From Flagellimonas oceani (GTDB lineage Bacteria > Bacteroidota > Bacteroidia > Flavobacteriales > Flavobacteriaceae), in the NCBI RefSeq assembly GCF_011068285.1, contig NZ_CP049616.1:2336501-2400500 (forward strand): DNA of 64,000 bases, in the 5' to 3' direction. The notes under the pieces are model-generated. The model saw nothing but the letters and a program-made list of their open reading frames with translations, did no database searches and was not told the origin of the DNA. This document shows, piece after piece, positions 1-64,000 of the stretch. The position numbers and the translations under genes are program-made. The stretch's first letter is position 1, and each line of letters opens with the position of its first letter.

Positions 1-2507
1 TCTTCGATATCATAAGAGCCGGTTTCCGGGTCCACTCCGTGGGACCGGTACAATTTCACAATGGTCAAGGGTTCCCCAATGATATAGCGGTTGGAGAAGG
101 TGGAGGTCTCCAGACCATCGAAGGCGACCAGTTTGTTCTTGGGTACGGTAATATTAAAGTTCGTACTCCATGAAAACCTTCTATTTTTGATATTGATACT
201 GCGGAAATCAATCTCAAATCCAGTGTTTTGCACTGTGGCGTCAAAATTCCCGGTAAGCTGTGAAAAGCCCGTTGTCGCAGCCAATGGAATACCCACCAAT
301 TGGTTGGAGGAGCGGTTCCGATACCAGGAAGTATTGACCAGCAATCGGTCCTTGAAAAAGCCCAATTCCATGGCCAATTCCAATTTCCTGTTCTCCTCCC
401 ATCCAAATAATGGGTTGAAGATACCGGTGGGTTCCAGTACCATGGTCCCATCATATTCCTGCCCTGTGACATCATAGGTGTCCAAAAAACGGTAATCCCC
501 GATATTGTCACTGCCCGTTGTACCATAACTGCCCCGTAGCTTCCCGTAGCTTATAACATCACTGTTGGCCAGAAATGTCTCATTGGAAAAGAGCCATGCG
601 GCTCCAATGGCACCAAAGTTCCCGAACTGCTTGCCCGGTCCAAAGCGGGAGGATCCATCCCTTCGCCCCGTGAGATTTAGGATATACCTATCCTGAAATT
701 TGAGGTTGACCCGTCCAAAGAGGGCATTGTACCTGTACTCGCTATCCGTGTCCGTGATGATCTCCAAGGTCTCGGCGGCGGCCAAGTTCTGAATGAGGTT
801 ATCACTTGGAAAACCCTTGCCCCGTTGGACCAATTGTTGGGCAGTTTCCTCTTGAAAGGAGGTACCTACCAGAATATCCACGGCAAAACCGCCCCACTGC
901 TTCTTCCAACCGATCTGTGGCTCCACTATCCATGACTCCCGATACGAGCCATTGGTGGTCAAGGAGGAACTTGATTGGGGCGTATGCCCATCCCCAGGGT
1001 TCCTTGCCGAGCTGGGCAAGGTCCTTCGGGAATCCAAACGATACCGGGTAAAACCCATGCTTGACTTGACGACCAGGTCGGGCAGAATACTATAGGATAG
1101 GACCGCATTGGAGATGATGGTATTGGACTCCAGTCCATAGGTTTCCTCCAAAGAGGCCAGTGGATTGTCCCAGGTATTGTTCTCCCAGTTCAAGTTCCCT
1201 TGTTCATCAAATACCCTTGGAGCATTGGGCTTCAACGTATAAGCGCTCTGGGTAAAATCAGCAGCGGGCAAATCGTTGACCTCGTGGGTAAAGCCCGTGG
1301 AAAGGTTAAGGCCAAAACGGCCATTTTTGGATCGATGGTTCAGATTGCTGTGAACCGATGCCCTTTTATAATTGAAATCCCCTGGAAATACCGTGGTCTC
1401 GTTTTGAAGGGCCCCACTGACCAAAAATTGTGTATGGGCACTACCCCCCGAAACAGAAAGCTGTACATTGTTCCGGTAGGCTGTGCCTCCAATCAGTTCC
1501 TCTTGCCAATCGGTATAACGTTCACTGTCCCAGGTCTTGAGTTCCGGCCATATAAAATCAAAGGCAGGGTCATTCAACAAATCTCCATAGCCATCATTGA
1601 CAATGCCTTCCCTTCGCACCTCCAAATATTCCCGTGTGTGCATCAAATCCAAGAAATGGGATACTGAACCAAGAGAGGTACTGAGATGGGCATCGAACCT
1701 TGTTTTTCCGGCCCTGCCCTTTTTGGTAGTGATCAATACGACCCCATTGGCACCACGGGATCCATAAATGGCGGTCGCATCGGCATCTTTCAGGACTTCG
1801 ACACTTTCAATATCATTGGGATTAATGGCGTTGAGGGGGCTGATGTCCCCACCAACGATCAAACTGGACATACTGGTCGAGCCCAAGGACTGGGAACCAA
1901 AGGGCACACCATCCACGATGTACAAGGGATCGCTGACCCCGTTGATAAAATTACGACCACGGACCTCGATCTCAAAGCCCCCTCCGGGCACTCCGGTATT
2001 CTGTACAATATTGACCCCGGAAAGATGTCCCTGCATGGCCGCCAAGGGATTGCCCACCGGCTGTTTATCGATTACTTCGGCACCGATGGCCACAATATTT
2101 CCGGTACGTTCTTTCTCCGAAACGGTATAATACCCGGCATTGAGGACCACTTCCCCAAGAACTGTGACATCTTCTTCCAAAGAAACAAAGACCTCTTCCC
2201 TACCCCCTATGGGCACGGAAAGGGTTTTATAACCCACCATGGAAAAGACCAGAACATCAGAAGGACCGGCATTAATGGAAAAGGAACCGTCCAAACCGGA
2301 AATGGTCCCGATATGCTTGGACTCCACCACAAGGTTCACCCCGGCCAGGGGCTTGCCCGTACTATCGGTCACGGTGCCGGTAACGGTGGCCTGTGGCGGT
2401 TCCAAGACAGTGCCCGCCTGCACATTAAATGAAAAATGTGGCGTTAAAAAGACATAGAGGAGCACGGACAGGATTCCCCTGCGCATGCGTATTGTTATTG
2501 GTTGCAT
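1..2507 (-). CDS. SusC/RagA-family TonB-linked outer-membrane receptor (C-terminus beyond window)
   Basis: The minus-strand frame is open from ATG 2507 to the window edge (about 835 codons; the family is usually about 1000), so roughly the last fifth is missing. Seen: a hydrophobic signal peptide in the first 32 residues, a carboxypeptidase-regulatory-like domain (GTVTDSTGKPLAGVNLVV, about residues 42-60), a plug domain with DPLYIVDGVPFGSQ and IYGSRGANGVVLITTKKGR, then beta-barrel sequence. Known for the family: SusC proteins import glycans or peptides through the outer membrane with a SusD lid, which would lie beyond the left edge. The gene has an unusually long upstream region holding a match to the guide of the dCas12f locus at 12.7 kb, so I infer RNA-guided activation by the sigma/dCas12f pair. 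The substrate cannot be told. An internal ATG at residue 8 is an alternative start. Confidence 0.93.
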   Translation of the reverse strand, partial: MQPITIRMRRGILSVLLYVFLTPHFSFNVQAGTVLEPPQATVTGTVTDSTGKPLAGVNLVVESKHIGTISGLDGSFSINAGPSDVLVFSMVGYKTLSVPIGGREEVFVSLEEDVTVLGEVVLNAGYYTVSEKERTGNIVAIGAEVIDKQPVGNPLAAMQGHLSGVNIVQNTGVPGGGFEIEVRGRNFINGVSDPLYIVDGVPFGSQSLGSTSMSSLIVGGDISPLNAINPNDIESVEVLKDADATAIYGSRGANGVVLITTKKGRAGKTRFDAHLSTSLGSVSHFLDLMHTREYLEVRREGIVNDGYGDLLNDPAFDFIWPELKTWDSERYTDWQEELIGGTAYRNNVQLSVSGGSAHTQFLVSGALQNETTVFPGDFNYKRASVHSNLNHRSKNGRFGLNLSTGFTHEVNDLPAADFTQSAYTLKPNAPRVFDEQGNLNWENNTWDNPLASLEETYGLESNTIISNAVLSYSILPDLVVKSSMGFTRYRLDSRRTLPSSARNPGDGHTPQSSSSLTTNGSYRESWIVEPQIGWKKQWGGFAVDILVGTSFQEETAQQLVQRGKGFPSDNLIQNLAAAETLEIITDTDSEYRYNALFGRVNLKFQDRYILNLTGRRDGSSRFGPGKQFGNFGAIGAAWLFSNETFLANSDVISYGKLRGSYGTTGSDNIGDYRFLDTYDVTGQEYDGTMVLEPTGIFNPLFGWEENRKLELAMELGFFKDRLLVNTSWYRNRSSNQLVGIPLAATTGFSQLTGNFDATVQNTGFEIDFRSINIKNRRFSWSTNFNITVPKNKLVAFDGLETSTFSNRYIIGEPLTIVKLYRSHGVDPETGSYDIE

Positions 2508-3020
2508 AAATTGAGTTCTTTTGATTAAAGCGTTAGTTATTCTCCACACTGCCCTTTAAGTCACGGAAAATCCGTATCTTCCAAAAAGGACATCAAGGTT
2601 CGGACATAGGCCACCCTGTCCGGGTAATAGCATACCCAGAAATAGGATTCCTAAACCAAAAAAGACCATGGTTTTGTGATTGGGCCGGTTGCCCTAAAAA
2701 AGTGTATACGTCAGTCATGGGACCAAAGGATATCGTGAACCGGAAAAGTGTGTAACATATATCCCACAACTATGGCCCAAGGATTAAACGGGATTCTTTG
2801 GCTTTTTCTTGAACAGGATATCAAACACCGAGTGACAGGCCCCAAAAATGGAACAAAAACACGGGGTGAACCCTACAGAAAAAAATTGCCAAATGTTTCC
2901 CATAACCCAGTTGGTTGGGCGATACTCCGAAAGGATAAAAGAAACCAAACGCTAAGAAGAAAGTTGTAATGAACCAAATACCCAAAAAAAGGCGCGGAAC
3001 TCAACTTAACGGACGGAGGC
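2508..3020 (-). other. Long leader region of the susC gene, no convincing gene
   Basis: About 510 bp lie between the susC start and the palindromic element with the guide match. Only short, unconvincing ORFs occur on either strand. I see no canonical TTTG-N19-TAnnTTTG promoter close to the susC start on the minus strand. If transcription starts just downstream of the guide target, this stretch would be a 5' untranslated leader of roughly 480-500 nt. It could carry regulatory structure or a small leader peptide, but nothing is recognisable. Confidence 0.5.
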
Positions 3021-3110
3021 ACTGGTAAATGCCCTGCAAACGATAAGTGAGCCCACGCCCGGGTCGTGAGCAAACTGCTTATCATCTCGTTCGCATAAAA
3101 AATTACCAGT
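3021..3110. repeat. 90-bp concentric imperfect palindrome holding the guide target
   Basis: Three nested inverted repeats share nearly the same centre (about 3061-3066): ACTGGTAA 3021-3028 with TTACCAGT 3103-3110; GATAAG 3042-3047 with CTTATC 3078-3083; CACG 3054-3057 with CGTG 3065-3068 around CCCGGGT. The element is GC-rich beside AT-rich DNA. It resembles small interspersed palindromes of bacterial genomes, but I cannot name the family and see no second copy in the window. The 16-bp guide match (3043-3058) occupies its left inner arm. Confidence 0.6.
3043..3058 (-). promoter_or_regulatory. Predicted DNA target of the dCas12f guide RNA, upstream of susC
   Basis: Read on the minus strand this is GCGTGGGCTCACTTAT. 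The guide start encoded after dcas12f (12763 to 12748) is GCGTGGGCTCTCTTAT: 15 of 16 identical, with one mismatch at guide position 11, and no similarity beyond position 16. The base 5' of the target (3059, read as G) fits the minimal 5'-G target-adjacent motif I recall for dCas12f-sigma systems. The match begins exactly where the RNA scaffold ends. The target lies about 536 bp upstream of the susC ATG, with the non-target strand being the susC coding strand, so PAM-distal transcription would run into susC. By hand, 49/4^16 times about 128,000 positions gives about 0.0015 chance matches in the window. Function is inferred. Confidence 0.7.
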
Positions 3111-3190
3111 TTTCCATCCGAGAATCAAAGCGATTGCTTCAAATATGTTCTAAACGAAGAATCGCAAATTTAAATAACTGGATGCAATAT

Positions 3191-3235
3191 AATAAAATAT
3201 TTTAGTTTTCGGTCGAACGACCGAAGTATTTTATT
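3191..3235. promoter_or_regulatory. Inverted repeat, possible operator upstream of the XRE gene
   Basis: TTCGGTCG (3208-3215) and CGACCGAA (3218-3225) form a perfect 8-bp inverted repeat with a 2-bp spacer. Outer arms AATAAAATA (3191-3199) and TATTTTATT (3227-3235) extend it imperfectly. It ends about 25 bp before the start of the small HTH gene, where an autoregulatory operator would be expected. It could instead be a terminator-like hairpin. Confidence 0.45.
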
Positions 3236-3258
3236 TCCCATCCTATTCCTTTGTCTTG

Positions 3259-3492
3259 ATGTCAAATATTAATGTGGAAATATGTAGCTATATAACCAAG
3301 GAATGGTTACTCCCTTGGTTAAGGGAAGGAAAGTCCCAGAGTTCCTTTGCTATTAAACACAATATTGACGAAAGTACTGTAAGGAAAATAAAAGGCAGAA
3401 ACGAATATAGAATACCCGTGGAGACTTTAAATAGAATCTGCGAAGCCAAAGGTATAAAGCTTAGCGAATTTTTCAAGCTGGCGGGCCTTTAA
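3259..3492 (+). CDS. Small XRE-family helix-turn-helix DNA-binding protein
   Basis: This is a 77-residue protein that is almost entirely a Cro/XRE fold: QSSFAIKHNIDESTVRKIKG gives helices 2-3, followed by PVETLNRICEAKGIKLSEFF. It is a cytoplasmic DNA-binding regulator by family, with no effector domain. I chose ATG 3259 over the adjacent TTG at 3256. A palindrome sits just upstream, suggesting autoregulation. It stands alone between the susC leader and an IS21 element. Its neighbours do not show what it controls, although the divergent susC leader is a candidate. Confidence 0.8.
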   Translation: MSNINVEICSYITKEWLLPWLREGKSQSSFAIKHNIDESTVRKIKGRNEYRIPVETLNRICEAKGIKLSEFFKLAGL

Positions 3493-3706
3493 TATAATTA
3501 ATCCTATCTACTCCCTACCTTTATTAAATTCCTTTACAGAAATCCACAATTTCTTTTTCTAGAAAATTCTTACATTTAGCATCATCCCCAAAAAGATTTG
3601 TTGAATAAAAAATATTATGCTTTTGCAAGCACATAAAAAGTTTGGCATAGCTAGCCAATTTTGGGGTGTATGCAAATCAAAATTTGGTATATGAGATAGT
3701 TGTAGC

Positions 3707-4037
3707 ATGTTTATGAAGAAATTTTTTAGAATAATAATCCCATTAATCTTAATTACAATATTTGTAGTACTACATGTAATTGATAAAGTGAATTGGAAAG
3801 CAACGGATTATTTAAGTTTTGGAATGATAGTTCTGACATACTTCTATGTAATCTTTACTTGGGAAATGTTACAAAGAATAGAAACTCAGAATTATTTAGA
3901 AAAAAGACCATATATAATTGCAGATTTTCATAAAGAAAGACAAATTTTAAAGATTTATATAAAGAATATTGGAAAAACACCTGCTAAAAACGTCAAAGTA
4001 GTATTACAACCAGACGTAATTACTTTTGAGAACAAAT
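3707..4037 (+). pseudogene. Membrane-anchored protein, 3' end removed at IS21 junction
   Basis: The N-terminal part has two hydrophobic segments (IIIPLILITIFVVLHVI and YLSFGMIVLTYFYVIFTW) followed by a soluble stretch, EKRPYIIADFHKERQILKIYIKNIGKTPAKNVKVV. The latter resembles the extracellular or cytoplasmic beta domain of many small two-TM hypothetical proteins. The frame runs on to 4126, but bases from 4038 belong to the IS21 end, so the last 29 codons are not native. The remainder of the gene is not found on the other side of the IS, pointing to deletion as well as insertion. Function is unknown. Confidence 0.7.
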
Positions 4038-4128
4038 TGGATAAGCCGGGTAAACTGACCCACCTTCGCCGGATGAAACTGACCAGGGTAAACGAACTGC
4101 CTAGATTTGATCTATCCTTGGGTTAAAC

Positions 4129-4866
4129 TTAGTTTTTATTTTTCAATTTTCTTCTCATTGATTCTCCTTTTATGTCGATTCTGTGTGCCGTGTGCACCAA
4201 ACGGTCGAGGATGGCATCGGCCAGTGTTTTTTCACCTATGATGTCATGCCATACTTCGACTGGTAGTTGTGATGCTATAATAGTGGACCTTTTGCCGTGA
4301 CGGTCCTCGATGATCTCCATAAGCGCATGCCTGTTGATGTTGTCCAATGGTTTAAGGCCGAAGTCGTCCAAGATGAGCAAGTCCTGTTTTTCAAGTTTGT
4401 TTATCTGTTTTGGATAGGAACCGTCGGCCTTTGATGTCTTGAGCAGGGTAAAGAGCTTGGCGGTGTTGAAGTACATGACCTTTCGCCCCAAGGAGCAGGC
4501 CTGGTGGCCAATGGCCGAGGCCAGATAACTTTTTCCCACACCGGTACTACCTGTAATAAGTATGTTCTCCCTTTTTGGGATGAAGTCGCAAGAGCCTAGT
4601 CGCCGGACCAGGTTCTTGTCCAGTTGGCGTGACGGTCGGTAGTCGATAGCTTCCATGACGGCCATATACCTGAACCTTGCGGACTTGGTCAATCGCTCTA
4701 TCCTACGGTTGTGCCGGTCGTCCCATTCGCTCTGGATGAGATAGGCAATGAGTTCGTCATTGGTATAGTCGGTATCGGCACCTCCGGTTTCCATTGTTGT
4801 TGCAAAGGCCCTGTGCATTCCAAAGAACCTCATTTCTTTCATCAATTGCATTGTTTTTTTGTTCAT
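4129..4866 (-). CDS. istB: IS21 helper ATPase IstB
   Basis: This 245-aa AAA+ ATPase shows Walker A GSTGVGKS and Walker B LLILDDFGL, plus the family's DnaC-like core and a basic C-terminus. In IS21 transposition IstB acts with the IstA transposase, remodelling target DNA. It lies 20 bp downstream of istA in the same direction, the usual order. The length is normal for the family and no frameshift is seen, so it could be functional. Confidence 0.95.
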   Translation of the reverse strand: MNKKTMQLMKEMRFFGMHRAFATTMETGGADTDYTNDELIAYLIQSEWDDRHNRRIERLTKSARFRYMAVMEAIDYRPSRQLDKNLVRRLGSCDFIPKRENILITGSTGVGKSYLASAIGHQACSLGRKVMYFNTAKLFTLLKTSKADGSYPKQINKLEKQDLLILDDFGLKPLDNINRHALMEIIEDRHGKRSTIIASQLPVEVWHDIIGEKTLADAILDRLVHTAHRIDIKGESMRRKLKNKN

Positions 4867-4886
4867 ATGTCCAGTTTTAAGTGTTT

Positions 4887-6431
4887 TTATTCATAGTATT
4901 TTCCGCCCCTTATGTTCTTGTGTTCGGGCATTTTCGTTCCTTCATCATTATGGTCATCGATCTGGTCCCATCCCTTTTTGAGGATGCGCTCTACCATATT
5001 GTAATTGTACGCCCCATATTCCGAGGCACGCCTACAGGCACCGTCAAGACGTTCCCTTCCGTACTTTTTGGCAAGGTGGAGCACGCCGAGGCAGGATTTG
5101 TAGGATTGCTCGGGGTGCTGCTTTTTTTCCAGGATGGCAATGATGTACCCTTTACAGTATTCGCCGATATTGCCCGCCCAATCGATGAACCTTTCGCTGC
5201 TCCACTCGCTTACGAAACGATGGTGCGATGGCATATGGTCGGCCAAGGTGGTATATCCGTATTTTTTCCTGTTCCTTGTATGTACGGCGAACCTTTCGTG
5301 CTTATGGTAGATCTCGACGATACTGTCGGTATAGACCAGCTTGACCTGTTTGCCTATATGTCTGTAGGACACGCTGTAATAATGCTTGTCCTTCCCGAAA
5401 TAGATATGGCTGTTCTTGTGTACGGTGGCCTGGGCATAGCGTTTTACCTCATAGCGTTTCCCTGGCAGGGGCATCAGTTCTCCCTTCTCGATTTCCATGA
5501 AAAGCGAACGCCTGGAATATTCCCTTCCCCTGAACGACATTGCATTGTGTTTTTCCAACAGTTCCCTTATCGCCATGTTGAGATCCGTTATGCTGTGGAA
5601 TACCTGGTTGCGTAAAGGGGCGAACACCCTGGTGTAGATTATCTTCACGGCGTTCTCCACTATGGCCTTGTCCCTTGGCCTATAGGTACGTGTGGGCAGT
5701 ACCGCCGTTTCGTAGTGTTCGGCAAAGTCGGCGAACACCTCGTTGACCTTGGGCTCGTAACGGCTGCTCTTGGTAACCGCCGACTTCAGGTTGTCGGGCA
5801 CCAGGGCCTTTGGTACGCCGCCGTAGAACCATAGGGAGTTCTCGGTGCAGCGGATGAAGTCCTCCAGTTTTTGGCTTGCACAGGCCTCTACATAAGTGTA
5901 TTGGCTGCTACCCAGTATGCAAACGAACACCTCCAGTTCCCTCAGTTCACCGGTCTCCCTGTCGACGATATGGAGTTTCTTTCCCGTGAAATCGATGAAC
6001 AGCTTGTCACCGGCCTTGTGCTCCATGTGCATTACCGGAGAGGTCTCCTTGCGCCATTCGGCGTACCAGTACTTGAACTGTGAGAGTTTGAAGCCATCGG
6101 GGTGCTTGGCATGATATTCCTCCCAGAGCAACTGTCGGGTAACCCCGGTCTTTCTTATTTCCTTGTCAAAATAGGGAAAGTACTGCCTTAAGGTCAGCAA
6201 ACGTTGGCTCTTGCGCTTTTGCCCGTCCTTAAAAAGGCCGTGGAGTTCCTCCAGGGTCATCTTCTCCACTTCGTAGGCCGTAAAACGGTACCGCCTGAAG
6301 AATTCGATGTACTTCCTGACCGTGACACGGGATATGCCCAATTGTTGGCTTATCCCACGCTTGCTCGTACCGGAGGTGTACAGTTTGTATATCAGTTTTG
6401 TTTTTCGCATGTCTATCTGCTTGTTCGCCAT
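4887..6431 (-). CDS. istA: IS21 transposase IstA
   Basis: This 514-aa transposase starts at ATG 6431 (MANKQIDMRK). A further upstream start at 6455 lies in the terminal region and is less likely. Seen: an N-terminal HTH (KRGISQQLGISRVTVRKYI), an rve/DDE core with D in FIDFTGKKLHI, D in LVPDNLKSAV and E in KAIVENAVKIIY, and a C-terminal beta-barrel region. It binds the repeated sequences at the element ends and catalyses strand transfer. It appears full length. Confidence 0.95.
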   Translation of the reverse strand: MANKQIDMRKTKLIYKLYTSGTSKRGISQQLGISRVTVRKYIEFFRRYRFTAYEVEKMTLEELHGLFKDGQKRKSQRLLTLRQYFPYFDKEIRKTGVTRQLLWEEYHAKHPDGFKLSQFKYWYAEWRKETSPVMHMEHKAGDKLFIDFTGKKLHIVDRETGELRELEVFVCILGSSQYTYVEACASQKLEDFIRCTENSLWFYGGVPKALVPDNLKSAVTKSSRYEPKVNEVFADFAEHYETAVLPTRTYRPRDKAIVENAVKIIYTRVFAPLRNQVFHSITDLNMAIRELLEKHNAMSFRGREYSRRSLFMEIEKGELMPLPGKRYEVKRYAQATVHKNSHIYFGKDKHYYSVSYRHIGKQVKLVYTDSIVEIYHKHERFAVHTRNRKKYGYTTLADHMPSHHRFVSEWSSERFIDWAGNIGEYCKGYIIAILEKKQHPEQSYKSCLGVLHLAKKYGRERLDGACRRASEYGAYNYNMVERILKKGWDQIDDHNDEGTKMPEHKNIRGGKYYE

Positions 6432-6585
6432 GGTGCTTTTTAACAAAAAAAGCACTTAGACTTTTTACAGATAGATCTAATCTAAAGGTGGTCCACTTTG
6501 GCCCGGCGGGGGTGGGTCACTTTCGTCCGGCCAGCTATGGTCACTTTAACCCGGCGAGGGTGGTATACTATGTCCGGCGTTTCCA

Positions 6586-6837
6586 TCTGAAATGGTAAAA
6601 CAAGAATTTGAGCTTTCCATGCTGGAAGGAGTCTATCAGGGTACAAACATTCAACTTTTATTATATGATTGTAACCTAGGATCTAATGCCGACGGATTGG
6701 CTCTAATCAAAAAAATCAGTGATAAGTCCTATTTCAACATTGCTACTTCTACGAACTGTACATCGGTATTCGATTCGAATTTCAGTTTTGACCATAGGAC
6801 AATGAACCAACCTATCAGCAGTTCAATTTTTAAATAG
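6586..6837 (+). pseudogene. Fragment of a DUF4347-like surface-protein gene
   Basis: About 81 codons are open (ATG 6592 is the first). The stretch IQLLLYDCNLGSNADGLALIKKI, followed by a TS-rich segment, resembles the DILLYGCNVG core of DUF4347, a domain at the N-terminus of large secreted or adhesin-like proteins. The 5' portion is missing and the sequence abuts the right end of IS21, so I call it a remnant. It ends 11 bp before the next signal-peptide gene. The domain assignment rests on one motif. Confidence 0.5.
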
Positions 6838-6848
6838 TACAACCGACC

Positions 6849-9251
6849 ATGAAACAAATACTACAAACCACACTAACATTTATAGCATTTTTTCAACTGT
6901 TTGGTAGCCTCAAGGCCCAAACTGTGGATATGACGGTTCAGCAAGGTCCGAATGTGGACGTAATGGTGACAGTGGGGTCCGCCGATATAGATCTCTCGAC
7001 ATTTGAGAACGACCTAGAGCAAGCCATGTACGCCAAGGGAATCCCTTTGGGAAAACTACGTGTTGAAGCATATCAACGGAATTCCATTTCTTCCAATCAA
7101 GCGGATGCAAGCGACATCTTCAACAATTGGAATAAAATGAACTTCAACGGAACTGAGCCTCCGGTACACTCTTCATATACTGGGGATTATTTTACATTTG
7201 ACCCGGCCACCAACCGTGTGACCGCCGACTTTGTTGGTCGCTACAATGGTTATGGATATGCTATGTACGACCCGACTGGTGATATTTCGGACGGATCGAT
7301 CTCCGCCACTTTTGGCCTTTCCGACAATCCATATGTACATGCCGAAGTGGGCTTTATTTTCAGGAAGGTCGATAATCAGAATTTTTATGCATACATCATC
7401 GACAACCATACCTATTGTGGAAATATACAAGGATATGCCTCAGGGGATGGATTCCCCGCGGAAGGAATCATCAAGGTGGAGAACGGATCTGTTTCCCTTC
7501 TTGCCCTTAACACCAATAGTGGGACTAACGGTTCGGCTACCTATGGGTGGAACGGGAACCGAAGCGATATGTTCGCGGCCTATTACAATGGCCAGGTTAT
7601 TGATTTTAAAATTGAAATGAGCGGTGACAACATCAAAATCTCCAGAAAAGGTGGTGGCGGCGATGCTGGTACCAATTGGATCCAGTCCTTTGACATCAAT
7701 GACACGACCCATACACAAGGGAGTTATGGTTTCTATGTACACGAACAATCGGGAGCCTATTTCAAGGATATCAATATCGAAAAACTGGAACTGCGTGCCT
7801 TCAAGGATGTGCTGCGTGAACCGCAATGGAGAAACAGCGCACTGCGTTTTAACGTGAACTTGGACGACCTTGAAGTCGCAGATTTTGACAACGACAAAGA
7901 CCTATCTGAAATATTGATGCGTACCATCAACGAGGATATCCATTATATCGGATGGGGAACGAATGCAAACCAATCCCAATTCGAACGGTTTATACAACAA
8001 AATAACGATCAGGGTATTTTTGTCAACCGAGATTCAGGAAGCTGGTCCACTTGGATGGACGATATGGCCCAATATATTTATGAACAATATCAATTCGGAA
8101 CAGTAACGACCGGTGAATTTTTTATAGCTGGAACTTCGGTTGAGATTGATGTAGACCCTTCACAATTAAAATCCAACACAGCAAATGCAAGTTATCCTTC
8201 AGGAAGATGGAAAATCACCCACGATGAAACCTATTTTGACAACAACACAGGAAAGGTATCTTGGGATGGACTTTACTTAGAAGATGTGCCGGAGTATTAC
8301 GAAAAACCTGGCCAATACACCTTCACTTTCGAAGATATGCCCACAGCTCCCACCACCTTATATTTTCACAGAAAACCCGTGGCCAGTTTTACCTTAAGCG
8401 CCGATACCGGATTCATTAACAATACCTCTTACGACCTGGATGGCGGCGCCAACAATGGTATCGCTCAATCGGAGTGGAAATGGAAATCCGTGGACGCTGG
8501 CAGCACAAACGATTGGGTTGATGGCCAGTTCGATAAAAACAGTGTAGCGGACGGAGAATATCTTGTGATGCTAAGGGTACAGGATCACCAAGGAACCTGG
8601 AGTAGTCCTTCCAGCATCTATGTTGAGAAAACAGCAGGTTCCGGAGGCGCAACTGATTTGCCAATTGCACAGTTCAACATTTTGCCCGATCAGCTTAATA
8701 CCTACTCTGGCAATATGACCATCGCCATTGAAGATAATTCGGTAGATCCCTACGGAAGAACCCTATCCGTTCAGGAATGGATCGTTACCCAACGTATCTA
8801 TGATACTGATGGGAACCCATCCGACACGCAAATTTATAATGCTGGTACACCAATGACCGATTTTTCGGCATACAACAATGTATCTGCGGATTATATTATC
8901 AGTCTTAGGACTCAGACCGATACAGGGGTCTGGTCAGAACCATTCTACCGTACGCTTAGCATTATTGATGACGATATCGCACCAACGATTGTTGCCACAC
9001 CTGCCAGCGGAAACTTGGATACCGATACGGACATTCAATTGGTATTCCAAGATGAAAATGGAGGTAGTGGCTTTGATGTACAACGATTTGCCAAAATCCA
9101 AAGCGCCTCTGTACCTGCAACCGAACACCCTTCGTGGAGTTCTTGGAGCAATAGCCAATCCAAGACCACTTCCTTCAATATAGGGGGCACGGGCTGGTAC
9201 ATCCACGCAGAAGTAAAAGACAATGCAGGAAATGTAGGAACTGCAATGTAA
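6849..9251 (+). pseudogene. Secreted multidomain surface protein, C-terminus lost at IS3 junction
   Basis: The 800-codon frame begins with a clear signal peptide (ending FGSLKAQ). Residues about 85-320 have a concanavalin-like/LamG-type feel (GYGYAMYDPTGDISDGSISATFGL, KVDNQNFYAYIIDN). The later part contains Ig/PKD-like segments with repeated phrases such as DGEYLVMLRVQDHQGTWSSPS and GWYIHAEVKDNAGN. The frame ends at a TAA (9249-9251), about 15 bp before the IS3 inverted repeat. No T9SS sorting domain remains, so I infer the gene originally continued and was cut by the IS or an associated deletion. The start at 6849 is supported by the signal peptide. The natural ligand is unknown. Confidence 0.65.
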
Positions 9252-9358
9252 ATCTTCAACTAAAAGTGGACTGATCTTGGTCTAAAGATAAGTGATGGTT
9301 TTGTTATCTTCAAGGCTAGCCTTGAAGATGGATTCATTAACCATTTAAATCACTTAAA

Positions 9359-9703
9359 ATGACAAAGAAGAACACGGAATCAATCGTAAAGGACATTAAA
9401 AGGAATACAAGGAGGAAGTTTTCTGCAGAGGAAAAGATCCGTATCGTGCTGGAAGGTCTCAAGGGCGAGGAATCGGTATCCGGCATCTGCAGGCGTGAGG
9501 GCATTGCCCCGGCACTGTACTATCGTTGGAGCAAGGATTTTCTGGAAGCTGGGAAGAAGCGCCTGATGGGTGACACCATGCGCGAGGCCAATACCAGTGA
9601 AGTAAAGGAACTCCGTGGGGAGAACTCCCAGCTTAAGGAAACGGTGGCCGAACTGTTGCTCCAGAACCGGGTGCTCAAAAAAAGTACCAATGGCTTAGGG
9701 TAA
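9359..9703 (+). CDS. IS3 transposase OrfA (HTH subunit)
   Basis: This 114-aa protein is basic at its N-terminus, with an HTH (RKFSAEEKIRIVLEGLKGEE, then SGICRREGIAPALYYRWSKDF) and a C-terminal leucine-zipper-like coiled coil (SEVKELRGENSQLKETVAELL). That is the standard architecture of IS3 OrfA, which binds the IS ends and multimerises. OrfB follows 14 bp downstream. I did not identify a slippery frameshift site that would fuse the two. Confidence 0.92.
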   Translation: MTKKNTESIVKDIKRNTRRKFSAEEKIRIVLEGLKGEESVSGICRREGIAPALYYRWSKDFLEAGKKRLMGDTMREANTSEVKELRGENSQLKETVAELLLQNRVLKKSTNGLG

Positions 9704-9717
9704 AATGGAGGAAGTAC

Positions 9718-10695
9718 ATGCGATTTACCCAACAGGAGAAATACGAGATCATAAGGCTTGTGGAGACATCTGAAATAGGCGTGAACAGGACATTGAAGGA
9801 AATAGGGATAAACAAGAGCACCTTCTACAACTGGTACGGTAAGTACCTCGAAGGTGGCTTTGACGGACTTGCGCCCAACCATAGGGCACGCAATACCTAT
9901 TGGAACAGGATACCCGACAAGATTAGGTCGGAGGTCGTGGAGATGGCCCTGGACTTCCCGGAGGAATCCTGTCGCGGACTTGCCTGTAAGATGACCGATG
10001 AGCGGGAATACTATATCTCGGAGAGCAGTGTCTACCGCATACTTAAGTCACGTGGACTGGTGACATCCCCTGCTTTTGATACCATGGCCGCTTCACAGGA
10101 GTACAGGGACAAGACCATAAGGGTTCACCAGATGTGGCAGACGGACTTCACCTATCTGAAGATCGTCGGGTGGGGCTGGTACTATCTCTCGACCATTCTG
10201 GACGATTACAGCCGATATATTATCCATTGGGAACTCTGTCCCTCGATGAACGCAGGGGATGTGAAGAAAACAGTGGGAAGGGCATTGGAAAAGGTATCGC
10301 TGCCCAAAGGGCAAATGCCAAGGCTCCTGTCGGACAACGGGCCCTGTTACATCAGTGGCGAACTGAAGGAGTTCATAAAGGAAAGGGAGATGGAGCATAT
10401 CCGGGGAAAACCGAACCATCCACAGACGCAGGGCAAGATAGAGCGTTACCACCGTTCGATGAAGAACATCATCAAACTGGACAACTACTATATGCCGGGG
10501 GAACTCAAGGAAAGGTTGGAAGAGTTCGTGGACTATTACAACAACAGGAGATACCACGAATCATTGGACAACCTGACACCGGCAGCCGTATATTTCGGAA
10601 GGGACAAAAAGATATTGGAAAAACGTAAATCGATAAAGAAAAGAACGATGCTCAAAAGAAGGAAAGAGCACCTAATTCAAAAGTTGAAACTATGA
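9718..10695 (+). CDS. IS3 transposase OrfB (DDE integrase core)
   Basis: This 325-aa protein has an N-terminal HTH (VNRTLKEIGINKSTFYNWYG) and an rve integrase core. The catalytic acidic residues appear in MWQTDFTYLKI, LLSDNGPCYIS and QGKIERYHRSMKN, with the usual spacing of the third to the second. The C-terminal VDYYNNRRYHESLDNLTPAAVYFGR is characteristic. It carries out IS3 cleavage and strand transfer. The frame is intact. Confidence 0.95.
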   Translation: MRFTQQEKYEIIRLVETSEIGVNRTLKEIGINKSTFYNWYGKYLEGGFDGLAPNHRARNTYWNRIPDKIRSEVVEMALDFPEESCRGLACKMTDEREYYISESSVYRILKSRGLVTSPAFDTMAASQEYRDKTIRVHQMWQTDFTYLKIVGWGWYYLSTILDDYSRYIIHWELCPSMNAGDVKKTVGRALEKVSLPKGQMPRLLSDNGPCYISGELKEFIKEREMEHIRGKPNHPQTQGKIERYHRSMKNIIKLDNYYMPGELKERLEEFVDYYNNRRYHESLDNLTPAAVYFGRDKKILEKRKSIKKRTMLKRRKEHLIQKLKL

Positions 10696-10718
10696 CTTAA
10701 CTTTGGATCGGGACAGTC

Positions 10719-12296
10719 CTAATTCGTTTGAAGACGTACAACAATATCTCTTATTGTTCCTCCCTTGAAATTTTCTAATTCACTTTCCCATTTTTTTAAT
10801 CCAAATACGCTTTTTCTACCAATTGGAACAAAACCATTTTTTCGTTTCATTGAAACTCTGATTTTTGCTTCCTCAGTATTATAATTGGGATGAAGTTCTA
10901 TTACCTTTTCAAAAATCACTTTTACTTTTGATGGCCTTCCTAAATGTTCAAGTGCTTCGTAAGCGTATTCGTGTGCTTGTCGATTGGTGTTTCTTTTAAA
11001 AATTAGGTTTTCATCTAAATCAAGATAAATTTCAAATTCACTATTTATTAAGTTCTCACAAATTGGCAACAATAAATCTAAAATATCAATATTGCCTTTA
11101 GTTAGAAATTTAGAAAGATAGCTCTTAAAATGAAAAGAATAAGATTCTTCAATTCTATCACATATTCTGCTTGAAATATCGTTGGTTAAAGCAGTAAAAT
11201 CAATTTCAGAAGCCAGTTGTTTTTCTACTAAATAGAAATTATTCCAATTATGTCTGTTGCGAGAATTAAAATATTTTGGTTGCAAAACGTCTTCATAATT
11301 TCCAACAAGTGTAAAACTGTCTTTTAGATATGCTGAAAGTATAAAAGTGATAAATTCTATCGAAAAATTAGAATTATTTGATTTGTTGATTTTGTCTGAA
11401 ACATCTGTATCAATTTCAATATAACTGGACTCCGTATCTATGCTGTATTTTTGAAATAAATCGTCATTGAAATTAGAAATAAAAAGTAGCTTGTTAGATA
11501 ATTTATCAAGACAAAGCTTTCTGATTTGCCTAACTCTTTCTCTCGAAAGGTCAACTTGTTCAGCAATCTCATCGAGCGTAAATTCTCTCTGATTATCGTA
11601 TAGCTTTAAGGCTTTCTTAATAATTATTGTTTGATTTTCATCAAAAAATGCATTTTGATTTAAGAGAAAGTCTGTAAGTTGAAAAATAGATTCGGATTCT
11701 AATATTTGGCTTGGAACAAATGGAATATCGAAAGTTCGCTGTATTAGAAATTTATTCTTTAATGCTATTAAATACCGTTCATCTTTTGTATGGCTAACTT
11801 CTAATAAAAAATCTTTAATAATCGAAATATAGACTTTTAATTCAGGAACACATTTATATCCAACATTCTTGATGTTTTCAAGGTCAAAACTTTCAGTAAG
11901 AAGAATTTTTTCGGCAAAATTTTTAACCTTTAAGTTGTGATTTAAAAACATGGAGATTGCATTCTTGCTTCTTGTAGATAAACTATCAGTATTTACGAAA
12001 ATAAAGCTATTTATAACTTCTCTTTGAACTCTAGTTAAATTGAAAATTATGCTTTTTAGAGGATTCTCTTTTTTGATTTCAATTTCTCTATTTTCAGTTA
12101 CTTCATCTTGATATCTATTACATATATTAATTAACTCCTCATTAGATTTACGCCCACAATTCTGAAGCCCTTCAAAGGATTTTTTGAGATGATAGTACTT
12201 CTTTAAATCTGATATAGAATTTAATTTGTTGTATTTACAGATGTGGTAAGACCTAACACTTATTTCTTCTTTTTTGTAGATTTCGTCAATAGTCAT
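10719..12296 (-). pseudogene. Alpha-CTD / sigma-region-4 / HARE-HTH-like regulator, probably truncated by IS3
   Basis: About 525 residues remain from ATG 12296 (a GTG at 12305 is also in frame). Residues 1-65 resemble the RNA polymerase alpha C-terminal domain (SISDLKKYYHL...LQNCGRKSNEELI). A second helix-hairpin-helix-like piece follows (ENIKNVGYKCVPEL). Residues about 241-271 are a sigma70 region-4 HTH (FTLDEIAEQVDLSRERVRQI). The C-terminal part (ALEHLGRPSKVKVIFEKV...FGLKKWESE...GGTIRDIVV) looks like a HARE-HTH/RpoE-delta module. The stop codon TAG is read across the IS3 boundary (10721-10719), so the native C-terminus is probably lost. It may be a transcription or DNA-binding factor; its role is unknown. 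Composition is AT-rich compared with the IS. Confidence 0.7.
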
Positions 12297-12742
12297 ACTT
12301 TTCACAAATCAATATTATCTTCTTTAAATACAGTTGTTTTATTTATACTTTTTTTGTTTTCCCAATTTCGTTCTAACTTTATCAGAAAGCAGCTACCTAG
12401 TTTTTTCAGCGCTAGCCTGTGTCTCGGCAAAATCCAAATGTGCTGTTTAATATTATTTGCCTGATTAAGACATGTAGAAATACGGAACAATTATTATGTT
12501 CAATTAAAAACTTAATCAGATATCCATAAACTTTCAGATTATATAGTCAGGCTTAATTTTCAATGAATCAATTAAATTTTGGGGAGATGCTTTAAATGTA
12601 AGAATTTTCCATGAATTGAAAAATGTGAAATTCTGTAAAAAAGTTTAGCAAGATTATTCAAGTAAGGGTTAAAAATGCTATAGTCTTAGCCTTTCTTTAG
12701 TCTTCTCAAAAAAGAATATCTATCTTAGATTGAAGTAAAAAT
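12297..12742. other. AT-rich intergenic stretch between the sigma4-like gene and the guide-RNA region
   Basis: About 445 bp have no convincing gene. Short ORFs on both strands have no recognisable composition. An imperfect inverted repeat (AGAATTTTCC... to ...GAAATTCT, about 12600-12637) is the only local structure noted. On the minus strand the T-runs after 12742 (TTTTT, then a weak hairpin and TTTTTT near 12712) could end the guide-RNA transcript. Confidence 0.4.
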
Positions 12743-12840
12743 CACACATAAGAGAGCCCACGCGTTGTATATGCTGTTCGCATTTAGTGAGTGCCAATGA
12801 CCTCACCTTACGGGTGTACAAGCACCCTCGATAGGTTTTG
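12743..12840 (-). ncRNA. Guide RNA of the dCas12f system: scaffold plus guide
   Basis: This lies directly after the dcas12f stop, on the same strand. The scaffold (12840-12764) has three hairpins: GGGTG/CACCC (12827-12823 with 12816-12812), GTGAG/CTCAC (12806-12802 with 12791-12787) and ATGC/GCAT (12783-12780 with 12774-12771). It ends in ATACAAC, reminiscent of the CAAC ends of Cas12f RNAs. The guide begins at 12763 (GCGTGGGCTCTCTTAT, then GTGTG), and a T-run follows at about 12741-12737. The first 16 nt match the susC upstream target. No repeat array is present, so this would be a single-guide RNA made from the dcas12f 3' region. The 5' end and processing are unknown, and it may overlap the end of the coding sequence. 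Confidence 0.72.
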
Positions 12841-13938
12841 TTAGTCAATTATAACTTCGAGACCAGCTTTCTTTGCTTTATATTCTATTTTGGTCATCAA
12901 ATCATAGTAGCTCCAATTTCTCAATACAAATCCCTCTTCTTTGGCAATCTCAGTTTTTTCCTCCTGATTCAATAGTATGAGGGTTCCCGCTTTATGCTTA
13001 ACACAAAAATCAATCAATCTCCGGCTATAGACATGCAAACGGTTATGGACATATTTACGTTCCGTTTGTCCAAGTCTGTCAACTGCCTTTAGTTTTCTTT
13101 TGATGCCATTACCCGATCTGGAATAAGTTGCCCCAATCTTTGCCCGTCTGTGTGCCGATTGTATCGCCAGTCTTCTGTATAAAAACTCTTCCTTTGTGCC
13201 AATAGTAAGCCTTGTTTTACCGACCTTAACAACAATGGGATATTCAAGGGACAGAGAAGCCTCTGCAATTATTTCAGGTCTTAAGTTGTGACTTTCCTTT
13301 TCAATTTCAAATACTGCCAATAAGAAAATCTTGCCACCTTTTAGCTTGATGTGCGATGTGCACAGCTTAGTTTTGCCCTCAACTACCCGCTCCAACAATT
13401 TTCGTTTATCAGTAAAATCTTTGCCTAAGTAGGTTTTAAAGGGAATCTGAAATAAACGAAAGCAAAAGGTTTTTTTCTCTTCACTATAGTGTAATCCACT
13501 CATACCCTCCATGTCAAAAGGGAAGGCTATATCCCTCCTAAAGTTTTTCAAAGATTGTTCACCGTTCCAATACACTGGTCTGTTCTTTTTGAAAGATGAA
13601 ATCAAGGCCTGGTTCAAATTGGACAATATGTTTGTGGGGATTTCTCCTTTAAAACGATCTGATACCACTCGATAGGTAGTGTTGATCCTGGAACGATTAA
13701 GGATTCCTTGTTCATCTTTCTTTTCATCAGCCAATTTATATTTTATCCCATCCGATAGATAAAAGAATTCCCTTATCATTTCCTGAACATAAAGGTGGGT
13801 CACTATGAGGTTGGCCGCCCTAAAGCACCTGTTCTGCCATTGGTACAATTTATCAAGAGCCTCCTTTTTTTCTTCTTTTGTAGGAAGGTCAATCAGTATT
13901 TGGATCTTTCGAGTGAGTTTTAGGGTTGACTTTTCCAT
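12841..13938 (-). CDS. Nuclease-dead Cas12f-like RNA-guided protein (dCas12f)
   Basis: This 365-aa protein has a TnpB/Cas12f-type layout. The N-terminal WED/REC-like part (KLTRKIQILIDLPTKEEKKE, SSFKKNRPVYWNGEQSLKNF) is followed by the RuvC-fold beginning near residue 230. In active relatives RuvC-I reads GIDxG; here YPIVVKVGK puts Lys or Val at the Asp position (about K238). The RuvC-II Glu position is Asn (LILLNQEE, N324). The protein stops at AKKAGLEVIID, just where the zinc-finger and RuvC-III Asp would follow. I therefore infer an RNA-guided DNA binder without cleavage. The start is 1 bp after the stop of the sigma-factor gene, indicating translational coupling. As I recall, dCas12f-sigmaE pairs from flavobacteria have been reported to activate genes by RNA-guided RNA polymerase recruitment. 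Confidence 0.85.
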   Translation of the reverse strand: MEKSTLKLTRKIQILIDLPTKEEKKEALDKLYQWQNRCFRAANLIVTHLYVQEMIREFFYLSDGIKYKLADEKKDEQGILNRSRINTTYRVVSDRFKGEIPTNILSNLNQALISSFKKNRPVYWNGEQSLKNFRRDIAFPFDMEGMSGLHYSEEKKTFCFRLFQIPFKTYLGKDFTDKRKLLERVVEGKTKLCTSHIKLKGGKIFLLAVFEIEKESHNLRPEIIAEASLSLEYPIVVKVGKTRLTIGTKEEFLYRRLAIQSAHRRAKIGATYSRSGNGIKRKLKAVDRLGQTERKYVHNRLHVYSRRLIDFCVKHKAGTLILLNQEEKTEIAKEEGFVLRNWSYYDLMTKIEYKAKKAGLEVIID

Positions 13939-13939
13939 T

Positions 13940-14731
13940 CTAGACTGATTGTAATTGATGTTTTGCTTCCATTAACCTATATGCTATCATGAATTCCTGA
14001 TGCACTTCCTTTTGGGAGAGATTAAGTTCATTGGCTATTTCGGAAAAGGAACATCTTAGTTCACAACGCATTTTAAGCACCCTTGTCTGCTCTTCTGTCA
14101 TCTCGCCAGTAAACTTTATCTCATCCGTATTGTTGTTACTGGAAACGAGCTTATTTCCCTGATGAATGATGGTCTTGATATCTTCAATGGCTTCCTTGAT
14201 TTCCCTACAAGTTTCATTGATGCCTTTACCCAACACCTTGGAAATAGCTTTATACTGAAAGCCATGTTTCAAACAAAGATTAATCAAATGTCTTTTACTG
14301 TCATCCAATAAGGGCAGGACGAGTTTGATACTTTCGAACTTCTCTTGTTCCCCTTCCTGTAATTTAAAATTGTTGTTATCCTCACGAGGGTCATACCCGA
14401 TCATATAGTCTTGGTAATTTTCATAACACTCCAACGAGTGGAATTTCCTGAAAAACCTGTTCTTTGGGCGATTGTAATATGTAATGCACTCCCTTTTCAT
14501 AACAAACCGCAAGAAAAAATAAATATGCTTGGGTGATTCCAAACTGTCCCTATGTACCCACAACTTCAAGAATACATTCTGGACCAAGGTTTCCACAACA
14601 AAACCATCATCAAGAAAACTCTTGCCAAGCCAGAAAATCTGTGTGTGATATCTGGTATAGATTTCCGCAAAAGTTGAAGTACAACCTTTCTTCAATAATT
14701 CCAGATGTTTGTGGTCAATATTTGAAATCAC
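13940..14731 (-). CDS. ECF-type sigma factor partnered with dCas12f
   Basis: This 263-aa protein begins at GTG 14731; no in-frame ATG exists upstream before a stop. Residues about 19-88 form sigma region 2 ([34 protein letters not shown]). Residues about 135-185 form a region-4-like HTH ([35 protein letters not shown]). A second HTH follows at about 212-255 ([36 protein letters not shown]), making it longer than ordinary ECF factors (about 180-200 aa). There is no anti-sigma gene; instead dcas12f follows with a 1-bp gap. I infer that it is brought to targets by dCas12f-gRNA and recruits RNA polymerase core. The extra C-terminal HTH may be the dCas12f or DNA contact. Confidence 0.88.
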
Positions 14732-14758
14732 GAGATTAAAATTTTAATGATAACTTAC

Positions 14759-14766
14759 CAAATGTA
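14759..14766 (-). promoter_or_regulatory. -7 promoter box of the sigma-dcas12f operon
   Basis: The minus strand reads TACATTTG, a perfect match to the Bacteroidetes -7 consensus TAnnTTTG. It lies 28 bp upstream of the GTG start at 14731. A clear TTTG at -33 is not seen in the AT-rich sequence behind it. This would let the housekeeping sigma transcribe the sigma-dcas12f-gRNA unit with a short leader. Confidence 0.55.
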
Positions 14767-14864
14767 ATCATTTATTTATTAATAGTAATTATTAACTTAT
14801 TATAAGTATATTTTACGATACTATAAATGAATTACTTGTCATTTTAGGGTTAACAATTACGCCC

Positions 14865-15128
14865 ATGACAAAAAAAGATGATCATAAAGACCCTGCACTG
14901 GTTTCCATAGGTTCAATGTTCGAGACGGGAAAAATTCGAAAGATGTACACACTTGCTGAATTATATCCGACTAGAATAGCGAAATCACTTGGCATAAATT
15001 ATGGTAGGTACATGGTCAAACTGAACCATCCCGATAAGTTCACCATGGGGGAAATAGTAAGGCTTGCTGATTTATTAGATATAGAGCCAGATATGATCAC
15101 CAAGGTCATATATGCCGAATTAAATTAG
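14865..15128 (+). CDS. Small helix-turn-helix protein divergent from the sigma-dcas12f operon
   Basis: This 87-aa cytoplasmic protein has an XRE-like C-terminal HTH (TRIAKSLGINYGRYMVKLNH, FTMGEIVRLADLLDIEPDMI) and no other domain. ATG 14865 is the first start. It is transcribed away from the sigma factor, with a 133-bp shared AT-rich region, so it may regulate its own promoter and that of the operon. Whether it is a conserved part of the dCas12f system cannot be judged here. Confidence 0.75.
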   Translation: MTKKDDHKDPALVSIGSMFETGKIRKMYTLAELYPTRIAKSLGINYGRYMVKLNHPDKFTMGEIVRLADLLDIEPDMITKVIYAELN

Positions 15129-15440
15129 AGTTTAGCACTCAATTATCTTCAAGTGCCGTTTAATTAATCTTTCAAAGAAAGCGAACGGAACGCAGTGAAG
15201 TGCTGCAAGAGTCCCAAAACTTACCAAACTAATACTACTGAGCAAGGTGAAATACTCCTTCATCATTCATTCTTACTAAGAATTCCTTGATTTTGTAAGG
15301 GGAGAGGCCTTTTTGCAAACATCAATTAATGGTTATTTCATTGTTATAGATTCCCATAAACCACTACTAAGAATAATCCTTATATTGAGATTCTATTATA
15401 AAAGGATTTCTCCCCCAAGTATTAATTAATAATATGTTCA
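15129..15440. other. Intergenic region, no gene recognised
   Basis: About 310 bp are AT-rich apart from a short GC-richer patch near 15176-15220 (GCGAACGGAACGCAGTGAAG and following). That patch looks like a fragment of an interspersed repeat or a decayed gene end. I see no clear promoter, hairpin or coding sequence. It may be the scar where the 5' part of the neighbouring hsdS was lost. Confidence 0.4.
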
Positions 15441-15710
15441 ATGTATCAGAATAATATCACAGTAGTTTGTGAAAATGGCAAAATATCAAGAGGAGAAACT
15501 TGGTTAGGAATACCACAGAATGTCTGTCAAAACAAACCAATTATGCAATTCTTGTTAAAGGTAATTGGTGAATTGGGAAATATTGACGAATATATTACTG
15601 ATTTAAAGGGAGAGGTTAATAGACTTAAAGAACAAGAAATAGCAAAGCTACAAGAACATAAAAGTAGTTTAATTAATAGTGTGGTAACAGGTAAAGTAAA
15701 GGTGTGTTAG
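15441..15710 (+). pseudogene. C-terminal fragment of a type I restriction specificity subunit (HsdS)
   Basis: The 89 codons end in NRLKEQEIAKLQEHKSSLIN followed by SVVTGKVKV, the hallmark conserved coiled-coil tail of HsdS proteins (normally about 400 aa). No target-recognition domain and no hsdM or hsdR are nearby, so this is a remnant. It may still be translated, because it overlaps the next gene by 7 bp. It suggests the defence cluster replaced or recombined with a type I R-M locus. Confidence 0.75.
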
Positions 15711-16531
15711 TATCTACAGTAAATAAACATACCTCTTTATGTCAGCTCTTTATTAGAATTTCAGAAGCGGTGTGGCATAAAATTGCCGCTTATCACAATT
15801 TAGGTATTGAGGTTCCCGAAATTGGCTTAACTGCCGATTTAATTTATGAACTTACTAACTGGGGTAATATAACTGGTAAAGCAGATTGTTATATCCGTAA
15901 AGCTTTTGATGAATCTGTAAATGGAAATGATGTTGAGCTCTATATAAAAAACAACATGGGCACGTATGACCATTATGCCCTTCAAGCCAAAGTTTTAAAG
16001 AATGATAAAAAATATAAGGGTTTAGATACAGGCTATAAGACATCTAGTAAGTACCAATGGGATAAGCTTTATGATTATGCTAAGAGTAATGGTTGTCTAC
16101 CATTTTATCTCCTATATAATGGAAATACAAATATTACATTCCCATATTTAAAAAAGTACTGGTTTTTTGACGAACGGCAGTTTGGATGTTCGATTGTTGA
16201 GCCTAGAGTATTTCAATATTTTTATAAAAGAAAAACCAAAACCCCAACTTATACTCAAATAACTCCTAAATATGCATACCCTTGGACTGCTTTGACCTGT
16301 TCTAAATCTTCTCGTCATAAAATGGCCTCTTCCTCACAACAGCAGAATTACAGAGCAAAATCTATAGGTGAGATTAAAAATTCTTTAAGTGGATATAAAA
16401 AAGTTGATAGCTTAGAAAACGAAAATCCATCATCTGAAACAAATTTATCTAACGAACTATATTCTTATGACACTTGGAATCCGATTGCCAAAATAATAAT
16501 TGATAATACAGATTCAAGGGATGAAAGGTAG
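15704..16531 (+). CDS. DUF6615-like protein of a putative defence cluster
   Basis: This 275-aa protein has a likely GTG start at 15704, since no ATG lies in frame near the N-terminus. The N-terminal half (LCQLFIRISEAVWHKIAAYH, GLTADLIYELTNW, VELYIKNNMGTYDHYALQAK) resembles DUF6615, a nuclease-like fold. The D/E...QAK arrangement (LYIKNN...YALQAKVL) looks like a degenerate PD-(D/E)XK core. The C-terminal third is polar and low in complexity. It overlaps the HsdS fragment by 7 bp and the next gene by about 11 bp, so the three large genes appear to be one operon. Substrate is unknown. Confidence 0.5.
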   Translation: MLVSTVNKHTSLCQLFIRISEAVWHKIAAYHNLGIEVPEIGLTADLIYELTNWGNITGKADCYIRKAFDESVNGNDVELYIKNNMGTYDHYALQAKVLKNDKKYKGLDTGYKTSSKYQWDKLYDYAKSNGCLPFYLLYNGNTNITFPYLKKYWFFDERQFGCSIVEPRVFQYFYKRKTKTPTYTQITPKYAYPWTALTCSKSSRHKMASSSQQQNYRAKSIGEIKNSLSGYKKVDSLENENPSSETNLSNELYSYDTWNPIAKIIIDNTDSRDER

Positions 16532-17216
16532 AATTGAATTTACTAAAGAAGAAGCCAAAGAAATTGAAGAATTAATAACCCTTAAACTTGAAGCAGATGG
16601 CAACGCACAAAAAGGAATTAGAGCCAAAATTAGAAGGAGGGGATTTTATGCATCAGATTTTTGTTTAAATCGAAGCTACACCGTAGCCGATTTCAGGAGT
16701 GTAGTTATTATTGGCGGCAAAGCACCTTTAGCTTCTCCTCTGCTCAAAAAAGCCAATGTTCAAAAAAAAACTAAAGGCAACCAACCAAAACAAAAGCCTA
16801 CTACAGCAAAAAATAATGATGAAGCTTATATTATTGACCTCTGTGACCAAGTTTTACAGCAAACCGCTATACGACAGCATCGTTTTGATTTCCTAAAAGG
16901 CGATTCGGGTACAAAATTACCGGTAGACGCCTACTACCCTACCTTGAATTTAGTTTTAGAATATTACGAACGTCAACATTCAGAGTCGGTTCCTCATTTT
17001 GATAAGCGCATGACTGTATCGGGCATATCTAGAGGTGAGCAACGGAAACGATATGATGAGCGAAGAAAAATTGAATTGCCCAAAAATGGTTTAAAACTGA
17101 TCATATTAAATTATACGGAGTTTGCCCATAATTCTGGAAAACGATTGATTCGAGATTTAAGTAATGATATAGAGGTGATAAAAAAGAAGTTAAATGGATT
17201 TCTTAGGAAAGATTAA
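16521..17216 (+). CDS. Predicted PD-(D/E)XK/Vsr-like endonuclease
   Basis: This protein is about 231 aa from ATG 16521; a TTG at 16500 is less likely. The N-terminal part is helical (KEEAKEIEELITLKLEADG). After a lysine-rich linker, the C-terminal half reads DEAYIIDLCDQVL, RFDFLKGDSGTKLPVDAYYP, LNLVLEYYERQHSE, RRKIELPKNGLKLIILNY. This has the D...ExY pattern and trailing basic residues of Vsr-like/PD-(D/E)XK nucleases. It lies between the DUF6615-like gene and the large ATPase with tight spacing, as expected for the nuclease part of a defence operon. The assignment is from motifs only. Confidence 0.55.
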   Translation: MKGRIEFTKEEAKEIEELITLKLEADGNAQKGIRAKIRRRGFYASDFCLNRSYTVADFRSVVIIGGKAPLASPLLKKANVQKKTKGNQPKQKPTTAKNNDEAYIIDLCDQVLQQTAIRQHRFDFLKGDSGTKLPVDAYYPTLNLVLEYYERQHSESVPHFDKRMTVSGISRGEQRKRYDERRKIELPKNGLKLIILNYTEFAHNSGKRLIRDLSNDIEVIKKKLNGFLRKD

Positions 17217-17228
17217 CGCTTTTAGTTT

Positions 17229-20200
17229 ATGGAAGGAATAAATGTTAAAAACCAAGTAGAAGCGATTATAAGAAAACGATGGGAAGAATTACGAAACCCA
17301 AAGAACTTATTAAGCTTAAACAGTATTGAGAAACAAACCAATCAAGGTTATAATGGAAGACAACTATTGGAGTTGTTTCAAAACTGTGAAGACGAAGGTG
17401 CTTCTAAAGTAAGAATCCACCTAGATACTAGAAATCAACTTTTAGAGATTAGCAATAACGGTAACAAACCGTTCTCTGTTAAAGGTTACGATTCTATTTT
17501 TTACCCTGGTTTATCATCTAAAGTTTCGTCAGATTTTATAGGTAATAAAGGACTTGGTTTTCGTTCAATTATTAATTGGGCAAGTAAAATATCTATTTTA
17601 AGCAATGGGTTTGCTTTGATTTTCGATTCGGCATTAAAAAGAGACATTCTATTAAATAAAATAGGATATACTGAACAGGAACTATCAGTTATTAGAAAAG
17701 AACGAAATTTAAAGGATAATGTGTATCCTTTACCATTGTTAAACTGTTGTGAAATTGAAGATTATATCAATAGAAAAGCCTTTACAACCACTATTACTAT
17801 TAACTACAAAGCAGAATATGAAGAAGGCATCAAAGAGCAGCTTAAGTCAATAAGCGAAAAAACACTTTTATTCCTTAAAAACATAGAAGCTATAGAAATT
17901 GAGGGTGACTTTTTAAGTAAAACAATTTCTGTTTCAAGGAAGAAAATCGCTGAGAATAAATTTGAAATTAATCATAATGGAAAGATATATTTTGTTATAA
18001 GTTCTGACGGTATTGTAGATGAAAGCCTTATCGAGGATAAAGACTCTAGCCAACCAAAAAAATACAGCGTTAAAATTGCCTATAATGATGATTTATCCTT
18101 TAGCGATAAAGTATTATACAACTATTTTAAAACTCAAATTCCCTTTGAGTTACCATTTGTAGCACACGCTAGTTTAGAATTGGACCAAAATAGAAATCAT
18201 AGTACAAAGTCTAAAGTCAATCCATTTGTATTAAAAAAACTGTTTCAGTTGCATTTAGAATTAGTTGAAAATTTAAAACACAAACACACAAAATCCTGGT
18301 TGCCATATCAATCAATTAATAATGATGATTTAAAAGTTTATGAGCCTTATTCTATTTTAATAGATAATTATTGGGAAAAATTTAAAGTTTACCCAATCTT
18401 TTCAGGCGAGTATGTTACAGCATCAATTGCTAAAAATTTAGGAAACAGAATCGCAGAATTTATTGCGGACAATAAACTTGAACATCTTTATAGTGAGCAA
18501 ATAGTATTTTGTGATTTGCCTATTACACCACAGCAATATGTGAATAAGCCAAAAAATTATAGAGAAATAATAGAACGATTGGCAGTTGCATTAACAGTAA
18601 AACAAAGAGCAAGGTTAGTAAGTCTATTATTAGAAATATATCCAAATGAAAAGTTTCAAGTTTTAATTGATGAAAAAGAAGATCCAATTAAAATAGAAGA
18701 CTTTGTTTATACAGATAAAACGACGGATAATAAAGATTTACAAGTACCATTTTATTCCAACATTCGATTTTTAAATTCAGATTTATTTAGAGAGTTGATA
18801 GTTCAACTTAAATTGCAAACAGCTACACATAAGTCTAGAAGCTTAAAAGCTAAATTGGATAAGATTTCAGATGTTCACGAATTCCAGCCTCAAATAGTAA
18901 ATGAGAAAATAATCAGTGAGACCAATAATTACCTTAAAAAATCGGAGGTAAATAAAAATGAAGTAATCAAAGAGTTTTATCAGAAGCTATTTTATAATTA
19001 TAATTTAAGAGAAGATAATCCTGAGCTAGATTATGACGGCATAATACCTTGTTTAAATCAAACTAACGAGTTATCTGATATTAAATGCTTGGTGCTTTCT
19101 AAAGAATTTGAAATTGGACAGTTGTCATTCAATATTTTAGGAAAATTATACGATGAGTCAAATACAATTGCAACAATAGCTGATTTAGGACTACAAAATC
19201 AAGACATAAAAAAGGTTGAGACTTTTTTTAAATGGCTGGGAGCGAACCCATTTACCATTATTGAAAAACTAAATAGAGGCGTAAGTAATCAATACCTGTC
19301 TTTTTGCAAAAAAGCATATGGCCAAACTATTCGTAGTTATAACTTATATAGTATAAAAAACTTAGGTAGAATTCTTAAACAAGATTCAACAAGTATTAAT
19401 CAGATTCTATGTTGGCTTTCCTTAGATGAAAGACTGATCAAAATATTTACAAATTTCACAAAGTCTTATTCTTCAGAGGAAAGGTTGAGTTTCATATATT
19501 ATAATAAACAAAGAAATGTAGGTTCTTTTGAAAATCCAATTTTTTATCAATTAACAGAATTTTTCGAAATCAAGAATTATTTGATTACGAATAAAAAGCA
19601 AGAATGGTTCAATCCATTCAAAGTTGATTACGATTCTTTGCTTGCAAAGAATGAAAAACTGGATAAGTTTGAGGTTGATAGAATTCTTGTCTTTTTTGGG
19701 GCAAAAAAAGATTTCAATGATTTAGATATAAATTATTTAAAAACTAAGACACAAGAGCTTGCCAATAGAAATAACAAAAAAGGTGCACAAGTTTTTTATA
19801 AAAGATTGGTAAGCCATTATAAGGAAAATGAGGAACAAATACTAGATACTGAATTATATGCTAGAGTAGGTGATGATATTGTGGTTAAAAAGGCTAGCGA
19901 AATCTATTTTAGTGATAGAATACAACTACCAGATTCGTTAACAAGAAAATTTCCCATATTTTATTATCCGTCTCGGTCAGGTGGTTCTAGGGCTATAAAG
20001 ATGTTTGGTCTTAAAGATTTAAATGCTCTAGATTTAAAAATAGAGGAAAAAACGCCAAACCATTTTATTGCAGATGCTTTCCAAAAATTTATAAAGGAAA
20101 TTAAGCCCTTTATATTGGCTTTTAGATTAGATAAAATAACTAAGGAAGATGTAAAGAATGGGCAAGTTCAATTATTGAATAAATTAAAAATAGAGGTTTG

Positions 20201-21680
20201 TTCTAAGTTAGAATGTAGTATTGACACTGAAGTTTTTAGTATTGAACCCTATAATTATATATATAAGAATAATACCTTTTATTTTAATATCCCTAATGGT
20301 TCAACTATTGCCGATTCTAAGCAAAAAAAAATATTTAGGGATAACCTTTCGGATGTATTTTTAAAAGTCTTCGACACACTCGATGAGAAGAAAACTTTTG
20401 AGACAATAATTATGCAATCGCGAGAAGATAATATCTATGATTTAAAGAATGAACTAGCAGATGGTATACTAGAAGAAGCAAAAATACTATTAGGTGAAAT
20501 AAGTGTTAGATTATCAATATGGAAGACTATTTTCAAACTTAAAAATATCAGTATTCCAAGAGATTTAAATGAAAATAACATAGAGGAATATATCATTCAA
20601 CATTTCCCCTTAATTGAACCACAGTTGTTGTTTAATTCTGATGATAATTTTGAAGAACTTTCGAAGATTAGAGGGTGTTTTCAGAATTTAAATCTTGACA
20701 TTGAGAGATATAATGAAATATCAGATTACAAACTGTCTTTTGATTCACTATACACAAAGGAACTTTCTACATTTTATGAGAAACATAAGAAAAAAATAAA
20801 AAATCAAGTATGGTATCATTTATCTAAAAGTACAGGAGAACTGCAAGCAAACTTTATAAAGTATTTACACCAAATAGAAACTTTATTAAATGATTTTAGC
20901 TTAGACCAAAATAAGAATAGCTATAATCTTACAAATGAAATTGTGAACCTTTTAAAGAACAAACTTGGATTTGTTGAATTCGATTTTGAAGATGATAAAC
21001 ACCTAGATTATGATTTGATTGAGAATAAAAATAGTAAAGAATTTAATGAAGATGAGAGGTATCAAATAAGAAAAGATGAATTATTAAATAGCCTAAGTTA
21101 CTTTGAAGGTAATATCGATTATATAAAGAAAAAACTATCCGAAAAGAATATTCAAGCCATTGAAGAAAAAGAACCTCAATTTAATTTAAATCTTAATGAG
21201 GAACCAGAACTTGTGGAAGATTTTGAATTTGAAAATATTACGGAGCGTCAAGAACCACAAAATAATGGAATCTGGTTAGGTGCTACGAAAGGTTCAAGTA
21301 ATGGCTTGTCAGATACAGAAAAGAAAAAATTAGGAAATAGTGTAGAGGAGGTTATTAAAAAATATTTGCTAAGTAAACCAGATTTATATTCTAAAGTGGA
21401 GCTCATAGCAAAAACCAATGAAAACGCTCACTATGACATTAAATACTTTGATAATAAAGCTAATGAGATGAAGTATATAGAAAGTAAATACTATAATGGA
21501 TTTTCATTTGACTTGTCCGAACCTGAAAGAGAATTTGGCTATAAAAATGCTAAACAATATGAAATTTGGTTAGTTAACAAGCAATCCAAGATATTTGCGA
21601 TTAAGGATATCAATAAGCTAGGTAAATTAAAGCCTTTAAAATACAGAGTGAAAATAAAATTAAAAGAATATGCAGTCTAA
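17229..21680 (+). CDS. Large GHKL (sacsin-like) ATPase with C-terminal DUF3883
   Basis: This 1483-aa protein starts 12 bp after the nuclease gene. Residues about 40-115 show a GHKL/Hsp90-type ATP site: N-box LLELFQNCEDEGASKV, ISNNGNKPF, and FIGNKGLGFRSI. A very long helical middle follows, ending in an acidic segment. The last 100 residues match DUF3883/NOV-like nuclease folds (LGNSVEEVIKKYLLSKPDLY, HYDIKYFD, YIESKYYNGFSF). Sacsin-like ATPases with DUF3883 are recurrent in bacterial defence islands, but I do not recognise this gene trio as a named system. I infer a sensor ATPase controlling nuclease partners. Composition is strongly AT-rich relative to the flanks, indicating acquisition. Confidence 0.7.
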   Translation: MEGINVKNQVEAIIRKRWEELRNPKNLLSLNSIEKQTNQGYNGRQLLELFQNCEDEGASKVRIHLDTRNQLLEISNNGNKPFSVKGYDSIFYPGLSSKVSSDFIGNKGLGFRSIINWASKISILSNGFALIFDSALKRDILLNKIGYTEQELSVIRKERNLKDNVYPLPLLNCCEIEDYINRKAFTTTITINYKAEYEEGIKEQLKSISEKTLLFLKNIEAIEIEGDFLSKTISVSRKKIAENKFEINHNGKIYFVISSDGIVDESLIEDKDSSQPKKYSVKIAYNDDLSFSDKVLYNYFKTQIPFELPFVAHASLELDQNRNHSTKSKVNPFVLKKLFQLHLELVENLKHKHTKSWLPYQSINNDDLKVYEPYSILIDNYWEKFKVYPIFSGEYVTASIAKNLGNRIAEFIADNKLEHLYSEQIVFCDLPITPQQYVNKPKNYREIIERLAVALTVKQRARLVSLLLEIYPNEKFQVLIDEKEDPIKIEDFVYTDKTTDNKDLQVPFYSNIRFLNSDLFRELIVQLKLQTATHKSRSLKAKLDKISDVHEFQPQIVNEKIISETNNYLKKSEVNKNEVIKEFYQKLFYNYNLREDNPELDYDGIIPCLNQTNELSDIKCLVLSKEFEIGQLSFNILGKLYDESNTIATIADLGLQNQDIKKVETFFKWLGANPFTIIEKLNRGVSNQYLSFCKKAYGQTIRSYNLYSIKNLGRILKQDSTSINQILCWLSLDERLIKIFTNFTKSYSSEERLSFIYYNKQRNVGSFENPIFYQLTEFFEIKNYLITNKKQEWFNPFKVDYDSLLAKNEKLDKFEVDRILVFFGAKKDFNDLDINYLKTKTQELANRNNKKGAQVFYKRLVSHYKENEEQILDTELYARVGDDIVVKKASEIYFSDRIQLPDSLTRKFPIFYYPSRSGGSRAIKMFGLKDLNALDLKIEEKTPNHFIADAFQKFIKEIKPFILAFRLDKITKEDVKNGQVQLLNKLKIEVCSKLECSIDTEVFSIEPYNYIYKNNTFYFNIPNGSTIADSKQKKIFRDNLSDVFLKVFDTLDEKKTFETIIMQSREDNIYDLKNELADGILEEAKILLGEISVRLSIWKTIFKLKNISIPRDLNENNIEEYIIQHFPLIEPQLLFNSDDNFEELSKIRGCFQNLNLDIERYNEISDYKLSFDSLYTKELSTFYEKHKKKIKNQVWYHLSKSTGELQANFIKYLHQIETLLNDFSLDQNKNSYNLTNEIVNLLKNKLGFVEFDFEDDKHLDYDLIENKNSKEFNEDERYQIRKDELLNSLSYFEGNIDYIKKKLSEKNIQAIEEKEPQFNLNLNEEPELVEDFEFENITERQEPQNNGIWLGATKGSSNGLSDTEKKKLGNSVEEVIKKYLLSKPDLYSKVELIAKTNENAHYDIKYFDNKANEMKYIESKYYNGFSFDLSEPEREFGYKNAKQYEIWLVNKQSKIFAIKDINKLGKLKPLKYRVKIKLKEYAV

Positions 21681-21852
21681 AACCAATGTAAGCTTGTAAG
21701 CTCCCTTTAAAACCGAACGAGTTATAAATAGAAAAAAATAACCCCAAATTCTTACCCCAACTTTTGCGCATGGATCCTGTCGGGTTTTTGTAGTATTTCG
21801 GCAGAAAAACGTTAAGCAAAAACACGATAAGGCGCAACCTACTTCTTGGATT

Positions 21853-22875
21853 TCAGTAGCCCATGTCCTCACCCGTGCCCCTTGCCTTATTGATTCCCCT
21901 TCCAAGTGCCTTGATGATCTTGGCAGCTATTTGCACTTTATTGGTCGGTATACTGGGAGCCTTTACTCCCATGGTCTTTAGCAGTTTAAAGGCCATGTCC
22001 TTTTCCTTGGTGGGCAACCCCATCACCTTGGCAAAGAACTTCCCCGGCTCCTTGGCATGGGCCTTTCTCCCAACATAGGATTCCACATAGTTCCTTTTAA
22101 AGCCCGTTGTCCTATCAAAGGTCTTCTCTGCTGCTTGGTAAAAATTGTCCCGATCAAAACCTCTTTTTACCATCTTTCCGTTCAGTTCCACTTCCGAAGC
22201 CTTATGTTTTGCCATTGGGGAAAGGGTGTAGGTGTTCGTCACATCCCTTCTACTGACAATGATATGGATATGGGTCTGTGGCCCCTCCTTTTTCATTCCT
22301 GCGGCCACCAATTTTCCGTTCTGTTTGTGTGGGGCCAATCTTTCTTGCTCTTTAATCCTTTTTTCAAGCTCATTGACATTGCCAATGGATTCTCCCCGTT
22401 CCACTTTCCGTATCTCGTTCCTGAGCCTTGCTATCTCCCCGCGGTATGTTGCATTCTCCTGAACCTGTTTGTCAAAGCCACGATAGGTGCGTTCATGCTC
22501 AATTTTGGCATAGTATTTCAAGTTTTCGGCCTTGACTTCTTGGTTGCGGTGAAAGCTCTTGGCATAGTCCTCCATGAGTTTCCTTGTATATTCCCTTAAC
22601 AGGTTCGGATCATTTCCAATTGCCTGTAATTCACTTTTGTTGGGACTGACCACTATGGAATAAAATTTTGGGTCCTTCTGCCTTAACTTGGCCGTGTTGG
22701 CATCTATTTCCACGATGACCGTTTGAGGGCTTAAGCTGTCGTTCTCTTGGTCAAAGAATTCCTCCCTTTGTTCGGGCAATCTATCTTGGTTTTCCTTTTC
22801 CAGATAATCCACATAGTTCCCTACACTGGAGTTATAGGTACTGCCCATTTTCTGTGCCGAGATGGTAAGGTACAT
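21853..22875 (-). CDS. MobB-type relaxase (DUF5712 family)
   Basis: This 340-aa protein matches the Bacteroidetes mobilization relaxases. The N-terminus MYLTISAQKMGSTYNSSVGN, a coiled-coil middle and the metal-binding histidine motif THIHIIVSRRD are visible, as is a basic C-terminus. It would nick oriT and lead DNA transfer using a helper conjugation system. It lies 5 bp after the bfmA-like gene. Length is typical and the frame is intact. Confidence 0.88.
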   Translation of the reverse strand: MYLTISAQKMGSTYNSSVGNYVDYLEKENQDRLPEQREEFFDQENDSLSPQTVIVEIDANTAKLRQKDPKFYSIVVSPNKSELQAIGNDPNLLREYTRKLMEDYAKSFHRNQEVKAENLKYYAKIEHERTYRGFDKQVQENATYRGEIARLRNEIRKVERGESIGNVNELEKRIKEQERLAPHKQNGKLVAAGMKKEGPQTHIHIIVSRRDVTNTYTLSPMAKHKASEVELNGKMVKRGFDRDNFYQAAEKTFDRTTGFKRNYVESYVGRKAHAKEPGKFFAKVMGLPTKEKDMAFKLLKTMGVKAPSIPTNKVQIAAKIIKALGRGINKARGTGEDMGY

Positions 22876-22880
22876 AGTTG

Positions 22881-23465
22881 TTATCTTAATTGATGTTTCA
22901 GGCTTTCAAAATCCCCGATGCCCATATTGATTTTCAGATATGGCTTTCCCATCATAGGCTCCACCTTTTCCACATTATGGAGGATTTCATTGCAGCGTTT
23001 TTTATATTCATTGAATTCTAGAAGCATTCTATCATGCTCTGTTTTCGGTACGGTGTTTTTAGGCTCCAAAAAATTCTTTTGCTCTTCCTTAAATTGGATT
23101 GGTCTAGACTTGGGTTTCCTCCCATCCTTTACATAGGCTTCGTAAAGTATCAACATCATTTCATAGGTGGGTCGGATACTGGTCTTTTCCATGTTCTTGA
23201 TAATGGCGATGAGCCTATCGAATTTCTTCATCATTTTCACTTCCAATTTTTTGATACTATCAAGGATAATCTTTGTTCCCTCTCCGAAAGGGTCAAGGTT
23301 GTTCTCCTTGAAGTATTGTATCATTGCATCCAAAACATCGCTATGGGACCTGTTGAACTTTTTGGAATAAGTGCGAAAGCGTGTGACCGTTTCTTTCTTT
23401 ATGGTGATATTGGAATAACCACCGTTTCCTTTCTTTGTTCTGCCGTTTGTTGATTGCTTTTCCAT
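22881..23465 (-). CDS. BfmA/BtgA-family mobilization accessory protein
   Basis: This 194-aa protein has an N-terminal ribbon-helix-helix-like part (NITIKKETVTRFRTYSKKFN, SHSDVLDAMIQYFKEN) and a coiled-coil C-terminal half. That is the form of BfmA/BtgA proteins, which bind oriT and help the relaxase. It is upstream of mobB in the same operon. The oriT-like repeats lie just upstream of its start. Confidence 0.85.
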   Translation of the reverse strand: MEKQSTNGRTKKGNGGYSNITIKKETVTRFRTYSKKFNRSHSDVLDAMIQYFKENNLDPFGEGTKIILDSIKKLEVKMMKKFDRLIAIIKNMEKTSIRPTYEMMLILYEAYVKDGRKPKSRPIQFKEEQKNFLEPKNTVPKTEHDRMLLEFNEYKKRCNEILHNVEKVEPMMGKPYLKINMGIGDFESLKHQLR

Positions 23466-23616
23466 AGGTGCGATTTAGTTTTTTAGTGAAATTGCGTCAA
23501 TTTTTTCATCAAAAATTTCCAGTGTTTACTGGGCTTCCCAAAGGTTTTACTGTAGATTTCGGAAAAGTCTACTGTAACCCCTGATTTTGCACAGCATTCC
23601 AAAATCAATTCAATCA

Positions 23617-23709
23617 ACTGGTTTTCAACTTGTTGAAAACCCGAAAACAACCGTGATGGCGCAATTTGCGCATCACCCTCTTGCTATTCCTTCGTCCCGC
23701 AAGCGGGAC
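23617..23709. repeat. Cluster of three inverted repeats, candidate oriT
   Basis: Within about 90 bp between the integrase and mobilization genes lie: GGTTTTCAAC/GTTGAAAACC (23620-23629, 23632-23641, 2-bp loop); GTGAT(g)GCGCAA/TTGCGCATCAC (about 23653-23675, one bulged base); and GTCCCGC/GCGGGAC (23694-23700, 23703-23709, 2-bp loop). Mobilizable Bacteroidetes elements carry oriT next to bfmA/mobB, so one of these is likely the relaxase recognition site. The last could also be a terminator. Confidence 0.55.
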
Positions 23710-23727
23710 CGAATGAATACAGCCTTA

Positions 23728-24963
23728 TCATCCTTCGGCTGCTTTTTTGGTCTGCATATGCTCTATAAGGTTTTGCATGTCCTCCCCTATCTTATGTTCC
23801 AGTACCCTTGCATAGATTTGGGTAGTGGACAATTTTGTATGACCGAGCATTTTGGAAACTGTTTCTATCGGGACTCCATTGGAAAGGGTTACAGTCGTTG
23901 CAAAAGTGTGCCTGGCCGAATGAAAGGATATGGTCTTGTAAATACCACAGGCCTTGGCAATCTCTTTTAGATATTTGTTTGTCTTTTGATTGGAGAGTAC
24001 AGGTAGTATTTTAGTATCGGTCTCTGGACTGTCCCAATACTTTTCAATGATTTCTTTTGCTTTGGGCAATAAAGGCAATTTCACACTTTCCAATGTTTTT
24101 TCCCTTTTGGTATAGATCCATTGGTTTCCATCAATACCAAGTACCAGTTGGTTCTTTTCAAGTTCCCGAACATCTATATAGGATAGACCAGTATAACAGG
24201 CGAAAAGAAATGCATCCTTGACCTTTTCATATCCTGCTCCAGTAAAGCCCGTTTCTTCAATGCGCTTAAGTTCCCTTTCCGTTAGATAACTGCGTTCGGT
24301 TTTATGAAACCGGAGCTTATAGTTAATGAAAGGGTCTTTGTCCAACCATTCCAACTTGACGCCCAGCTTGACCATTTTCATTAAACGCTCCAAGTGTTTC
24401 ATTGCTCCATTATTGGTACATTTCTTACCCTTTTGGAGTTGTGGGCCGTTCAATAGATAATGTTCAAAATCAGTAATGAATTTATAGTTCAATTGTTTCA
24501 ATCGGATGTCGGGGAGTTTGTATTTGGATTCCAAAAAGCGAAAAAGATACTTTTTGGTCCCATAATAGTTCTTCATCGTTCCGGGGCGGAGCACACTCTT
24601 TTGTGTTTTATTATGATACTCGATAAGTTCATGCAGGGTACTATGTTGCTCGTCCTGCCCTAGATAACGGGCTTTGATTGCCTGTGCCGTGATCATCTTT
24701 TCTTCCCGCAACAATACCTTATGGGTGTCCATGATTGCAGCATACACCTCATCAAGATAGCTGTTCAATAAACGGGCCTTATGGGTAAGTCCATGGAGCC
24801 TTCCCTTGTTTTCGTCCCATTCATTCACCGAAACATAGCGTTTCAGACTGATTTCTGCCCTCTTCCCATTGACGGTGATACGGGCATAAATGGTCAACTT
24901 TTGGGGATTATTTGAAATATCCCGTGTGAAGAGAAGTACTTTTAAAGTGTTGGAATTGCGCAT
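23728..24963 (-). CDS. Tyrosine recombinase/integrase of an integrative mobilizable element
   Basis: This 411-aa protein has an arm-binding domain (KLTIYARITVNGKRAEISLK), a SAM-like core-binding domain (LHELIEYHNKTQKSVLRPGT) and a catalytic domain. The catalytic domain shows ACYTGLSYIDVRELEK (first Arg region), HSARHTFATTVTLSNG (HxxR) and the Tyr nucleophile in LSTTQIYARV. This is the clade of Bacteroidetes CTn/IME integrases. It reads away from tRNA-Pro, whose 3' end is about 220 bp upstream, the classical location of an att site. It would integrate and excise the element carrying mobB and bfmA. Confidence 0.92.
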   Translation of the reverse strand: MRNSNTLKVLLFTRDISNNPQKLTIYARITVNGKRAEISLKRYVSVNEWDENKGRLHGLTHKARLLNSYLDEVYAAIMDTHKVLLREEKMITAQAIKARYLGQDEQHSTLHELIEYHNKTQKSVLRPGTMKNYYGTKKYLFRFLESKYKLPDIRLKQLNYKFITDFEHYLLNGPQLQKGKKCTNNGAMKHLERLMKMVKLGVKLEWLDKDPFINYKLRFHKTERSYLTERELKRIEETGFTGAGYEKVKDAFLFACYTGLSYIDVRELEKNQLVLGIDGNQWIYTKREKTLESVKLPLLPKAKEIIEKYWDSPETDTKILPVLSNQKTNKYLKEIAKACGIYKTISFHSARHTFATTVTLSNGVPIETVSKMLGHTKLSTTQIYARVLEHKIGEDMQNLIEHMQTKKAAEG

Positions 24964-25123
24964 AATACATAACTTTTGGGTTTGACAAAACAGGTTTGTA
25001 AAACACCCATGAACAGCGTCAAACGCTATCTAAATTATGCACAATGAACGTACCGAACCATTCACCGAACTCTACACCTTTTATATGGTTTTAAATGAAT
25101 TCAATTGAATGCAATAAAAACAA

Positions 25124-25157
25124 AAAGCACTGTCAATCAGTCAGTTGACAGTGCTTT
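25124..25157 (-). terminator. Rho-independent terminator of tRNA-Pro
   Basis: A perfect 13-bp inverted repeat, AAAGCACTGTCAA/TTGACAGTGCTTT (25124-25136, 25145-25157), has an 8-nt loop. On the minus strand it is followed by T-rich sequence (TTTTTG, TTTTTA). It lies 23 bp after the tRNA 3' end, between the tRNA and the integrase. Confidence 0.85.
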
Positions 25158-25180
25158 GATACCACCTATTTAGTGGTTCG

Positions 25181-25254
25181 TCGGGATGACTGGATTCGAA
25201 CCAGCGACCACACGCACCCCATGCGTGTACGCTACCAGACTGCGCCACATCCCG
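25181..25254 (-). tRNA. tRNA-Pro (GGG anticodon)
   Basis: This is a 74-nt cloverleaf on the minus strand. The acceptor stem is CGGGATG/CATCCCG with discriminator A, and the T loop is GGTTCGAATCC. The anticodon stem CACGC/GCGTG encloses ATGGGGT, so the anticodon is GGG (after T33). CCA is not encoded. The 3' end faces the integrase gene, making this the likely integration site of the mobilizable element. Confidence 0.93.
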
Positions 25255-25342
25255 AAATCAGCAAAATGCTGATAAAAATCCAAAAAAATAATACCCAAAT
25301 TTCAATTCCGTCTTACTGCCAAGCAGTCTGGGTACCGGACGG

Positions 25343-25381
25343 AGTCCATCCTGAGCGTAGCCGAAGGGCCACATCCCGAAA
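25343..25381. repeat. Interspersed 'CTGAGCGTAGCCGAAGGG' repeat next to a 14-bp copy of the tRNA 5' end
   Basis: TCCATCCTGAGCGTAGCCGA is a form of an interspersed repeat familiar from many bacterial genomes (consensus-like CTGAGCGNAGTCGAAGG). It runs directly into GCCACATCCCGAAA (25368-25381), an exact copy of 25244-25257, which covers the 5' end of tRNA-Pro. The rest of the 228-bp gap before the giant gene shows nothing else. Confidence 0.6.
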
Positions 25382-25489
25382 ACGGACTGCAAAAATAAAA
25401 ATTTTGACGACATTTCAACCTTCTGCCAATAAAACTTTTATCGGCAAATATGAAGAGGTATGTTTCCGCATCAAGTATATGAACCCCGT

Positions 25490-28400
25490 CTACTCGCGAT
25501 ATAAGGTAAAGTGTCCAACAAAGCGTTGTTTTTCAGTGTCGTTTGCATTGACCACATACCAATAATCACCTGTTGGAAGAGGGTTACCGTCGTAGTTACC
25601 GTCCCATTTTTTCACTTGATCTAAACGAGCCACTACCCTACCATAGCGATCATAAATGATCACATCTATATTCGGGAAAAATTCGCGGTTTCCAGGATAC
25701 CAAAAGTCGTTCATGTTATCCCCGTCCGGGGTAAAGAAATTCGGCATTTCGGGCATTCCCTCAAAGTTAAAGGGCATTACCAATGTTGCCTCGCATCCAT
25801 TTTGATCACGAACCATTATGGTTATATTGGAATCTTCGGTTATATTGAAAATGTTCTCCTCGCCATAAGATTCCCCTTGGAAGAAATATTCGTATCCACC
25901 AAAGCCTCCCGTCGCAATTGCGGTAACCTCATTCGGACCGGTTTTGGAGGCTTCCAAAGTCAAAGGTTCGTAAGATTCCACTTCAAACTCTACAAACGTG
26001 ACACATCCATTTGCATGATAAATATAAACGGTATGTTCCCCTGCTGGTAAATCACCAAAGGTTCGCTGGTTTGTGGCCATCTGTACATCGTCCACATCCA
26101 AAGAGAACAATAAATCCGATAGTTGTGAACCATCCGCAATATTGATGGTGACCGTACTATTTGGGAATATGCCTTCGCAACCATATTCCACCAATGGTTC
26201 AGCAATAATGTCAACTCCCACTCCAATTTCAGCGATCACGTTGGTTTGGCAACCATTGGCATCGCGAACAAAAACGACATAACTCTCACCTCCTTGGAGG
26301 TTGTCAAAGAAAAGACTATCGTTTTGTACAAAATCCGCATCGTCCGCTGAATTGACACTGGTATAGTAAGGTGCTGTTCCTCCGGTTATCTCAAGAGTCA
26401 TACTTCCATCACCGTCTCCCATGCAGGTTTCCGGTGTGGTTTCCGCAACTCCGGCCACCAGCTCCATAGGCTGGGTAATTTCCACTGTTCTGGTAATGGT
26501 ACACCCCAAATCATCTTGAATGATGATATCATAGGTTCTTGGTGCCAAATCGTTGAACGTTTTTCTGTTAGGGTTATCGGGGTCGTCACCTTCGAAAAAC
26601 TCGCTCAAGGTATCGGAAATGGAATATCGTATCTGACCTGTTCCACCGCTTGCTTCAATAATGATCTGCCCGTTCATATCCCCCGCACACATTACCGGTA
26701 CAGCTTCCAAATAATCCAACACCAATGGGTCTTTTGGTTCAATTTCAATGCGGTCGGACATCACCTCGCATCCACCACTTTGTGCATAGACATAATAGAT
26801 TCCCGGGTTCAGTTCCCTGAAAATACCTGAATTCTGGGTCGGGCGCACTATTGATGCTGCCGAAACAGGCAACGTATTGGAGTTAACCAAGGTATAGGTG
26901 TAGTTTCCGATTCCCCCAAATGCTTCGGAACGAATGATTCCGGTAGCTTCTCCTGCACAGTTGATCGTAGCGTTCAACAGATCAAGATCGATCACCAAAG
27001 GTGCTGCAGGGTCCAAAGAAATTTGGTTGGATGTTTCATACGGACACCAATTGTCGTTTTGTACTTCGTACTGGAACGGTCCTGGATCTGTGGTAATGTC
27101 CACAGCAATTTGAACACTTGTCATGCCAACTCCGAAATCAACAAAAGTATCACTTGTCCCTGCTTTTCTATAGGAATAATTGACACCCGGCTCTGGATTG
27201 GTCACCTCGAGCTCCATTCTACCCAAATCCCCACAACCCGGCGGTTGAAGCTCCCTCAATTCGGCAACCACTATTTCCGGGTCCGTAATGGTTATCAAAT
27301 CTGTTTGGGCACTACAGTTCCAGCCATCAAAAATGGTGATTCTGTAGTCTCCTGCGGAAAGATTGCCAAATCGGGGCGTAGTTTGTAGACCACTGTTGGT
27401 ACCGTCCGTAATTCTGTTCAATTGATAGAGATAGTTGCCAGGCCCTTGTCCTCCTGCCTCATTATAGGCTTCTATTATGGCATCGTTATCATTGTTGCAC
27501 GCCAATGGGCTAACAATACGAATATCCGCTGTAATTTCTATTGGTGGAAGCAAATCTACATCTATTGTAGACTCACAACCCCTTAAATCCCTCACATTTA
27601 CAGTGTAGGTATCCGTTGATAGATTTTCGAATACTGGATTGGTATTGGGGTAATCCACCAATATGGTTCCATCGGATGCCACCAGTTGATATTCATAGGT
27701 ACCCCATCCTCCATCACCTGAAGCTGTAATCTCTCCCAGTCCGGGCACATTACAGGTAACCGGGGATGTTTGTACCGCATCAACAGTCAATCCCCTATCG
27801 GGCGAACGAACGGTTGTAACATTACTTACGGTATCGCAGTACGGCGAATCCAATGCTTCTACTCGGACCACCAAGTTGCCTGCAGGAACGTTTTCAATAC
27901 GCTCTGGGGTATTGATAGGTGAATTGGTATCAAAAGTGCCTGTGATGCCCGTAGTCGTTTCCACTCCTGAGTTATCACGCGTAAAGACCTCATAATTATA
28001 TTGACCACTGTAATTATTGATGGCCAAACTAATAACACCATCGGAACCGTTAAAACAAGTTACGGGTTCCACTTCGGCGATAACCGCTTCAATGGTATTG
28101 TACTCTGGCATGTTGACGGTAGTCGTCAAATAACTACATCCGCCACTTCCCACATCGGTGACAGCAAAAATATAGTTTCCGGGCGTGGCAATATCCCAAG
28201 TGACCCTATCGCTTCCTCCCGAGTTACGGGCAGGTTCGGAGCCCAAGGGCAGTATCTGCACTTCATAATCTCCAGGACCCTCGTTTACTATGATATCAAT
28301 GGAACCTGCGCTTACGCCACTTCCTGATGCATCACAGGTAATCGGATTCACATTGTAGCTAAAAGTGATGTCCGTTGGGGCTGGGATGAAGACAGTATCC

Positions 28401-31400
28401 GTAATTTCACAACCACTTTGGTCACGTACCGTTAAGATAATCGTCTGGTCGGTTCCATTATCAATAACAGGAAACCGATTATCATTAAACTGAAAATTGG
28501 TCCCATCGAACTGCGGTGTACCATCATTCATACTATAACTATAGGGCCCAGTTCCAGTGAATGTTCCTGTTCCATCCCCATTTGTATCAACATAAACGTC
28601 GATATAGGCCATACTAAATTGGTTACTGGAAGGATTACAACTGAACTCGGTATTCACCGCATTGATCTGCAGTTGCGTAGGTTCATTTATTGTAATATCA
28701 CCAGAACGAACAGCACATCCCCTATTGGAAACCACCTCAACTTGATACGTTCCTGGCTCCAAATCGTCAAAAAGATTCATCGGTTGTGGCCCTGCCACTA
28801 CTGTTGCTGTAGAACCTTGGTACAGCACATAGTTAATCGGAGTATCGGTGGCAGTCAACGGGTCCAATTCCACAGAAATGGTTCCATCATCAGCTCCAAA
28901 ACATGTAATGTCACTTTTTGGTGTGGCGGTAATAGCAGGTGTATCCACTGTGGAGACAATCACCTCAGCTTCATCGGAACACAATGGAGTTGTGTTTGAA
29001 TCTAAATCCGTAACCAAAATATTGTAGTTACCAGGGTCAACATTATTAAAAATATTGTTATTGATTTGTGGAGGCCCTACATTGGCCATTCCATTATCCA
29101 CATCTCTTAGTTGGTATTGAAAATTACCACTACCCCCTGTCGTATTTACGGTAATTACACCATCACCAGCGTTACAGGTCGGATAGGATGTGGCATCGGC
29201 TGAAATCGCGAAGAAATCAAATACCTCAGCGGTCACTGTGTTGGTACATCCGTTGCCGTCCCTTACGGTGATCACATAACTTCCAGGATTAGGTACCACA
29301 AATGACGTACTTGATTGGAAACCGCTTCCAAGATCATACTGGAACGTTTCTTCCGGTAATCCGGAACCTGTGGAAAGTGGAGAAACAATATTGATTTGAT
29401 ACCCACTTGTGGCGGTACACTGGTTTACCACGTCGATTACCGGGTCGGGCACTCCCGCCTCTTGGGTCACCGTTAATGTGGTCAAAGCGGTACAGCCATT
29501 GGCATCCTGTACATAAAAATCGTAGTCAGCCGGATATGGCCCGGGTACCTCAAAAGTGGTTTCTGATGTAAATGTTGATGGCGCTGCACTTCCGGTGGGC
29601 ACATAGGCATAACCGTAGGGTTCGGTGCTTCCAAAGCCTCTTACCGTAACCAAAGCTCCAGCATTACAGGTAGCTTCCACAAAATTGTCAATGGCTATGG
29701 AGACGGAACTGATATCGATAAAAGCCAAAGTGCTTCCACTACATCCGTTGGTGTCGTCGGTAACAATGATTTGATAGTTTCCGGGAGCCAATCCTGTAAC
29801 CGTTCCATTGTACGGTATGGTTTCACCAGTAAATGTATCGGTTGAAACGGTTGCCCCAGTATCCGTATTTTCGACGGTCACGGTAAAATTGCCCGGTGCC
29901 GAAATTCCAGAGACCTCATAATCAATGGAACCGCTGCCCGCTACGTTACACGAAGCCGCCAATGATGTTGCGCTAACAGCAACAGGACTGGTTGGACCAA
30001 TGGGTTCAATTTCTTCAATATAGGTACAGCCGTTAGCATCCCTTACTTCAACAAAGTAAGTGACACCGGGAACGACTTGACCGGTTACATCAAAAATATC
30101 GTTGTTAGGGCCCTCTCCAAGTGTCCATGTCGGGTCTCCCACAAGTCTAAATTCATAAGGTTCGGTCCCCCCACTGGCCTGAACACGATATGGGAATGAA
30201 GTATCAGAACATACGGTTGGTTCTGCATCAATAGGTGTCAAATCCAATTCGTTTTGGTCTATGACCACCTGAACGCGGTCCTCGCACCCAAGAGCATTGG
30301 TAACTACCACGGTATAGTTTCCAAGAGGTAGGTTGGGAAAGGTTACCGTTGGGTCTGGTGAGCCTGGTGATGAAGCTACGGTCCCTCCAAATTCATCGAC
30401 CAATACATAATCATAAGGTGCAGCCGCTCCTGAAATTACATTCGCTTGGATAGATCCGTATACCTGATTAAAGATTGATGAACAAACGGCATCCGTAGGT
30501 GTGGCCGTGGCATCCAATGGATCGCTGGAACCTATGGTCACATCATATATTGGGCTAACACAACCTCTGCTATCACGGATAACGAACCCTGTATGTGTAC
30601 CTGCTCCATATCCCGAGAATATATTTTGACTGCCAAAGGTTGTTCCCCCATCATTACTGTATTCGTAAGGAGGTATCCCTTGTGTTGTATCCGGAATCAG
30701 TTCCACAATGCCACTTGTATCATCCCCACATTGCGTGTCTGTTCCCACCACACTACCTGCAATGGTCTCTGGAGGCGATATGGTCACAGTATTGGTTTGC
30801 GTGGTACAGCCACGGGCATCGGTAATACTGAACTGGAAGGTGGTATCGGTAATGATCGAACCATCGTTCGGAATACTGTACACAAACGAATTTCCTGTAA
30901 TATTGTTATTGTCCGAAGTATATGGGGCACCGTTGATGCTCACTTCATAAAAATCATAATCGCCTGATGAGGTGTATCCATTCCTGATATCCACTTGAAT
31001 TTGACCAGGAGGGCCTGCACAGTCCAACTCTTGAATTATTGAAGCGTCCGCCATTACTTGGGGCTGTATGGTCGCGGTAACGGTATCCCTACAATCGTTG
31101 GCATCCACCACCTCAATGGTATATGTACCCGGCGTAAGTCCCGCAAAGCTATTGCTTCCTCCCAATACCCCACCATTGATTCGATATTGGTAGGGCGCCA
31201 ATCCGCCCGAAGCATTTACCGCAAGGGTAGCTGCGGTAAAGTTATCGTAACAGAAATCCGATGCACCGTTATCCAAAGTCAGTGTTGGCGCATTTATACG
31301 GGTCAACGTAAAACTTTCGGTCACGGTACATCCGTTGGCATCGGTTACCCTGACCTGGTAGGTTCCTTCTTGCGAAAGGTTGGAGAATGTACTTCCGTTC

Positions 31401-33817
31401 TTTGGTCCCCGTGTGGAGCCATCGGGCTGTGTCAAGGTATATCGGTTACCGCCCCATCCGCCAACGGTATTTACACGAACGGCTCCCGTGTTTCCATTCT
31501 GGCAGCTCATTGCAGTTACATCCAAACTTGAAATATCGAATGCAGTGGATGGTTCTTCAATGACCAAGGTAGCTGTGTCCACACAATTGGTTTCTTCATC
31601 GGTAACGGTAATCACGTAGCTTCCGGCGGACAAACCTGTCAACGCTACAATGCTATCGCTCTCCCCTGTGAAAACTGTCCCGCCATCGATACTATAACTG
31701 TAGGTGGAGTTGAATCCATCCACCAAAAATCGTCCTTGTCCGTCGGAATCGCCCACACAGGTAACCACTCGGGTCTGTTGCCCTTGCACGCCTATGGAGC
31801 TGATATCAGTAATGGCATAATTTTCTTCGTAAGAACAACCTTCATCATCGGTTACCCTAAAGGTATATGTACCCAAGCCCAATCCAGTAAACGTATTATT
31901 GTTCCCATTGTTTACCGCACTTGTCGATGGTGAAATAATTTCATAAGTATAGGTACCTGAACCACCTGTTACGCTTAAATCCAAAGATGCTGTTGTGGTG
32001 ATACAATCCAGGCTCGAGATACTGAAATCGATATTCGTTGGTTTGTTCAAGCTGTTGAAAGGAATATCTGGCAACGTTTGCACACACCCATTGGCATCAC
32101 GGACCATGGGAGTATAAGTTCCGACTCCCAAATTGGAGAACACATTATTGCTTCCAAAACCGGCACCAATACTATATTCATAAGGTCCAGTTCCCCCAGA
32201 AACCCCGGAGATGGTGATTTGTCCTCCGTTTTCATCGGTACAGACAGGAAAACTATCTGGTGTAGCGGTTGCCGTGATGGTTGATGGCGTTCCTATGGTT
32301 ACTGTTTGGGGCGAAGTTGTACAAGTGAATGCGTCTTGTTCATACCTCAAAACCAAGTCGTAAGTACCCGGTGCCAAATTGGAAAACACATTGCTTATCT
32401 GAAAGCTACCTCCATTATTGATACTATATGCAATTTCATAACCAAACCCACTGGTGACGTTTACCGTGATCCTACCATCGTTGGCACCACCACAATTAGC
32501 GTCTTCTTCAACATAGCTGAAAACGGGCGGCGGAATATTTTCCACATCTACTGCCGCGGTTCGCTGGCACCCATTGGCATCTTCCACTAAAATATTGTAG
32601 GTTCCTGCCGTTGATACGGAGAAACTGGTGGTGCTCGGGTACGTTGGGCCAAATGCCCCGCCATCCACACTAATTCGGTAGGGTGCGGTACCGCCGGTTG
32701 TGGCTACGTTTACATTGACCGATGTTGCACCGCATCCAAAACTATCGGATGCCGTTGCCGAAACAGCCAATGGACTAATTCCTCCCCCTATCACGATCGG
32801 GTCACCATCAATATCGGAGGTAATGGTCTCCGAACAATTATTGGTTTCAACACGAATATTGTAGGTACCCGGACTTACATTTGCAAATGTATACGTATCA
32901 GCTCCGTTGGGGCCAAACGTATCTACCGTAACACCGTTTTTCACCAATCTGTAGGTGTAAAAACCGGGCACTCCGGAAACGGCAACATCAATGCTGCCCA
33001 GTTCACCGCTGCACAAAATATCATGGGCGGTAACATCTACATTGATGTCAAGATCATCTACCCTCAACAAGTTTGATGGAAAAACACATGCCGTTTCGGA
33101 AACATTTTTCAATCGAACATACACACGGTAATCGCCCGAAGCGGGAATATCGAAGAACGGAGCATCTTGATAGGGACCTGCGGCACTGTTCAAACTGTAC
33201 TCATAACCGGCAGGGACATTGGTCACCTCTACCCTTCCCGGGTTACCACAAATAATATCCTCTTTGATAAGTTGGGGGTTCAATGGGTTGAGGGTCGACT
33301 TGAAATAATAATATTGACCAGAATTTACCCGCACACGGAATTCGCCCGCAGTGGCCAGATTGAAGGTAGCTCCAGTACCCACGGTGTTCCAAGTACAGGC
33401 ATTGTTTATAGTGGGGCAATCTTCCACTACCGTTGGTGCACAGCTGTTGGGGTCGAGCCTTTGCCATTGGTAAGAACTCCCCGATTGGCTCAAGGTGAGC
33501 GTCCGGGTATCACTGGTTCCGCATAAAAAGAACTTGGCCACTGTACTCCCATCATTGGGACACACGACCTCTTCGTTGGCACCATTGATGATGGTGGCGA
33601 ACATAGCAGTTGTTGCGAACAGCTCTCCTTCTTCGTTGGATGCATTTTTTGAGGTTGCATCTGAAATCTTTTTCTGGGTATCGGGCCCTGTTTCCTTCGA
33701 TACTATTTTTGTGAGTATACGAGCTACATGGGTTTTGGCCAATACCGTGGAACCGAAGATTGATATGAACACCAACAACACGGCATATAGCAAATGCCTT
33801 GTTTTTTGTGGGAGCAT
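25490..33817 (-). CDS. Giant SprB-like repeat protein with type-B T9SS sorting domain
   Basis: This 2775-aa secreted protein has a signal peptide (LLYAVLLVFISIFGSTVLAK). It then carries more than twenty repeats of roughly 80-100 residues, each with phrases like GGTGPYEYSI...F.NL..GTY...VRDANGC, matching SprB repeats of gliding-motility adhesins. The last about 85 residues (PNFFTPDGDNMNDFWYPGN, VIIYDRYGRVVARLDQ, DGNPLPTGDYWYVV) are the CHU_C/type-B sorting domain used by the type IX secretion system. It is probably displayed or released at the cell surface for adhesion or gliding. It is shorter than SprB of Flavobacterium johnsoniae (over 6000 aa). No sprCDF-like genes are adjacent. Confidence 0.9.
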   Translation of the reverse strand: MLPQKTRHLLYAVLLVFISIFGSTVLAKTHVARILTKIVSKETGPDTQKKISDATSKNASNEEGELFATTAMFATIINGANEEVVCPNDGSTVAKFFLCGTSDTRTLTLSQSGSSYQWQRLDPNSCAPTVVEDCPTINNACTWNTVGTGATFNLATAGEFRVRVNSGQYYYFKSTLNPLNPQLIKEDIICGNPGRVEVTNVPAGYEYSLNSAAGPYQDAPFFDIPASGDYRVYVRLKNVSETACVFPSNLLRVDDLDINVDVTAHDILCSGELGSIDVAVSGVPGFYTYRLVKNGVTVDTFGPNGADTYTFANVSPGTYNIRVETNNCSETITSDIDGDPIVIGGGISPLAVSATASDSFGCGATSVNVNVATTGGTAPYRISVDGGAFGPTYPSTTSFSVSTAGTYNILVEDANGCQRTAAVDVENIPPPVFSYVEEDANCGGANDGRITVNVTSGFGYEIAYSINNGGSFQISNVFSNLAPGTYDLVLRYEQDAFTCTTSPQTVTIGTPSTITATATPDSFPVCTDENGGQITISGVSGGTGPYEYSIGAGFGSNNVFSNLGVGTYTPMVRDANGCVQTLPDIPFNSLNKPTNIDFSISSLDCITTTASLDLSVTGGSGTYTYEIISPSTSAVNNGNNNTFTGLGLGTYTFRVTDDEGCSYEENYAITDISSIGVQGQQTRVVTCVGDSDGQGRFLVDGFNSTYSYSIDGGTVFTGESDSIVALTGLSAGSYVITVTDEETNCVDTATLVIEEPSTAFDISSLDVTAMSCQNGNTGAVRVNTVGGWGGNRYTLTQPDGSTRGPKNGSTFSNLSQEGTYQVRVTDANGCTVTESFTLTRINAPTLTLDNGASDFCYDNFTAATLAVNASGGLAPYQYRINGGVLGGSNSFAGLTPGTYTIEVVDANDCRDTVTATIQPQVMADASIIQELDCAGPPGQIQVDIRNGYTSSGDYDFYEVSINGAPYTSDNNNITGNSFVYSIPNDGSIITDTTFQFSITDARGCTTQTNTVTISPPETIAGSVVGTDTQCGDDTSGIVELIPDTTQGIPPYEYSNDGGTTFGSQNIFSGYGAGTHTGFVIRDSRGCVSPIYDVTIGSSDPLDATATPTDAVCSSIFNQVYGSIQANVISGAAAPYDYVLVDEFGGTVASSPGSPDPTVTFPNLPLGNYTVVVTNALGCEDRVQVVIDQNELDLTPIDAEPTVCSDTSFPYRVQASGGTEPYEFRLVGDPTWTLGEGPNNDIFDVTGQVVPGVTYFVEVRDANGCTYIEEIEPIGPTSPVAVSATSLAASCNVAGSGSIDYEVSGISAPGNFTVTVENTDTGATVSTDTFTGETIPYNGTVTGLAPGNYQIIVTDDTNGCSGSTLAFIDISSVSIAIDNFVEATCNAGALVTVRGFGSTEPYGYAYVPTGSAAPSTFTSETTFEVPGPYPADYDFYVQDANGCTALTTLTVTQEAGVPDPVIDVVNQCTATSGYQINIVSPLSTGSGLPEETFQYDLGSGFQSSTSFVVPNPGSYVITVRDGNGCTNTVTAEVFDFFAISADATSYPTCNAGDGVITVNTTGGSGNFQYQLRDVDNGMANVGPPQINNNIFNNVDPGNYNILVTDLDSNTTPLCSDEAEVIVSTVDTPAITATPKSDITCFGADDGTISVELDPLTATDTPINYVLYQGSTATVVAGPQPMNLFDDLEPGTYQVEVVSNRGCAVRSGDITINEPTQLQINAVNTEFSCNPSSNQFSMAYIDVYVDTNGDGTGTFTGTGPYSYSMNDGTPQFDGTNFQFNDNRFPVIDNGTDQTIILTVRDQSGCEITDTVFIPAPTDITFSYNVNPITCDASGSGVSAGSIDIIVNEGPGDYEVQILPLGSEPARNSGGSDRVTWDIATPGNYIFAVTDVGSGGCSYLTTTVNMPEYNTIEAVIAEVEPVTCFNGSDGVISLAINNYSGQYNYEVFTRDNSGVETTTGITGTFDTNSPINTPERIENVPAGNLVVRVEALDSPYCDTVSNVTTVRSPDRGLTVDAVQTSPVTCNVPGLGEITASGDGGWGTYEYQLVASDGTILVDYPNTNPVFENLSTDTYTVNVRDLRGCESTIDVDLLPPIEITADIRIVSPLACNNDNDAIIEAYNEAGGQGPGNYLYQLNRITDGTNSGLQTTPRFGNLSAGDYRITIFDGWNCSAQTDLITITDPEIVVAELRELQPPGCGDLGRMELEVTNPEPGVNYSYRKAGTSDTFVDFGVGMTSVQIAVDITTDPGPFQYEVQNDNWCPYETSNQISLDPAAPLVIDLDLLNATINCAGEATGIIRSEAFGGIGNYTYTLVNSNTLPVSAASIVRPTQNSGIFRELNPGIYYVYAQSGGCEVMSDRIEIEPKDPLVLDYLEAVPVMCAGDMNGQIIIEASGGTGQIRYSISDTLSEFFEGDDPDNPNRKTFNDLAPRTYDIIIQDDLGCTITRTVEITQPMELVAGVAETTPETCMGDGDGSMTLEITGGTAPYYTSVNSADDADFVQNDSLFFDNLQGGESYVVFVRDANGCQTNVIAEIGVGVDIIAEPLVEYGCEGIFPNSTVTINIADGSQLSDLLFSLDVDDVQMATNQRTFGDLPAGEHTVYIYHANGCVTFVEFEVESYEPLTLEASKTGPNEVTAIATGGFGGYEYFFQGESYGEENIFNITEDSNITIMVRDQNGCEATLVMPFNFEGMPEMPNFFTPDGDNMNDFWYPGNREFFPNIDVIIYDRYGRVVARLDQVKKWDGNYDGNPLPTGDYWYVVNANDTEKQRFVGHFTLYRE

Positions 33818-33970
33818 AGGTTAAGTCTTGTTAAGAAGAACATTCAGATTTGGGATCTCAATATTCTTTAATTGTAATTTTCTGTTCTTATAAAATTTCT
33901 CTTTATCTTATATGGCACAGCTCAAAAAAAGGCCGTTCATCCATAAAATCTGTTATTTCAACGTAAAATT

Positions 33971-35089
33971 ATGCAAAATAGTCTCTTAATACCCTATTTT
34001 TTCGTTGTACTGCTAAGTACATCCTGCGCACAAACCGCCGATCAAGATATAAATCTTCCCCAAAGCACCGATTTTACTGTGGAATTGGTGATTGGAAATA
34101 TTGAGAACGGATGGGGAATGGTTTTCTTGCCCGACAACTCAATTTTATTGTCCGAAAAATCAGGAAAGCTCCTACTTTACAAAGCTGGCAACGTAACAGA
34201 AGTCAAGAATACGCCACAGGTTTACAACAGGGGCCAAGGTGGCTTGATGGATATTGAGCTGCATCCGGACCACGCCAGCAATGGCTGGATATATTTCTCC
34301 TACGCCTCTTTCGAAGGAGAGGACAAAGGGGGAAATACCGCCATCATGCGGGCCAAGTTATCCAACAACACATTGACGGACATACAACAACTGTACAAGG
34401 CAAGTCCCAATTCCACAAGGGGCCAGCACTTTGGTTCCAGAATAGAGTTTGATAACGAAGGCTATCTATTTTTCTCTATTGGAGAAAGAGGCAACAGGGA
34501 TGTAAACCCTCAAGATATTACTCGGGACGGAGGCAAAATCTATCGCCTTCATGATGATGGCAGTATCCCTAGCGACAATCCATTTGTAAATGACTCGGGA
34601 GCAAAAAAAGCTATTTGGAGCTATGGACATCGAAATCCACAGGGTTTGGCACTGCACCCTGAGACAGGTGCATTATGGGAACATGAACATGGACCACGTG
34701 GCGGCGACGAAATCAACATCATACAAAAAGGGAAAAACTACGGATGGCCCGTAATTACCTTCGGGATTAATTATAGCGGTACGGAAATTACCGATGAAAC
34801 CTCCCGGCCCGGTATGGAACAGCCACTGTATCAATGGACACCCTCCATTGCACCCTCGGGCATGGCGTTCATTACTTCCGGGAAATACCCCGAATGGGAA
34901 GGCAACCTATTGGTGGGTTCGTTAGCCTTTCAATATTTGGAGCGCTTGGAACTACAGAACAACAAAGTGGTCTACCGCGAAAAATTATTGGACGGCATGG
35001 GAAGGGTACGCAACGTTAGGCAGGCTCCCGATGGCTTTATCTATGTAAGCATAGAAAATAAGGGCATTTACCGATTGGAACCTAAGTAA
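33971..35089 (+). CDS. PQQ-dependent sugar dehydrogenase-like lipoprotein
   Basis: This 372-aa protein has an N-terminal lipobox (VVLLSTSCAQ), so it should be a lipoprotein. Six-bladed beta-propeller motifs of soluble aldose dehydrogenases follow: NGWGMVFLPD, RGQGGLMDIELHPD, YGHRNPQGLALHPETG and WEHEHGPRGGDEINI. By family it oxidises sugars at C1 using PQQ. No PQQ synthesis genes are in the window. It precedes the convergent murQ by 2 bp, next to the amino-sugar locus, but operon membership is not implied. Confidence 0.88.
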   Translation: MQNSLLIPYFFVVLLSTSCAQTADQDINLPQSTDFTVELVIGNIENGWGMVFLPDNSILLSEKSGKLLLYKAGNVTEVKNTPQVYNRGQGGLMDIELHPDHASNGWIYFSYASFEGEDKGGNTAIMRAKLSNNTLTDIQQLYKASPNSTRGQHFGSRIEFDNEGYLFFSIGERGNRDVNPQDITRDGGKIYRLHDDGSIPSDNPFVNDSGAKKAIWSYGHRNPQGLALHPETGALWEHEHGPRGGDEINIIQKGKNYGWPVITFGINYSGTEITDETSRPGMEQPLYQWTPSIAPSGMAFITSGKYPEWEGNLLVGSLAFQYLERLELQNNKVVYREKLLDGMGRVRNVRQAPDGFIYVSIENKGIYRLEPK

Positions 35090-35091
35090 CC

Positions 35092-35910
35092 TTATTTTTT
35101 TAGGGCATCGACGGCCAACTTTACGGAGCCGTACTTTTTGAGGGCCCTTTCGGCGTCATCGTAATCAAGACCAAGCTCTTCCATAATATAGCGGGTTCCC
35201 CTGTCCACCAATTTGGTATTGCTCAATTGCATGTTCACCATTTTATTTCCTTTTACCCGCCCCACACGTATCATTAAAGCAGTGGAAATCATGTTGAGCA
35301 CTAATTTTTGACTGGTCCCACTTTTCATACGGGTACTTCCCGTTAAAAATTCGGGCCCCACATTAACCCCAATGGGGATATCCGTGGCTTGGGCCAAAGG
35401 TGAGCCTGGATTATTGGTGATGCCCACCGTTAAGATTCCGTTAGCCTTGGCATCCGCAACACCTCCCAACACATAAGGAGTGGTACCGGACGCTGCAATG
35501 CCCACCAAAACATCATTTTTGTTTATGTCGTACTCCTGAAGATCTTTCCAAGCCTGTTTCGTATCGTCCTCCGCATTTTCCACGGCCTTACGGATAGCTT
35601 TGTCGCCCCCTGCAATGAGGCCAATAACTTTATCGTAGGGCATACCGAAGGTCGGCGGTATTTCGGAAGCATCCAAAATGCCCAATCTTCCGCTGGTACC
35701 CGCACCAATATAAAATAATCGTCCGCCCTTTTCAAAACGTTCCGCCGCTTCATCTACCACTTTGGCCACTTGTGGCAATACCATTTGTACAGCATCGGCC
35801 ACTTTTTTGTCCTCGTTGTTTATATTGGTCACGATATCCAAAGTATCCATCTTATCCAATCCATCGTAGTGAGATGGTTCCTCGGTAATCTTAATGTGTT
35901 TTTCTACCAC
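35092..35910 (-). CDS. murQ: N-acetylmuramic acid 6-phosphate etherase
   Basis: This 272-aa SIS-domain protein has FYIGAGTSGRLGILDASE and the sugar-binding stretch GITNNPGSPLAQATDIPI, followed by EFLTGSTRMKSGTSQK, all characteristic of MurQ. It cleaves the lactyl ether of MurNAc-6-P to give GlcNAc-6-P and lactate in the cytoplasm. It acts after AnmK (48.7 kb) in cell-wall recycling. It is 3 bp downstream of the DeoR regulator gene, probably co-transcribed. Slightly shorter than the usual about 300 aa, without missing motifs. Confidence 0.95.
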   Translation of the reverse strand: MVEKHIKITEEPSHYDGLDKMDTLDIVTNINNEDKKVADAVQMVLPQVAKVVDEAAERFEKGGRLFYIGAGTSGRLGILDASEIPPTFGMPYDKVIGLIAGGDKAIRKAVENAEDDTKQAWKDLQEYDINKNDVLVGIAASGTTPYVLGGVADAKANGILTVGITNNPGSPLAQATDIPIGVNVGPEFLTGSTRMKSGTSQKLVLNMISTALMIRVGRVKGNKMVNMQLSNTKLVDRGTRYIMEELGLDYDDAERALKKYGSVKLAVDALKK

Positions 35911-35913
35911 TAT

Positions 35914-36663
35914 TTATAGTATTTGAATGTTCAAATTTTTAAATGCTTCTAGTTTTGCGTCCCAGGGCTCAAGTTCTGTAATCATGACATCGATTTCCTC
36001 CACACTACATATCTTATAGCGCTGCAAGGATCCTATCTTTTCCGAGATGCAGGGAGAGACTACCTTTCTGGAACTATGGATCATGGCCTTTTTCATTTGC
36101 ACTATCTCCCAATCAAACTCTGTCAACCCTTCCATTGGGTGGATCGAGTTGGTACCCAAAAAACAAATATCCACCTTTATTTCGGAGAGCATATTTATGG
36201 CACTGCCACCAACTGTAATCTGGGAATCCTTGGAAAGGCGTCCCCCTATAAAAATGACTTCAATATTGCTTTTTCCCAAAAGTTGGACCGCAATCGGAAG
36301 ACTCGGGGTAAAGCAGGTCAACTTCATTTTTGGGGGTAATTTTCTGGCCAGTTCCAAATTGGTAGTACCTCCGCTCAACAAAATCACCTGCCCGTCCTTG
36401 ATCAAACCTAGGGCCTTCTCCGCTATTTGTGATTTTTTTTCAAGGGAATAAATCTTTTTCCCTGTTGGATTATAATTGTTGAACCCCAACGAGACAGCAC
36501 CACCATGTACCTTTTTCAATTGTTTTGCAGTATGTAACTCCTTAATATCCCTACGGATGGTATCCACCGAAACATTCAGCTCATCGGCAATGTCCGTCAA
36601 AAGAATCCTGTTATGGATCCCGACCTCGTTCAATATAAACTGCTGCCTTTCTTCTTTTAACAT
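35914..36663 (-). CDS. DeoR/GlpR-family transcriptional regulator
   Basis: This protein is 249 aa from ATG 36663 (MLKEERQQFILNEV). An upstream in-frame start at 36738 would add 25 residues without DeoR similarity. The N-terminal HTH is RILLTDIADELNVSVDTIRRD. The C-terminal sugar-phosphate sensor domain has VILLSGGTTNLELARKLP and CFLGTNSIHPMEGLTEFD. Family members are repressors relieved by phosphosugars. It sits between murQ and the divergent nagB-susCD genes, so it likely controls both through the intergenic TTTGCAG-type repeats. Confidence 0.9.
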   Translation of the reverse strand: MLKEERQQFILNEVGIHNRILLTDIADELNVSVDTIRRDIKELHTAKQLKKVHGGAVSLGFNNYNPTGKKIYSLEKKSQIAEKALGLIKDGQVILLSGGTTNLELARKLPPKMKLTCFTPSLPIAVQLLGKSNIEVIFIGGRLSKDSQITVGGSAINMLSEIKVDICFLGTNSIHPMEGLTEFDWEIVQMKKAMIHSSRKVVSPCISEKIGSLQRYKICSVEEIDVMITELEPWDAKLEAFKNLNIQIL

Positions 36664-36708
36664 AGGCGATAAAGTTAAATAAATATCAAAAGTATCGCTA
36701 ACAATGGC

Positions 36709-36797
36709 AAAATACTGCAAAAATTTGCGGTTTACCACGTAAACTTATTTAAAAATGCATTTAATTGCAGTTTTTGCAGTTTTTTGCATATATTTGG
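36709..36797 (+). promoter_or_regulatory. Divergent nag/mur control region with -7 box and TGCAG repeats
   Basis: TATATTTG (36789-36796) is a perfect Bacteroidetes -7 box about 45 bp before the nagB start, with an ATTG about 21 bp upstream as a weak -33. Just upstream are TTGCAG/TTTGCAG copies (about 36764-36787). In opposite orientation, ACTGCAAAAATTTGCGG lies near 36712. These repeats are plausible operators for the DeoR-type regulator encoded divergently. Confidence 0.5.
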
Positions 36798-36841
36798 AAC
36801 TAACTTTTTCAGCATTCTGCTAAAATTTTATTTATTTTCTT

Positions 36842-38749
36842 ATGTACCAGCCTTATCAGGAAGAATTAAGATTTGAAAAAATCCGCACTATTATCCACGG
36901 GGATTCAGATGCAGCTTCGTTGTCCGTTGCCAACGAGATTGCCAGTTTGATCAAACAAAAACAAGAACAGGGAACTAAAGCTGTTCTAGGTTTGGCAACA
37001 GGCTCAACGCCTGTGAAAGTTTATGATTACTTGGTCCAGTTCCACAAAGAAGGACGATTGAGTTTCAAAAATGTAATCACATTCAATTTGGACGAGTACT
37101 TTCCAATGGAGCCCGATTCCATTCACAGTTACGTGAGGTTCATGAACGAACATTTGTTCGACCATATCGACATTGAACCGCACAATGTCCACATCCCGGA
37201 CGGAAATCTTTCCATGGACGAGGTTAGAAAATATTGCGATGATTATGAAGAAAAAATCAAGAATGTAGGCGGAATCGATATTCAAGTTCTTGGAATTGGA
37301 AGAACCGGCCACATCGGTTTTAACGAGCCTGGTTCCACACTTAACAGTAAAACCCGATTGATTCGTTTGGACCGTGTTACCCGACTCGATGCCGCCAGCG
37401 ACTTCTTTGGAGAGGAAAACGTTCCCAAAAGAGCAATAACCATGGGAGTGGGCACCATAATGAATGCCCGAAAAATAATCCTTATGGCATGGGGCGAGGG
37501 AAAGTCCAGTATTATACAACAAGCGGTCGAAGGCGAAATCAAAGAATCCGTACCGGCCACGTTCCTACAACATCATGAAAATTGTGATTTTGTTCTGGAC
37601 GAGGCAGCAGCCTCTTCCCTAACAAGAATTAAAACCCCTTGGTTGGCCACTGAATGTGATTGGGACGAAAAACTTATCAAAACTGCTACTATTTGGCTTT
37701 CCGAAAAACTGAACAAAGCAATTTTGAAGTTGACCAACGAGGATTACAATGAGTACGGAATGGGTAATCTCATTGCGGAAATCGGTTCAGCAGAACAAAT
37801 CAACCTTAAAGTATTCAATCAACTACAACATACCATAACCGGTTGGCCGGGCGGAAAACCCAATGCAGACGACAGTCAAAGACCCGAAAGAGCAAAACCT
37901 CACCCCAAAACCTCATTGATTTTTAGTCCGCACCCCGACGATGACGTTATTTCCATGGGAGGAACCTTATTAAGGCTGGTAGACCAAGGACATGATGTTC
38001 ATGTAGCCTATCAAACTTCAGGAAACATTGCTGTGTTTGATGATGAGGTCATTCGCTTTTTGGATTTCGCCACGGACGTTCAAAAAGACAACAAAGATCT
38101 TAGAAAGAAGTTTAAAGAGGTGCGCGAATTTTTGGCCAACAAAAAGCCTGGGGAACTCGATAGCCCAGAAGTACAGCAGTTCAAAGGACTCATAAGAAAA
38201 GGAGAAGCATTGGCCGCTTGTAGATATTGCGGTGTGCCCGAAGAAAATGCCCACTTCCAAAATCTACCTTTCTACGAAACCGGTGCCGTTAGAAAAAAGC
38301 CGCTTTCAGATGAAGACGTGCAGATAACGTATGATTTGCTGAACAAATTAAAACCGCATCAAATTTTTGCCGCTGGTGATTTGTCCGACCCGCATGGAAC
38401 ACATAGGGTATGTCTTCAGATCATATTCAAGGCCCTTGAAAAATTGAAGGAAGACCGTGTGGAATGGATCAGAAACTGCTACGTATGGCTGTATCGCGGT
38501 GCTTGGCAGGAATGGGACATTGCCGACATGGAAATGGCCGTACCAATTGGCCCGAAGGACATGGCCCGAAAAATCAATGCCATTTTCAAGCACCAATCCC
38601 AAAAGGACAGTGCCATGTTCCCTGGCAACGACGAAAGGGAGTTCTGGCAACGTGCTGAGCAAAGAAACAAAGACACAGCTAACCGATATAATGCGCTAGG
38701 AATGGCAGAATACGAAGCCATGGAAGGCTTTGTGCGCTATCATTTTTAA
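36842..38749 (+). CDS. nagB: Glucosamine-6-phosphate deaminase fused to a LmbE/PIG-L-like domain
   Basis: In this 635-aa protein, residues about 20-260 are NagB (LGLATGSTPVKVYDYL, FNLDEYFPMEPDSIHSY, IGRTGHIGFNEPGS). Residues about 355-620 are a LmbE/PIG-L deacetylase-like domain with FSPHPDDDVISMGGTLL and DPHGTHRVCLQI (metal ligands HPDD and H). This two-domain form is common in Bacteroidetes. NagB converts GlcN-6-P to fructose-6-P and ammonia; the second domain might remove N-acetyl groups, which is not proven. It is the first gene of the plus-strand series leading into susCD. Confidence 0.93.
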   Translation: MYQPYQEELRFEKIRTIIHGDSDAASLSVANEIASLIKQKQEQGTKAVLGLATGSTPVKVYDYLVQFHKEGRLSFKNVITFNLDEYFPMEPDSIHSYVRFMNEHLFDHIDIEPHNVHIPDGNLSMDEVRKYCDDYEEKIKNVGGIDIQVLGIGRTGHIGFNEPGSTLNSKTRLIRLDRVTRLDAASDFFGEENVPKRAITMGVGTIMNARKIILMAWGEGKSSIIQQAVEGEIKESVPATFLQHHENCDFVLDEAAASSLTRIKTPWLATECDWDEKLIKTATIWLSEKLNKAILKLTNEDYNEYGMGNLIAEIGSAEQINLKVFNQLQHTITGWPGGKPNADDSQRPERAKPHPKTSLIFSPHPDDDVISMGGTLLRLVDQGHDVHVAYQTSGNIAVFDDEVIRFLDFATDVQKDNKDLRKKFKEVREFLANKKPGELDSPEVQQFKGLIRKGEALAACRYCGVPEENAHFQNLPFYETGAVRKKPLSDEDVQITYDLLNKLKPHQIFAAGDLSDPHGTHRVCLQIIFKALEKLKEDRVEWIRNCYVWLYRGAWQEWDIADMEMAVPIGPKDMARKINAIFKHQSQKDSAMFPGNDEREFWQRAEQRNKDTANRYNALGMAEYEAMEGFVRYHF

Positions 38750-38806
38750 TGAAGAAAAAAACTACTCGTTCTAACTAAACTCAATTAAATTAAACTACTC
38801 ATTTTT

Positions 38807-41779
38807 ATGCGAAAACTTCATGACTACTTAGGATTGAGGTTCCAATTGGTGCTATTTGTGCTCTTGGCATCCACGCTTTCAGCGTTTGCCCAGAGCCAAT
38901 ACACCTTTACTGGAACTGTAACAGAAGCCGGCACCGAACTTCCTTTGGCGGGCGCTTCGGTTTTTATTGAAAACACATCTTTCGGTACAGTAACCGATTT
39001 TGATGGTAACTACAGCTTTACGGCAACTTTGGAAACCGGATCACAGACATTGGTGTTCAGCTCTCTTGGTTTTACGACCCAGAAAATTGCTGTAGATGCC
39101 GGAAGTGGACAAACAATCTCCACCGACATTGCGCTTGCTGAAGACCTTTTGAGCCTCGACGAGGTCGTTGTCACCGGTTCGGGATCAGGTGTCAACAAAA
39201 GGACGCTTGGTAATGCCATTTCTTCTGTTAAAGCCGAAGATTTAACGGATAACGGGGCAACACAGATTGATCAAGCTATTGCCGGAAAAATCACCGGGGC
39301 CTTGGTTCAACAAAACTCTGGTGACCCTGCGGGCGGTATAAGCATCCGTTTGAGGGGACCGAGTACCATTTCCGGTAACTCCGACCCACTCTACATTGTA
39401 GACGGAATCATTATTAGCAACTCCAGTAACGAGTTGGTAGACCTTGGTGGTAATTCCCAAAACCGCTTAGCGGACATTAACCCTAACGACATCGAGAAAA
39501 TCGAGGTGATCAAAGGTGCGGCCGCAGCGGCAATCTATGGCTCCCGGGCCAGTAACGGAGTGGTGCAGATCTTTACCAAACAAGGTAGGACCGGTAAACC
39601 AAAATTCACCTTCATGACCAACACACGGATCAATGAGCTCCGCAAGGAAATAGATTACAATACAGTTCCATTGGCATGGGAAGTTCCCGGTGACCGAAAC
39701 AACTTGGACACCTATGAAGTTGAACGCTATAACCTGCAAGATGCTTTTTTTGAAACTGGTTTTGGCGTAGAAAACTACTTATCCATGACAGGGGGTTCCG
39801 AAAAAACATCATACTATTTGTCGGCCTCCCACCTAGACAACGAAGGTATTGTGAAGAACACCAACTTTAAGCGATACGGGTTCAAAGCAAACTTGACCCA
39901 AAAAGCTACTGATTGGCTGGATATTACAGGAGGGTTCAACTATGTGCGCAGTGTAAGCAAAGATGTGCCGAACGGTGGTATCAACAACGCATATGGTGCC
40001 ATCACAGGTTTTGTGTTCAGCGACAACTCCATTGATCCATCACCAGACGATTCCGGTGTTTATCCAGTAACCTCCCCGGCAGTGGCGCGGACCAATCCAG
40101 CAGAAGCTGTTGACCGTTTTGATTTTGGCCAAAAAACCAACCGCTTTATTACCAGCATCGCTTTGAACGCCAACTTCAATGAGCATTTGAGTGCAAAATA
40201 CACATTGGGTATGGATTATTACAATCAATCCGCAACAGCCTATATCCCCATAGGCAACACCTCGCCCAACCCAGATGGGTATGCAAGGAGAGCGGATTTG
40301 AACAACTTCCAGTACAATTCGGACCTTAATTTAACATATGAGACCGATTTGAGCAATGCTATCAGCTCAACTTCCACATTAGGTGGTTCTTGGCAATATG
40401 AAGAAAGAGACAGAGTGGGCATAAATGCTACAGGACTACCGCCCGTTGTACAAACGGCAACCGGGGGAAGTATCTTGGAACAGGGTGAATCTAGGTCAAA
40501 GATTTCCTATTGGGGAGCGTTCTTCCAGCAATCATTCGCCTTAAACGACAAAATTTATGTCAATGGAGCCGTTCGTATGGATGGAGCGTCAACATTTGGC
40601 GAGGACGAGCGCAATCAAATCTATTTTAAGGCCAGTGGATCTTATGTGATTTCGGACGAGGACTTTTGGCAAGATACATTCGGAAGCACATTCAACCTTT
40701 TAAAACTTAGGGCATCCTGGGGACAAGCCGGTAACTTAACAGCTTTGGGAGCTTTTGACAGGTTCTCCATATACAATCCATCTGCATTGACCGGGTCCGT
40801 AAGTTTGACCCCTTCTACCGCACAGGGCAACGAAGACCTAAAGCCAGAAAGACAGGATGAAATTGAATTAGGTTTTGATGCCGGATTGTTCGACAATAGA
40901 TTGGGTATTGAATTCTCGTACTACAAACAAAAAGTAACCGACCTTCTTTTGCCAAGGGTTCTGGCCCCATCCAGTGGGTTCGGCTCAAGGTTCGAGAACG
41001 TAGGGAACTTAGAGAATACTGGTGTGGAGGTACTACTGAGAGGAGCTCCTATCAGAACCCCTGATTTTAGTTGGGACGTAACCGCAACTTTTTCCCAAAA
41101 TAAGAACGAGGTAACCAATGTTGCGGGTGGTGGAAGGCTCACCTTGGCCGGAAGTTTCTCGACCAATTATGTGATCGAAGGAGAGCCGCTGGGCGTTTTC
41201 TACAGACAGTTCTATGCAAGAAACGAAGATGGCTCCATCGCCCTCGATGAAAATGGATACCCCTATAGAGGAACCACCGAAGATGGGGAGTCCTCCAAAG
41301 TTATAGGAGATCCAAACCCAGACTGGTTTGGTTCATTGATCAATGAGTTCTCCTATAAAAACTTCGGCCTTCGGGTGCAATTCGATGCCGTGCAAGGGTA
41401 CGATGTTTTCAACTGGAACAGAAGGTTATTGGATAACGTAGTGTTCGGTGGCGGATACAACGTTGGACAAGAACTATTGGGCAACCGTCCAAAAGGATAC
41501 GGAAGTGCACAAGCAAACATTTTCGAAGAATTTGTAGAGGACGGGTCTTTCGTAAAACTACGTGAAGTGGCCCTGAGCTATAACTTTAAACCAAACTGGG
41601 AGTACATAGACAATGTTAAGTTCAGCTTGGTAGGAAGAAACCTTATCTCTTGGGACGATTACTCGGGATGGGATCCTGAAGTAAGCGCTGCCGGACAAAG
41701 CAACGGTGTTCGTGGATTTGACTTCGCAACTGTACCAATACCAAGAACATATCAGTTAGGCGTTAACGTAAGCTTCTAA
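38807..41779 (+). CDS. SusC/RagA-family TonB-dependent receptor
   Basis: This complete 990-aa outer-membrane receptor has a signal peptide (FVLLASTLSAFAQ), a carboxypeptidase-regulatory-like domain (YTFTGTVTEAGTELPLAGAS), a plug (DPLYIVDGIIISNSS, IYGSRASNGVVQIFTKQG), a barrel and the C-terminal LGVNVSF. It follows nagB by 57 bp and is followed 11 bp later by susD. With nagB upstream and NagZ/AnmK/AmpG-like genes downstream, I infer uptake of peptidoglycan-derived or aminosugar oligomers. Nothing in its upstream region resembles the dCas12f guide. Confidence 0.95.
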   Translation: MRKLHDYLGLRFQLVLFVLLASTLSAFAQSQYTFTGTVTEAGTELPLAGASVFIENTSFGTVTDFDGNYSFTATLETGSQTLVFSSLGFTTQKIAVDAGSGQTISTDIALAEDLLSLDEVVVTGSGSGVNKRTLGNAISSVKAEDLTDNGATQIDQAIAGKITGALVQQNSGDPAGGISIRLRGPSTISGNSDPLYIVDGIIISNSSNELVDLGGNSQNRLADINPNDIEKIEVIKGAAAAAIYGSRASNGVVQIFTKQGRTGKPKFTFMTNTRINELRKEIDYNTVPLAWEVPGDRNNLDTYEVERYNLQDAFFETGFGVENYLSMTGGSEKTSYYLSASHLDNEGIVKNTNFKRYGFKANLTQKATDWLDITGGFNYVRSVSKDVPNGGINNAYGAITGFVFSDNSIDPSPDDSGVYPVTSPAVARTNPAEAVDRFDFGQKTNRFITSIALNANFNEHLSAKYTLGMDYYNQSATAYIPIGNTSPNPDGYARRADLNNFQYNSDLNLTYETDLSNAISSTSTLGGSWQYEERDRVGINATGLPPVVQTATGGSILEQGESRSKISYWGAFFQQSFALNDKIYVNGAVRMDGASTFGEDERNQIYFKASGSYVISDEDFWQDTFGSTFNLLKLRASWGQAGNLTALGAFDRFSIYNPSALTGSVSLTPSTAQGNEDLKPERQDEIELGFDAGLFDNRLGIEFSYYKQKVTDLLLPRVLAPSSGFGSRFENVGNLENTGVEVLLRGAPIRTPDFSWDVTATFSQNKNEVTNVAGGGRLTLAGSFSTNYVIEGEPLGVFYRQFYARNEDGSIALDENGYPYRGTTEDGESSKVIGDPNPDWFGSLINEFSYKNFGLRVQFDAVQGYDVFNWNRRLLDNVVFGGGYNVGQELLGNRPKGYGSAQANIFEEFVEDGSFVKLREVALSYNFKPNWEYIDNVKFSLVGRNLISWDDYSGWDPEVSAAGQSNGVRGFDFATVPIPRTYQLGVNVSF

Positions 41780-41790
41780 TCTTAAAAAAA

Positions 41791-43137
41791 TTGACAATGA
41801 AATTTTACAGATATAACACATACAAGCTGATGTTCTTGCTGACCACCATATTGGCAGTTACATCTTGCGAAACAGATTTTGAAAACCCAAATGCGGCGAC
41901 CAGCGATCAAGTATTCTCATCAAGGGAAGGAATATTGGCCGCCACCATTGGAATGCAGGAACTGTATTCCACAACCGGGTTGCGGTATATTGTGGAGACC
42001 CCTGCCATTACAACACGTGAGGCAGCTATCACCACCACTTTTCAAAACATGATCGATTTAGAGGATGGCGGCGACATTCCCAACACCAACTCCAATGTAG
42101 TCGGTCTTTGGACCACCATGTTAAGAGTAATCGGCATAGCAGAAGACATCGCTGCAAACGCCTCCACCATTGATATTGTTCCGGGAACACAAAGTGGATT
42201 GATTGCCTATGCCAACCTATACCGTGCCATGAGCATTGGTGCTATGGCCCAAAATTACGAACAGGTCATAGTGGCAACTTCGGAGGACAATCCCCCATTC
42301 GTTTCACGCATCGAAGGCTTTAACACCGCGATCACCCTGTTGAACGAAGCGAAGAATACGTTGGCGGCCACTCCAATTTCTTCCGAATTTGAATCTGAGA
42401 TCTTAAGAGGGGAAATCGACTTGGAAAATACCATAGACGCCATGCTGGCCAGGTTCAACCTATATGCAGGCAACTACGATGCAGCCATTGCCGCAGCATC
42501 AGAGGTAGACCAATCATCAACATCCGTTTTTAGCTACGATTCACAAAACCTGAACCCCGTTTGGGCCAGAGTCTATCAAAATAACACACCAAACTTTAAG
42601 CCTAGGGACAATTTCGGATTGCCAGAATCATTTGATATAGATGAAAATGATGGTAGAACAGAGTTCTACCTGATTCCATTGGACACGGTTAACCTTAATC
42701 AACTTCCCATTGAGGATCTAGGAGGCTTTTTTGATGACGAAAACGGGTCAGAATCAATCCCGCTATATCTTCCGGACGAGATGAACCTTATTATCGCAGA
42801 GGCCAATCTTAGAAAGGCCTCACCAGATACAGGTGCGGCCGTAACAGCTCTAAATGCAGTCTTGACGGATACCGACGATGTTTTTGGCGTAAATGCCAAC
42901 CTACCGGACTATACTGGCGATACCTCCGTAGATGCACTATTGGAAGAAGTATACAAAAACAGGAGGATTGAACTGTTCCTGACCGGGGCAAGCTTAGAGG
43001 ATAGCAGAAGATTTGGAAGACCCGAACCAACACCGTCCGTTCAAAACTTTGAAGAAGAGCGCAACAGAAACTTCTACCCCTACCCCAACACGGAAAGAGA
43101 TAACAATACAAATACACCGGCTGATCCAGCCATCTAA
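41791..43137 (+). CDS. SusD/RagB-family outer-membrane lipoprotein
   Basis: This 448-aa protein has a lipobox (TILAVTSCETDF), so it is surface-anchored. SusD helices and motifs are visible (ANLYRAMSIGAMAQNY, LLEEVYKNRRIELFLTGASLEDSRRFGR). It forms the ligand-capturing lid of the neighbouring SusC, with which it is translated at a distance of 11 bp. A terminator follows, so susC-susD end the first transcription unit. Confidence 0.94.
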   Translation: MTMKFYRYNTYKLMFLLTTILAVTSCETDFENPNAATSDQVFSSREGILAATIGMQELYSTTGLRYIVETPAITTREAAITTTFQNMIDLEDGGDIPNTNSNVVGLWTTMLRVIGIAEDIAANASTIDIVPGTQSGLIAYANLYRAMSIGAMAQNYEQVIVATSEDNPPFVSRIEGFNTAITLLNEAKNTLAATPISSEFESEILRGEIDLENTIDAMLARFNLYAGNYDAAIAAASEVDQSSTSVFSYDSQNLNPVWARVYQNNTPNFKPRDNFGLPESFDIDENDGRTEFYLIPLDTVNLNQLPIEDLGGFFDDENGSESIPLYLPDEMNLIIAEANLRKASPDTGAAVTALNAVLTDTDDVFGVNANLPDYTGDTSVDALLEEVYKNRRIELFLTGASLEDSRRFGRPEPTPSVQNFEEERNRNFYPYPNTERDNNTNTPADPAI

Positions 43138-43183
43138 AAAATGACAATGTTTTTAAGTTGTTAGTTGTTTAATTTAATCTAGC

Positions 43184-43221
43184 AAAAGGCCTACATTTAG
43201 TGCATACGTAGGCCTTTTTTT
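43184..43221 (+). terminator. Rho-independent terminator after susD
   Basis: AAAAGGCCTAC (43184-43194) pairs with GTAGGCCTTTT (from 43208), with a 13-nt loop, and a run of eight T completes it. It separates susCD from the hydrolase genes that follow. Confidence 0.9.
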
Positions 43222-43228
43222 CGCTTAT

Positions 43229-44713
43229 ATGCATCGAATTTTATACATATTACCACTCCTTTTTCTATTTTCCTGTGCTGTTTCCAAAGCACCCAAAGAA
43301 GAATTTAGGGGCGTGTGGATTGCGACCGTGGCAAATATTGACTGGCCCAAACACCCAGATGACGACATTGCCAAGAAAAAGAAGGATTTCATCAAAATCC
43401 TTGATTTCTATCAAAACATGAATTTCAATGCGGCCATTGTACAGGTACGCACCGCAGGAGACGCCCTCTATCCTACCGATTTGGCACCTTGGTCCAGATA
43501 TTTAACGGGCACGGAAGGTGAAGCGCCCGAAGGTTTTGATGAACCGCTCAAATGGATGATCAATGAAACCCATAAACGCGGGATGGAGTTCCATGCATGG
43601 CTCAACCCATACAGAGCCACAGTAAGTCTGGACACTACCCTACTTTCGAAAGAACACGATTATTACCAGCACCCTGATTGGATAGTTTCCTACGGAAAAA
43701 AGAACTATTACAACCCTGGACTGCCCAAAGTCAGGGAAAAATTCAATACGATCATAGAGGAACTGGTTACACAATATCAGGTAGATGCCATTCATTTTGA
43801 TGATTACTTCTATCCCTACAAAGTAGAAGGGGAAACCTTTGATGATGCCGAAACCTTTGCAAAATATGGTTTAAAAGGCCAATCCCTGGATGATTGGCGA
43901 CGTAGCAATGTGGACTCGCTCGTACAAAATGTACATCGAACTATCAAAAAACATAAGCCGTGGGTTCAATTTGGCATTAGTCCATTTGGGGTTTGGAAAA
44001 ACAAGAGTACCGACCCAATGGGTTCCGATACCAAAGCCGGGCAAACTACTTACGAAGATCTTTATGCCGACCCCGTTCTGTGGGTTCAAGAAGGTTGGTT
44101 GGATTATTTGGCACCACAAGTGTACTGGAGCATGGACTACCCCATTGCTTCCCATAAAATCATAACCTCTTGGTGGGACGAGCATACCCCTAAAACCAAT
44201 CTATATATTGGAAATGGCACCTACAAAATAATGAACAATGCCGACAAGGCATGGGAAAAGAAAAACGAAATACCAAAGCAATTGGATTATGCCCGCAACT
44301 TGGAAAACGTAGATGGCAACATTTTTTTTAGTGCCAAATCCTTGATGGGGCAACACGAAAAAGTCAATCAAAAGCTGCGAAAAAAATACTATGAACTTCC
44401 TTCTGAAAACCCAAAACCATTGAACAGAATTGTACGCGAGGTTCAACTTCCCGCTATCAATTCCGTTGAGACCAACTATCAAAAATTGGAGATTTGCATC
44501 AGTCACACCGATGATATACCGCGATTTTTAAATCTTTATGTAGCCAAAAAAGATAAGCAACAACTCATTGGAAAGCAATATCTTTCAGAAAGCGATATTG
44601 AAGGTTGTTATCAATTTAATTTGAAGCCGAAACAAGTCCGAAAGGATTTACAGATCAATATAAGTGATGCCTATGGCAATCACAGTGCCATGCAACCGAT
44701 AATCTTTAATTAA
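43229..44713 (+). CDS. GHL10-family glycosyl hydrolase-like lipoprotein (DigH-like)
   Basis: This 494-aa lipoprotein (FLFSCAVSK lipobox) has the GHL10/DUF187 TIM-barrel: EEFRGVWIATVANIDWPKHP, FNAAIVQVRTAGDALYP, EFHAWLNPYRATV, VDAIHFDDYFYPY and DYLAPQVYWSMD. E. coli DigH of this family cleaves denuded peptidoglycan glycans, which fits the locus. The last about 110 residues form a beta-rich tail. The gene starts 8 bp after the terminator and is followed by the GNAT gene after 3 bp, so the downstream set is one operon. Confidence 0.88.
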   Translation: MHRILYILPLLFLFSCAVSKAPKEEFRGVWIATVANIDWPKHPDDDIAKKKKDFIKILDFYQNMNFNAAIVQVRTAGDALYPTDLAPWSRYLTGTEGEAPEGFDEPLKWMINETHKRGMEFHAWLNPYRATVSLDTTLLSKEHDYYQHPDWIVSYGKKNYYNPGLPKVREKFNTIIEELVTQYQVDAIHFDDYFYPYKVEGETFDDAETFAKYGLKGQSLDDWRRSNVDSLVQNVHRTIKKHKPWVQFGISPFGVWKNKSTDPMGSDTKAGQTTYEDLYADPVLWVQEGWLDYLAPQVYWSMDYPIASHKIITSWWDEHTPKTNLYIGNGTYKIMNNADKAWEKKNEIPKQLDYARNLENVDGNIFFSAKSLMGQHEKVNQKLRKKYYELPSENPKPLNRIVREVQLPAINSVETNYQKLEICISHTDDIPRFLNLYVAKKDKQQLIGKQYLSESDIEGCYQFNLKPKQVRKDLQINISDAYGNHSAMQPIIFN

Positions 44714-44716
44714 AGG

Positions 44717-45202
44717 ATGATGCAGGACATGCTTGTTCGACTTTTGGACCTACCGAATATCTCAAAAGAGGAAAATACTCTTTTGGAGAAGGAGGGCATT
44801 ATCTTTAGGCGACCCATTGCCCCCGAGAAAAGCCTTGTAGTCCACTGGATCGATATGCATTTCAGTAAAAATTGGGCAGATGAGGCAGAAGCAGCCTTTT
44901 CCGCATTGCCCGTAAATTGTTTTATTGCCCAGAAAGGACAAAAAATACTGGGTTTTGCCTGTTTTGAAAGTACAGCGAAGAACTTTTTTGGCCCAACTGG
45001 CGTACTTCAAAACGAAAGAGGAAAGGGCGTAGGCAAAATCTTGTTGGTAAAGTCGTTGTTGAGTCTAAGAGATATGGGGTATGCCTATGCCATTATCGGC
45101 GGGGTCGGTCCTGCCGCCTATTACCAGCAAATTGTGGACGCCAAGATTATTGAAAAGTCCGAGAAAAGCATTTATCAGAACCTTTTAAAACAACCCAAAT
45201 GA
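44717..45202 (+). CDS. GNAT-family N-acetyltransferase
   Basis: This 161-aa cytoplasmic protein has the acetyl-CoA binding segment GVLQNERGKGVGKILLVKSL and the C-terminal GGVGPAAYYQQIVDAKII. The gene overlaps the following transporter start by 4 bp (ATGA), showing tight coupling. In this context it may acetylate an amino sugar such as glucosamine, but the substrate is not evident from sequence. Confidence 0.8.
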   Translation: MMQDMLVRLLDLPNISKEENTLLEKEGIIFRRPIAPEKSLVVHWIDMHFSKNWADEAEAAFSALPVNCFIAQKGQKILGFACFESTAKNFFGPTGVLQNERGKGVGKILLVKSLLSLRDMGYAYAIIGGVGPAAYYQQIVDAKIIEKSEKSIYQNLLKQPK

Positions 45203-46479
45203 ATATTGCTCCCAAAGACAAAAACGCTTGGCTGTGGATTCCCTTTTTGTATTTCACGCAAGGAATCCCATACATTCTAGTGGTCACGGTTTCAGTAATT
45301 ATGTACAAACGTTTGGGTATTGGAAATGCCGAGATAGGCCTATATACCAGTTGGCTATATCTCCCATGGGTAATAAAGCCCTTGTGGAGCCCCATTGTGG
45401 ACCTCAACGGTACCAAGCGAAAATGGTTTTTGGGAATGCAATTGGTCATTTCACTTGCTTTTTTAGGGATTGGTCTCTTTTTGCCATCCAACTCATTCTT
45501 CATTATAACCTTAGCGTTCTTTTGGATGGCGGCCTTCGCCTCCGCCACCAACGATATTGCTTCCGATGGCTATTACATGATTGGCCTTACCCAGAAAAAA
45601 CAATCCTTTTTCATTGGCCTTCGCAGTACGTTCTACCGCTTGGCCATGGTCACTGGGCAGGGACTTTTGGTGATTTTTGCTGGTTTTCTGGAAAATCAAT
45701 ATGGAGACAATACCAAAGCGTGGTCCGTTACCATGATCAGCGCGGCAGTTTTAATGATTGCCCTGACCATTTCCAACTTTTTTACCGCACCCAAATTTGA
45801 AGGAACAGCGATAGAATCCAAGGAAAGACCTGCTGGTTTTTTTGAAGTATTTGCCACATTTTTCAAAAAACATCAAATTGGCGTGGCCCTTTTGTTTGTA
45901 TTGACCTATCGCTTGGGCGAATCACAATTGGTGAAAATGGCATCACCTTTTTTACTGGATGATCTGGAAGTGGGAGGATTGGCCTACTCCACCGAAGCCG
46001 TCGGAACCATTTATGGTACGGTAGGCGTCATAATGTTATCGCTCGGAGGTATCCTCGGAGGAATCTTAATTTCCCGTGACGGTCTAAAAAAATGGATGCT
46101 TCCGATGCTTTTGGCCCTTAACTTGCCCAACGCACTCTACGCACTGTTGGCCATCACACAAACCACCAGTATTTATGCCGTTGTTGGAACCGTGGTGTTG
46201 GAACAATTTGGTTACGGTTTCGGATTTGCCGCTTTTATGATGTATCTGATCTATGTGGCAGAAGGTGCCTCAAAAACATCTCATTATGCCATTGCCACTG
46301 GCTTTATGGCCTTAGGAATGATGCTTCCCGGAATGCTGAGCGGGTATATCCAAGAATGGTTGGGGTACGATGGTTTCTTTATTTGGGTCGTAATCGCCGC
46401 CCTTCCCGCATTTTTGGTCCTCCGCTATCTAAAATATCCTGCCGACTACGGCAAAAAAACGATAGAATCCAATGACTAA
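45199..46479 (+). CDS. AmpG-like major facilitator permease
   Basis: This 426-aa protein has about 12 hydrophobic segments. AmpG-type signatures include FTQGIPYILVVTVSVIMYKR, SWLYLPWVIKPLWSPIVD and ASDGYYMIGLT. By family and context it would import anhydro-muropeptides or GlcNAc-anhMurNAc across the inner membrane. It is coupled to GNAT upstream (4-bp overlap) and overlaps the GH3 gene by 8 bp. Confidence 0.88.
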   Translation: MNIAPKDKNAWLWIPFLYFTQGIPYILVVTVSVIMYKRLGIGNAEIGLYTSWLYLPWVIKPLWSPIVDLNGTKRKWFLGMQLVISLAFLGIGLFLPSNSFFIITLAFFWMAAFASATNDIASDGYYMIGLTQKKQSFFIGLRSTFYRLAMVTGQGLLVIFAGFLENQYGDNTKAWSVTMISAAVLMIALTISNFFTAPKFEGTAIESKERPAGFFEVFATFFKKHQIGVALLFVLTYRLGESQLVKMASPFLLDDLEVGGLAYSTEAVGTIYGTVGVIMLSLGGILGGILISRDGLKKWMLPMLLALNLPNALYALLAITQTTSIYAVVGTVVLEQFGYGFGFAAFMMYLIYVAEGASKTSHYAIATGFMALGMMLPGMLSGYIQEWLGYDGFFIWVVIAALPAFLVLRYLKYPADYGKKTIESND

Positions 46480-48064
46480 CACCTCTCAAACACATATCCT
46501 TCTCACTCAACCATTGACCTTAAAACAAAAGGTGGGTCAGTTGTTTATGCCCGCGGTTTTTATAAACGATACCGAGGAAGAGGTACAACAGATGGAGAAA
46601 CTCATAAGGGAACAACATATCGGCTCCATTTGCTTTTTCCATAGCAGGGCCAGTGCGGCCACCAATTTTGAAGGGAAGAAAAAAATTGTCCATAACGAAA
46701 ATAGCTATCATCGTTTATTGGAACTGATACACCGTTACCAAAAAGCTGCCAGTGTTCCCCTTTTGATCGCCATTGATGCCGAATGGGGGCTCGCCATGCG
46801 TATTGAAAACACACCACAATACCCGTATGCCATCACTTTGGGGGCTTTAACGGACAACAACGACCTTATTTACAAGGTGGGCGAAGCTATTGGAGGTGAT
46901 TGCCGAGCGGCGGGCATACAATGGAATCTGGCACCGGTCGTGGACATCAACAACAATCCGGAGAATCCCGTAATCGGATATCGCTCTTTCGGGGATGATA
47001 AAGAAAAAGTCCTTGGCAAAGCCGAAGCATTTATTAAAGGGATGAGCAACAGCGGCACCCTCAATTCCATCAAGCACTTTCCGGGGCATGGCGACACGGC
47101 CACCGATTCCCATTTAGGGCTGCCGGTAATCGATAAATCCATGGATGAACTTATGGAAAATGAGCTATATCCGTTCAAAAAATTGATTGGGTCAGGGATA
47201 GACTCAGTTATGGTCGGCCATTTGCTACTCCCCCGGTTAGATTCGGAAAACCCATCCACCACATCGTCCAAAATCATTTCCGGTTTGCTAAGAGATCAAT
47301 TGGGTTTTAATGGAGTCGTAATTTCCGATGCTTTGAATATGCACGCCGTTTCAAAAATGTTCCCCAAAAAAGGGAGACTGGAACATGCTGCCTTCGCCGC
47401 AGGTATGGATGTACTCTGCTTTAGCGAAAATGTAGTAGAGGGAATCGATGAAATAATGGCAAAAGCTACCGAAACAAGCATCCAAAAGAGTTTTGACAGG
47501 GTTTGGGCAATGAAGGATAAGATTTTCAAAAAAGAAAATTACTCCAAATCACAGGGCGCTGAAATGCAAACAGATTCCATATTGAATCGTGAAATTGCCA
47601 AAAAAAGTATAACGGAACTTTTCGGAGACTCAACATTGGTCAAAAAAGTAAAAAACACTGATTTTTTGAATGTTTCGGTCAGTTTTGATAAAAAAAACAG
47701 CTTTTCCGAACAGATTTCATCCAATTTTGATTCAACAACCATGAATTTGGAGGAAGCTCTTCTATCCGAAAAGGACTTGGTCCTTCTTAGCCTATTTCCC
47801 CCAGCCGTTAAGCCCAAAGACCAGTTTGGGTTTGATGAAAAAACATTGGCTGACATTCATAGGCTATTGGAAGAAAAAAACACTTTGATCTACCTGTTCG
47901 GCAATCCCTATGTGCTGGATATTTTAAAATTGCAACCATCGTCCAATGTAGTGTTGGTATATCAAGTTTTTCCAGAGTTCCAAGAAGTTGCATTTGAACA
48001 TTTCTCCGGTAAAATTGAAGCTCGGGGAAAACTTCCCATTCAATTAAAAACCTTCCGACCATGA
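46472..48064 (+). CDS. GH3 beta-N-acetylhexosaminidase (NagZ-like)
   Basis: This 530-aa protein has a GH3 N-terminal TIM barrel. It carries the NagZ signature loop KHFPGHGDTATDSHLGLPVI with the catalytic Asp/His pair, and the nucleophile region GVVISDALNMHAV. A C-terminal domain of about 180 residues follows. No signal peptide is seen, so it should act in the cytoplasm on imported GlcNAc-anhMurNAc, releasing GlcNAc. It is translationally coupled to the permease and to the methyltransferase (4-bp overlap). Confidence 0.92.
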   Translation: MTNTSQTHILLTQPLTLKQKVGQLFMPAVFINDTEEEVQQMEKLIREQHIGSICFFHSRASAATNFEGKKKIVHNENSYHRLLELIHRYQKAASVPLLIAIDAEWGLAMRIENTPQYPYAITLGALTDNNDLIYKVGEAIGGDCRAAGIQWNLAPVVDINNNPENPVIGYRSFGDDKEKVLGKAEAFIKGMSNSGTLNSIKHFPGHGDTATDSHLGLPVIDKSMDELMENELYPFKKLIGSGIDSVMVGHLLLPRLDSENPSTTSSKIISGLLRDQLGFNGVVISDALNMHAVSKMFPKKGRLEHAAFAAGMDVLCFSENVVEGIDEIMAKATETSIQKSFDRVWAMKDKIFKKENYSKSQGAEMQTDSILNREIAKKSITELFGDSTLVKKVKNTDFLNVSVSFDKKNSFSEQISSNFDSTTMNLEEALLSEKDLVLLSLFPPAVKPKDQFGFDEKTLADIHRLLEEKNTLIYLFGNPYVLDILKLQPSSNVVLVYQVFPEFQEVAFEHFSGKIEARGKLPIQLKTFRP

Positions 48065-48726
48065 GTGGAGAAATTCTTGATTCTTGGAACAGAAATGCGA
48101 AAGAATGGATAAAAATCATTCAAAACAATGCAATTCCGTCAAGAAAGTTTACGAATCCGGCCATTTTAGATACCATCAAACAACTAGATGGAAAAAAGAT
48201 TGTGGACATTGGTTGCGGTGAAGGTTGGTTGACGAGAGAAATGAAAAATTTGGGTTGGGAAGCAATGGGGTTGGATGCTACCGAGGTTTTGATCATGCAA
48301 GCGCGAAAGCAAAGTGACCAAAACTTTGAAGTGTTCACATTTGAAGAAATTATTGCAGAAAAAACCATCCCTAATGGAACTTTTGATGCCGCAGTGTTCA
48401 ATTTTTGCCTATACCAAAAGAACGATATAAAAAAATTGTTGTCGAACACCCTCGATCAATTATCCAAAAATGGAACGGTCGTAGTCCAGACCCTGCACCC
48501 CTATTTTTTATTACAGAACAATTTGCCCTACAAAAGCCAATGGCTATCCGATTCATGGAAAGGGTTGCCCGGCAATTTTAAGGACGGGCATTCTTGGTAT
48601 GCCAGAACTTTTGGGGATTGGATTTTGGAACTGAATCAAATTGAAAACAGCAATTTTGAATTCGTTGAAATTGTGAACGATGAAGAGAAACCTGTTTCCC
48701 TGATCATAAAAATCAACAAAGCATGA
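48061..48726 (+). CDS. Class I SAM-dependent methyltransferase
   Basis: This 221-aa cytoplasmic enzyme has motif I KIVDIGCGEGWLTREMKNLG and GLDATEVLIMQARKQ. It resembles small-molecule methyltransferases. The genes on either side overlap it by 4 bp, so it belongs to the recycling operon. Its substrate and its role in the pathway are not clear. Confidence 0.85.
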   Translation: MSGEILDSWNRNAKEWIKIIQNNAIPSRKFTNPAILDTIKQLDGKKIVDIGCGEGWLTREMKNLGWEAMGLDATEVLIMQARKQSDQNFEVFTFEEIIAEKTIPNGTFDAAVFNFCLYQKNDIKKLLSNTLDQLSKNGTVVVQTLHPYFLLQNNLPYKSQWLSDSWKGLPGNFKDGHSWYARTFGDWILELNQIENSNFEFVEIVNDEEKPVSLIIKINKA

Positions 48727-49811
48727 GCACATACAAAGTCTTGGGCCTAATGTCCGGAACTTCGCTGGATGGATTGGACATTGCCTATTGCCATATTTGG
48801 GAAGAGGATAACAAATGGAATTTTTCCATAAAAAATACCGCAGAAATCGACTATTCCGATGAGATGAGGGAGTATCTCAAAAATGCGATCCATCTTTCGG
48901 AGGAGGACCACGACCAGCTCCATAAGGATTATGGCATTTGGCTGGGGCAGCAATCCAAGTTATTTATTGATGAATTGGAGGAAGAGGTCGATTTTATTGC
49001 CAGTCATGGCCATACTTCGCATCACCGACCCGAAGAAGGCGTCACTTTTCAGTTGGGAGATGGGCAACTACTGGCAAACACATCGGGAAAACAGGTAGTC
49101 TGTGATTTTAGAACCAAGGACGTATCGCTGAAAGGCCAAGGAGCTCCACTGGTTCCTATTGGGGATAAATTACTTTTTCATGAGTATGATTTTTGCCTCA
49201 ATTTGGGGGGCATCAGTAATATTTCTTTTGATAAGGACGGTGAGCGTATTGCCTACGATATCGGTTTGGCCAATATGCCGTTGAACTACATTACACATAA
49301 AATGGGCCTTGCCTACGATGCCGATGGAAAAATTGCGCGTTCAGGTAAGCTGGACAATTCTTTATTACAAAAACTGAACAGTTTAAAGTATTACACGCTT
49401 CCCTATCCAAAATCCACAGGCTATGAATGGTTCACTTCGGAAATTGTTCCATTGATAGAAGCTTCAAAAAGCTCCAACGAGGATCTCTTACATACTTTCA
49501 TTCATCACAATTGTGAACAGATTGCATTGAGCGTCCGCAAGTACAAGAACAATAGTACATCCAACAGCAAACTTTTGGCAACAGGAGGCGGTGCCCTCAA
49601 TCAATTTTTTATCGATACATTACAAAGTAAACTGGGTATTAGCATTGAAGTTGTAGTGCCAAACAAAACGTTGATCGCCTACAAAGAGGCTTTAGTCTTT
49701 GCATTAATGGGCGTACTCCGCTTGGAAGGAAAAACCAACGTACTGAAATCAGTTACCGGTGCCACTTCCGATTCGTGCAGTGGTGAAGTATTTTTTCCAA
49801 TAAAAGATTAA
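48723..49811 (+). CDS. anmK: Anhydro-N-acetylmuramic acid kinase
   Basis: This 362-aa kinase has the family signature GLMSGTSLDGLDIAYC, the ASHGHTSHHRPEEGVTFQLG region and the ATP/sugar site LLATGGGALNQFFIDTL. It opens and phosphorylates 1,6-anhydro-MurNAc to MurNAc-6-P, the MurQ substrate. It is the last gene of the operon and overlaps the convergent efflux pump gene by 4 bp. Confidence 0.96.
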   Translation: MSTYKVLGLMSGTSLDGLDIAYCHIWEEDNKWNFSIKNTAEIDYSDEMREYLKNAIHLSEEDHDQLHKDYGIWLGQQSKLFIDELEEEVDFIASHGHTSHHRPEEGVTFQLGDGQLLANTSGKQVVCDFRTKDVSLKGQGAPLVPIGDKLLFHEYDFCLNLGGISNISFDKDGERIAYDIGLANMPLNYITHKMGLAYDADGKIARSGKLDNSLLQKLNSLKYYTLPYPKSTGYEWFTSEIVPLIEASKSSNEDLLHTFIHHNCEQIALSVRKYKNNSTSNSKLLATGGGALNQFFIDTLQSKLGISIEVVVPNKTLIAYKEALVFALMGVLRLEGKTNVLKSVTGATSDSCSGEVFFPIKD

Positions 49812-51022
49812 GTCGTAACGACACGCTTCCTTTTCGGCCTGTTCACCAACAAGAAAATCGCCAGCGCGCACAGACCGCAAATGGCCAAACCTGCGAAGAG
49901 CGGCCAAACACTATCCTTTACAAATTCACCGATAAACGTTGCGATCGGTATGGAAAGCAAAGTGGACACAAAACCGTTGATGGCAGCGCCAATTCCTGCA
50001 ATGTGTCCGATGGGTTCCATGGCAATGGAGCGGAAATTCCCCCACATAAACCCGAGACAGAAAAATTGCACGGACAAAAATGCAACCAATACATAAATAC
50101 TGGGATTGGGCGAATTCAAAAACAAAACCGAATACAAGATGGCGACCGTACAAAACACAATAGTGGCCATCAAAGAAAGTTTTCGCATTCCAAAACGCAT
50201 CACAAGGGTACCGTTCAAAAATGTGGAAAGTCCGATTGAAACCGCAAGTCCCGCAAAGATGTAAGGGAACATTTCCTTTAAGGCATATTGGTCTTCAAAA
50301 ATATGTTGGGCCGAACTCAAATACACTAAAAATGCACCGGTGACCAAACCTGAAGTCAATGTAAAGGCAACGGTCTCCCTATATTTCACAAACTCCTTTA
50401 TCCCATCAACAAAAACATGTCTTGTAAAGGGAATTTTATACTCTGGATGAAGCGTTTCTCTTTGTCTTTTCCAAAACCAAACAGCGACCACCAGCACAAA
50501 GAACATCTGCACATAAAAAATGGCTTTCCAACCGGCCGCGTCCAAAATCAACTTACCTATAGCGGGAGCCACTACCGGCACCAGAATAAAAAATGCCACT
50601 ACAAACGACATTATCTTTGCCATGTAGTCCCCTTGATACGTATCACGAATAATGGATATGGAAATGGTTCTTGGTGCCGATAACCCTATGCCCTGAAGGA
50701 TCCTGCCCAATACCATAATCTCCAAGTTTGGAGCGTATAGGCAAATGATACTGGCGATCAAAAAAATGATGAACCCCATGTAGACAACGGGTTTTCTTCC
50801 ATAACTGTCCGACAACGGGCCAAAAAACAATTGCCCAACGCCAAGTCCCAAAAAAATCATGGTCACCAACAATTGGTGATCTCTGGAATCTGTACTCTTG
50901 ATGGCTTCCCCAATATTGGAAATTGCTGGCAGAATGGCATCAATGGCAAGAGCCACAATGGACATTAAAGCGGCCATCATGGCCACAAACTCAAAGTTGG
51001 GTTTTTGATTTAACTTTTCCAT
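49808..51022 (-). CDS. Bcr/CflA-family multidrug efflux MFS transporter
   Basis: This 404-aa protein has about 12 membrane segments. It carries DSRDHQLLVTMIFLGLGVGQ and FFGPLSDSYGRKPVVYMG (motif A), RILQGIGLSAPRTISI and the C-terminal NGFVSTLLSIPIATFIGEF region. Bcr/CflA pumps export drugs by proton antiport. It converges with anmK and is not functionally tied to the salvage genes. Confidence 0.92.
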   Translation of the reverse strand: MEKLNQKPNFEFVAMMAALMSIVALAIDAILPAISNIGEAIKSTDSRDHQLLVTMIFLGLGVGQLFFGPLSDSYGRKPVVYMGFIIFLIASIICLYAPNLEIMVLGRILQGIGLSAPRTISISIIRDTYQGDYMAKIMSFVVAFFILVPVVAPAIGKLILDAAGWKAIFYVQMFFVLVVAVWFWKRQRETLHPEYKIPFTRHVFVDGIKEFVKYRETVAFTLTSGLVTGAFLVYLSSAQHIFEDQYALKEMFPYIFAGLAVSIGLSTFLNGTLVMRFGMRKLSLMATIVFCTVAILYSVLFLNSPNPSIYVLVAFLSVQFFCLGFMWGNFRSIAMEPIGHIAGIGAAINGFVSTLLSIPIATFIGEFVKDSVWPLFAGLAICGLCALAIFLLVNRPKRKRVVTT

Positions 51023-51207
51023 CCGGCAAAATTAGTCATACCCAACGGATCGGTAAAGCATTTAAGAAAGGTTTAATGTTAACGAAACATATCCAACGTT
51101 GTAGTTAAAAATCACACCTGATGTATGGGCGTTTCACCTTCCCAAAACTTGTTTGAAACAGATAAATCCCATAGAGAACCTTATATTTAAATCAAATTTT
51201 TATCGCC

Positions 51208-52269
51208 ATGGCAAGTTTAAAAGTATTGGTAGTTGGATGTGGAAATATGGGCACCTCACATGCTCGCGCCTATCGCAAATTGAAAAGCTTTGAAATCGTT
51301 GGATTGGTCAGCAGAGGCGCCAAAAGCAGGGAACGCCTTTCCAATGAATTGGGGGGCGCCCCGATGTTTTCTGATTATGCTGAAGCCCTTGAAACATCGA
51401 AACCGGATGTGGTTTCCATCAACACCTATCCCGACACCCATTTTGATTATGTAAAAATGGCCTTGAATGCCAACTGCCATGTTTTTGTGGAGAAGCCATT
51501 GGCATTAACGGTTGAGGAAGCTCAAACTTTGGTAGAGCTTGCACTTCAAAACAATCGTAAAATGGTTGTGGGCTATATTTTGAGGGTACACCCGACTTGG
51601 GCAAAGTTCACTGAAATGGCCCAAACTTTGGGCAAACCTTTGGTAATGCGCATGAACTTGAACCAACAAAGTTCTGGAGACCATTGGCATACCCATAAAC
51701 AATTGATGAACTCCATGTCCCCCATTGTGGACTGCGGAGTACATTATGTTGATGTGATGTGCTCCATGACCCGTTCCAAACCCATCAGTGTTTCTGCCAT
51801 TGGCGCCCATTTGTCCGATGAAGTAGATTCCGATATGTACAATTACGGACAGTTGCAAGTTCGTTTTGAAGACGGCTCGGTTGGCTGGTACGAAGCAGGT
51901 TGGGGGCCCATGATGAGCGAAACTGCTTTTTTCATCAAAGATGTCATTGGTCCAAAAGGGTGCGTTTCCATCAGTGATCAAGACAAAGGTGCATCCGACG
52001 ATGTGGAAGGACATTCCAAAACAGGTAGCTTAAAGTTACACCACAGCGAACTTGATGCAAATGGAAATTTCACCAAAAAAGATGAAATCATCAGTACCTC
52101 TGATGAACCAGACCATGATGGACTATGCTTGTTGGAGCAGGAATATCTATTGGATGCCATTGTAAACGATAGAGACTTGACCCATCATTTAGCCGACGCC
52201 GTCAACAGTCTCAAAATTGTTCTTGCCGCAGATGAATCGGTTAGGACGGGAAAAACCATCATGTTGTAG
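51208..52269 (+). CDS. Gfo/Idh/MocA-family oxidoreductase
   Basis: This 353-aa protein has an N-terminal Rossmann fold (VVGCGNMGTSHARAYRK), the DVVSINTYPDTHFDYV segment and the conserved VEKPLALTVEEA Lys-Pro motif. The C-terminal domain contains DCGVHYVDVMCSMT. It would oxidise or reduce a sugar or cyclitol with NAD(P). It stands as a single gene, and its substrate cannot be told. Confidence 0.9.
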   Translation: MASLKVLVVGCGNMGTSHARAYRKLKSFEIVGLVSRGAKSRERLSNELGGAPMFSDYAEALETSKPDVVSINTYPDTHFDYVKMALNANCHVFVEKPLALTVEEAQTLVELALQNNRKMVVGYILRVHPTWAKFTEMAQTLGKPLVMRMNLNQQSSGDHWHTHKQLMNSMSPIVDCGVHYVDVMCSMTRSKPISVSAIGAHLSDEVDSDMYNYGQLQVRFEDGSVGWYEAGWGPMMSETAFFIKDVIGPKGCVSISDQDKGASDDVEGHSKTGSLKLHHSELDANGNFTKKDEIISTSDEPDHDGLCLLEQEYLLDAIVNDRDLTHHLADAVNSLKIVLAADESVRTGKTIML

Positions 52270-52346
52270 ATAAAATGTCAGGTTAGGTTCAGTGCTTAGT
52301 AAAAATTAGTGCAATTCGTGTCAACCCTTCACCCTTTAATTTTTGT

Positions 52347-53888
52347 TTATAACGGAATATTCCCATGCTTCTTCCAAGGGGTCTGAACCTCTTTGTTCTC
52401 CAGCATGGCAAACGTTTTCAACAATTTGCTACGGGTGTCTTTGGGCAGAATTACTTCATCAATAAATCCACGTTTGGCGGCACGGTAAGGATTGGCAAAC
52501 TTATCGGCATACTCGGTTTCCTTTTCTTTCAATTTGGCCTCTGGGTCATCTGCAGCGGCAATTTCCTTTCTAAAAATGATTTCACTGGCGCCCTTTGCGC
52601 CCATTACGGCGATTTCGGCGCTTGGCCAAGCAAAATTGAAGTCCGCCCCAATATGCTTGGAGTTCATTACGTCGTAGGCACCACCATACGCTTTACGGGT
52701 GATTACCGTGACTCTTGGCACGGTGGCTTCACTCAATGCATAAAGCAATTTTGCCCCGTGCATTATAATTCCGTTCCACTCTTGGTCCGTTCCTGGCAGA
52801 AACCCGGGAACATCCACCAATACCAGCAAGGGGATATTGAAAGAGTCACAAAAACGGGTGAATCGGGCCGCCTTGGTGGAACTGTTCACATCCAACACCC
52901 CGGCCAAAAACATAGGTTGATTGGCGACGATTCCAATGCTCCTCCCTCCCAAACGGGCAAAACCTGTAATGATGTTCTCTGCATAATCTTTATGGATCTC
53001 ATAAAAAGAATCCGCATCAATAATTCCACTGATCACATCGTGCATGTCGTAGGGTTTATTGGCGTTGTCAGGAACAATACCGGACAGTTCCTCCCTAGTT
53101 TCGTCGCCCAGTTCGTATGGAATTTTGGGTGTGATTTCTTTATTGTTCTGGGGCAGATAGTCCAACAACTTTCGAATGTCGTTCAAACAAGTGGCATCAT
53201 TGGCGGATGTTTTGTGCGCCACCCCGGATTTTACAGCATGGGTACTGGCCCCGCCCAGCTCTTCCGAAGTCACGGTTTCGTTGGTCACGGTTTTGACCAC
53301 ATTAGGCCCCGTAACAAACATGTAACTCGTTTCTTCCACCATAATGATGAAGTCCGTCATGGCAGGGGAATACACCGCTCCACCTGCGCATGGTCCCATA
53401 ATGGCCGAAATCTGAGGGATTACCCCGGACGCCTGAACATTGCGGTAAAAAATATCGGCATATCCGCCAAGCGACCGCACTCCTTCCTGTATCCGGGCCC
53501 CACCTGAGTCGTTCAGTCCGATAATGGGTGCGCCGACCTTCATGGCCAGATCCATTACTTTACAGATTTTTTCCGCATGGGTCTCGGAAAGGGCTCCCCC
53601 GAAAACGGTAAAATCCTGGGCATACACATACACCAATCTTCCATTTACCGTTCCGTAGCCGGTTACCACACCATCGCCATAATACATCTCCTTGTCCATA
53701 CCAAAATCGGTGGTACGGTGGGTCACTAAAATGCCCATTTCTTCAAAAGAGCCTTCATCCAAAAAATAGAGCACCCTTTCACGGGCGGTCAGCTTTTTTT
53801 TCTGATGCTGTTTTTCGATACGTTTTACGCCTCCACCCAAATGAGCTTCGGCAATTTTTTCCTGTAGTGCTTTTATCTTGGGATCCAT
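52347..53888 (-). CDS. Acyl-CoA (propionyl-CoA) carboxylase beta subunit
   Basis: This 513-aa carboxyltransferase has the crotonase-like halves of Pcc[61 protein letters not shown] and [19 protein letters not shown]. It transfers carboxyl from biotin to acyl-CoA. With the biotin carboxylase 5 bp upstream and the carrier gene, it forms one operon. The methylmalonyl-CoA mutase genes at 57-60 kb favour propionyl-CoA as substrate. Confidence 0.94.
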
Positions 53889-53893
53889 AGGAT

Positions 53894-55336
53894 TCAGTTT
53901 GAAGGTAATCGTACTATTTTTTTGTCTTCCAGAAATTGATAAAGGGCGATCATTGCCGCTACCTCGGCTTGTTTTGCGGCTTGCTCCTTTATTTTTTCCG
54001 GAGAATAATGTGTCTTTACAAAATGGGTGTCAAAATTCCCTGATCGGAACGCTTCATGGGCAAATACAAAACTTCCGAAAGGCAAGGTGGTCTGTACCCC
54101 TTTGACCTTGTAATTCTGAATGGCATCAAGCATCAACTCAATGGCCTCCTCACGCGTTTTACCATAGGTAATCAACTTGGACAGCATGGGATCGTAATAA
54201 ATGGGGATGTCCATTCCTTCCGTAAAACCATTGTCCACCCTTATCCCTTCGCCGACGGGCAATTGATAGGTTTCCAAATTGCCGACGCTGGGCAAAAAAT
54301 CGTTCAAGGGGTCCTCGGCATATACCCGAAGTTCCACGGCATGCCCATTGATTTTAAGGTCTTCCTGTTTCATGGGGAGTGCTTCCCCACGGGCCACTTT
54401 TATCTGTAATTCCACCAAATCCACTCCCGTAATCAATTCGGTTACTGGATGTTCCACTTGTAAACGGGTGTTCATTTCCAAAAAGTAAAAATTGTGATCG
54501 GCATCCATCAAAAATTCGACCGTGCCAGCTCCAACATAATCACAGGATTTGGCCACTTTACAAGCGGCCTCTCCCATTTCCTTTCGCAGTTCGGGTGTTA
54601 AAATGGACGAAGGTGCCTCTTCCACTACTTTTTGGTGGCGTCGCTGTACGCTGCACTCCCTTTCAAAGAAATGTAGGACGTTGCCATGGGTGTCGGCCAT
54701 CACCTGTACCTCGATGTGCCTGGGTGATTTCACGTATTTTTCCACAAATACGGAACCATCGCCAAAGGCGGAGGTGGCCTCACTTATGGCACGTTTCATA
54801 CCGGACTCCAAATCCGATTCTTTCTCCACAATGCGCATTCCCTTGCCACCGCCACCGGCGGAAGCCTTTATCAAAATAGGATACCCTACCTCGTTGGCAA
54901 TCTCTTTGGCCTTGGCAACATCGGTTATGGCCTCATCAATACCCGGAACCATGGGAATGTTGTACTCCTTTACCGTTTCTTTGGCCGCCAGTTTGCTTCC
55001 CATGATGCGGATGGCCTTGGATTTTGGCCCAATAAATGTGATCCCGCTATTTTCTACTGCTTCGGCAAAGTCGGCGTTTTCGCTCAAGAATCCGTATCCC
55101 GGATGAATGCCATCAACATGGAGTTCTTTGGCCACCTCAATGATCTTGTCACCCCGTAAATAGGATTTGTTCGAGGGGGCCTCCCCGATACATACCGCTT
55201 CATCCGCAAATTGAACATGTGGTGCATTCCTGTCTGCTTCCGAAAATACGGCAACGGTCTTGATGCCCATTTTTTTTACGGTCTTCATAACCCGGACCGC
55301 AATTTCGCCCCGATTGGCGATCAATATTTTTTTCAT
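53894..55336 (-). CDS. accC: Biotin carboxylase subunit
   Basis: This 480-aa ATP-grasp enzyme has [20 protein letters not shown], the glycine loop [32 protein letters not shown] and [19 protein letters not shown]. It carboxylates biotin on the carrier protein. It lies between the carrier gene and the carboxyltransferase gene in one operon, so it is likely dedicated to the propionyl-CoA carboxylase; pccA is an alternative name. Confidence 0.93.
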
Positions 55337-55342
55337 GGTGTT

Positions 55343-55843
55343 CTATTGAAATTCAATCAACAATTGTTTCTTGTCCACAGCTTCACCTTTTGATATATGG
55401 ATTGATTTGATCACTCCACTTCTGGGAGAGGTGATGATATTTTCCATTTTCATGGCCTCCAAAATCAATAATTGGTCCTCTTCGCTTACCTCTTGGCCTT
55501 CTTCCACTAAAATATCCAGAATCAGACCTGGCATAGGGGCCGAAATGGAGTCTACGTTCTTTCCTGCATTGACGGCAAATCCCATTTTTTTGATAAGCTC
55601 GTCCAAAGGTGTTTGTATCGAGGTCTCAAATTCAGTACCGTTTACACTAAGGGTATATTTGCCCCTATTAAAGTCAGAGTGCAGAATTTTCAAGTGGTAG
55701 GAAGCACCATTTTGAAGCAAATGATATGCGTTATCACCTGTTTTGATCAAATCCAACGAAGAAATGGTGTCTTTGGAAAGAGTAAAGTCAAAGTCGTCTC
55801 CAACCTTGACGGAATAAGAGTTATCCATATGAGAATTTTCCAT
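55343..55843 (-). CDS. Biotin carboxyl carrier subunit
   Basis: This 166-aa protein has a C-terminal biotinyl domain with the attachment lysine in LILEAMKMENIITSP, and PMPGLILDILVEEGQEV at its start. The N-terminal half links to the other subunits. It is the first gene of the three-gene carboxylase operon and lies 6 bp before the biotin carboxylase gene. ATG at 55843 is followed in frame by another at about 55828; either could start. Confidence 0.92.
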   Translation of the reverse strand: MENSHMDNSYSVKVGDDFDFTLSKDTISSLDLIKTGDNAYHLLQNGASYHLKILHSDFNRGKYTLSVNGTEFETSIQTPLDELIKKMGFAVNAGKNVDSISAPMPGLILDILVEEGQEVSEEDQLLILEAMKMENIITSPRSGVIKSIHISKGEAVDKKQLLIEFQ

Positions 55844-56022
55844 GGGTTAGCTTGATAAATATAAGGGTAATACATCAGAAATCATACAAAGTTATACACC
55901 ATCCAAAGGATTAATTATGACAATGATCATTAATTTCTGTATTATTAATCATTAATTATGTTGAGTTACAGATAGACAGCGGATATAATCATTTGTTTAT
56001 TTTTGACATCAAAATTCAAACT

Positions 56023-56631
56023 ATGCTGATCTTAGGGATTGCTGGCGGCACAGGGTGCGGAAAAACTACGGTGGTCAACCAAATTGTGGAACAACTGCCA
56101 AAGGACGAAGTGGGCGTAATATCCCAAGATTCCTACTATAACGACCTCTCCCATATGAGCAGGGAGGAAAGGGCCAAAGTGAATTTTGACCACCCCAATT
56201 CGATTGATTTTGACCTTATGATCGAGCATATCAATCAGCTAAGGGAAGGAAAAACTGTGGATACCCCTATTTATTCCTTTGTTGAGGAAACCCGAATGAA
56301 GGAAACTGTTCCCACAGCACCGAGAAAAGTAATGATCGTGGAGGGGATTTTGGTGTTGAGCAACCCTAAATTGAGGGAGCTTTTCGACATAAAAATATTT
56401 GTCCATGCCGATTCGGACGAGCGATTGATCAGACGATTGCAGCGGGACACCCAAGAACGTGGGCACGACCTAAAAAAGGTGCTGACCCGGTATCAAACTG
56501 CCGTAAAGCCGATGCACCTTCAATTTATTGAACCGTCAAAGGAGTTTGCGGACATCATTATCCCAAACAACCATTACAACACGGTCGCAGTGGATATCGT
56601 AAGGACCATCATCAACAACAAACTTGCGTAA
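56023..56631 (+). CDS. udk: Uridine kinase
   Basis: This protein is 202 aa from ATG 56023 (MLILGIAGGTGCGKTT); the in-frame TTG at 55993 is less likely. It has the P-loop GGTGCGKT, the uridine-binding region SYYNDLSHMSREERAKVNFD and lid sequence RRLQRDTQERGHDL. It phosphorylates uridine and cytidine in pyrimidine salvage. It is followed 1 bp later by the FtsB-like gene. Confidence 0.95.
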   Translation: MLILGIAGGTGCGKTTVVNQIVEQLPKDEVGVISQDSYYNDLSHMSREERAKVNFDHPNSIDFDLMIEHINQLREGKTVDTPIYSFVEETRMKETVPTAPRKVMIVEGILVLSNPKLRELFDIKIFVHADSDERLIRRLQRDTQERGHDLKKVLTRYQTAVKPMHLQFIEPSKEFADIIIPNNHYNTVAVDIVRTIINNKLA

Positions 56632-56632
56632 C

Positions 56633-56965
56633 ATGGGACTAAAGGAGTTGCGAAAAAAGAAATGGTTCAAGATTATGACCAACACCTATATTCTGGTGTT
56701 GACCATTTTTGTGATCTGGATGGCGTTTTTTGATACCAATTCCCTTATGATTCATTTGGAGCTTGAAAACGAAATCGATAAGTTGGAAAAAGAGAAGGAG
56801 TTTCTTAAGAGCGAGATTGCCAAGGATAAAGAAATCTTAAAAAAGATGTCCAACGAACACGAGCTTGAAAAACTTGCCCGCGAGAAATATTATATGAAAA
56901 AGGACAATGAAGAAATATTCCTGATTGAATATGAAGATAGTCTAAAGAACAAGCAAGATGAGTAA
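56633..56965 (+). CDS. FtsB/DivIC-family septum formation initiator
   Basis: This protein is about 110 aa from ATG 56633. It has one transmembrane helix (YILVLTIFVIWMAFFD) followed by a coiled coil (NEIDKLEKEKEFLKSEIAKD) and the ARE.YYMKKDNEE segment typical of DivIC/FtsB. It would join FtsL/FtsQ-type proteins at the division site. It begins 1 bp after udk and overlaps mutA by 8 bp. Confidence 0.9.
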   Translation: MGLKELRKKKWFKIMTNTYILVLTIFVIWMAFFDTNSLMIHLELENEIDKLEKEKEFLKSEIAKDKEILKKMSNEHELEKLAREKYYMKKDNEEIFLIEYEDSLKNKQDE

Positions 56966-58340
56966 TACCGGCCTATTTAAAGAGTTCCCAGAAGTATCCA
57001 CCAAACAATGGAAGCAAAAAATCCAAGTGGACCTTAAAGGTGCGGATTACAACGAAACTTTGGTATGGGAATCCTTGGAGGGCATCAATGTTAAGCCATT
57101 CTACAATCAAGACGATTTAAAAAATATCCCAACCTTTCAATTGCCCAAAAATCATGACTGGTCCGTAGCCCAGTCCATTTATGTTGGGGACGAAAAAAAA
57201 TCGAATGCAAAGGCCCTTGAAATCCTTGAAAAAGGTGTAGAAAGTTTGATTTTCAATATACCCAATGAAACTACAGATTTTGAAACCTTATTTGCAGGGA
57301 TCGACCTTCAAGAAGTGGAACTCTATTTCTATTTTGAGTTTTTGGCCATAGAACCCATCAAAAAATTGGTGTCCCTTCTCAAAGATAAAAAAGCAAAGGC
57401 CCATTTGAACATTGACATCATTGGGCATTTGGCCAAAGATGGCAATTGGTTCCACAATCTGGAAAAAGACCACGAACTATTTGGAGGATTGGTGTCGTTG
57501 GGCACTTCGGATGTTTCTATCATCGGAGTTGACCTGTCCCTTTATCAAAATTCAGGGGCTAACATGGTTCAGCAATTGGCCTATGGTTTGGCACACGCCA
57601 ATGAATATCTAAATCATATAACTTCAAAAGGTGACGAGAAATCGCTCCCGTTCACTTTTAAAGTGGCCGTGGGCAGCAATTATTTCTTTGAAATAGCCAA
57701 AATCAAAGCATTACGGTGGCTCTGGAACAGTCTGGCAGCCGAATACGGAATCAAAAGCGAGTGCAATATTCTGGCAATCCCATCAAAACGCAACAAAACG
57801 CTATATGATTACAATGTAAACATGCTGCGCACCACATCCGAGTGTATGTCAGCAGTTTTGGGAGGAGCGGACACTGTTTGTAATTTGGCCTACGACGCCA
57901 TCTACCATAAAGACAACGAGTTTGGGCAACGCATCGCCCGCAACCAGTTGTTAGTATTGAAGGAGGAAGGCTACTTTGCCGGGGCATCACAAATTTCGGA
58001 AGGTGCTTACTACATCGAATCGCTTACCAATCAATTGGCCGAAAAAGCCTTGGTTCTTTTTAAGCAGATTGAAAAAGCCGGTGGTTTTCTGGACAGTTTA
58101 AAAAAAGGAAGCATTCAACAAAAAGTAAAGGAAAGTGCCGAAAAAGAGCAGCAACTTTTTGATGAAGGCAAGATAGTATCACTGGGGACCAACAAATATC
58201 AGAATCCACAAGATAGGATGAAGGATGATTTGGAACTCTACCCCTTTGTGAAGCAAAAAGCGCGGAAAACCATCATTGAACCTATCATTGAAAAAAGATT
58301 GGCCGAAGCCTCTGAACAAAAAAGATTGAACGATGAGTAG
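56958..58340 (+). CDS. mutA: Methylmalonyl-CoA mutase small subunit
   Basis: This 460-aa protein has the mutase barrel: [52 protein letters not shown] and [20 protein letters not shown]. It has no cobalamin-binding DxHxxG motif, and its length is shorter than actinobacterial small subunits (about 620 aa) because the B12-like domain is absent. It pairs with MutB, whose gene overlaps by 8 bp. Confidence 0.93.
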
Positions 58341-60405
58341 AAAGGACCTTCAACAAATGGAATTGGCTGTCAGGTCGAGCGCAGTCGAGACCCAAAATTA
58401 CGAGCACGAGAATTTTGCCGCAGGAATCTCTCCATTTTTACGTGGTCCCTACTCCACCATGTACGTGCGCAGACCTTGGACCATCCGTCAATATGCGGGC
58501 TTTTCCACGGCCGAGGAAAGCAATGCATTTTACCGAAGAAACTTGGAGGCGGGCCAAAAAGGGCTTTCCGTCGCCTTTGACCTCCCCACGCACAGAGGCT
58601 ATGACTCGGACAACGACCGCGTAGTCGGCGACGTGGGCAAAGCAGGTGTCGCCATAGATTCCATTGAGGACATGAAGATTTTGTTCAACGGCATTCCTTT
58701 GGACAAAATGTCGGTTTCCATGACCATGAACGGGGCTGTGATTCCCATAATGGCCTTTTACATCGTTGCAGGTCTGGAGCAAGGTGTTTCCATGGAGCAA
58801 CTTTCGGGAACCATCCAAAACGATATTTTGAAGGAATTTATGGTGCGGAACACCTATATCTACCCACCTACTCCGTCCATGCAACTCGTTGCGGATATTT
58901 TTGAATTTACCAGTAAACACATGCCCCGGTTCAATAGCATCAGTATTTCTGGCTACCACATGCACGAAGCGGGGGCACCCGCATCCATGGAACTGGCCTA
59001 TACGTTGGCCGATGGTGTTGAGTACATCCGAACCGGAATAAAAGCAGGTCTTAAAATTGATGAATTTGCTCCAAGACTTTCATTTTTCTGGGGTATTGGA
59101 ATGAATCATTTCGCAGAAATCGCGAAAATGCGCGCAGGAAGAATGCTCTGGGCAAAATTGGTGGATCAATTCAATCCCACAAATCCAAAATCATCGATGC
59201 TCCGCACCCACAGCCAAACCAGCGGATGGAGCTTAACGGAGCAGGATCCCTTCAACAATGTGGCCAGAACAACCATTGAGGCGATGGCAGCGGCGTTTGG
59301 AGGCACGCAAAGCCTTCACACCAACGCTTTGGACGAAGCCATTGCATTGCCCACCGATTTTTCAGCGAGAATAGCACGGAACACGCAAATCTATTTGCAA
59401 CAAGAAACCCATATCACCAAAACGGTAGACCCTTGGGCAGGGAGCCATAAAGTGGAGCAACTGACACAGGAGATTGCCGAAAATGCATGGGAACTGATCC
59501 AAGAAGTGGAAAAATTGGGCGGGATGACGAAAGCCATTGAAAAAGGCATCCCAAAAATGCGGATTGAAGAGGCCGCAGCAAAGAAACAGGCCCGTATCGA
59601 TAGCGGTCAGGACGTGATAGTCGGTGTCAACAAATACCGGTTGGAAAATGAGGACGACCTACAAATTTTGGAAGTGGACAATGCCAAGGTCCGCAAACAG
59701 CAAATGGCCCGTTTGGACCAAATCCGAAGCAGCAGGGATTCCAAAAAAGTGGAAAAAGCACTCGAAGCTATCCGCATGGCTGCCAAAAAAGCCAATGAAA
59801 ACAATTCCGACCGTGAAAATTTATTAGCTTTAGCAGTAGAAGCTGCCAAAGAGCGAGCTACCTTGGGAGAGATCAGTGATGCCATGGAAAGCGCGTTCGG
59901 ACGCTACAGAGCAAAAATCCAATCGTTTACCGGCGTGTACTCCAAAGAAATCAAAAACGACGAAAGTTTTGAAAAAGCCCGAAAGCTTGCCGACTCCTTT
60001 GCAGAGCAAGAAGGCCGTCGACCTCGTATCATGGTGGCCAAAATGGGTCAAGATGGACACGACCGTGGTGCCAAAGTAGTGGCCACAGGGTATGCGGACC
60101 TCGGTTTTGATGTGGATATTGGGCCGTTGTTCCAAACCCCGGCCGAAGTTGCCAAACAAGCGGTTGAAAACGATGTGCATGTGTTGGGGATTTCCTCGCT
60201 TGCAGGGGGCCACAAAACATTGGTGCCCGAGGTGGTCCAAGAACTCAAAAAATACGGACGAGAGGACATTATGGTCATCGTTGGCGGTGTGATTCCAAAG
60301 CAGGATTACAAACATTTATTGGACAATGGAGCCGTTGCCGTTTTTGGACCCGGCACCAAAATTGCCGATGCGGCAACTCAAATCCTTAATATACTTTTAG
60401 ATTGA
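58333..60405 (+). CDS. mutB: Methylmalonyl-CoA mutase large (catalytic) subunit
   Basis: This 690-aa enzyme has the substrate barrel ([59 protein letters not shown]) and a C-terminal B12 domain with [20 protein letters not shown], where DxHxxG carries the cobalt-ligand His. It interconverts methylmalonyl-CoA and succinyl-CoA. With the nearby propionyl-CoA carboxylase it completes propionate assimilation; the epimerase gene is not in the window. Confidence 0.97.
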
Positions 60406-60539
60406 TCACTATAACGGTCTAATAAATATAAGTTTAACTTTATTTAACGCTGAATAGCAGGTTTATTCACCCCCTGTTAACAAATTACATTTTATCGCAT
60501 CCTAAATAATCGTATTTTTAGCACCTAACTTACTATGAA

Positions 60540-61313
60540 ATGGGCAAGATTATTGCTATAGCAAACCAAAAGGGCGGTGTAGGAAAAACCACTACTACGG
60601 TAAACCTTGCAGCCTCCTTAGGTGTATTGGAAAAAAAGGTGTTATTAATTGATGCCGACCCCCAGGCCAATGCAACATCCGGTTTGGGAATTGATGTTGA
60701 TTCTGTGGAAAACGGAACCTATCAGCTTTTGGAACACACCATGAGCGTTGAGGAAGTGACCATCGCTACCGATTCCCCGAACGTAGATTTGGTACCGGCC
60801 CATATTGACCTGGTCGCCATTGAGATTGAATTGGTGGACAAGGACAATAGGGAGTACATGCTCAAAGAAGCTTTAAAAAATCTTGGGGACAAATACGATT
60901 TTGTACTGATAGATTGCGCTCCATCATTGGGATTACTGACATTGAACGCCCTAACCGCGGCAGACTCCGTTATGATCCCGATACAATGTGAATATTTTGC
61001 TTTGGAAGGCCTTGGCAAATTATTGAACACCGTAAAAAGCGTACAAAAAATACATAATAACGATTTGGACATCGAAGGAATGTTGTTGACCATGTACGAT
61101 TCCAGGTTACGACTTTCCAACCAAGTTGTTGAGGAAGTGAAGAAGCACTTCGCGGATATGGTCTTCGACACCATTATCCAGAGAAACGTTAGGCTGAGCG
61201 AAGCACCAAGTTATGGCGAGAGCATTATAAAATATGATGCAAGCAGCAAAGGTGCCTCCAATTATCTTAACTTAGCCAACGAAATTTTGAAGAAAAACAA
61301 GGAGAAAGTTTAG
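60540..61313 (+). CDS. parA: Chromosome partitioning ATPase ParA
   Basis: This 257-aa protein has the deviant Walker A IANQKGGVGKTTTTVNLAAS, Walker B DFVLIDCAPSLGLLTLNA and QCEYFALEGLGKLL. It drives origin segregation with ParB, encoded immediately after it (the stop codon abuts the next ATG). ATG 60540 follows a 134-bp gap that contains no other gene. Confidence 0.96.
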   Translation: MGKIIAIANQKGGVGKTTTTVNLAASLGVLEKKVLLIDADPQANATSGLGIDVDSVENGTYQLLEHTMSVEEVTIATDSPNVDLVPAHIDLVAIEIELVDKDNREYMLKEALKNLGDKYDFVLIDCAPSLGLLTLNALTAADSVMIPIQCEYFALEGLGKLLNTVKSVQKIHNNDLDIEGMLLTMYDSRLRLSNQVVEEVKKHFADMVFDTIIQRNVRLSEAPSYGESIIKYDASSKGASNYLNLANEILKKNKEKV

Positions 61314-62219
61314 ATGGCGAAAGCAACAAAAAAACAGGCGTTGGGAAGAGGCCTGTCCGCTCTATTAAATGATCCGGAGAACGATATCAAGTCAGTTTCG
61401 GACAAAAATGCGGACAAGGTCATAGGGAATGTTGTAGAACTGGATATCAATTCCATTGAAGTAAACCCATTTCAGCCACGTTCCAATTTTAACGACGAAA
61501 CCCTTGAAGAACTGGCCAGTTCCATCCGCGAACTGGGCATCATACAACCGATAACGGTCAGGAAACTGGACTTTAACAAATTCCAGTTGGTTTCAGGTGA
61601 GCGTAGGTTCCGTGCCTCCAAATTGGTGGGATTGGAAACCATTCCGGCCTATATCCGCATCGCCAACGACCAAGAATCCTTGGAAATGGCCTTGGTGGAG
61701 AACATCCAAAGGCAAGACCTTGACCCGATCGAAATTGCGCTTTCCTATCAACGACTGATCGATGAGATAGAGATCACACAAGAAAAATTGAGTGACCGTG
61801 TGGGCAAAAAACGTTCCACCATCACCAATTATTTACGCTTGCTAAAACTGGATCCCATTATCCAAACGGGTATGCGGGACGGTTTCATCAGTATGGGACA
61901 CGGCAGGGCACTTATCAACATCGATAAGAAAAAAGACCAAATAGCCATTTACGAAAAGGTGGTTTCCGATGGACTCTCCGTTAGAGCTACCGAACAATTG
62001 GTAAAAGACCATAAGGAACCTAAAAGCTCAGGTCCGGAGAAGAAAAAAAATACACCTGACGTTCCTGAATTTGTTTCCAACAGTTTGGACTCCATCAAAG
62101 AGCGACTAGCAACCAAGGTGGACATTACCACATCCAAAAACGGAAAAGGAAAAATTGTGATACCCTTCCATTCGGAAGAAGACTTTAAGCGTATCAAAAA
62201 ATTGTTGACAGGTGAATAA
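61314..62219 (+). CDS. parB: Chromosome partitioning protein ParB
   Basis: This 301-aa protein has the ParB/Srx CTP-binding domain (IEVNPFQPRSNFNDETLEEL, QLVSGERRFRASKLVGL, NIQRQDLDPIEIALSYQRLI) and a HTH (EKLSDRVGKKRSTITNYLRL). A C-terminal dimer domain follows. It binds parS near the origin; I saw no clear parS palindrome in this window. The gene overlaps the next one by 8 bp. Confidence 0.95.
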   Translation: MAKATKKQALGRGLSALLNDPENDIKSVSDKNADKVIGNVVELDINSIEVNPFQPRSNFNDETLEELASSIRELGIIQPITVRKLDFNKFQLVSGERRFRASKLVGLETIPAYIRIANDQESLEMALVENIQRQDLDPIEIALSYQRLIDEIEITQEKLSDRVGKKRSTITNYLRLLKLDPIIQTGMRDGFISMGHGRALINIDKKKDQIAIYEKVVSDGLSVRATEQLVKDHKEPKSSGPEKKKNTPDVPEFVSNSLDSIKERLATKVDITTSKNGKGKIVIPFHSEEDFKRIKKLLTGE

Positions 62220-62868
62220 AAACCTCCTTTTATTGCTCTTTGCTTTTTTGTTGTTTCATTCAGGTTTTTCTCAAGAAGAAGAGGAGAGCACGGAAAAGGA
62301 ACAGCCCCAACAAAGCAAAGAAGTGGATTCCATTGCCCAAACCGTGGAAGGGGAAGGTGTTACTTTTGAAGAAGTGACCAAGCAAAGAAACATCAACCCC
62401 CTTGCACCCAGTAAAGCTGCATTTTATTCGGCCGTTCTTCCGGGCCTTGGGCAAATCTATAACAAACGCTACTGGAAAGCACCCATAGTTTGGGGTGCCA
62501 TCGGAACGGGAATTTATGTCTATTCATATAATAACACCCAATATCGAAGTGCAAGGAGCGCATTTAAAAGACGACTCGCCGGCTTTGAGGATGATGAGTT
62601 TTGGGATTTGAACGGGGATGGAAGCGGTCCGGATGTATCTACCGAAGCATTGCAGGAAGCACAGGAAAACACACAACGGGATAGGGATTTGGCCTTGGTG
62701 ATCACTATTGCCCTTTATGCCCTGAACATTATTGACGCCAACGTGGACTCACACTTAAAACAGTATAATGTGAGTGACGACCTAGCCGTTGACTTTAACC
62801 CTTATTTAGATATAAATCCGTTTACCAACAAGCCAAACTATGGTATGGCTATGGTCATAAAATTTTAA
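62212..62868 (+). CDS. DUF5683-family membrane protein
   Basis: This 218-aa protein has a signal-like N-terminus (LLLLLFAFLLFHSGFSQEEE), an acidic low-complexity stretch, then SKAAFYSAVLPGLGQIYNKR, a short helix (WGAIGTGIYVYSYNN) and ALVITIALYALNIIDANVDS. These are the marks of DUF5683, found next to parAB in many Bacteroidetes. Function is unknown. It follows parB with an 8-bp overlap and precedes dapB by 3 bp. Confidence 0.9.
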   Translation: MNKNLLLLLFAFLLFHSGFSQEEEESTEKEQPQQSKEVDSIAQTVEGEGVTFEEVTKQRNINPLAPSKAAFYSAVLPGLGQIYNKRYWKAPIVWGAIGTGIYVYSYNNTQYRSARSAFKRRLAGFEDDEFWDLNGDGSGPDVSTEALQEAQENTQRDRDLALVITIALYALNIIDANVDSHLKQYNVSDDLAVDFNPYLDINPFTNKPNYGMAMVIKF

Positions 62869-62871
62869 TAT

Positions 62872-63573
62872 ATGAAGATTGGTCTGTTTGGATATGGCAA
62901 AATGGGAAAGATGATAGAGCAGATCGCTCAAGGCAGAGGCCATTCCATCGTAGCAAAGATTGATGACCCTTCGCAAGATGTGGATTACGCCTCAATGGAT
63001 GTTGCCATTGACTTTAGTACTCCAGAAGCCGCTTTTGACAATATCACCAATTGTTTTAAGAACAAGGTTCCCGTAATCAGTGGCACTACGGGATGGTTGG
63101 ATAAGTATTCCCAAGCCATCAAAATTTGTGAGGACAACAAAAGTGCGTTCATCTATGCTTCCAACTTTAGTTTGGGCGTAAATATCTTTTTTGAACTCAA
63201 TAAACATCTGGCCAAAATGATGGGCGGATTGAACCAGTACAAAGTTGCCATGGAAGAAATCCATCATACCCAAAAATTGGATGCTCCAAGCGGCACTGCC
63301 ATTACCCTTGCCGAAGGAATCATTGAAAACACCAAGTATAAAAACTGGGAATTGGAGAAATCCAATGATTCGACCATTTCCATTACATCCTTAAGGGAAG
63401 GCATGGTACCGGGAACACACAGCATTGCCTATACAAGTTCCGTGGACACCATCGAGATCAAGCACGAAGCACATAATAGGGAAGGATTTGCGCTCGGAGC
63501 GGTTATCGCATCAGAGTGGATACAAGGAAAAACAGGGGTTTTCTCCATGAAAGACGTGTTAAACCTAAGCTAA
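62872..63573 (+). CDS. dapB: 4-hydroxy-tetrahydrodipicolinate reductase
   Basis: This 233-aa enzyme has the Rossmann start IGLFGYGKMGKMIEQIA, VISGTTGWLDKY and the DapB signature EEIHHTQKLDAPSGTAITLA with catalytic His and Lys. It reduces HTPA with NAD(P)H in lysine and diaminopimelate synthesis for the cell wall. It lies in the parAB-DUF5683-dapB-lepB series. Confidence 0.96.
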   Translation: MKIGLFGYGKMGKMIEQIAQGRGHSIVAKIDDPSQDVDYASMDVAIDFSTPEAAFDNITNCFKNKVPVISGTTGWLDKYSQAIKICEDNKSAFIYASNFSLGVNIFFELNKHLAKMMGGLNQYKVAMEEIHHTQKLDAPSGTAITLAEGIIENTKYKNWELEKSNDSTISITSLREGMVPGTHSIAYTSSVDTIEIKHEAHNREGFALGAVIASEWIQGKTGVFSMKDVLNLS

Positions 63574-63623
63574 AAAACGTAACAGGAACATAGACCCAGG
63601 GTCTAACAAAGAAACTTATTACT

Positions 63624-64000
63624 ATGGACGGTATACAATGGATCATTTTTATCCTGATCATTCAGGTCATCCATTTTTTGGGAACTTGGAAACTCTACGT
63701 TAAGGCCGGCAGAAAAGCATGGGAAGCTGCCATCCCTGTCTATAACGGGATTGTTTTGATGAAAATCATAAATAGACCTTGGTGGTGGGTACTTTTATTG
63801 TTTATTCCCATCATCAATTTATTGATGTTCCCCGTGGTTTGGGTGGAAACCATCCGAAGTTTTGGAAAAAATTCCCTTGTGGACACTTGGTTGGTCATCC
63901 TTACCCTTGGTTTTTACATCTACTACATCAACTACGCTGAAGATGTGAAATATATCGAGGACCGTAGCCTAAAACCAACAACAGGTCTGGGCGAATGGGT
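63624..64000 (+). CDS. lepB: Signal peptidase I, N-terminal part (runs off the window)
   Basis: The frame is open from ATG 63624 to the right edge, about 125 codons. Hydrophobic helices (WIIFILIIQVIHFLGTWKLY, WWWVLLLFIPIINLLMFPVV) are separated by GRKAWEAAIPVYNGIVLMKI, the DUF5684-like N-terminal extension typical of Bacteroidetes LepB. The catalytic Ser/Lys domain would lie beyond the edge. The assignment also rests on the conserved dapB-lepB neighbourhood. Confidence 0.8.
   Translation, partial: MDGIQWIIFILIIQVIHFLGTWKLYVKAGRKAWEAAIPVYNGIVLMKIINRPWWWVLLLFIPIINLLMFPVVWVETIRSFGKNSLVDTWLVILTLGFYIYYINYAEDVKYIEDRSLKPTTGLGEW

Follow-up and report, generated by a model that had tools for sequence, protein, structure and literature searches.

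A probable dCas12f-sigmaE RNA-guided transcription locus in Flagellimonas oceani with one guide that matches the leaders of five paralogous susC-susD-metallopeptidase operons

The stretch of DNA analyzed here by computation (the window) comprises 64,000 nt of Flagellimonas oceani (GCF_011068285.1, NZ_CP049616.1, positions 2,336,501-2,400,500 of the forward strand). On its minus strand, a gene for a 263-aa ECF sigma factor (sigmaE; 13940..14731, GTG start) is followed, across a gap of 1 bp (13939), by a gene for a 365-aa dCas12f without RuvC catalytic residues (12841..13938). This order, the strands, and both protein lengths bear out a preliminary description of the locus, in which the two genes were read as coupled. 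The sigma factor matches RpoE in a solved structure (PDB 9n9q, chain C; E = 2.4e-109). In family searches, TIGR02937 and the Pfam model of sigma region 2 score above their cut-offs, and region 4 falls slightly under its own. The arrangement recurs in relatives: a sigma gene adjoins dCas12f in 61 of 65 dCas12f loci collected from named genomes (66 loci with the window), which come mostly from genera of Flavobacteriia; a few carry a Cytophaga or Pedobacter label. The remaining four are two partial dCas12f matches (L063 and L065) and two loci close to a contig end (L035 and L057). No anti-sigma gene lies directly beside the window's sigma gene, whose neighbors are dCas12f and a divergent gene for an 87-aa protein (14865-15128, plus strand) that received no Pfam or NCBIfam assignment.

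The 365-aa protein matches, over its residues 1-364, the chains named "Nuclease-deactivated Cas12f" in PDB entries 9n9c, 9n9m, 9n9o, and 9n9q (E = 3.8e-189). A Pfam search returned no match for it, and NCBIfam and PADLOC assign it to TnpB and Cas12f, so that profile comparison places it in the sequence family supposed beforehand. It is also similar to the Cas12f effector 9nzo (E = 2.1e-42) and to the PADLOC Cas12f model (E = 2.9e-52). It thus shares a sequence family with the Cas12f nucleases, but its RuvC-I and RuvC-II residues are replaced and its C terminus is missing. Specifically, the 9nzo motif IVGVDLGINIP aligns to IAEASLSLEYP in the window's protein, which puts Ser228 at the place of the RuvC-I Asp; the same position holds Ser, Ala, or Thr in all 13 aligned members, the window's included. 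The preliminary description had recognized the loss of this Asp and had located it at Lys/Val 238, a register error that the alignment corrects. The RuvC-II Glu, which the same description had read as Asn324, is likewise lost; it corresponds to Leu323 in an ungapped reading and to Asn324 only one step further, and residue 324 is N, D, or E among the 13 aligned dCas12f members. The C terminus of the protein coincides with the end of its alignments to active Cas12f, and RuvC-III presumably lies beyond that point, in agreement with the earlier view that the protein stops before it. The intact Asp and Glu that mark an active Cas12f or TnpB nuclease are therefore not found here.

Directly 3′ of dCas12f, the RNA folds into hairpins and then runs into a guide-like tail. 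The scaffold of this guide RNA (gRNA; 12764..12829, minus strand) has three hairpins and matches the gRNA model R2 (E = 1.7e-18); it is followed by the guide GCGTGGGCTCTCTTA (12749..12763, minus strand), whose length of 15 nt is defined by conservation. The fold energy of this single copy is modestly better than that of its shuffles (z = −1.74; 10 of 200 shuffles as good). Across 36 aligned copies, 96.7% of 540 cells are paired with 13 double-sided changes, and none of 500 shuffles scored as high. The earlier reading of a structured RNA with a guide-like tail behind the stop codon thus holds. Downstream of dCas12f, the scaffold is present in 85 copies in 62 of the 66 loci (window counted), with the usual 3′ end CATATACAAC.

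Of the 62 gRNA-bearing loci, 23 carry exactly the guide GCGTGGGCTCTCTTA; their hosts include Allomuricauda/Flagellimonas, Maribacter, Sinomicrobium, Wocania, and Yeosuana, and the DNA behind the guide diverges among them. A guide that stays identical across genera is unlike CRISPR spacers and resembles a regulator with a fixed purpose. More broadly, 59 of the 85 guides start with (G)GCGTG, and a second guide family is represented by TTGTGGGATAYACGC. Two to four gRNAs with different guides stand behind one dCas12f gene in 12 loci (L032, L034, L037, L042, L045, L046, L049, L050, L051, L052, L062, and L063); such arrays possibly supply one guide per target family. In a search of 59 genomes, the matches listed for the gRNA model and those for dCas12f fall in an identical set of nine, a coincidence beyond chance. 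We rejected the idea of orphan gRNAs in genomes lacking dCas12f, since a search with stricter filters listed none in the 59 genomes. The F. oceani genome itself, a single contig of 4.61 Mb, has one dCas12f, one gRNA, and no guide of the second family among the matches listed. The 15-mer guide also has 28 exact matches in viral contigs; a search of plasmids and phages for dCas12f gave only distant TnpB-like matches of less than 30% identity.

RNA-guided transcription by dCas12f-sigmaE pairs was reportedly described in 2025 preprints by Hoffmann et al. and by Xiao et al.; relatives of the complex are said to bring RNA polymerase to guide-matched DNA and to start transcription at a distance set from the R-loop. 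Targets of dCas12f-sigmaE systems have a 5′ G beside the guide match. Because both proteins of the window match partners in one solved complex (9n9q), the kind of locus is supported as one already known. The likeness to the dCas12f-sigmaE entries 9n9c, 9n9m, 9n9o, and 9n9q covers both proteins approximately end to end, the order of sigma, dCas12f, and gRNA, and the 5′ G, and the window combines an inactivated RuvC, an adjacent RpoE-homologous ECF sigma factor, a conserved gRNA scaffold beside dCas12f, and 5′ G target sites upstream of genes, in this case five sites before susC. The dCas12f of Allomuricauda taeanensis (L025) is 77% identical to the window's and identical to the 9n9c chain over residues 215-245; the guide of L025 differs, being TTGTGGGATATACGC and not GCGTGGGCTCTCTTA. 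The predicted targets, namely the first switch-like element in each of five susC leaders, set the window apart as well, and this prediction is new here. Among the titles and abstract openings listed by a literature search, none concerned dCas12f together with a sigma factor. The expectation of the preliminary description that the locus works like the dCas12f-sigmaE pairs is supported at the level of sequence by the 9n9q matches, the joint occurrence of gRNA and dCas12f, and the guide sites.

When the guide was compared with its own genome, five sites in leaders were found to match at 13 to 15 of 15 bases (four with 0 or 1 mismatch, one with 2). All five have the 5′ G and are fully matched at guide positions 1-10; the base before the guide at the gRNA gene itself is C. 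The site within the window is the protospacer GCGTGGGCTCACTTA (3044..3058, minus strand; 14/15 to the guide, 5′ G at 3059), approximately 10 kb from the dCas12f locus. Each of the five sites lies ~515-590 bp upstream of a SusC start codon, and family searches found susC, susD, and a met-zincin peptidase in all five operons. In the window's target operon (L187), a SusC/RagA TonB-dependent receptor (1..2507, minus strand; TIGR04056, E = 1.7e-173, and TIGR04057) runs off the window, and susD and the met-zincin gene come after it. The leader model R1 places its element at exactly five positions in the genome among the matches listed, the same five as the guide sites, out of 40 SusC signatures (35 above cut-off) and seven met-zincin matches genome-wide. 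Two met-zincin genes lie outside these operons. Several kb upstream of the first is a stretch distantly similar to SusC (26% identity), but neither a leader element nor a match to the susD query accompanies it; the second lacks a SusC-like stretch, a susD match, and a leader element. At up to three mismatches, the guide has 35 matches genome-wide versus 39 for a reversed-pattern control. Because the total does not exceed the control, the case for the targets rests on the best matches and their locations. Two matches with two mismatches fall outside leaders (at 2782984 and at 3052249, the latter near a SusC signature).

The peptidase in each operon suggests that the five operons probably serve peptide uptake, and one guide could serve them all because the same leader element is kept in all five. 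A natural RNA-guided sigma factor thereby gains a concrete predicted regulon, in which one 15-nt guide addresses five homologous operons of a single-contig genome. SusC/SusD operons are known to be controlled by ECF sigma/anti-sigma pairs. The present system shares with them the ECF sigma factor and the SusC/SusD uptake operons but differs in that no anti-sigma gene is directly adjacent and that the choice of target is predicted to be made by RNA.

The leader element in front of the window's susC (2967..3121, minus strand; G000:C1:2339467-2339621, R1 E = 7.9e-23) can adopt two conserved folds. In an alignment of 29 leader sequences, the protospacer lies within one of the most conserved stretches. 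Fold 1, a long hairpin, consists of four helices in which 99.9% of 750 cells are paired with 79 double-sided changes; its outer helix covaries at 6 of 6 pairs, with 0 of 500 shuffles as high. In fold 2, which resembles a terminator, the protospacer arm pairs with TAAGTTGAGTTCCACGCC. Here 97.6% of 377 cells are paired and 6 are changed on both sides; among 500 shuffles, none was as high in paired cells or covariation score, and 6 were as high in pairs with a double change. The two folds are mutually exclusive because the protospacer arm is common to both. The stem of fold 2 ends 65-69 bp past the first protospacer base in 58 of the 59 leaders that have the stem (62 examined), and at least five of the next eight bases are T in 43 of the 59. 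In the window, the terminator-like hairpin has its 3′ arm at 3008-2991 and its T run at 2990-2984 (together 2984..3008, minus strand). Folded on their own stretches, the window's two structures are similar in energy, with −33.2 kcal/mol (z = −3.9) for one and −33.5 kcal/mol (z = −4.3) for the other, and the whole 146-nt leader stretch has only z = −1.65. With two exclusive, conserved folds that share an arm, the leader looks like an on/off-switch RNA. Rfam gave only weak matches (one at 15290-15423 of the window and another outside the leader element), both below gathering, and at gathering level it gave no family for gRNA or leader at seven loci. None of the titles and abstract openings listed by the literature search dealt with a susC leader switch.

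Upstream of the leader, a −7-like box TTTATTATATTGC (3184..3196, minus strand) probably belongs to an ordinary promoter. Of 53 leaders, 40 are preceded by a box resembling TAnnTT(T/C)G, against a mean of 9.6 and a maximum of 18 after shuffling, and in the excerpted text of PMC9723704, TAnnTTTG is the −7 box of the primary sigma factor in a flavobacterium. Since such a box lies upstream, an ordinary promoter probably drives transcription of the leader, in which case the R-loop would sit inside the leader.

We consider it highly probable that the window holds a dCas12f-sigmaE RNA-guided transcription locus, in which one guide is directed to five paralogous susC-susD-metallopeptidase operons at a site inside their leader. 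By analogy with its relatives, RNA binding, sigma binding, and activation would be expected of this locus. dCas12f would bind the RNA encoded just downstream and pair its guide of 15 nt with DNA that is flanked by a 5′ G; the sigmaE that it holds would bring RNA polymerase. The site lies inside the leader, downstream of the probable ordinary promoter and in the arm common to both hairpins, and the guided start would fall beyond the 5′ arm of the hairpin that resembles a terminator. Because it would begin past that arm, a guided transcript could not form the hairpin. We propose, as a tentative and rather doubtful extension, that RNA-guided transcription overlies a conserved RNA switch: dCas12f-sigmaE would both block the ordinary promoter and start armless, non-terminating transcripts, turning all five operons on together, and a second dCas12f subfamily would be aimed at a second switch of the same leaders.

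A site downstream of the probable ordinary promoter would also suit a roadblock, in which dCas12f acts at the leader mainly by repressing that promoter and the sigma factor serves elsewhere. TldR offers a precedent: in the excerpted text of PMC13418256, these nuclease-dead TnpB/Cas12-like proteins regulate genes with a guide RNA and repress their targets. TldR represses, however, whereas the partner in the window is a sigma factor, which stays beside dCas12f at 61 of 65 loci and accompanies it in the solved complex 9n9q. We regard such a roadblock as unlikely. Less probable still, and in our view hardly to be expected, is that the gRNA works on the leader RNA as an antiterminator, base-paired to the terminator-like hairpin at its 3′ arm. 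The guide equals the 5′ arm and is therefore partly complementary to the 3′ arm, but pairing there would require bulges and G-U pairs, whereas guides fit the 5′ arm over 15 bases without a gap, and a G precedes the match in 41 of 45 guide-leader matches.

The distribution of the leader bears on the proposed bypass of a switch by dCas12f-sigmaE. Counts from the leader and gRNA genome searches, which score a part of the initial candidates (150, 86, or 52), are lower bounds: matches to R1 were found in at least 27 of 59 related genomes and in at least 18 of 19 further dCas12f genomes (L022 left out). Within the genus of the window, the leader occurs in 8 of 8 genomes with dCas12f versus at least 13 of 28 without it (hypergeometric chance of ~0.007, with phylogeny ignored); two genomes with a leader and no dCas12f (G024 and G027) have weak matches. 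We rejected the idea that the leader exists because of dCas12f, given its presence in at least 13 of the 28 same-genus genomes that lack the system, and for the same reason the leader is expected to work without dCas12f. A broader family of such leaders is suggested by the weak matches to the leader model (45-64 bits; L111-L117) that occur in G024, G027, and genomes from other families. Conservation without dCas12f fits a simpler reading to which we give slightly less than an even chance, namely that the guide matches the leader only as the longest DNA shared by paralogous operons, so that the arm is incidental and no switch is bypassed. Also in its favor, the protospacer is located in one of the most conserved stretches, and the T run is interrupted in L087 and L091, two of the genome's five leaders.

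Against an incidental arm speaks, as a suggestion only, the second guide family. Allomuricauda abyssi has two dCas12f loci (L003 and L027), and its second guide matches 14 of 15 bases at a second place in two susC leaders, ~260-290 bp further along, where the first site is exact to the first guide. Like the first site, it belongs to a paired arm: in an alignment that leaves out L096 and L108, 98.0% of 152 cells are paired and 9 changed on both sides. Two partner stretches compete for this second arm. A site resembling the target of the second family, TTGTGGGATATATGT, is present in the window (2755..2769, minus strand). The A. abyssi second guide has another 14/15 match on contig C76. The data are compatible with both the bypass of a switch and the shared-DNA explanation; since the target lies in a conserved switch-like leader, whether guided initiation bypasses attenuation becomes directly testable.

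We examined 60 leader loci, of which 7 lacked the anchor and 53 were classified, 36 of them before susC, 11 before sigma-dCas12f itself, and 6 before neither (four of the six in one Sinomicrobium genome). In Sinomicrobium weinanense (G064), leaders L132, L140, L144, and L146 precede genes other than susC and match the genome's own guide at 13-14 of 15 bases. We read 20 stretches downstream of leaders. Among 13 from the window's genus, susC, susD, and the peptidase are together in 12, and one ends at a contig end; among seven from other genera, one has all three genes, three have susC-susD without this peptidase (one fragmentary), and three have none. The 51 guides of 27 genomes divide into 26 that agree with some leader in the same genome at 12 or more of 15 bases, compared with 0.26 for shuffled guides, and 25 that have no such match, in a count that misses some elements through its anchor (none was found for G002). 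The guide GGCGTGTCATCCCAC, itself divergent, matches a divergent leader of its own genome at 14/15 and reaches 11 at best elsewhere. Tuning of guides to the leaders of their own genome has weak backing overall: the fit to own over other genomes' leaders is slightly better (63 of 2000 permutations as high), and for divergent guides alone 231 of 2000 permutations were as high.

Twenty loci have a guide that fits a leader immediately preceding the sigma gene of the same locus, with the 5′ G and agreement at 12 or more of 15 bases (L041 left out of the count). This match suggests autoregulation of sigma-dCas12f in those 20 loci; the R1 search found no leader element upstream of the window's own sigma gene among the matches listed.

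Several other genes surround the locus. Beside it on the plus strand are defense-like genes, which comprise one for a TmtA-like 1483-aa protein (17229-21680; PADLOC E = 5.2e-271) and, at 15441-15710 and 16500-17216, a fragment resembling the end of a type I specificity subunit and a weak restriction-enzyme match. A 528-aa protein (10719-12305, minus strand) with a sigma-70 region 4 match and stretches resembling the RNA polymerase alpha C-terminal domain was not found in the 65 dCas12f loci. Between the target operon and the dCas12f locus are an IS21-type pair (4129-6455, minus strand) and another pair of insertion-sequence genes, which includes an rve integrase core (9359-10695, plus strand). 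Finally, small proteins are encoded divergently from both the susC leader (3256-3492, plus strand; 78 aa, HTH_26 match) and the sigma gene (the 87-aa protein), with relatives in 15 and 11 of the 65 dCas12f loci, respectively. Because both recur at dCas12f loci, susC leaders may have a promoter module in common with sigma genes.
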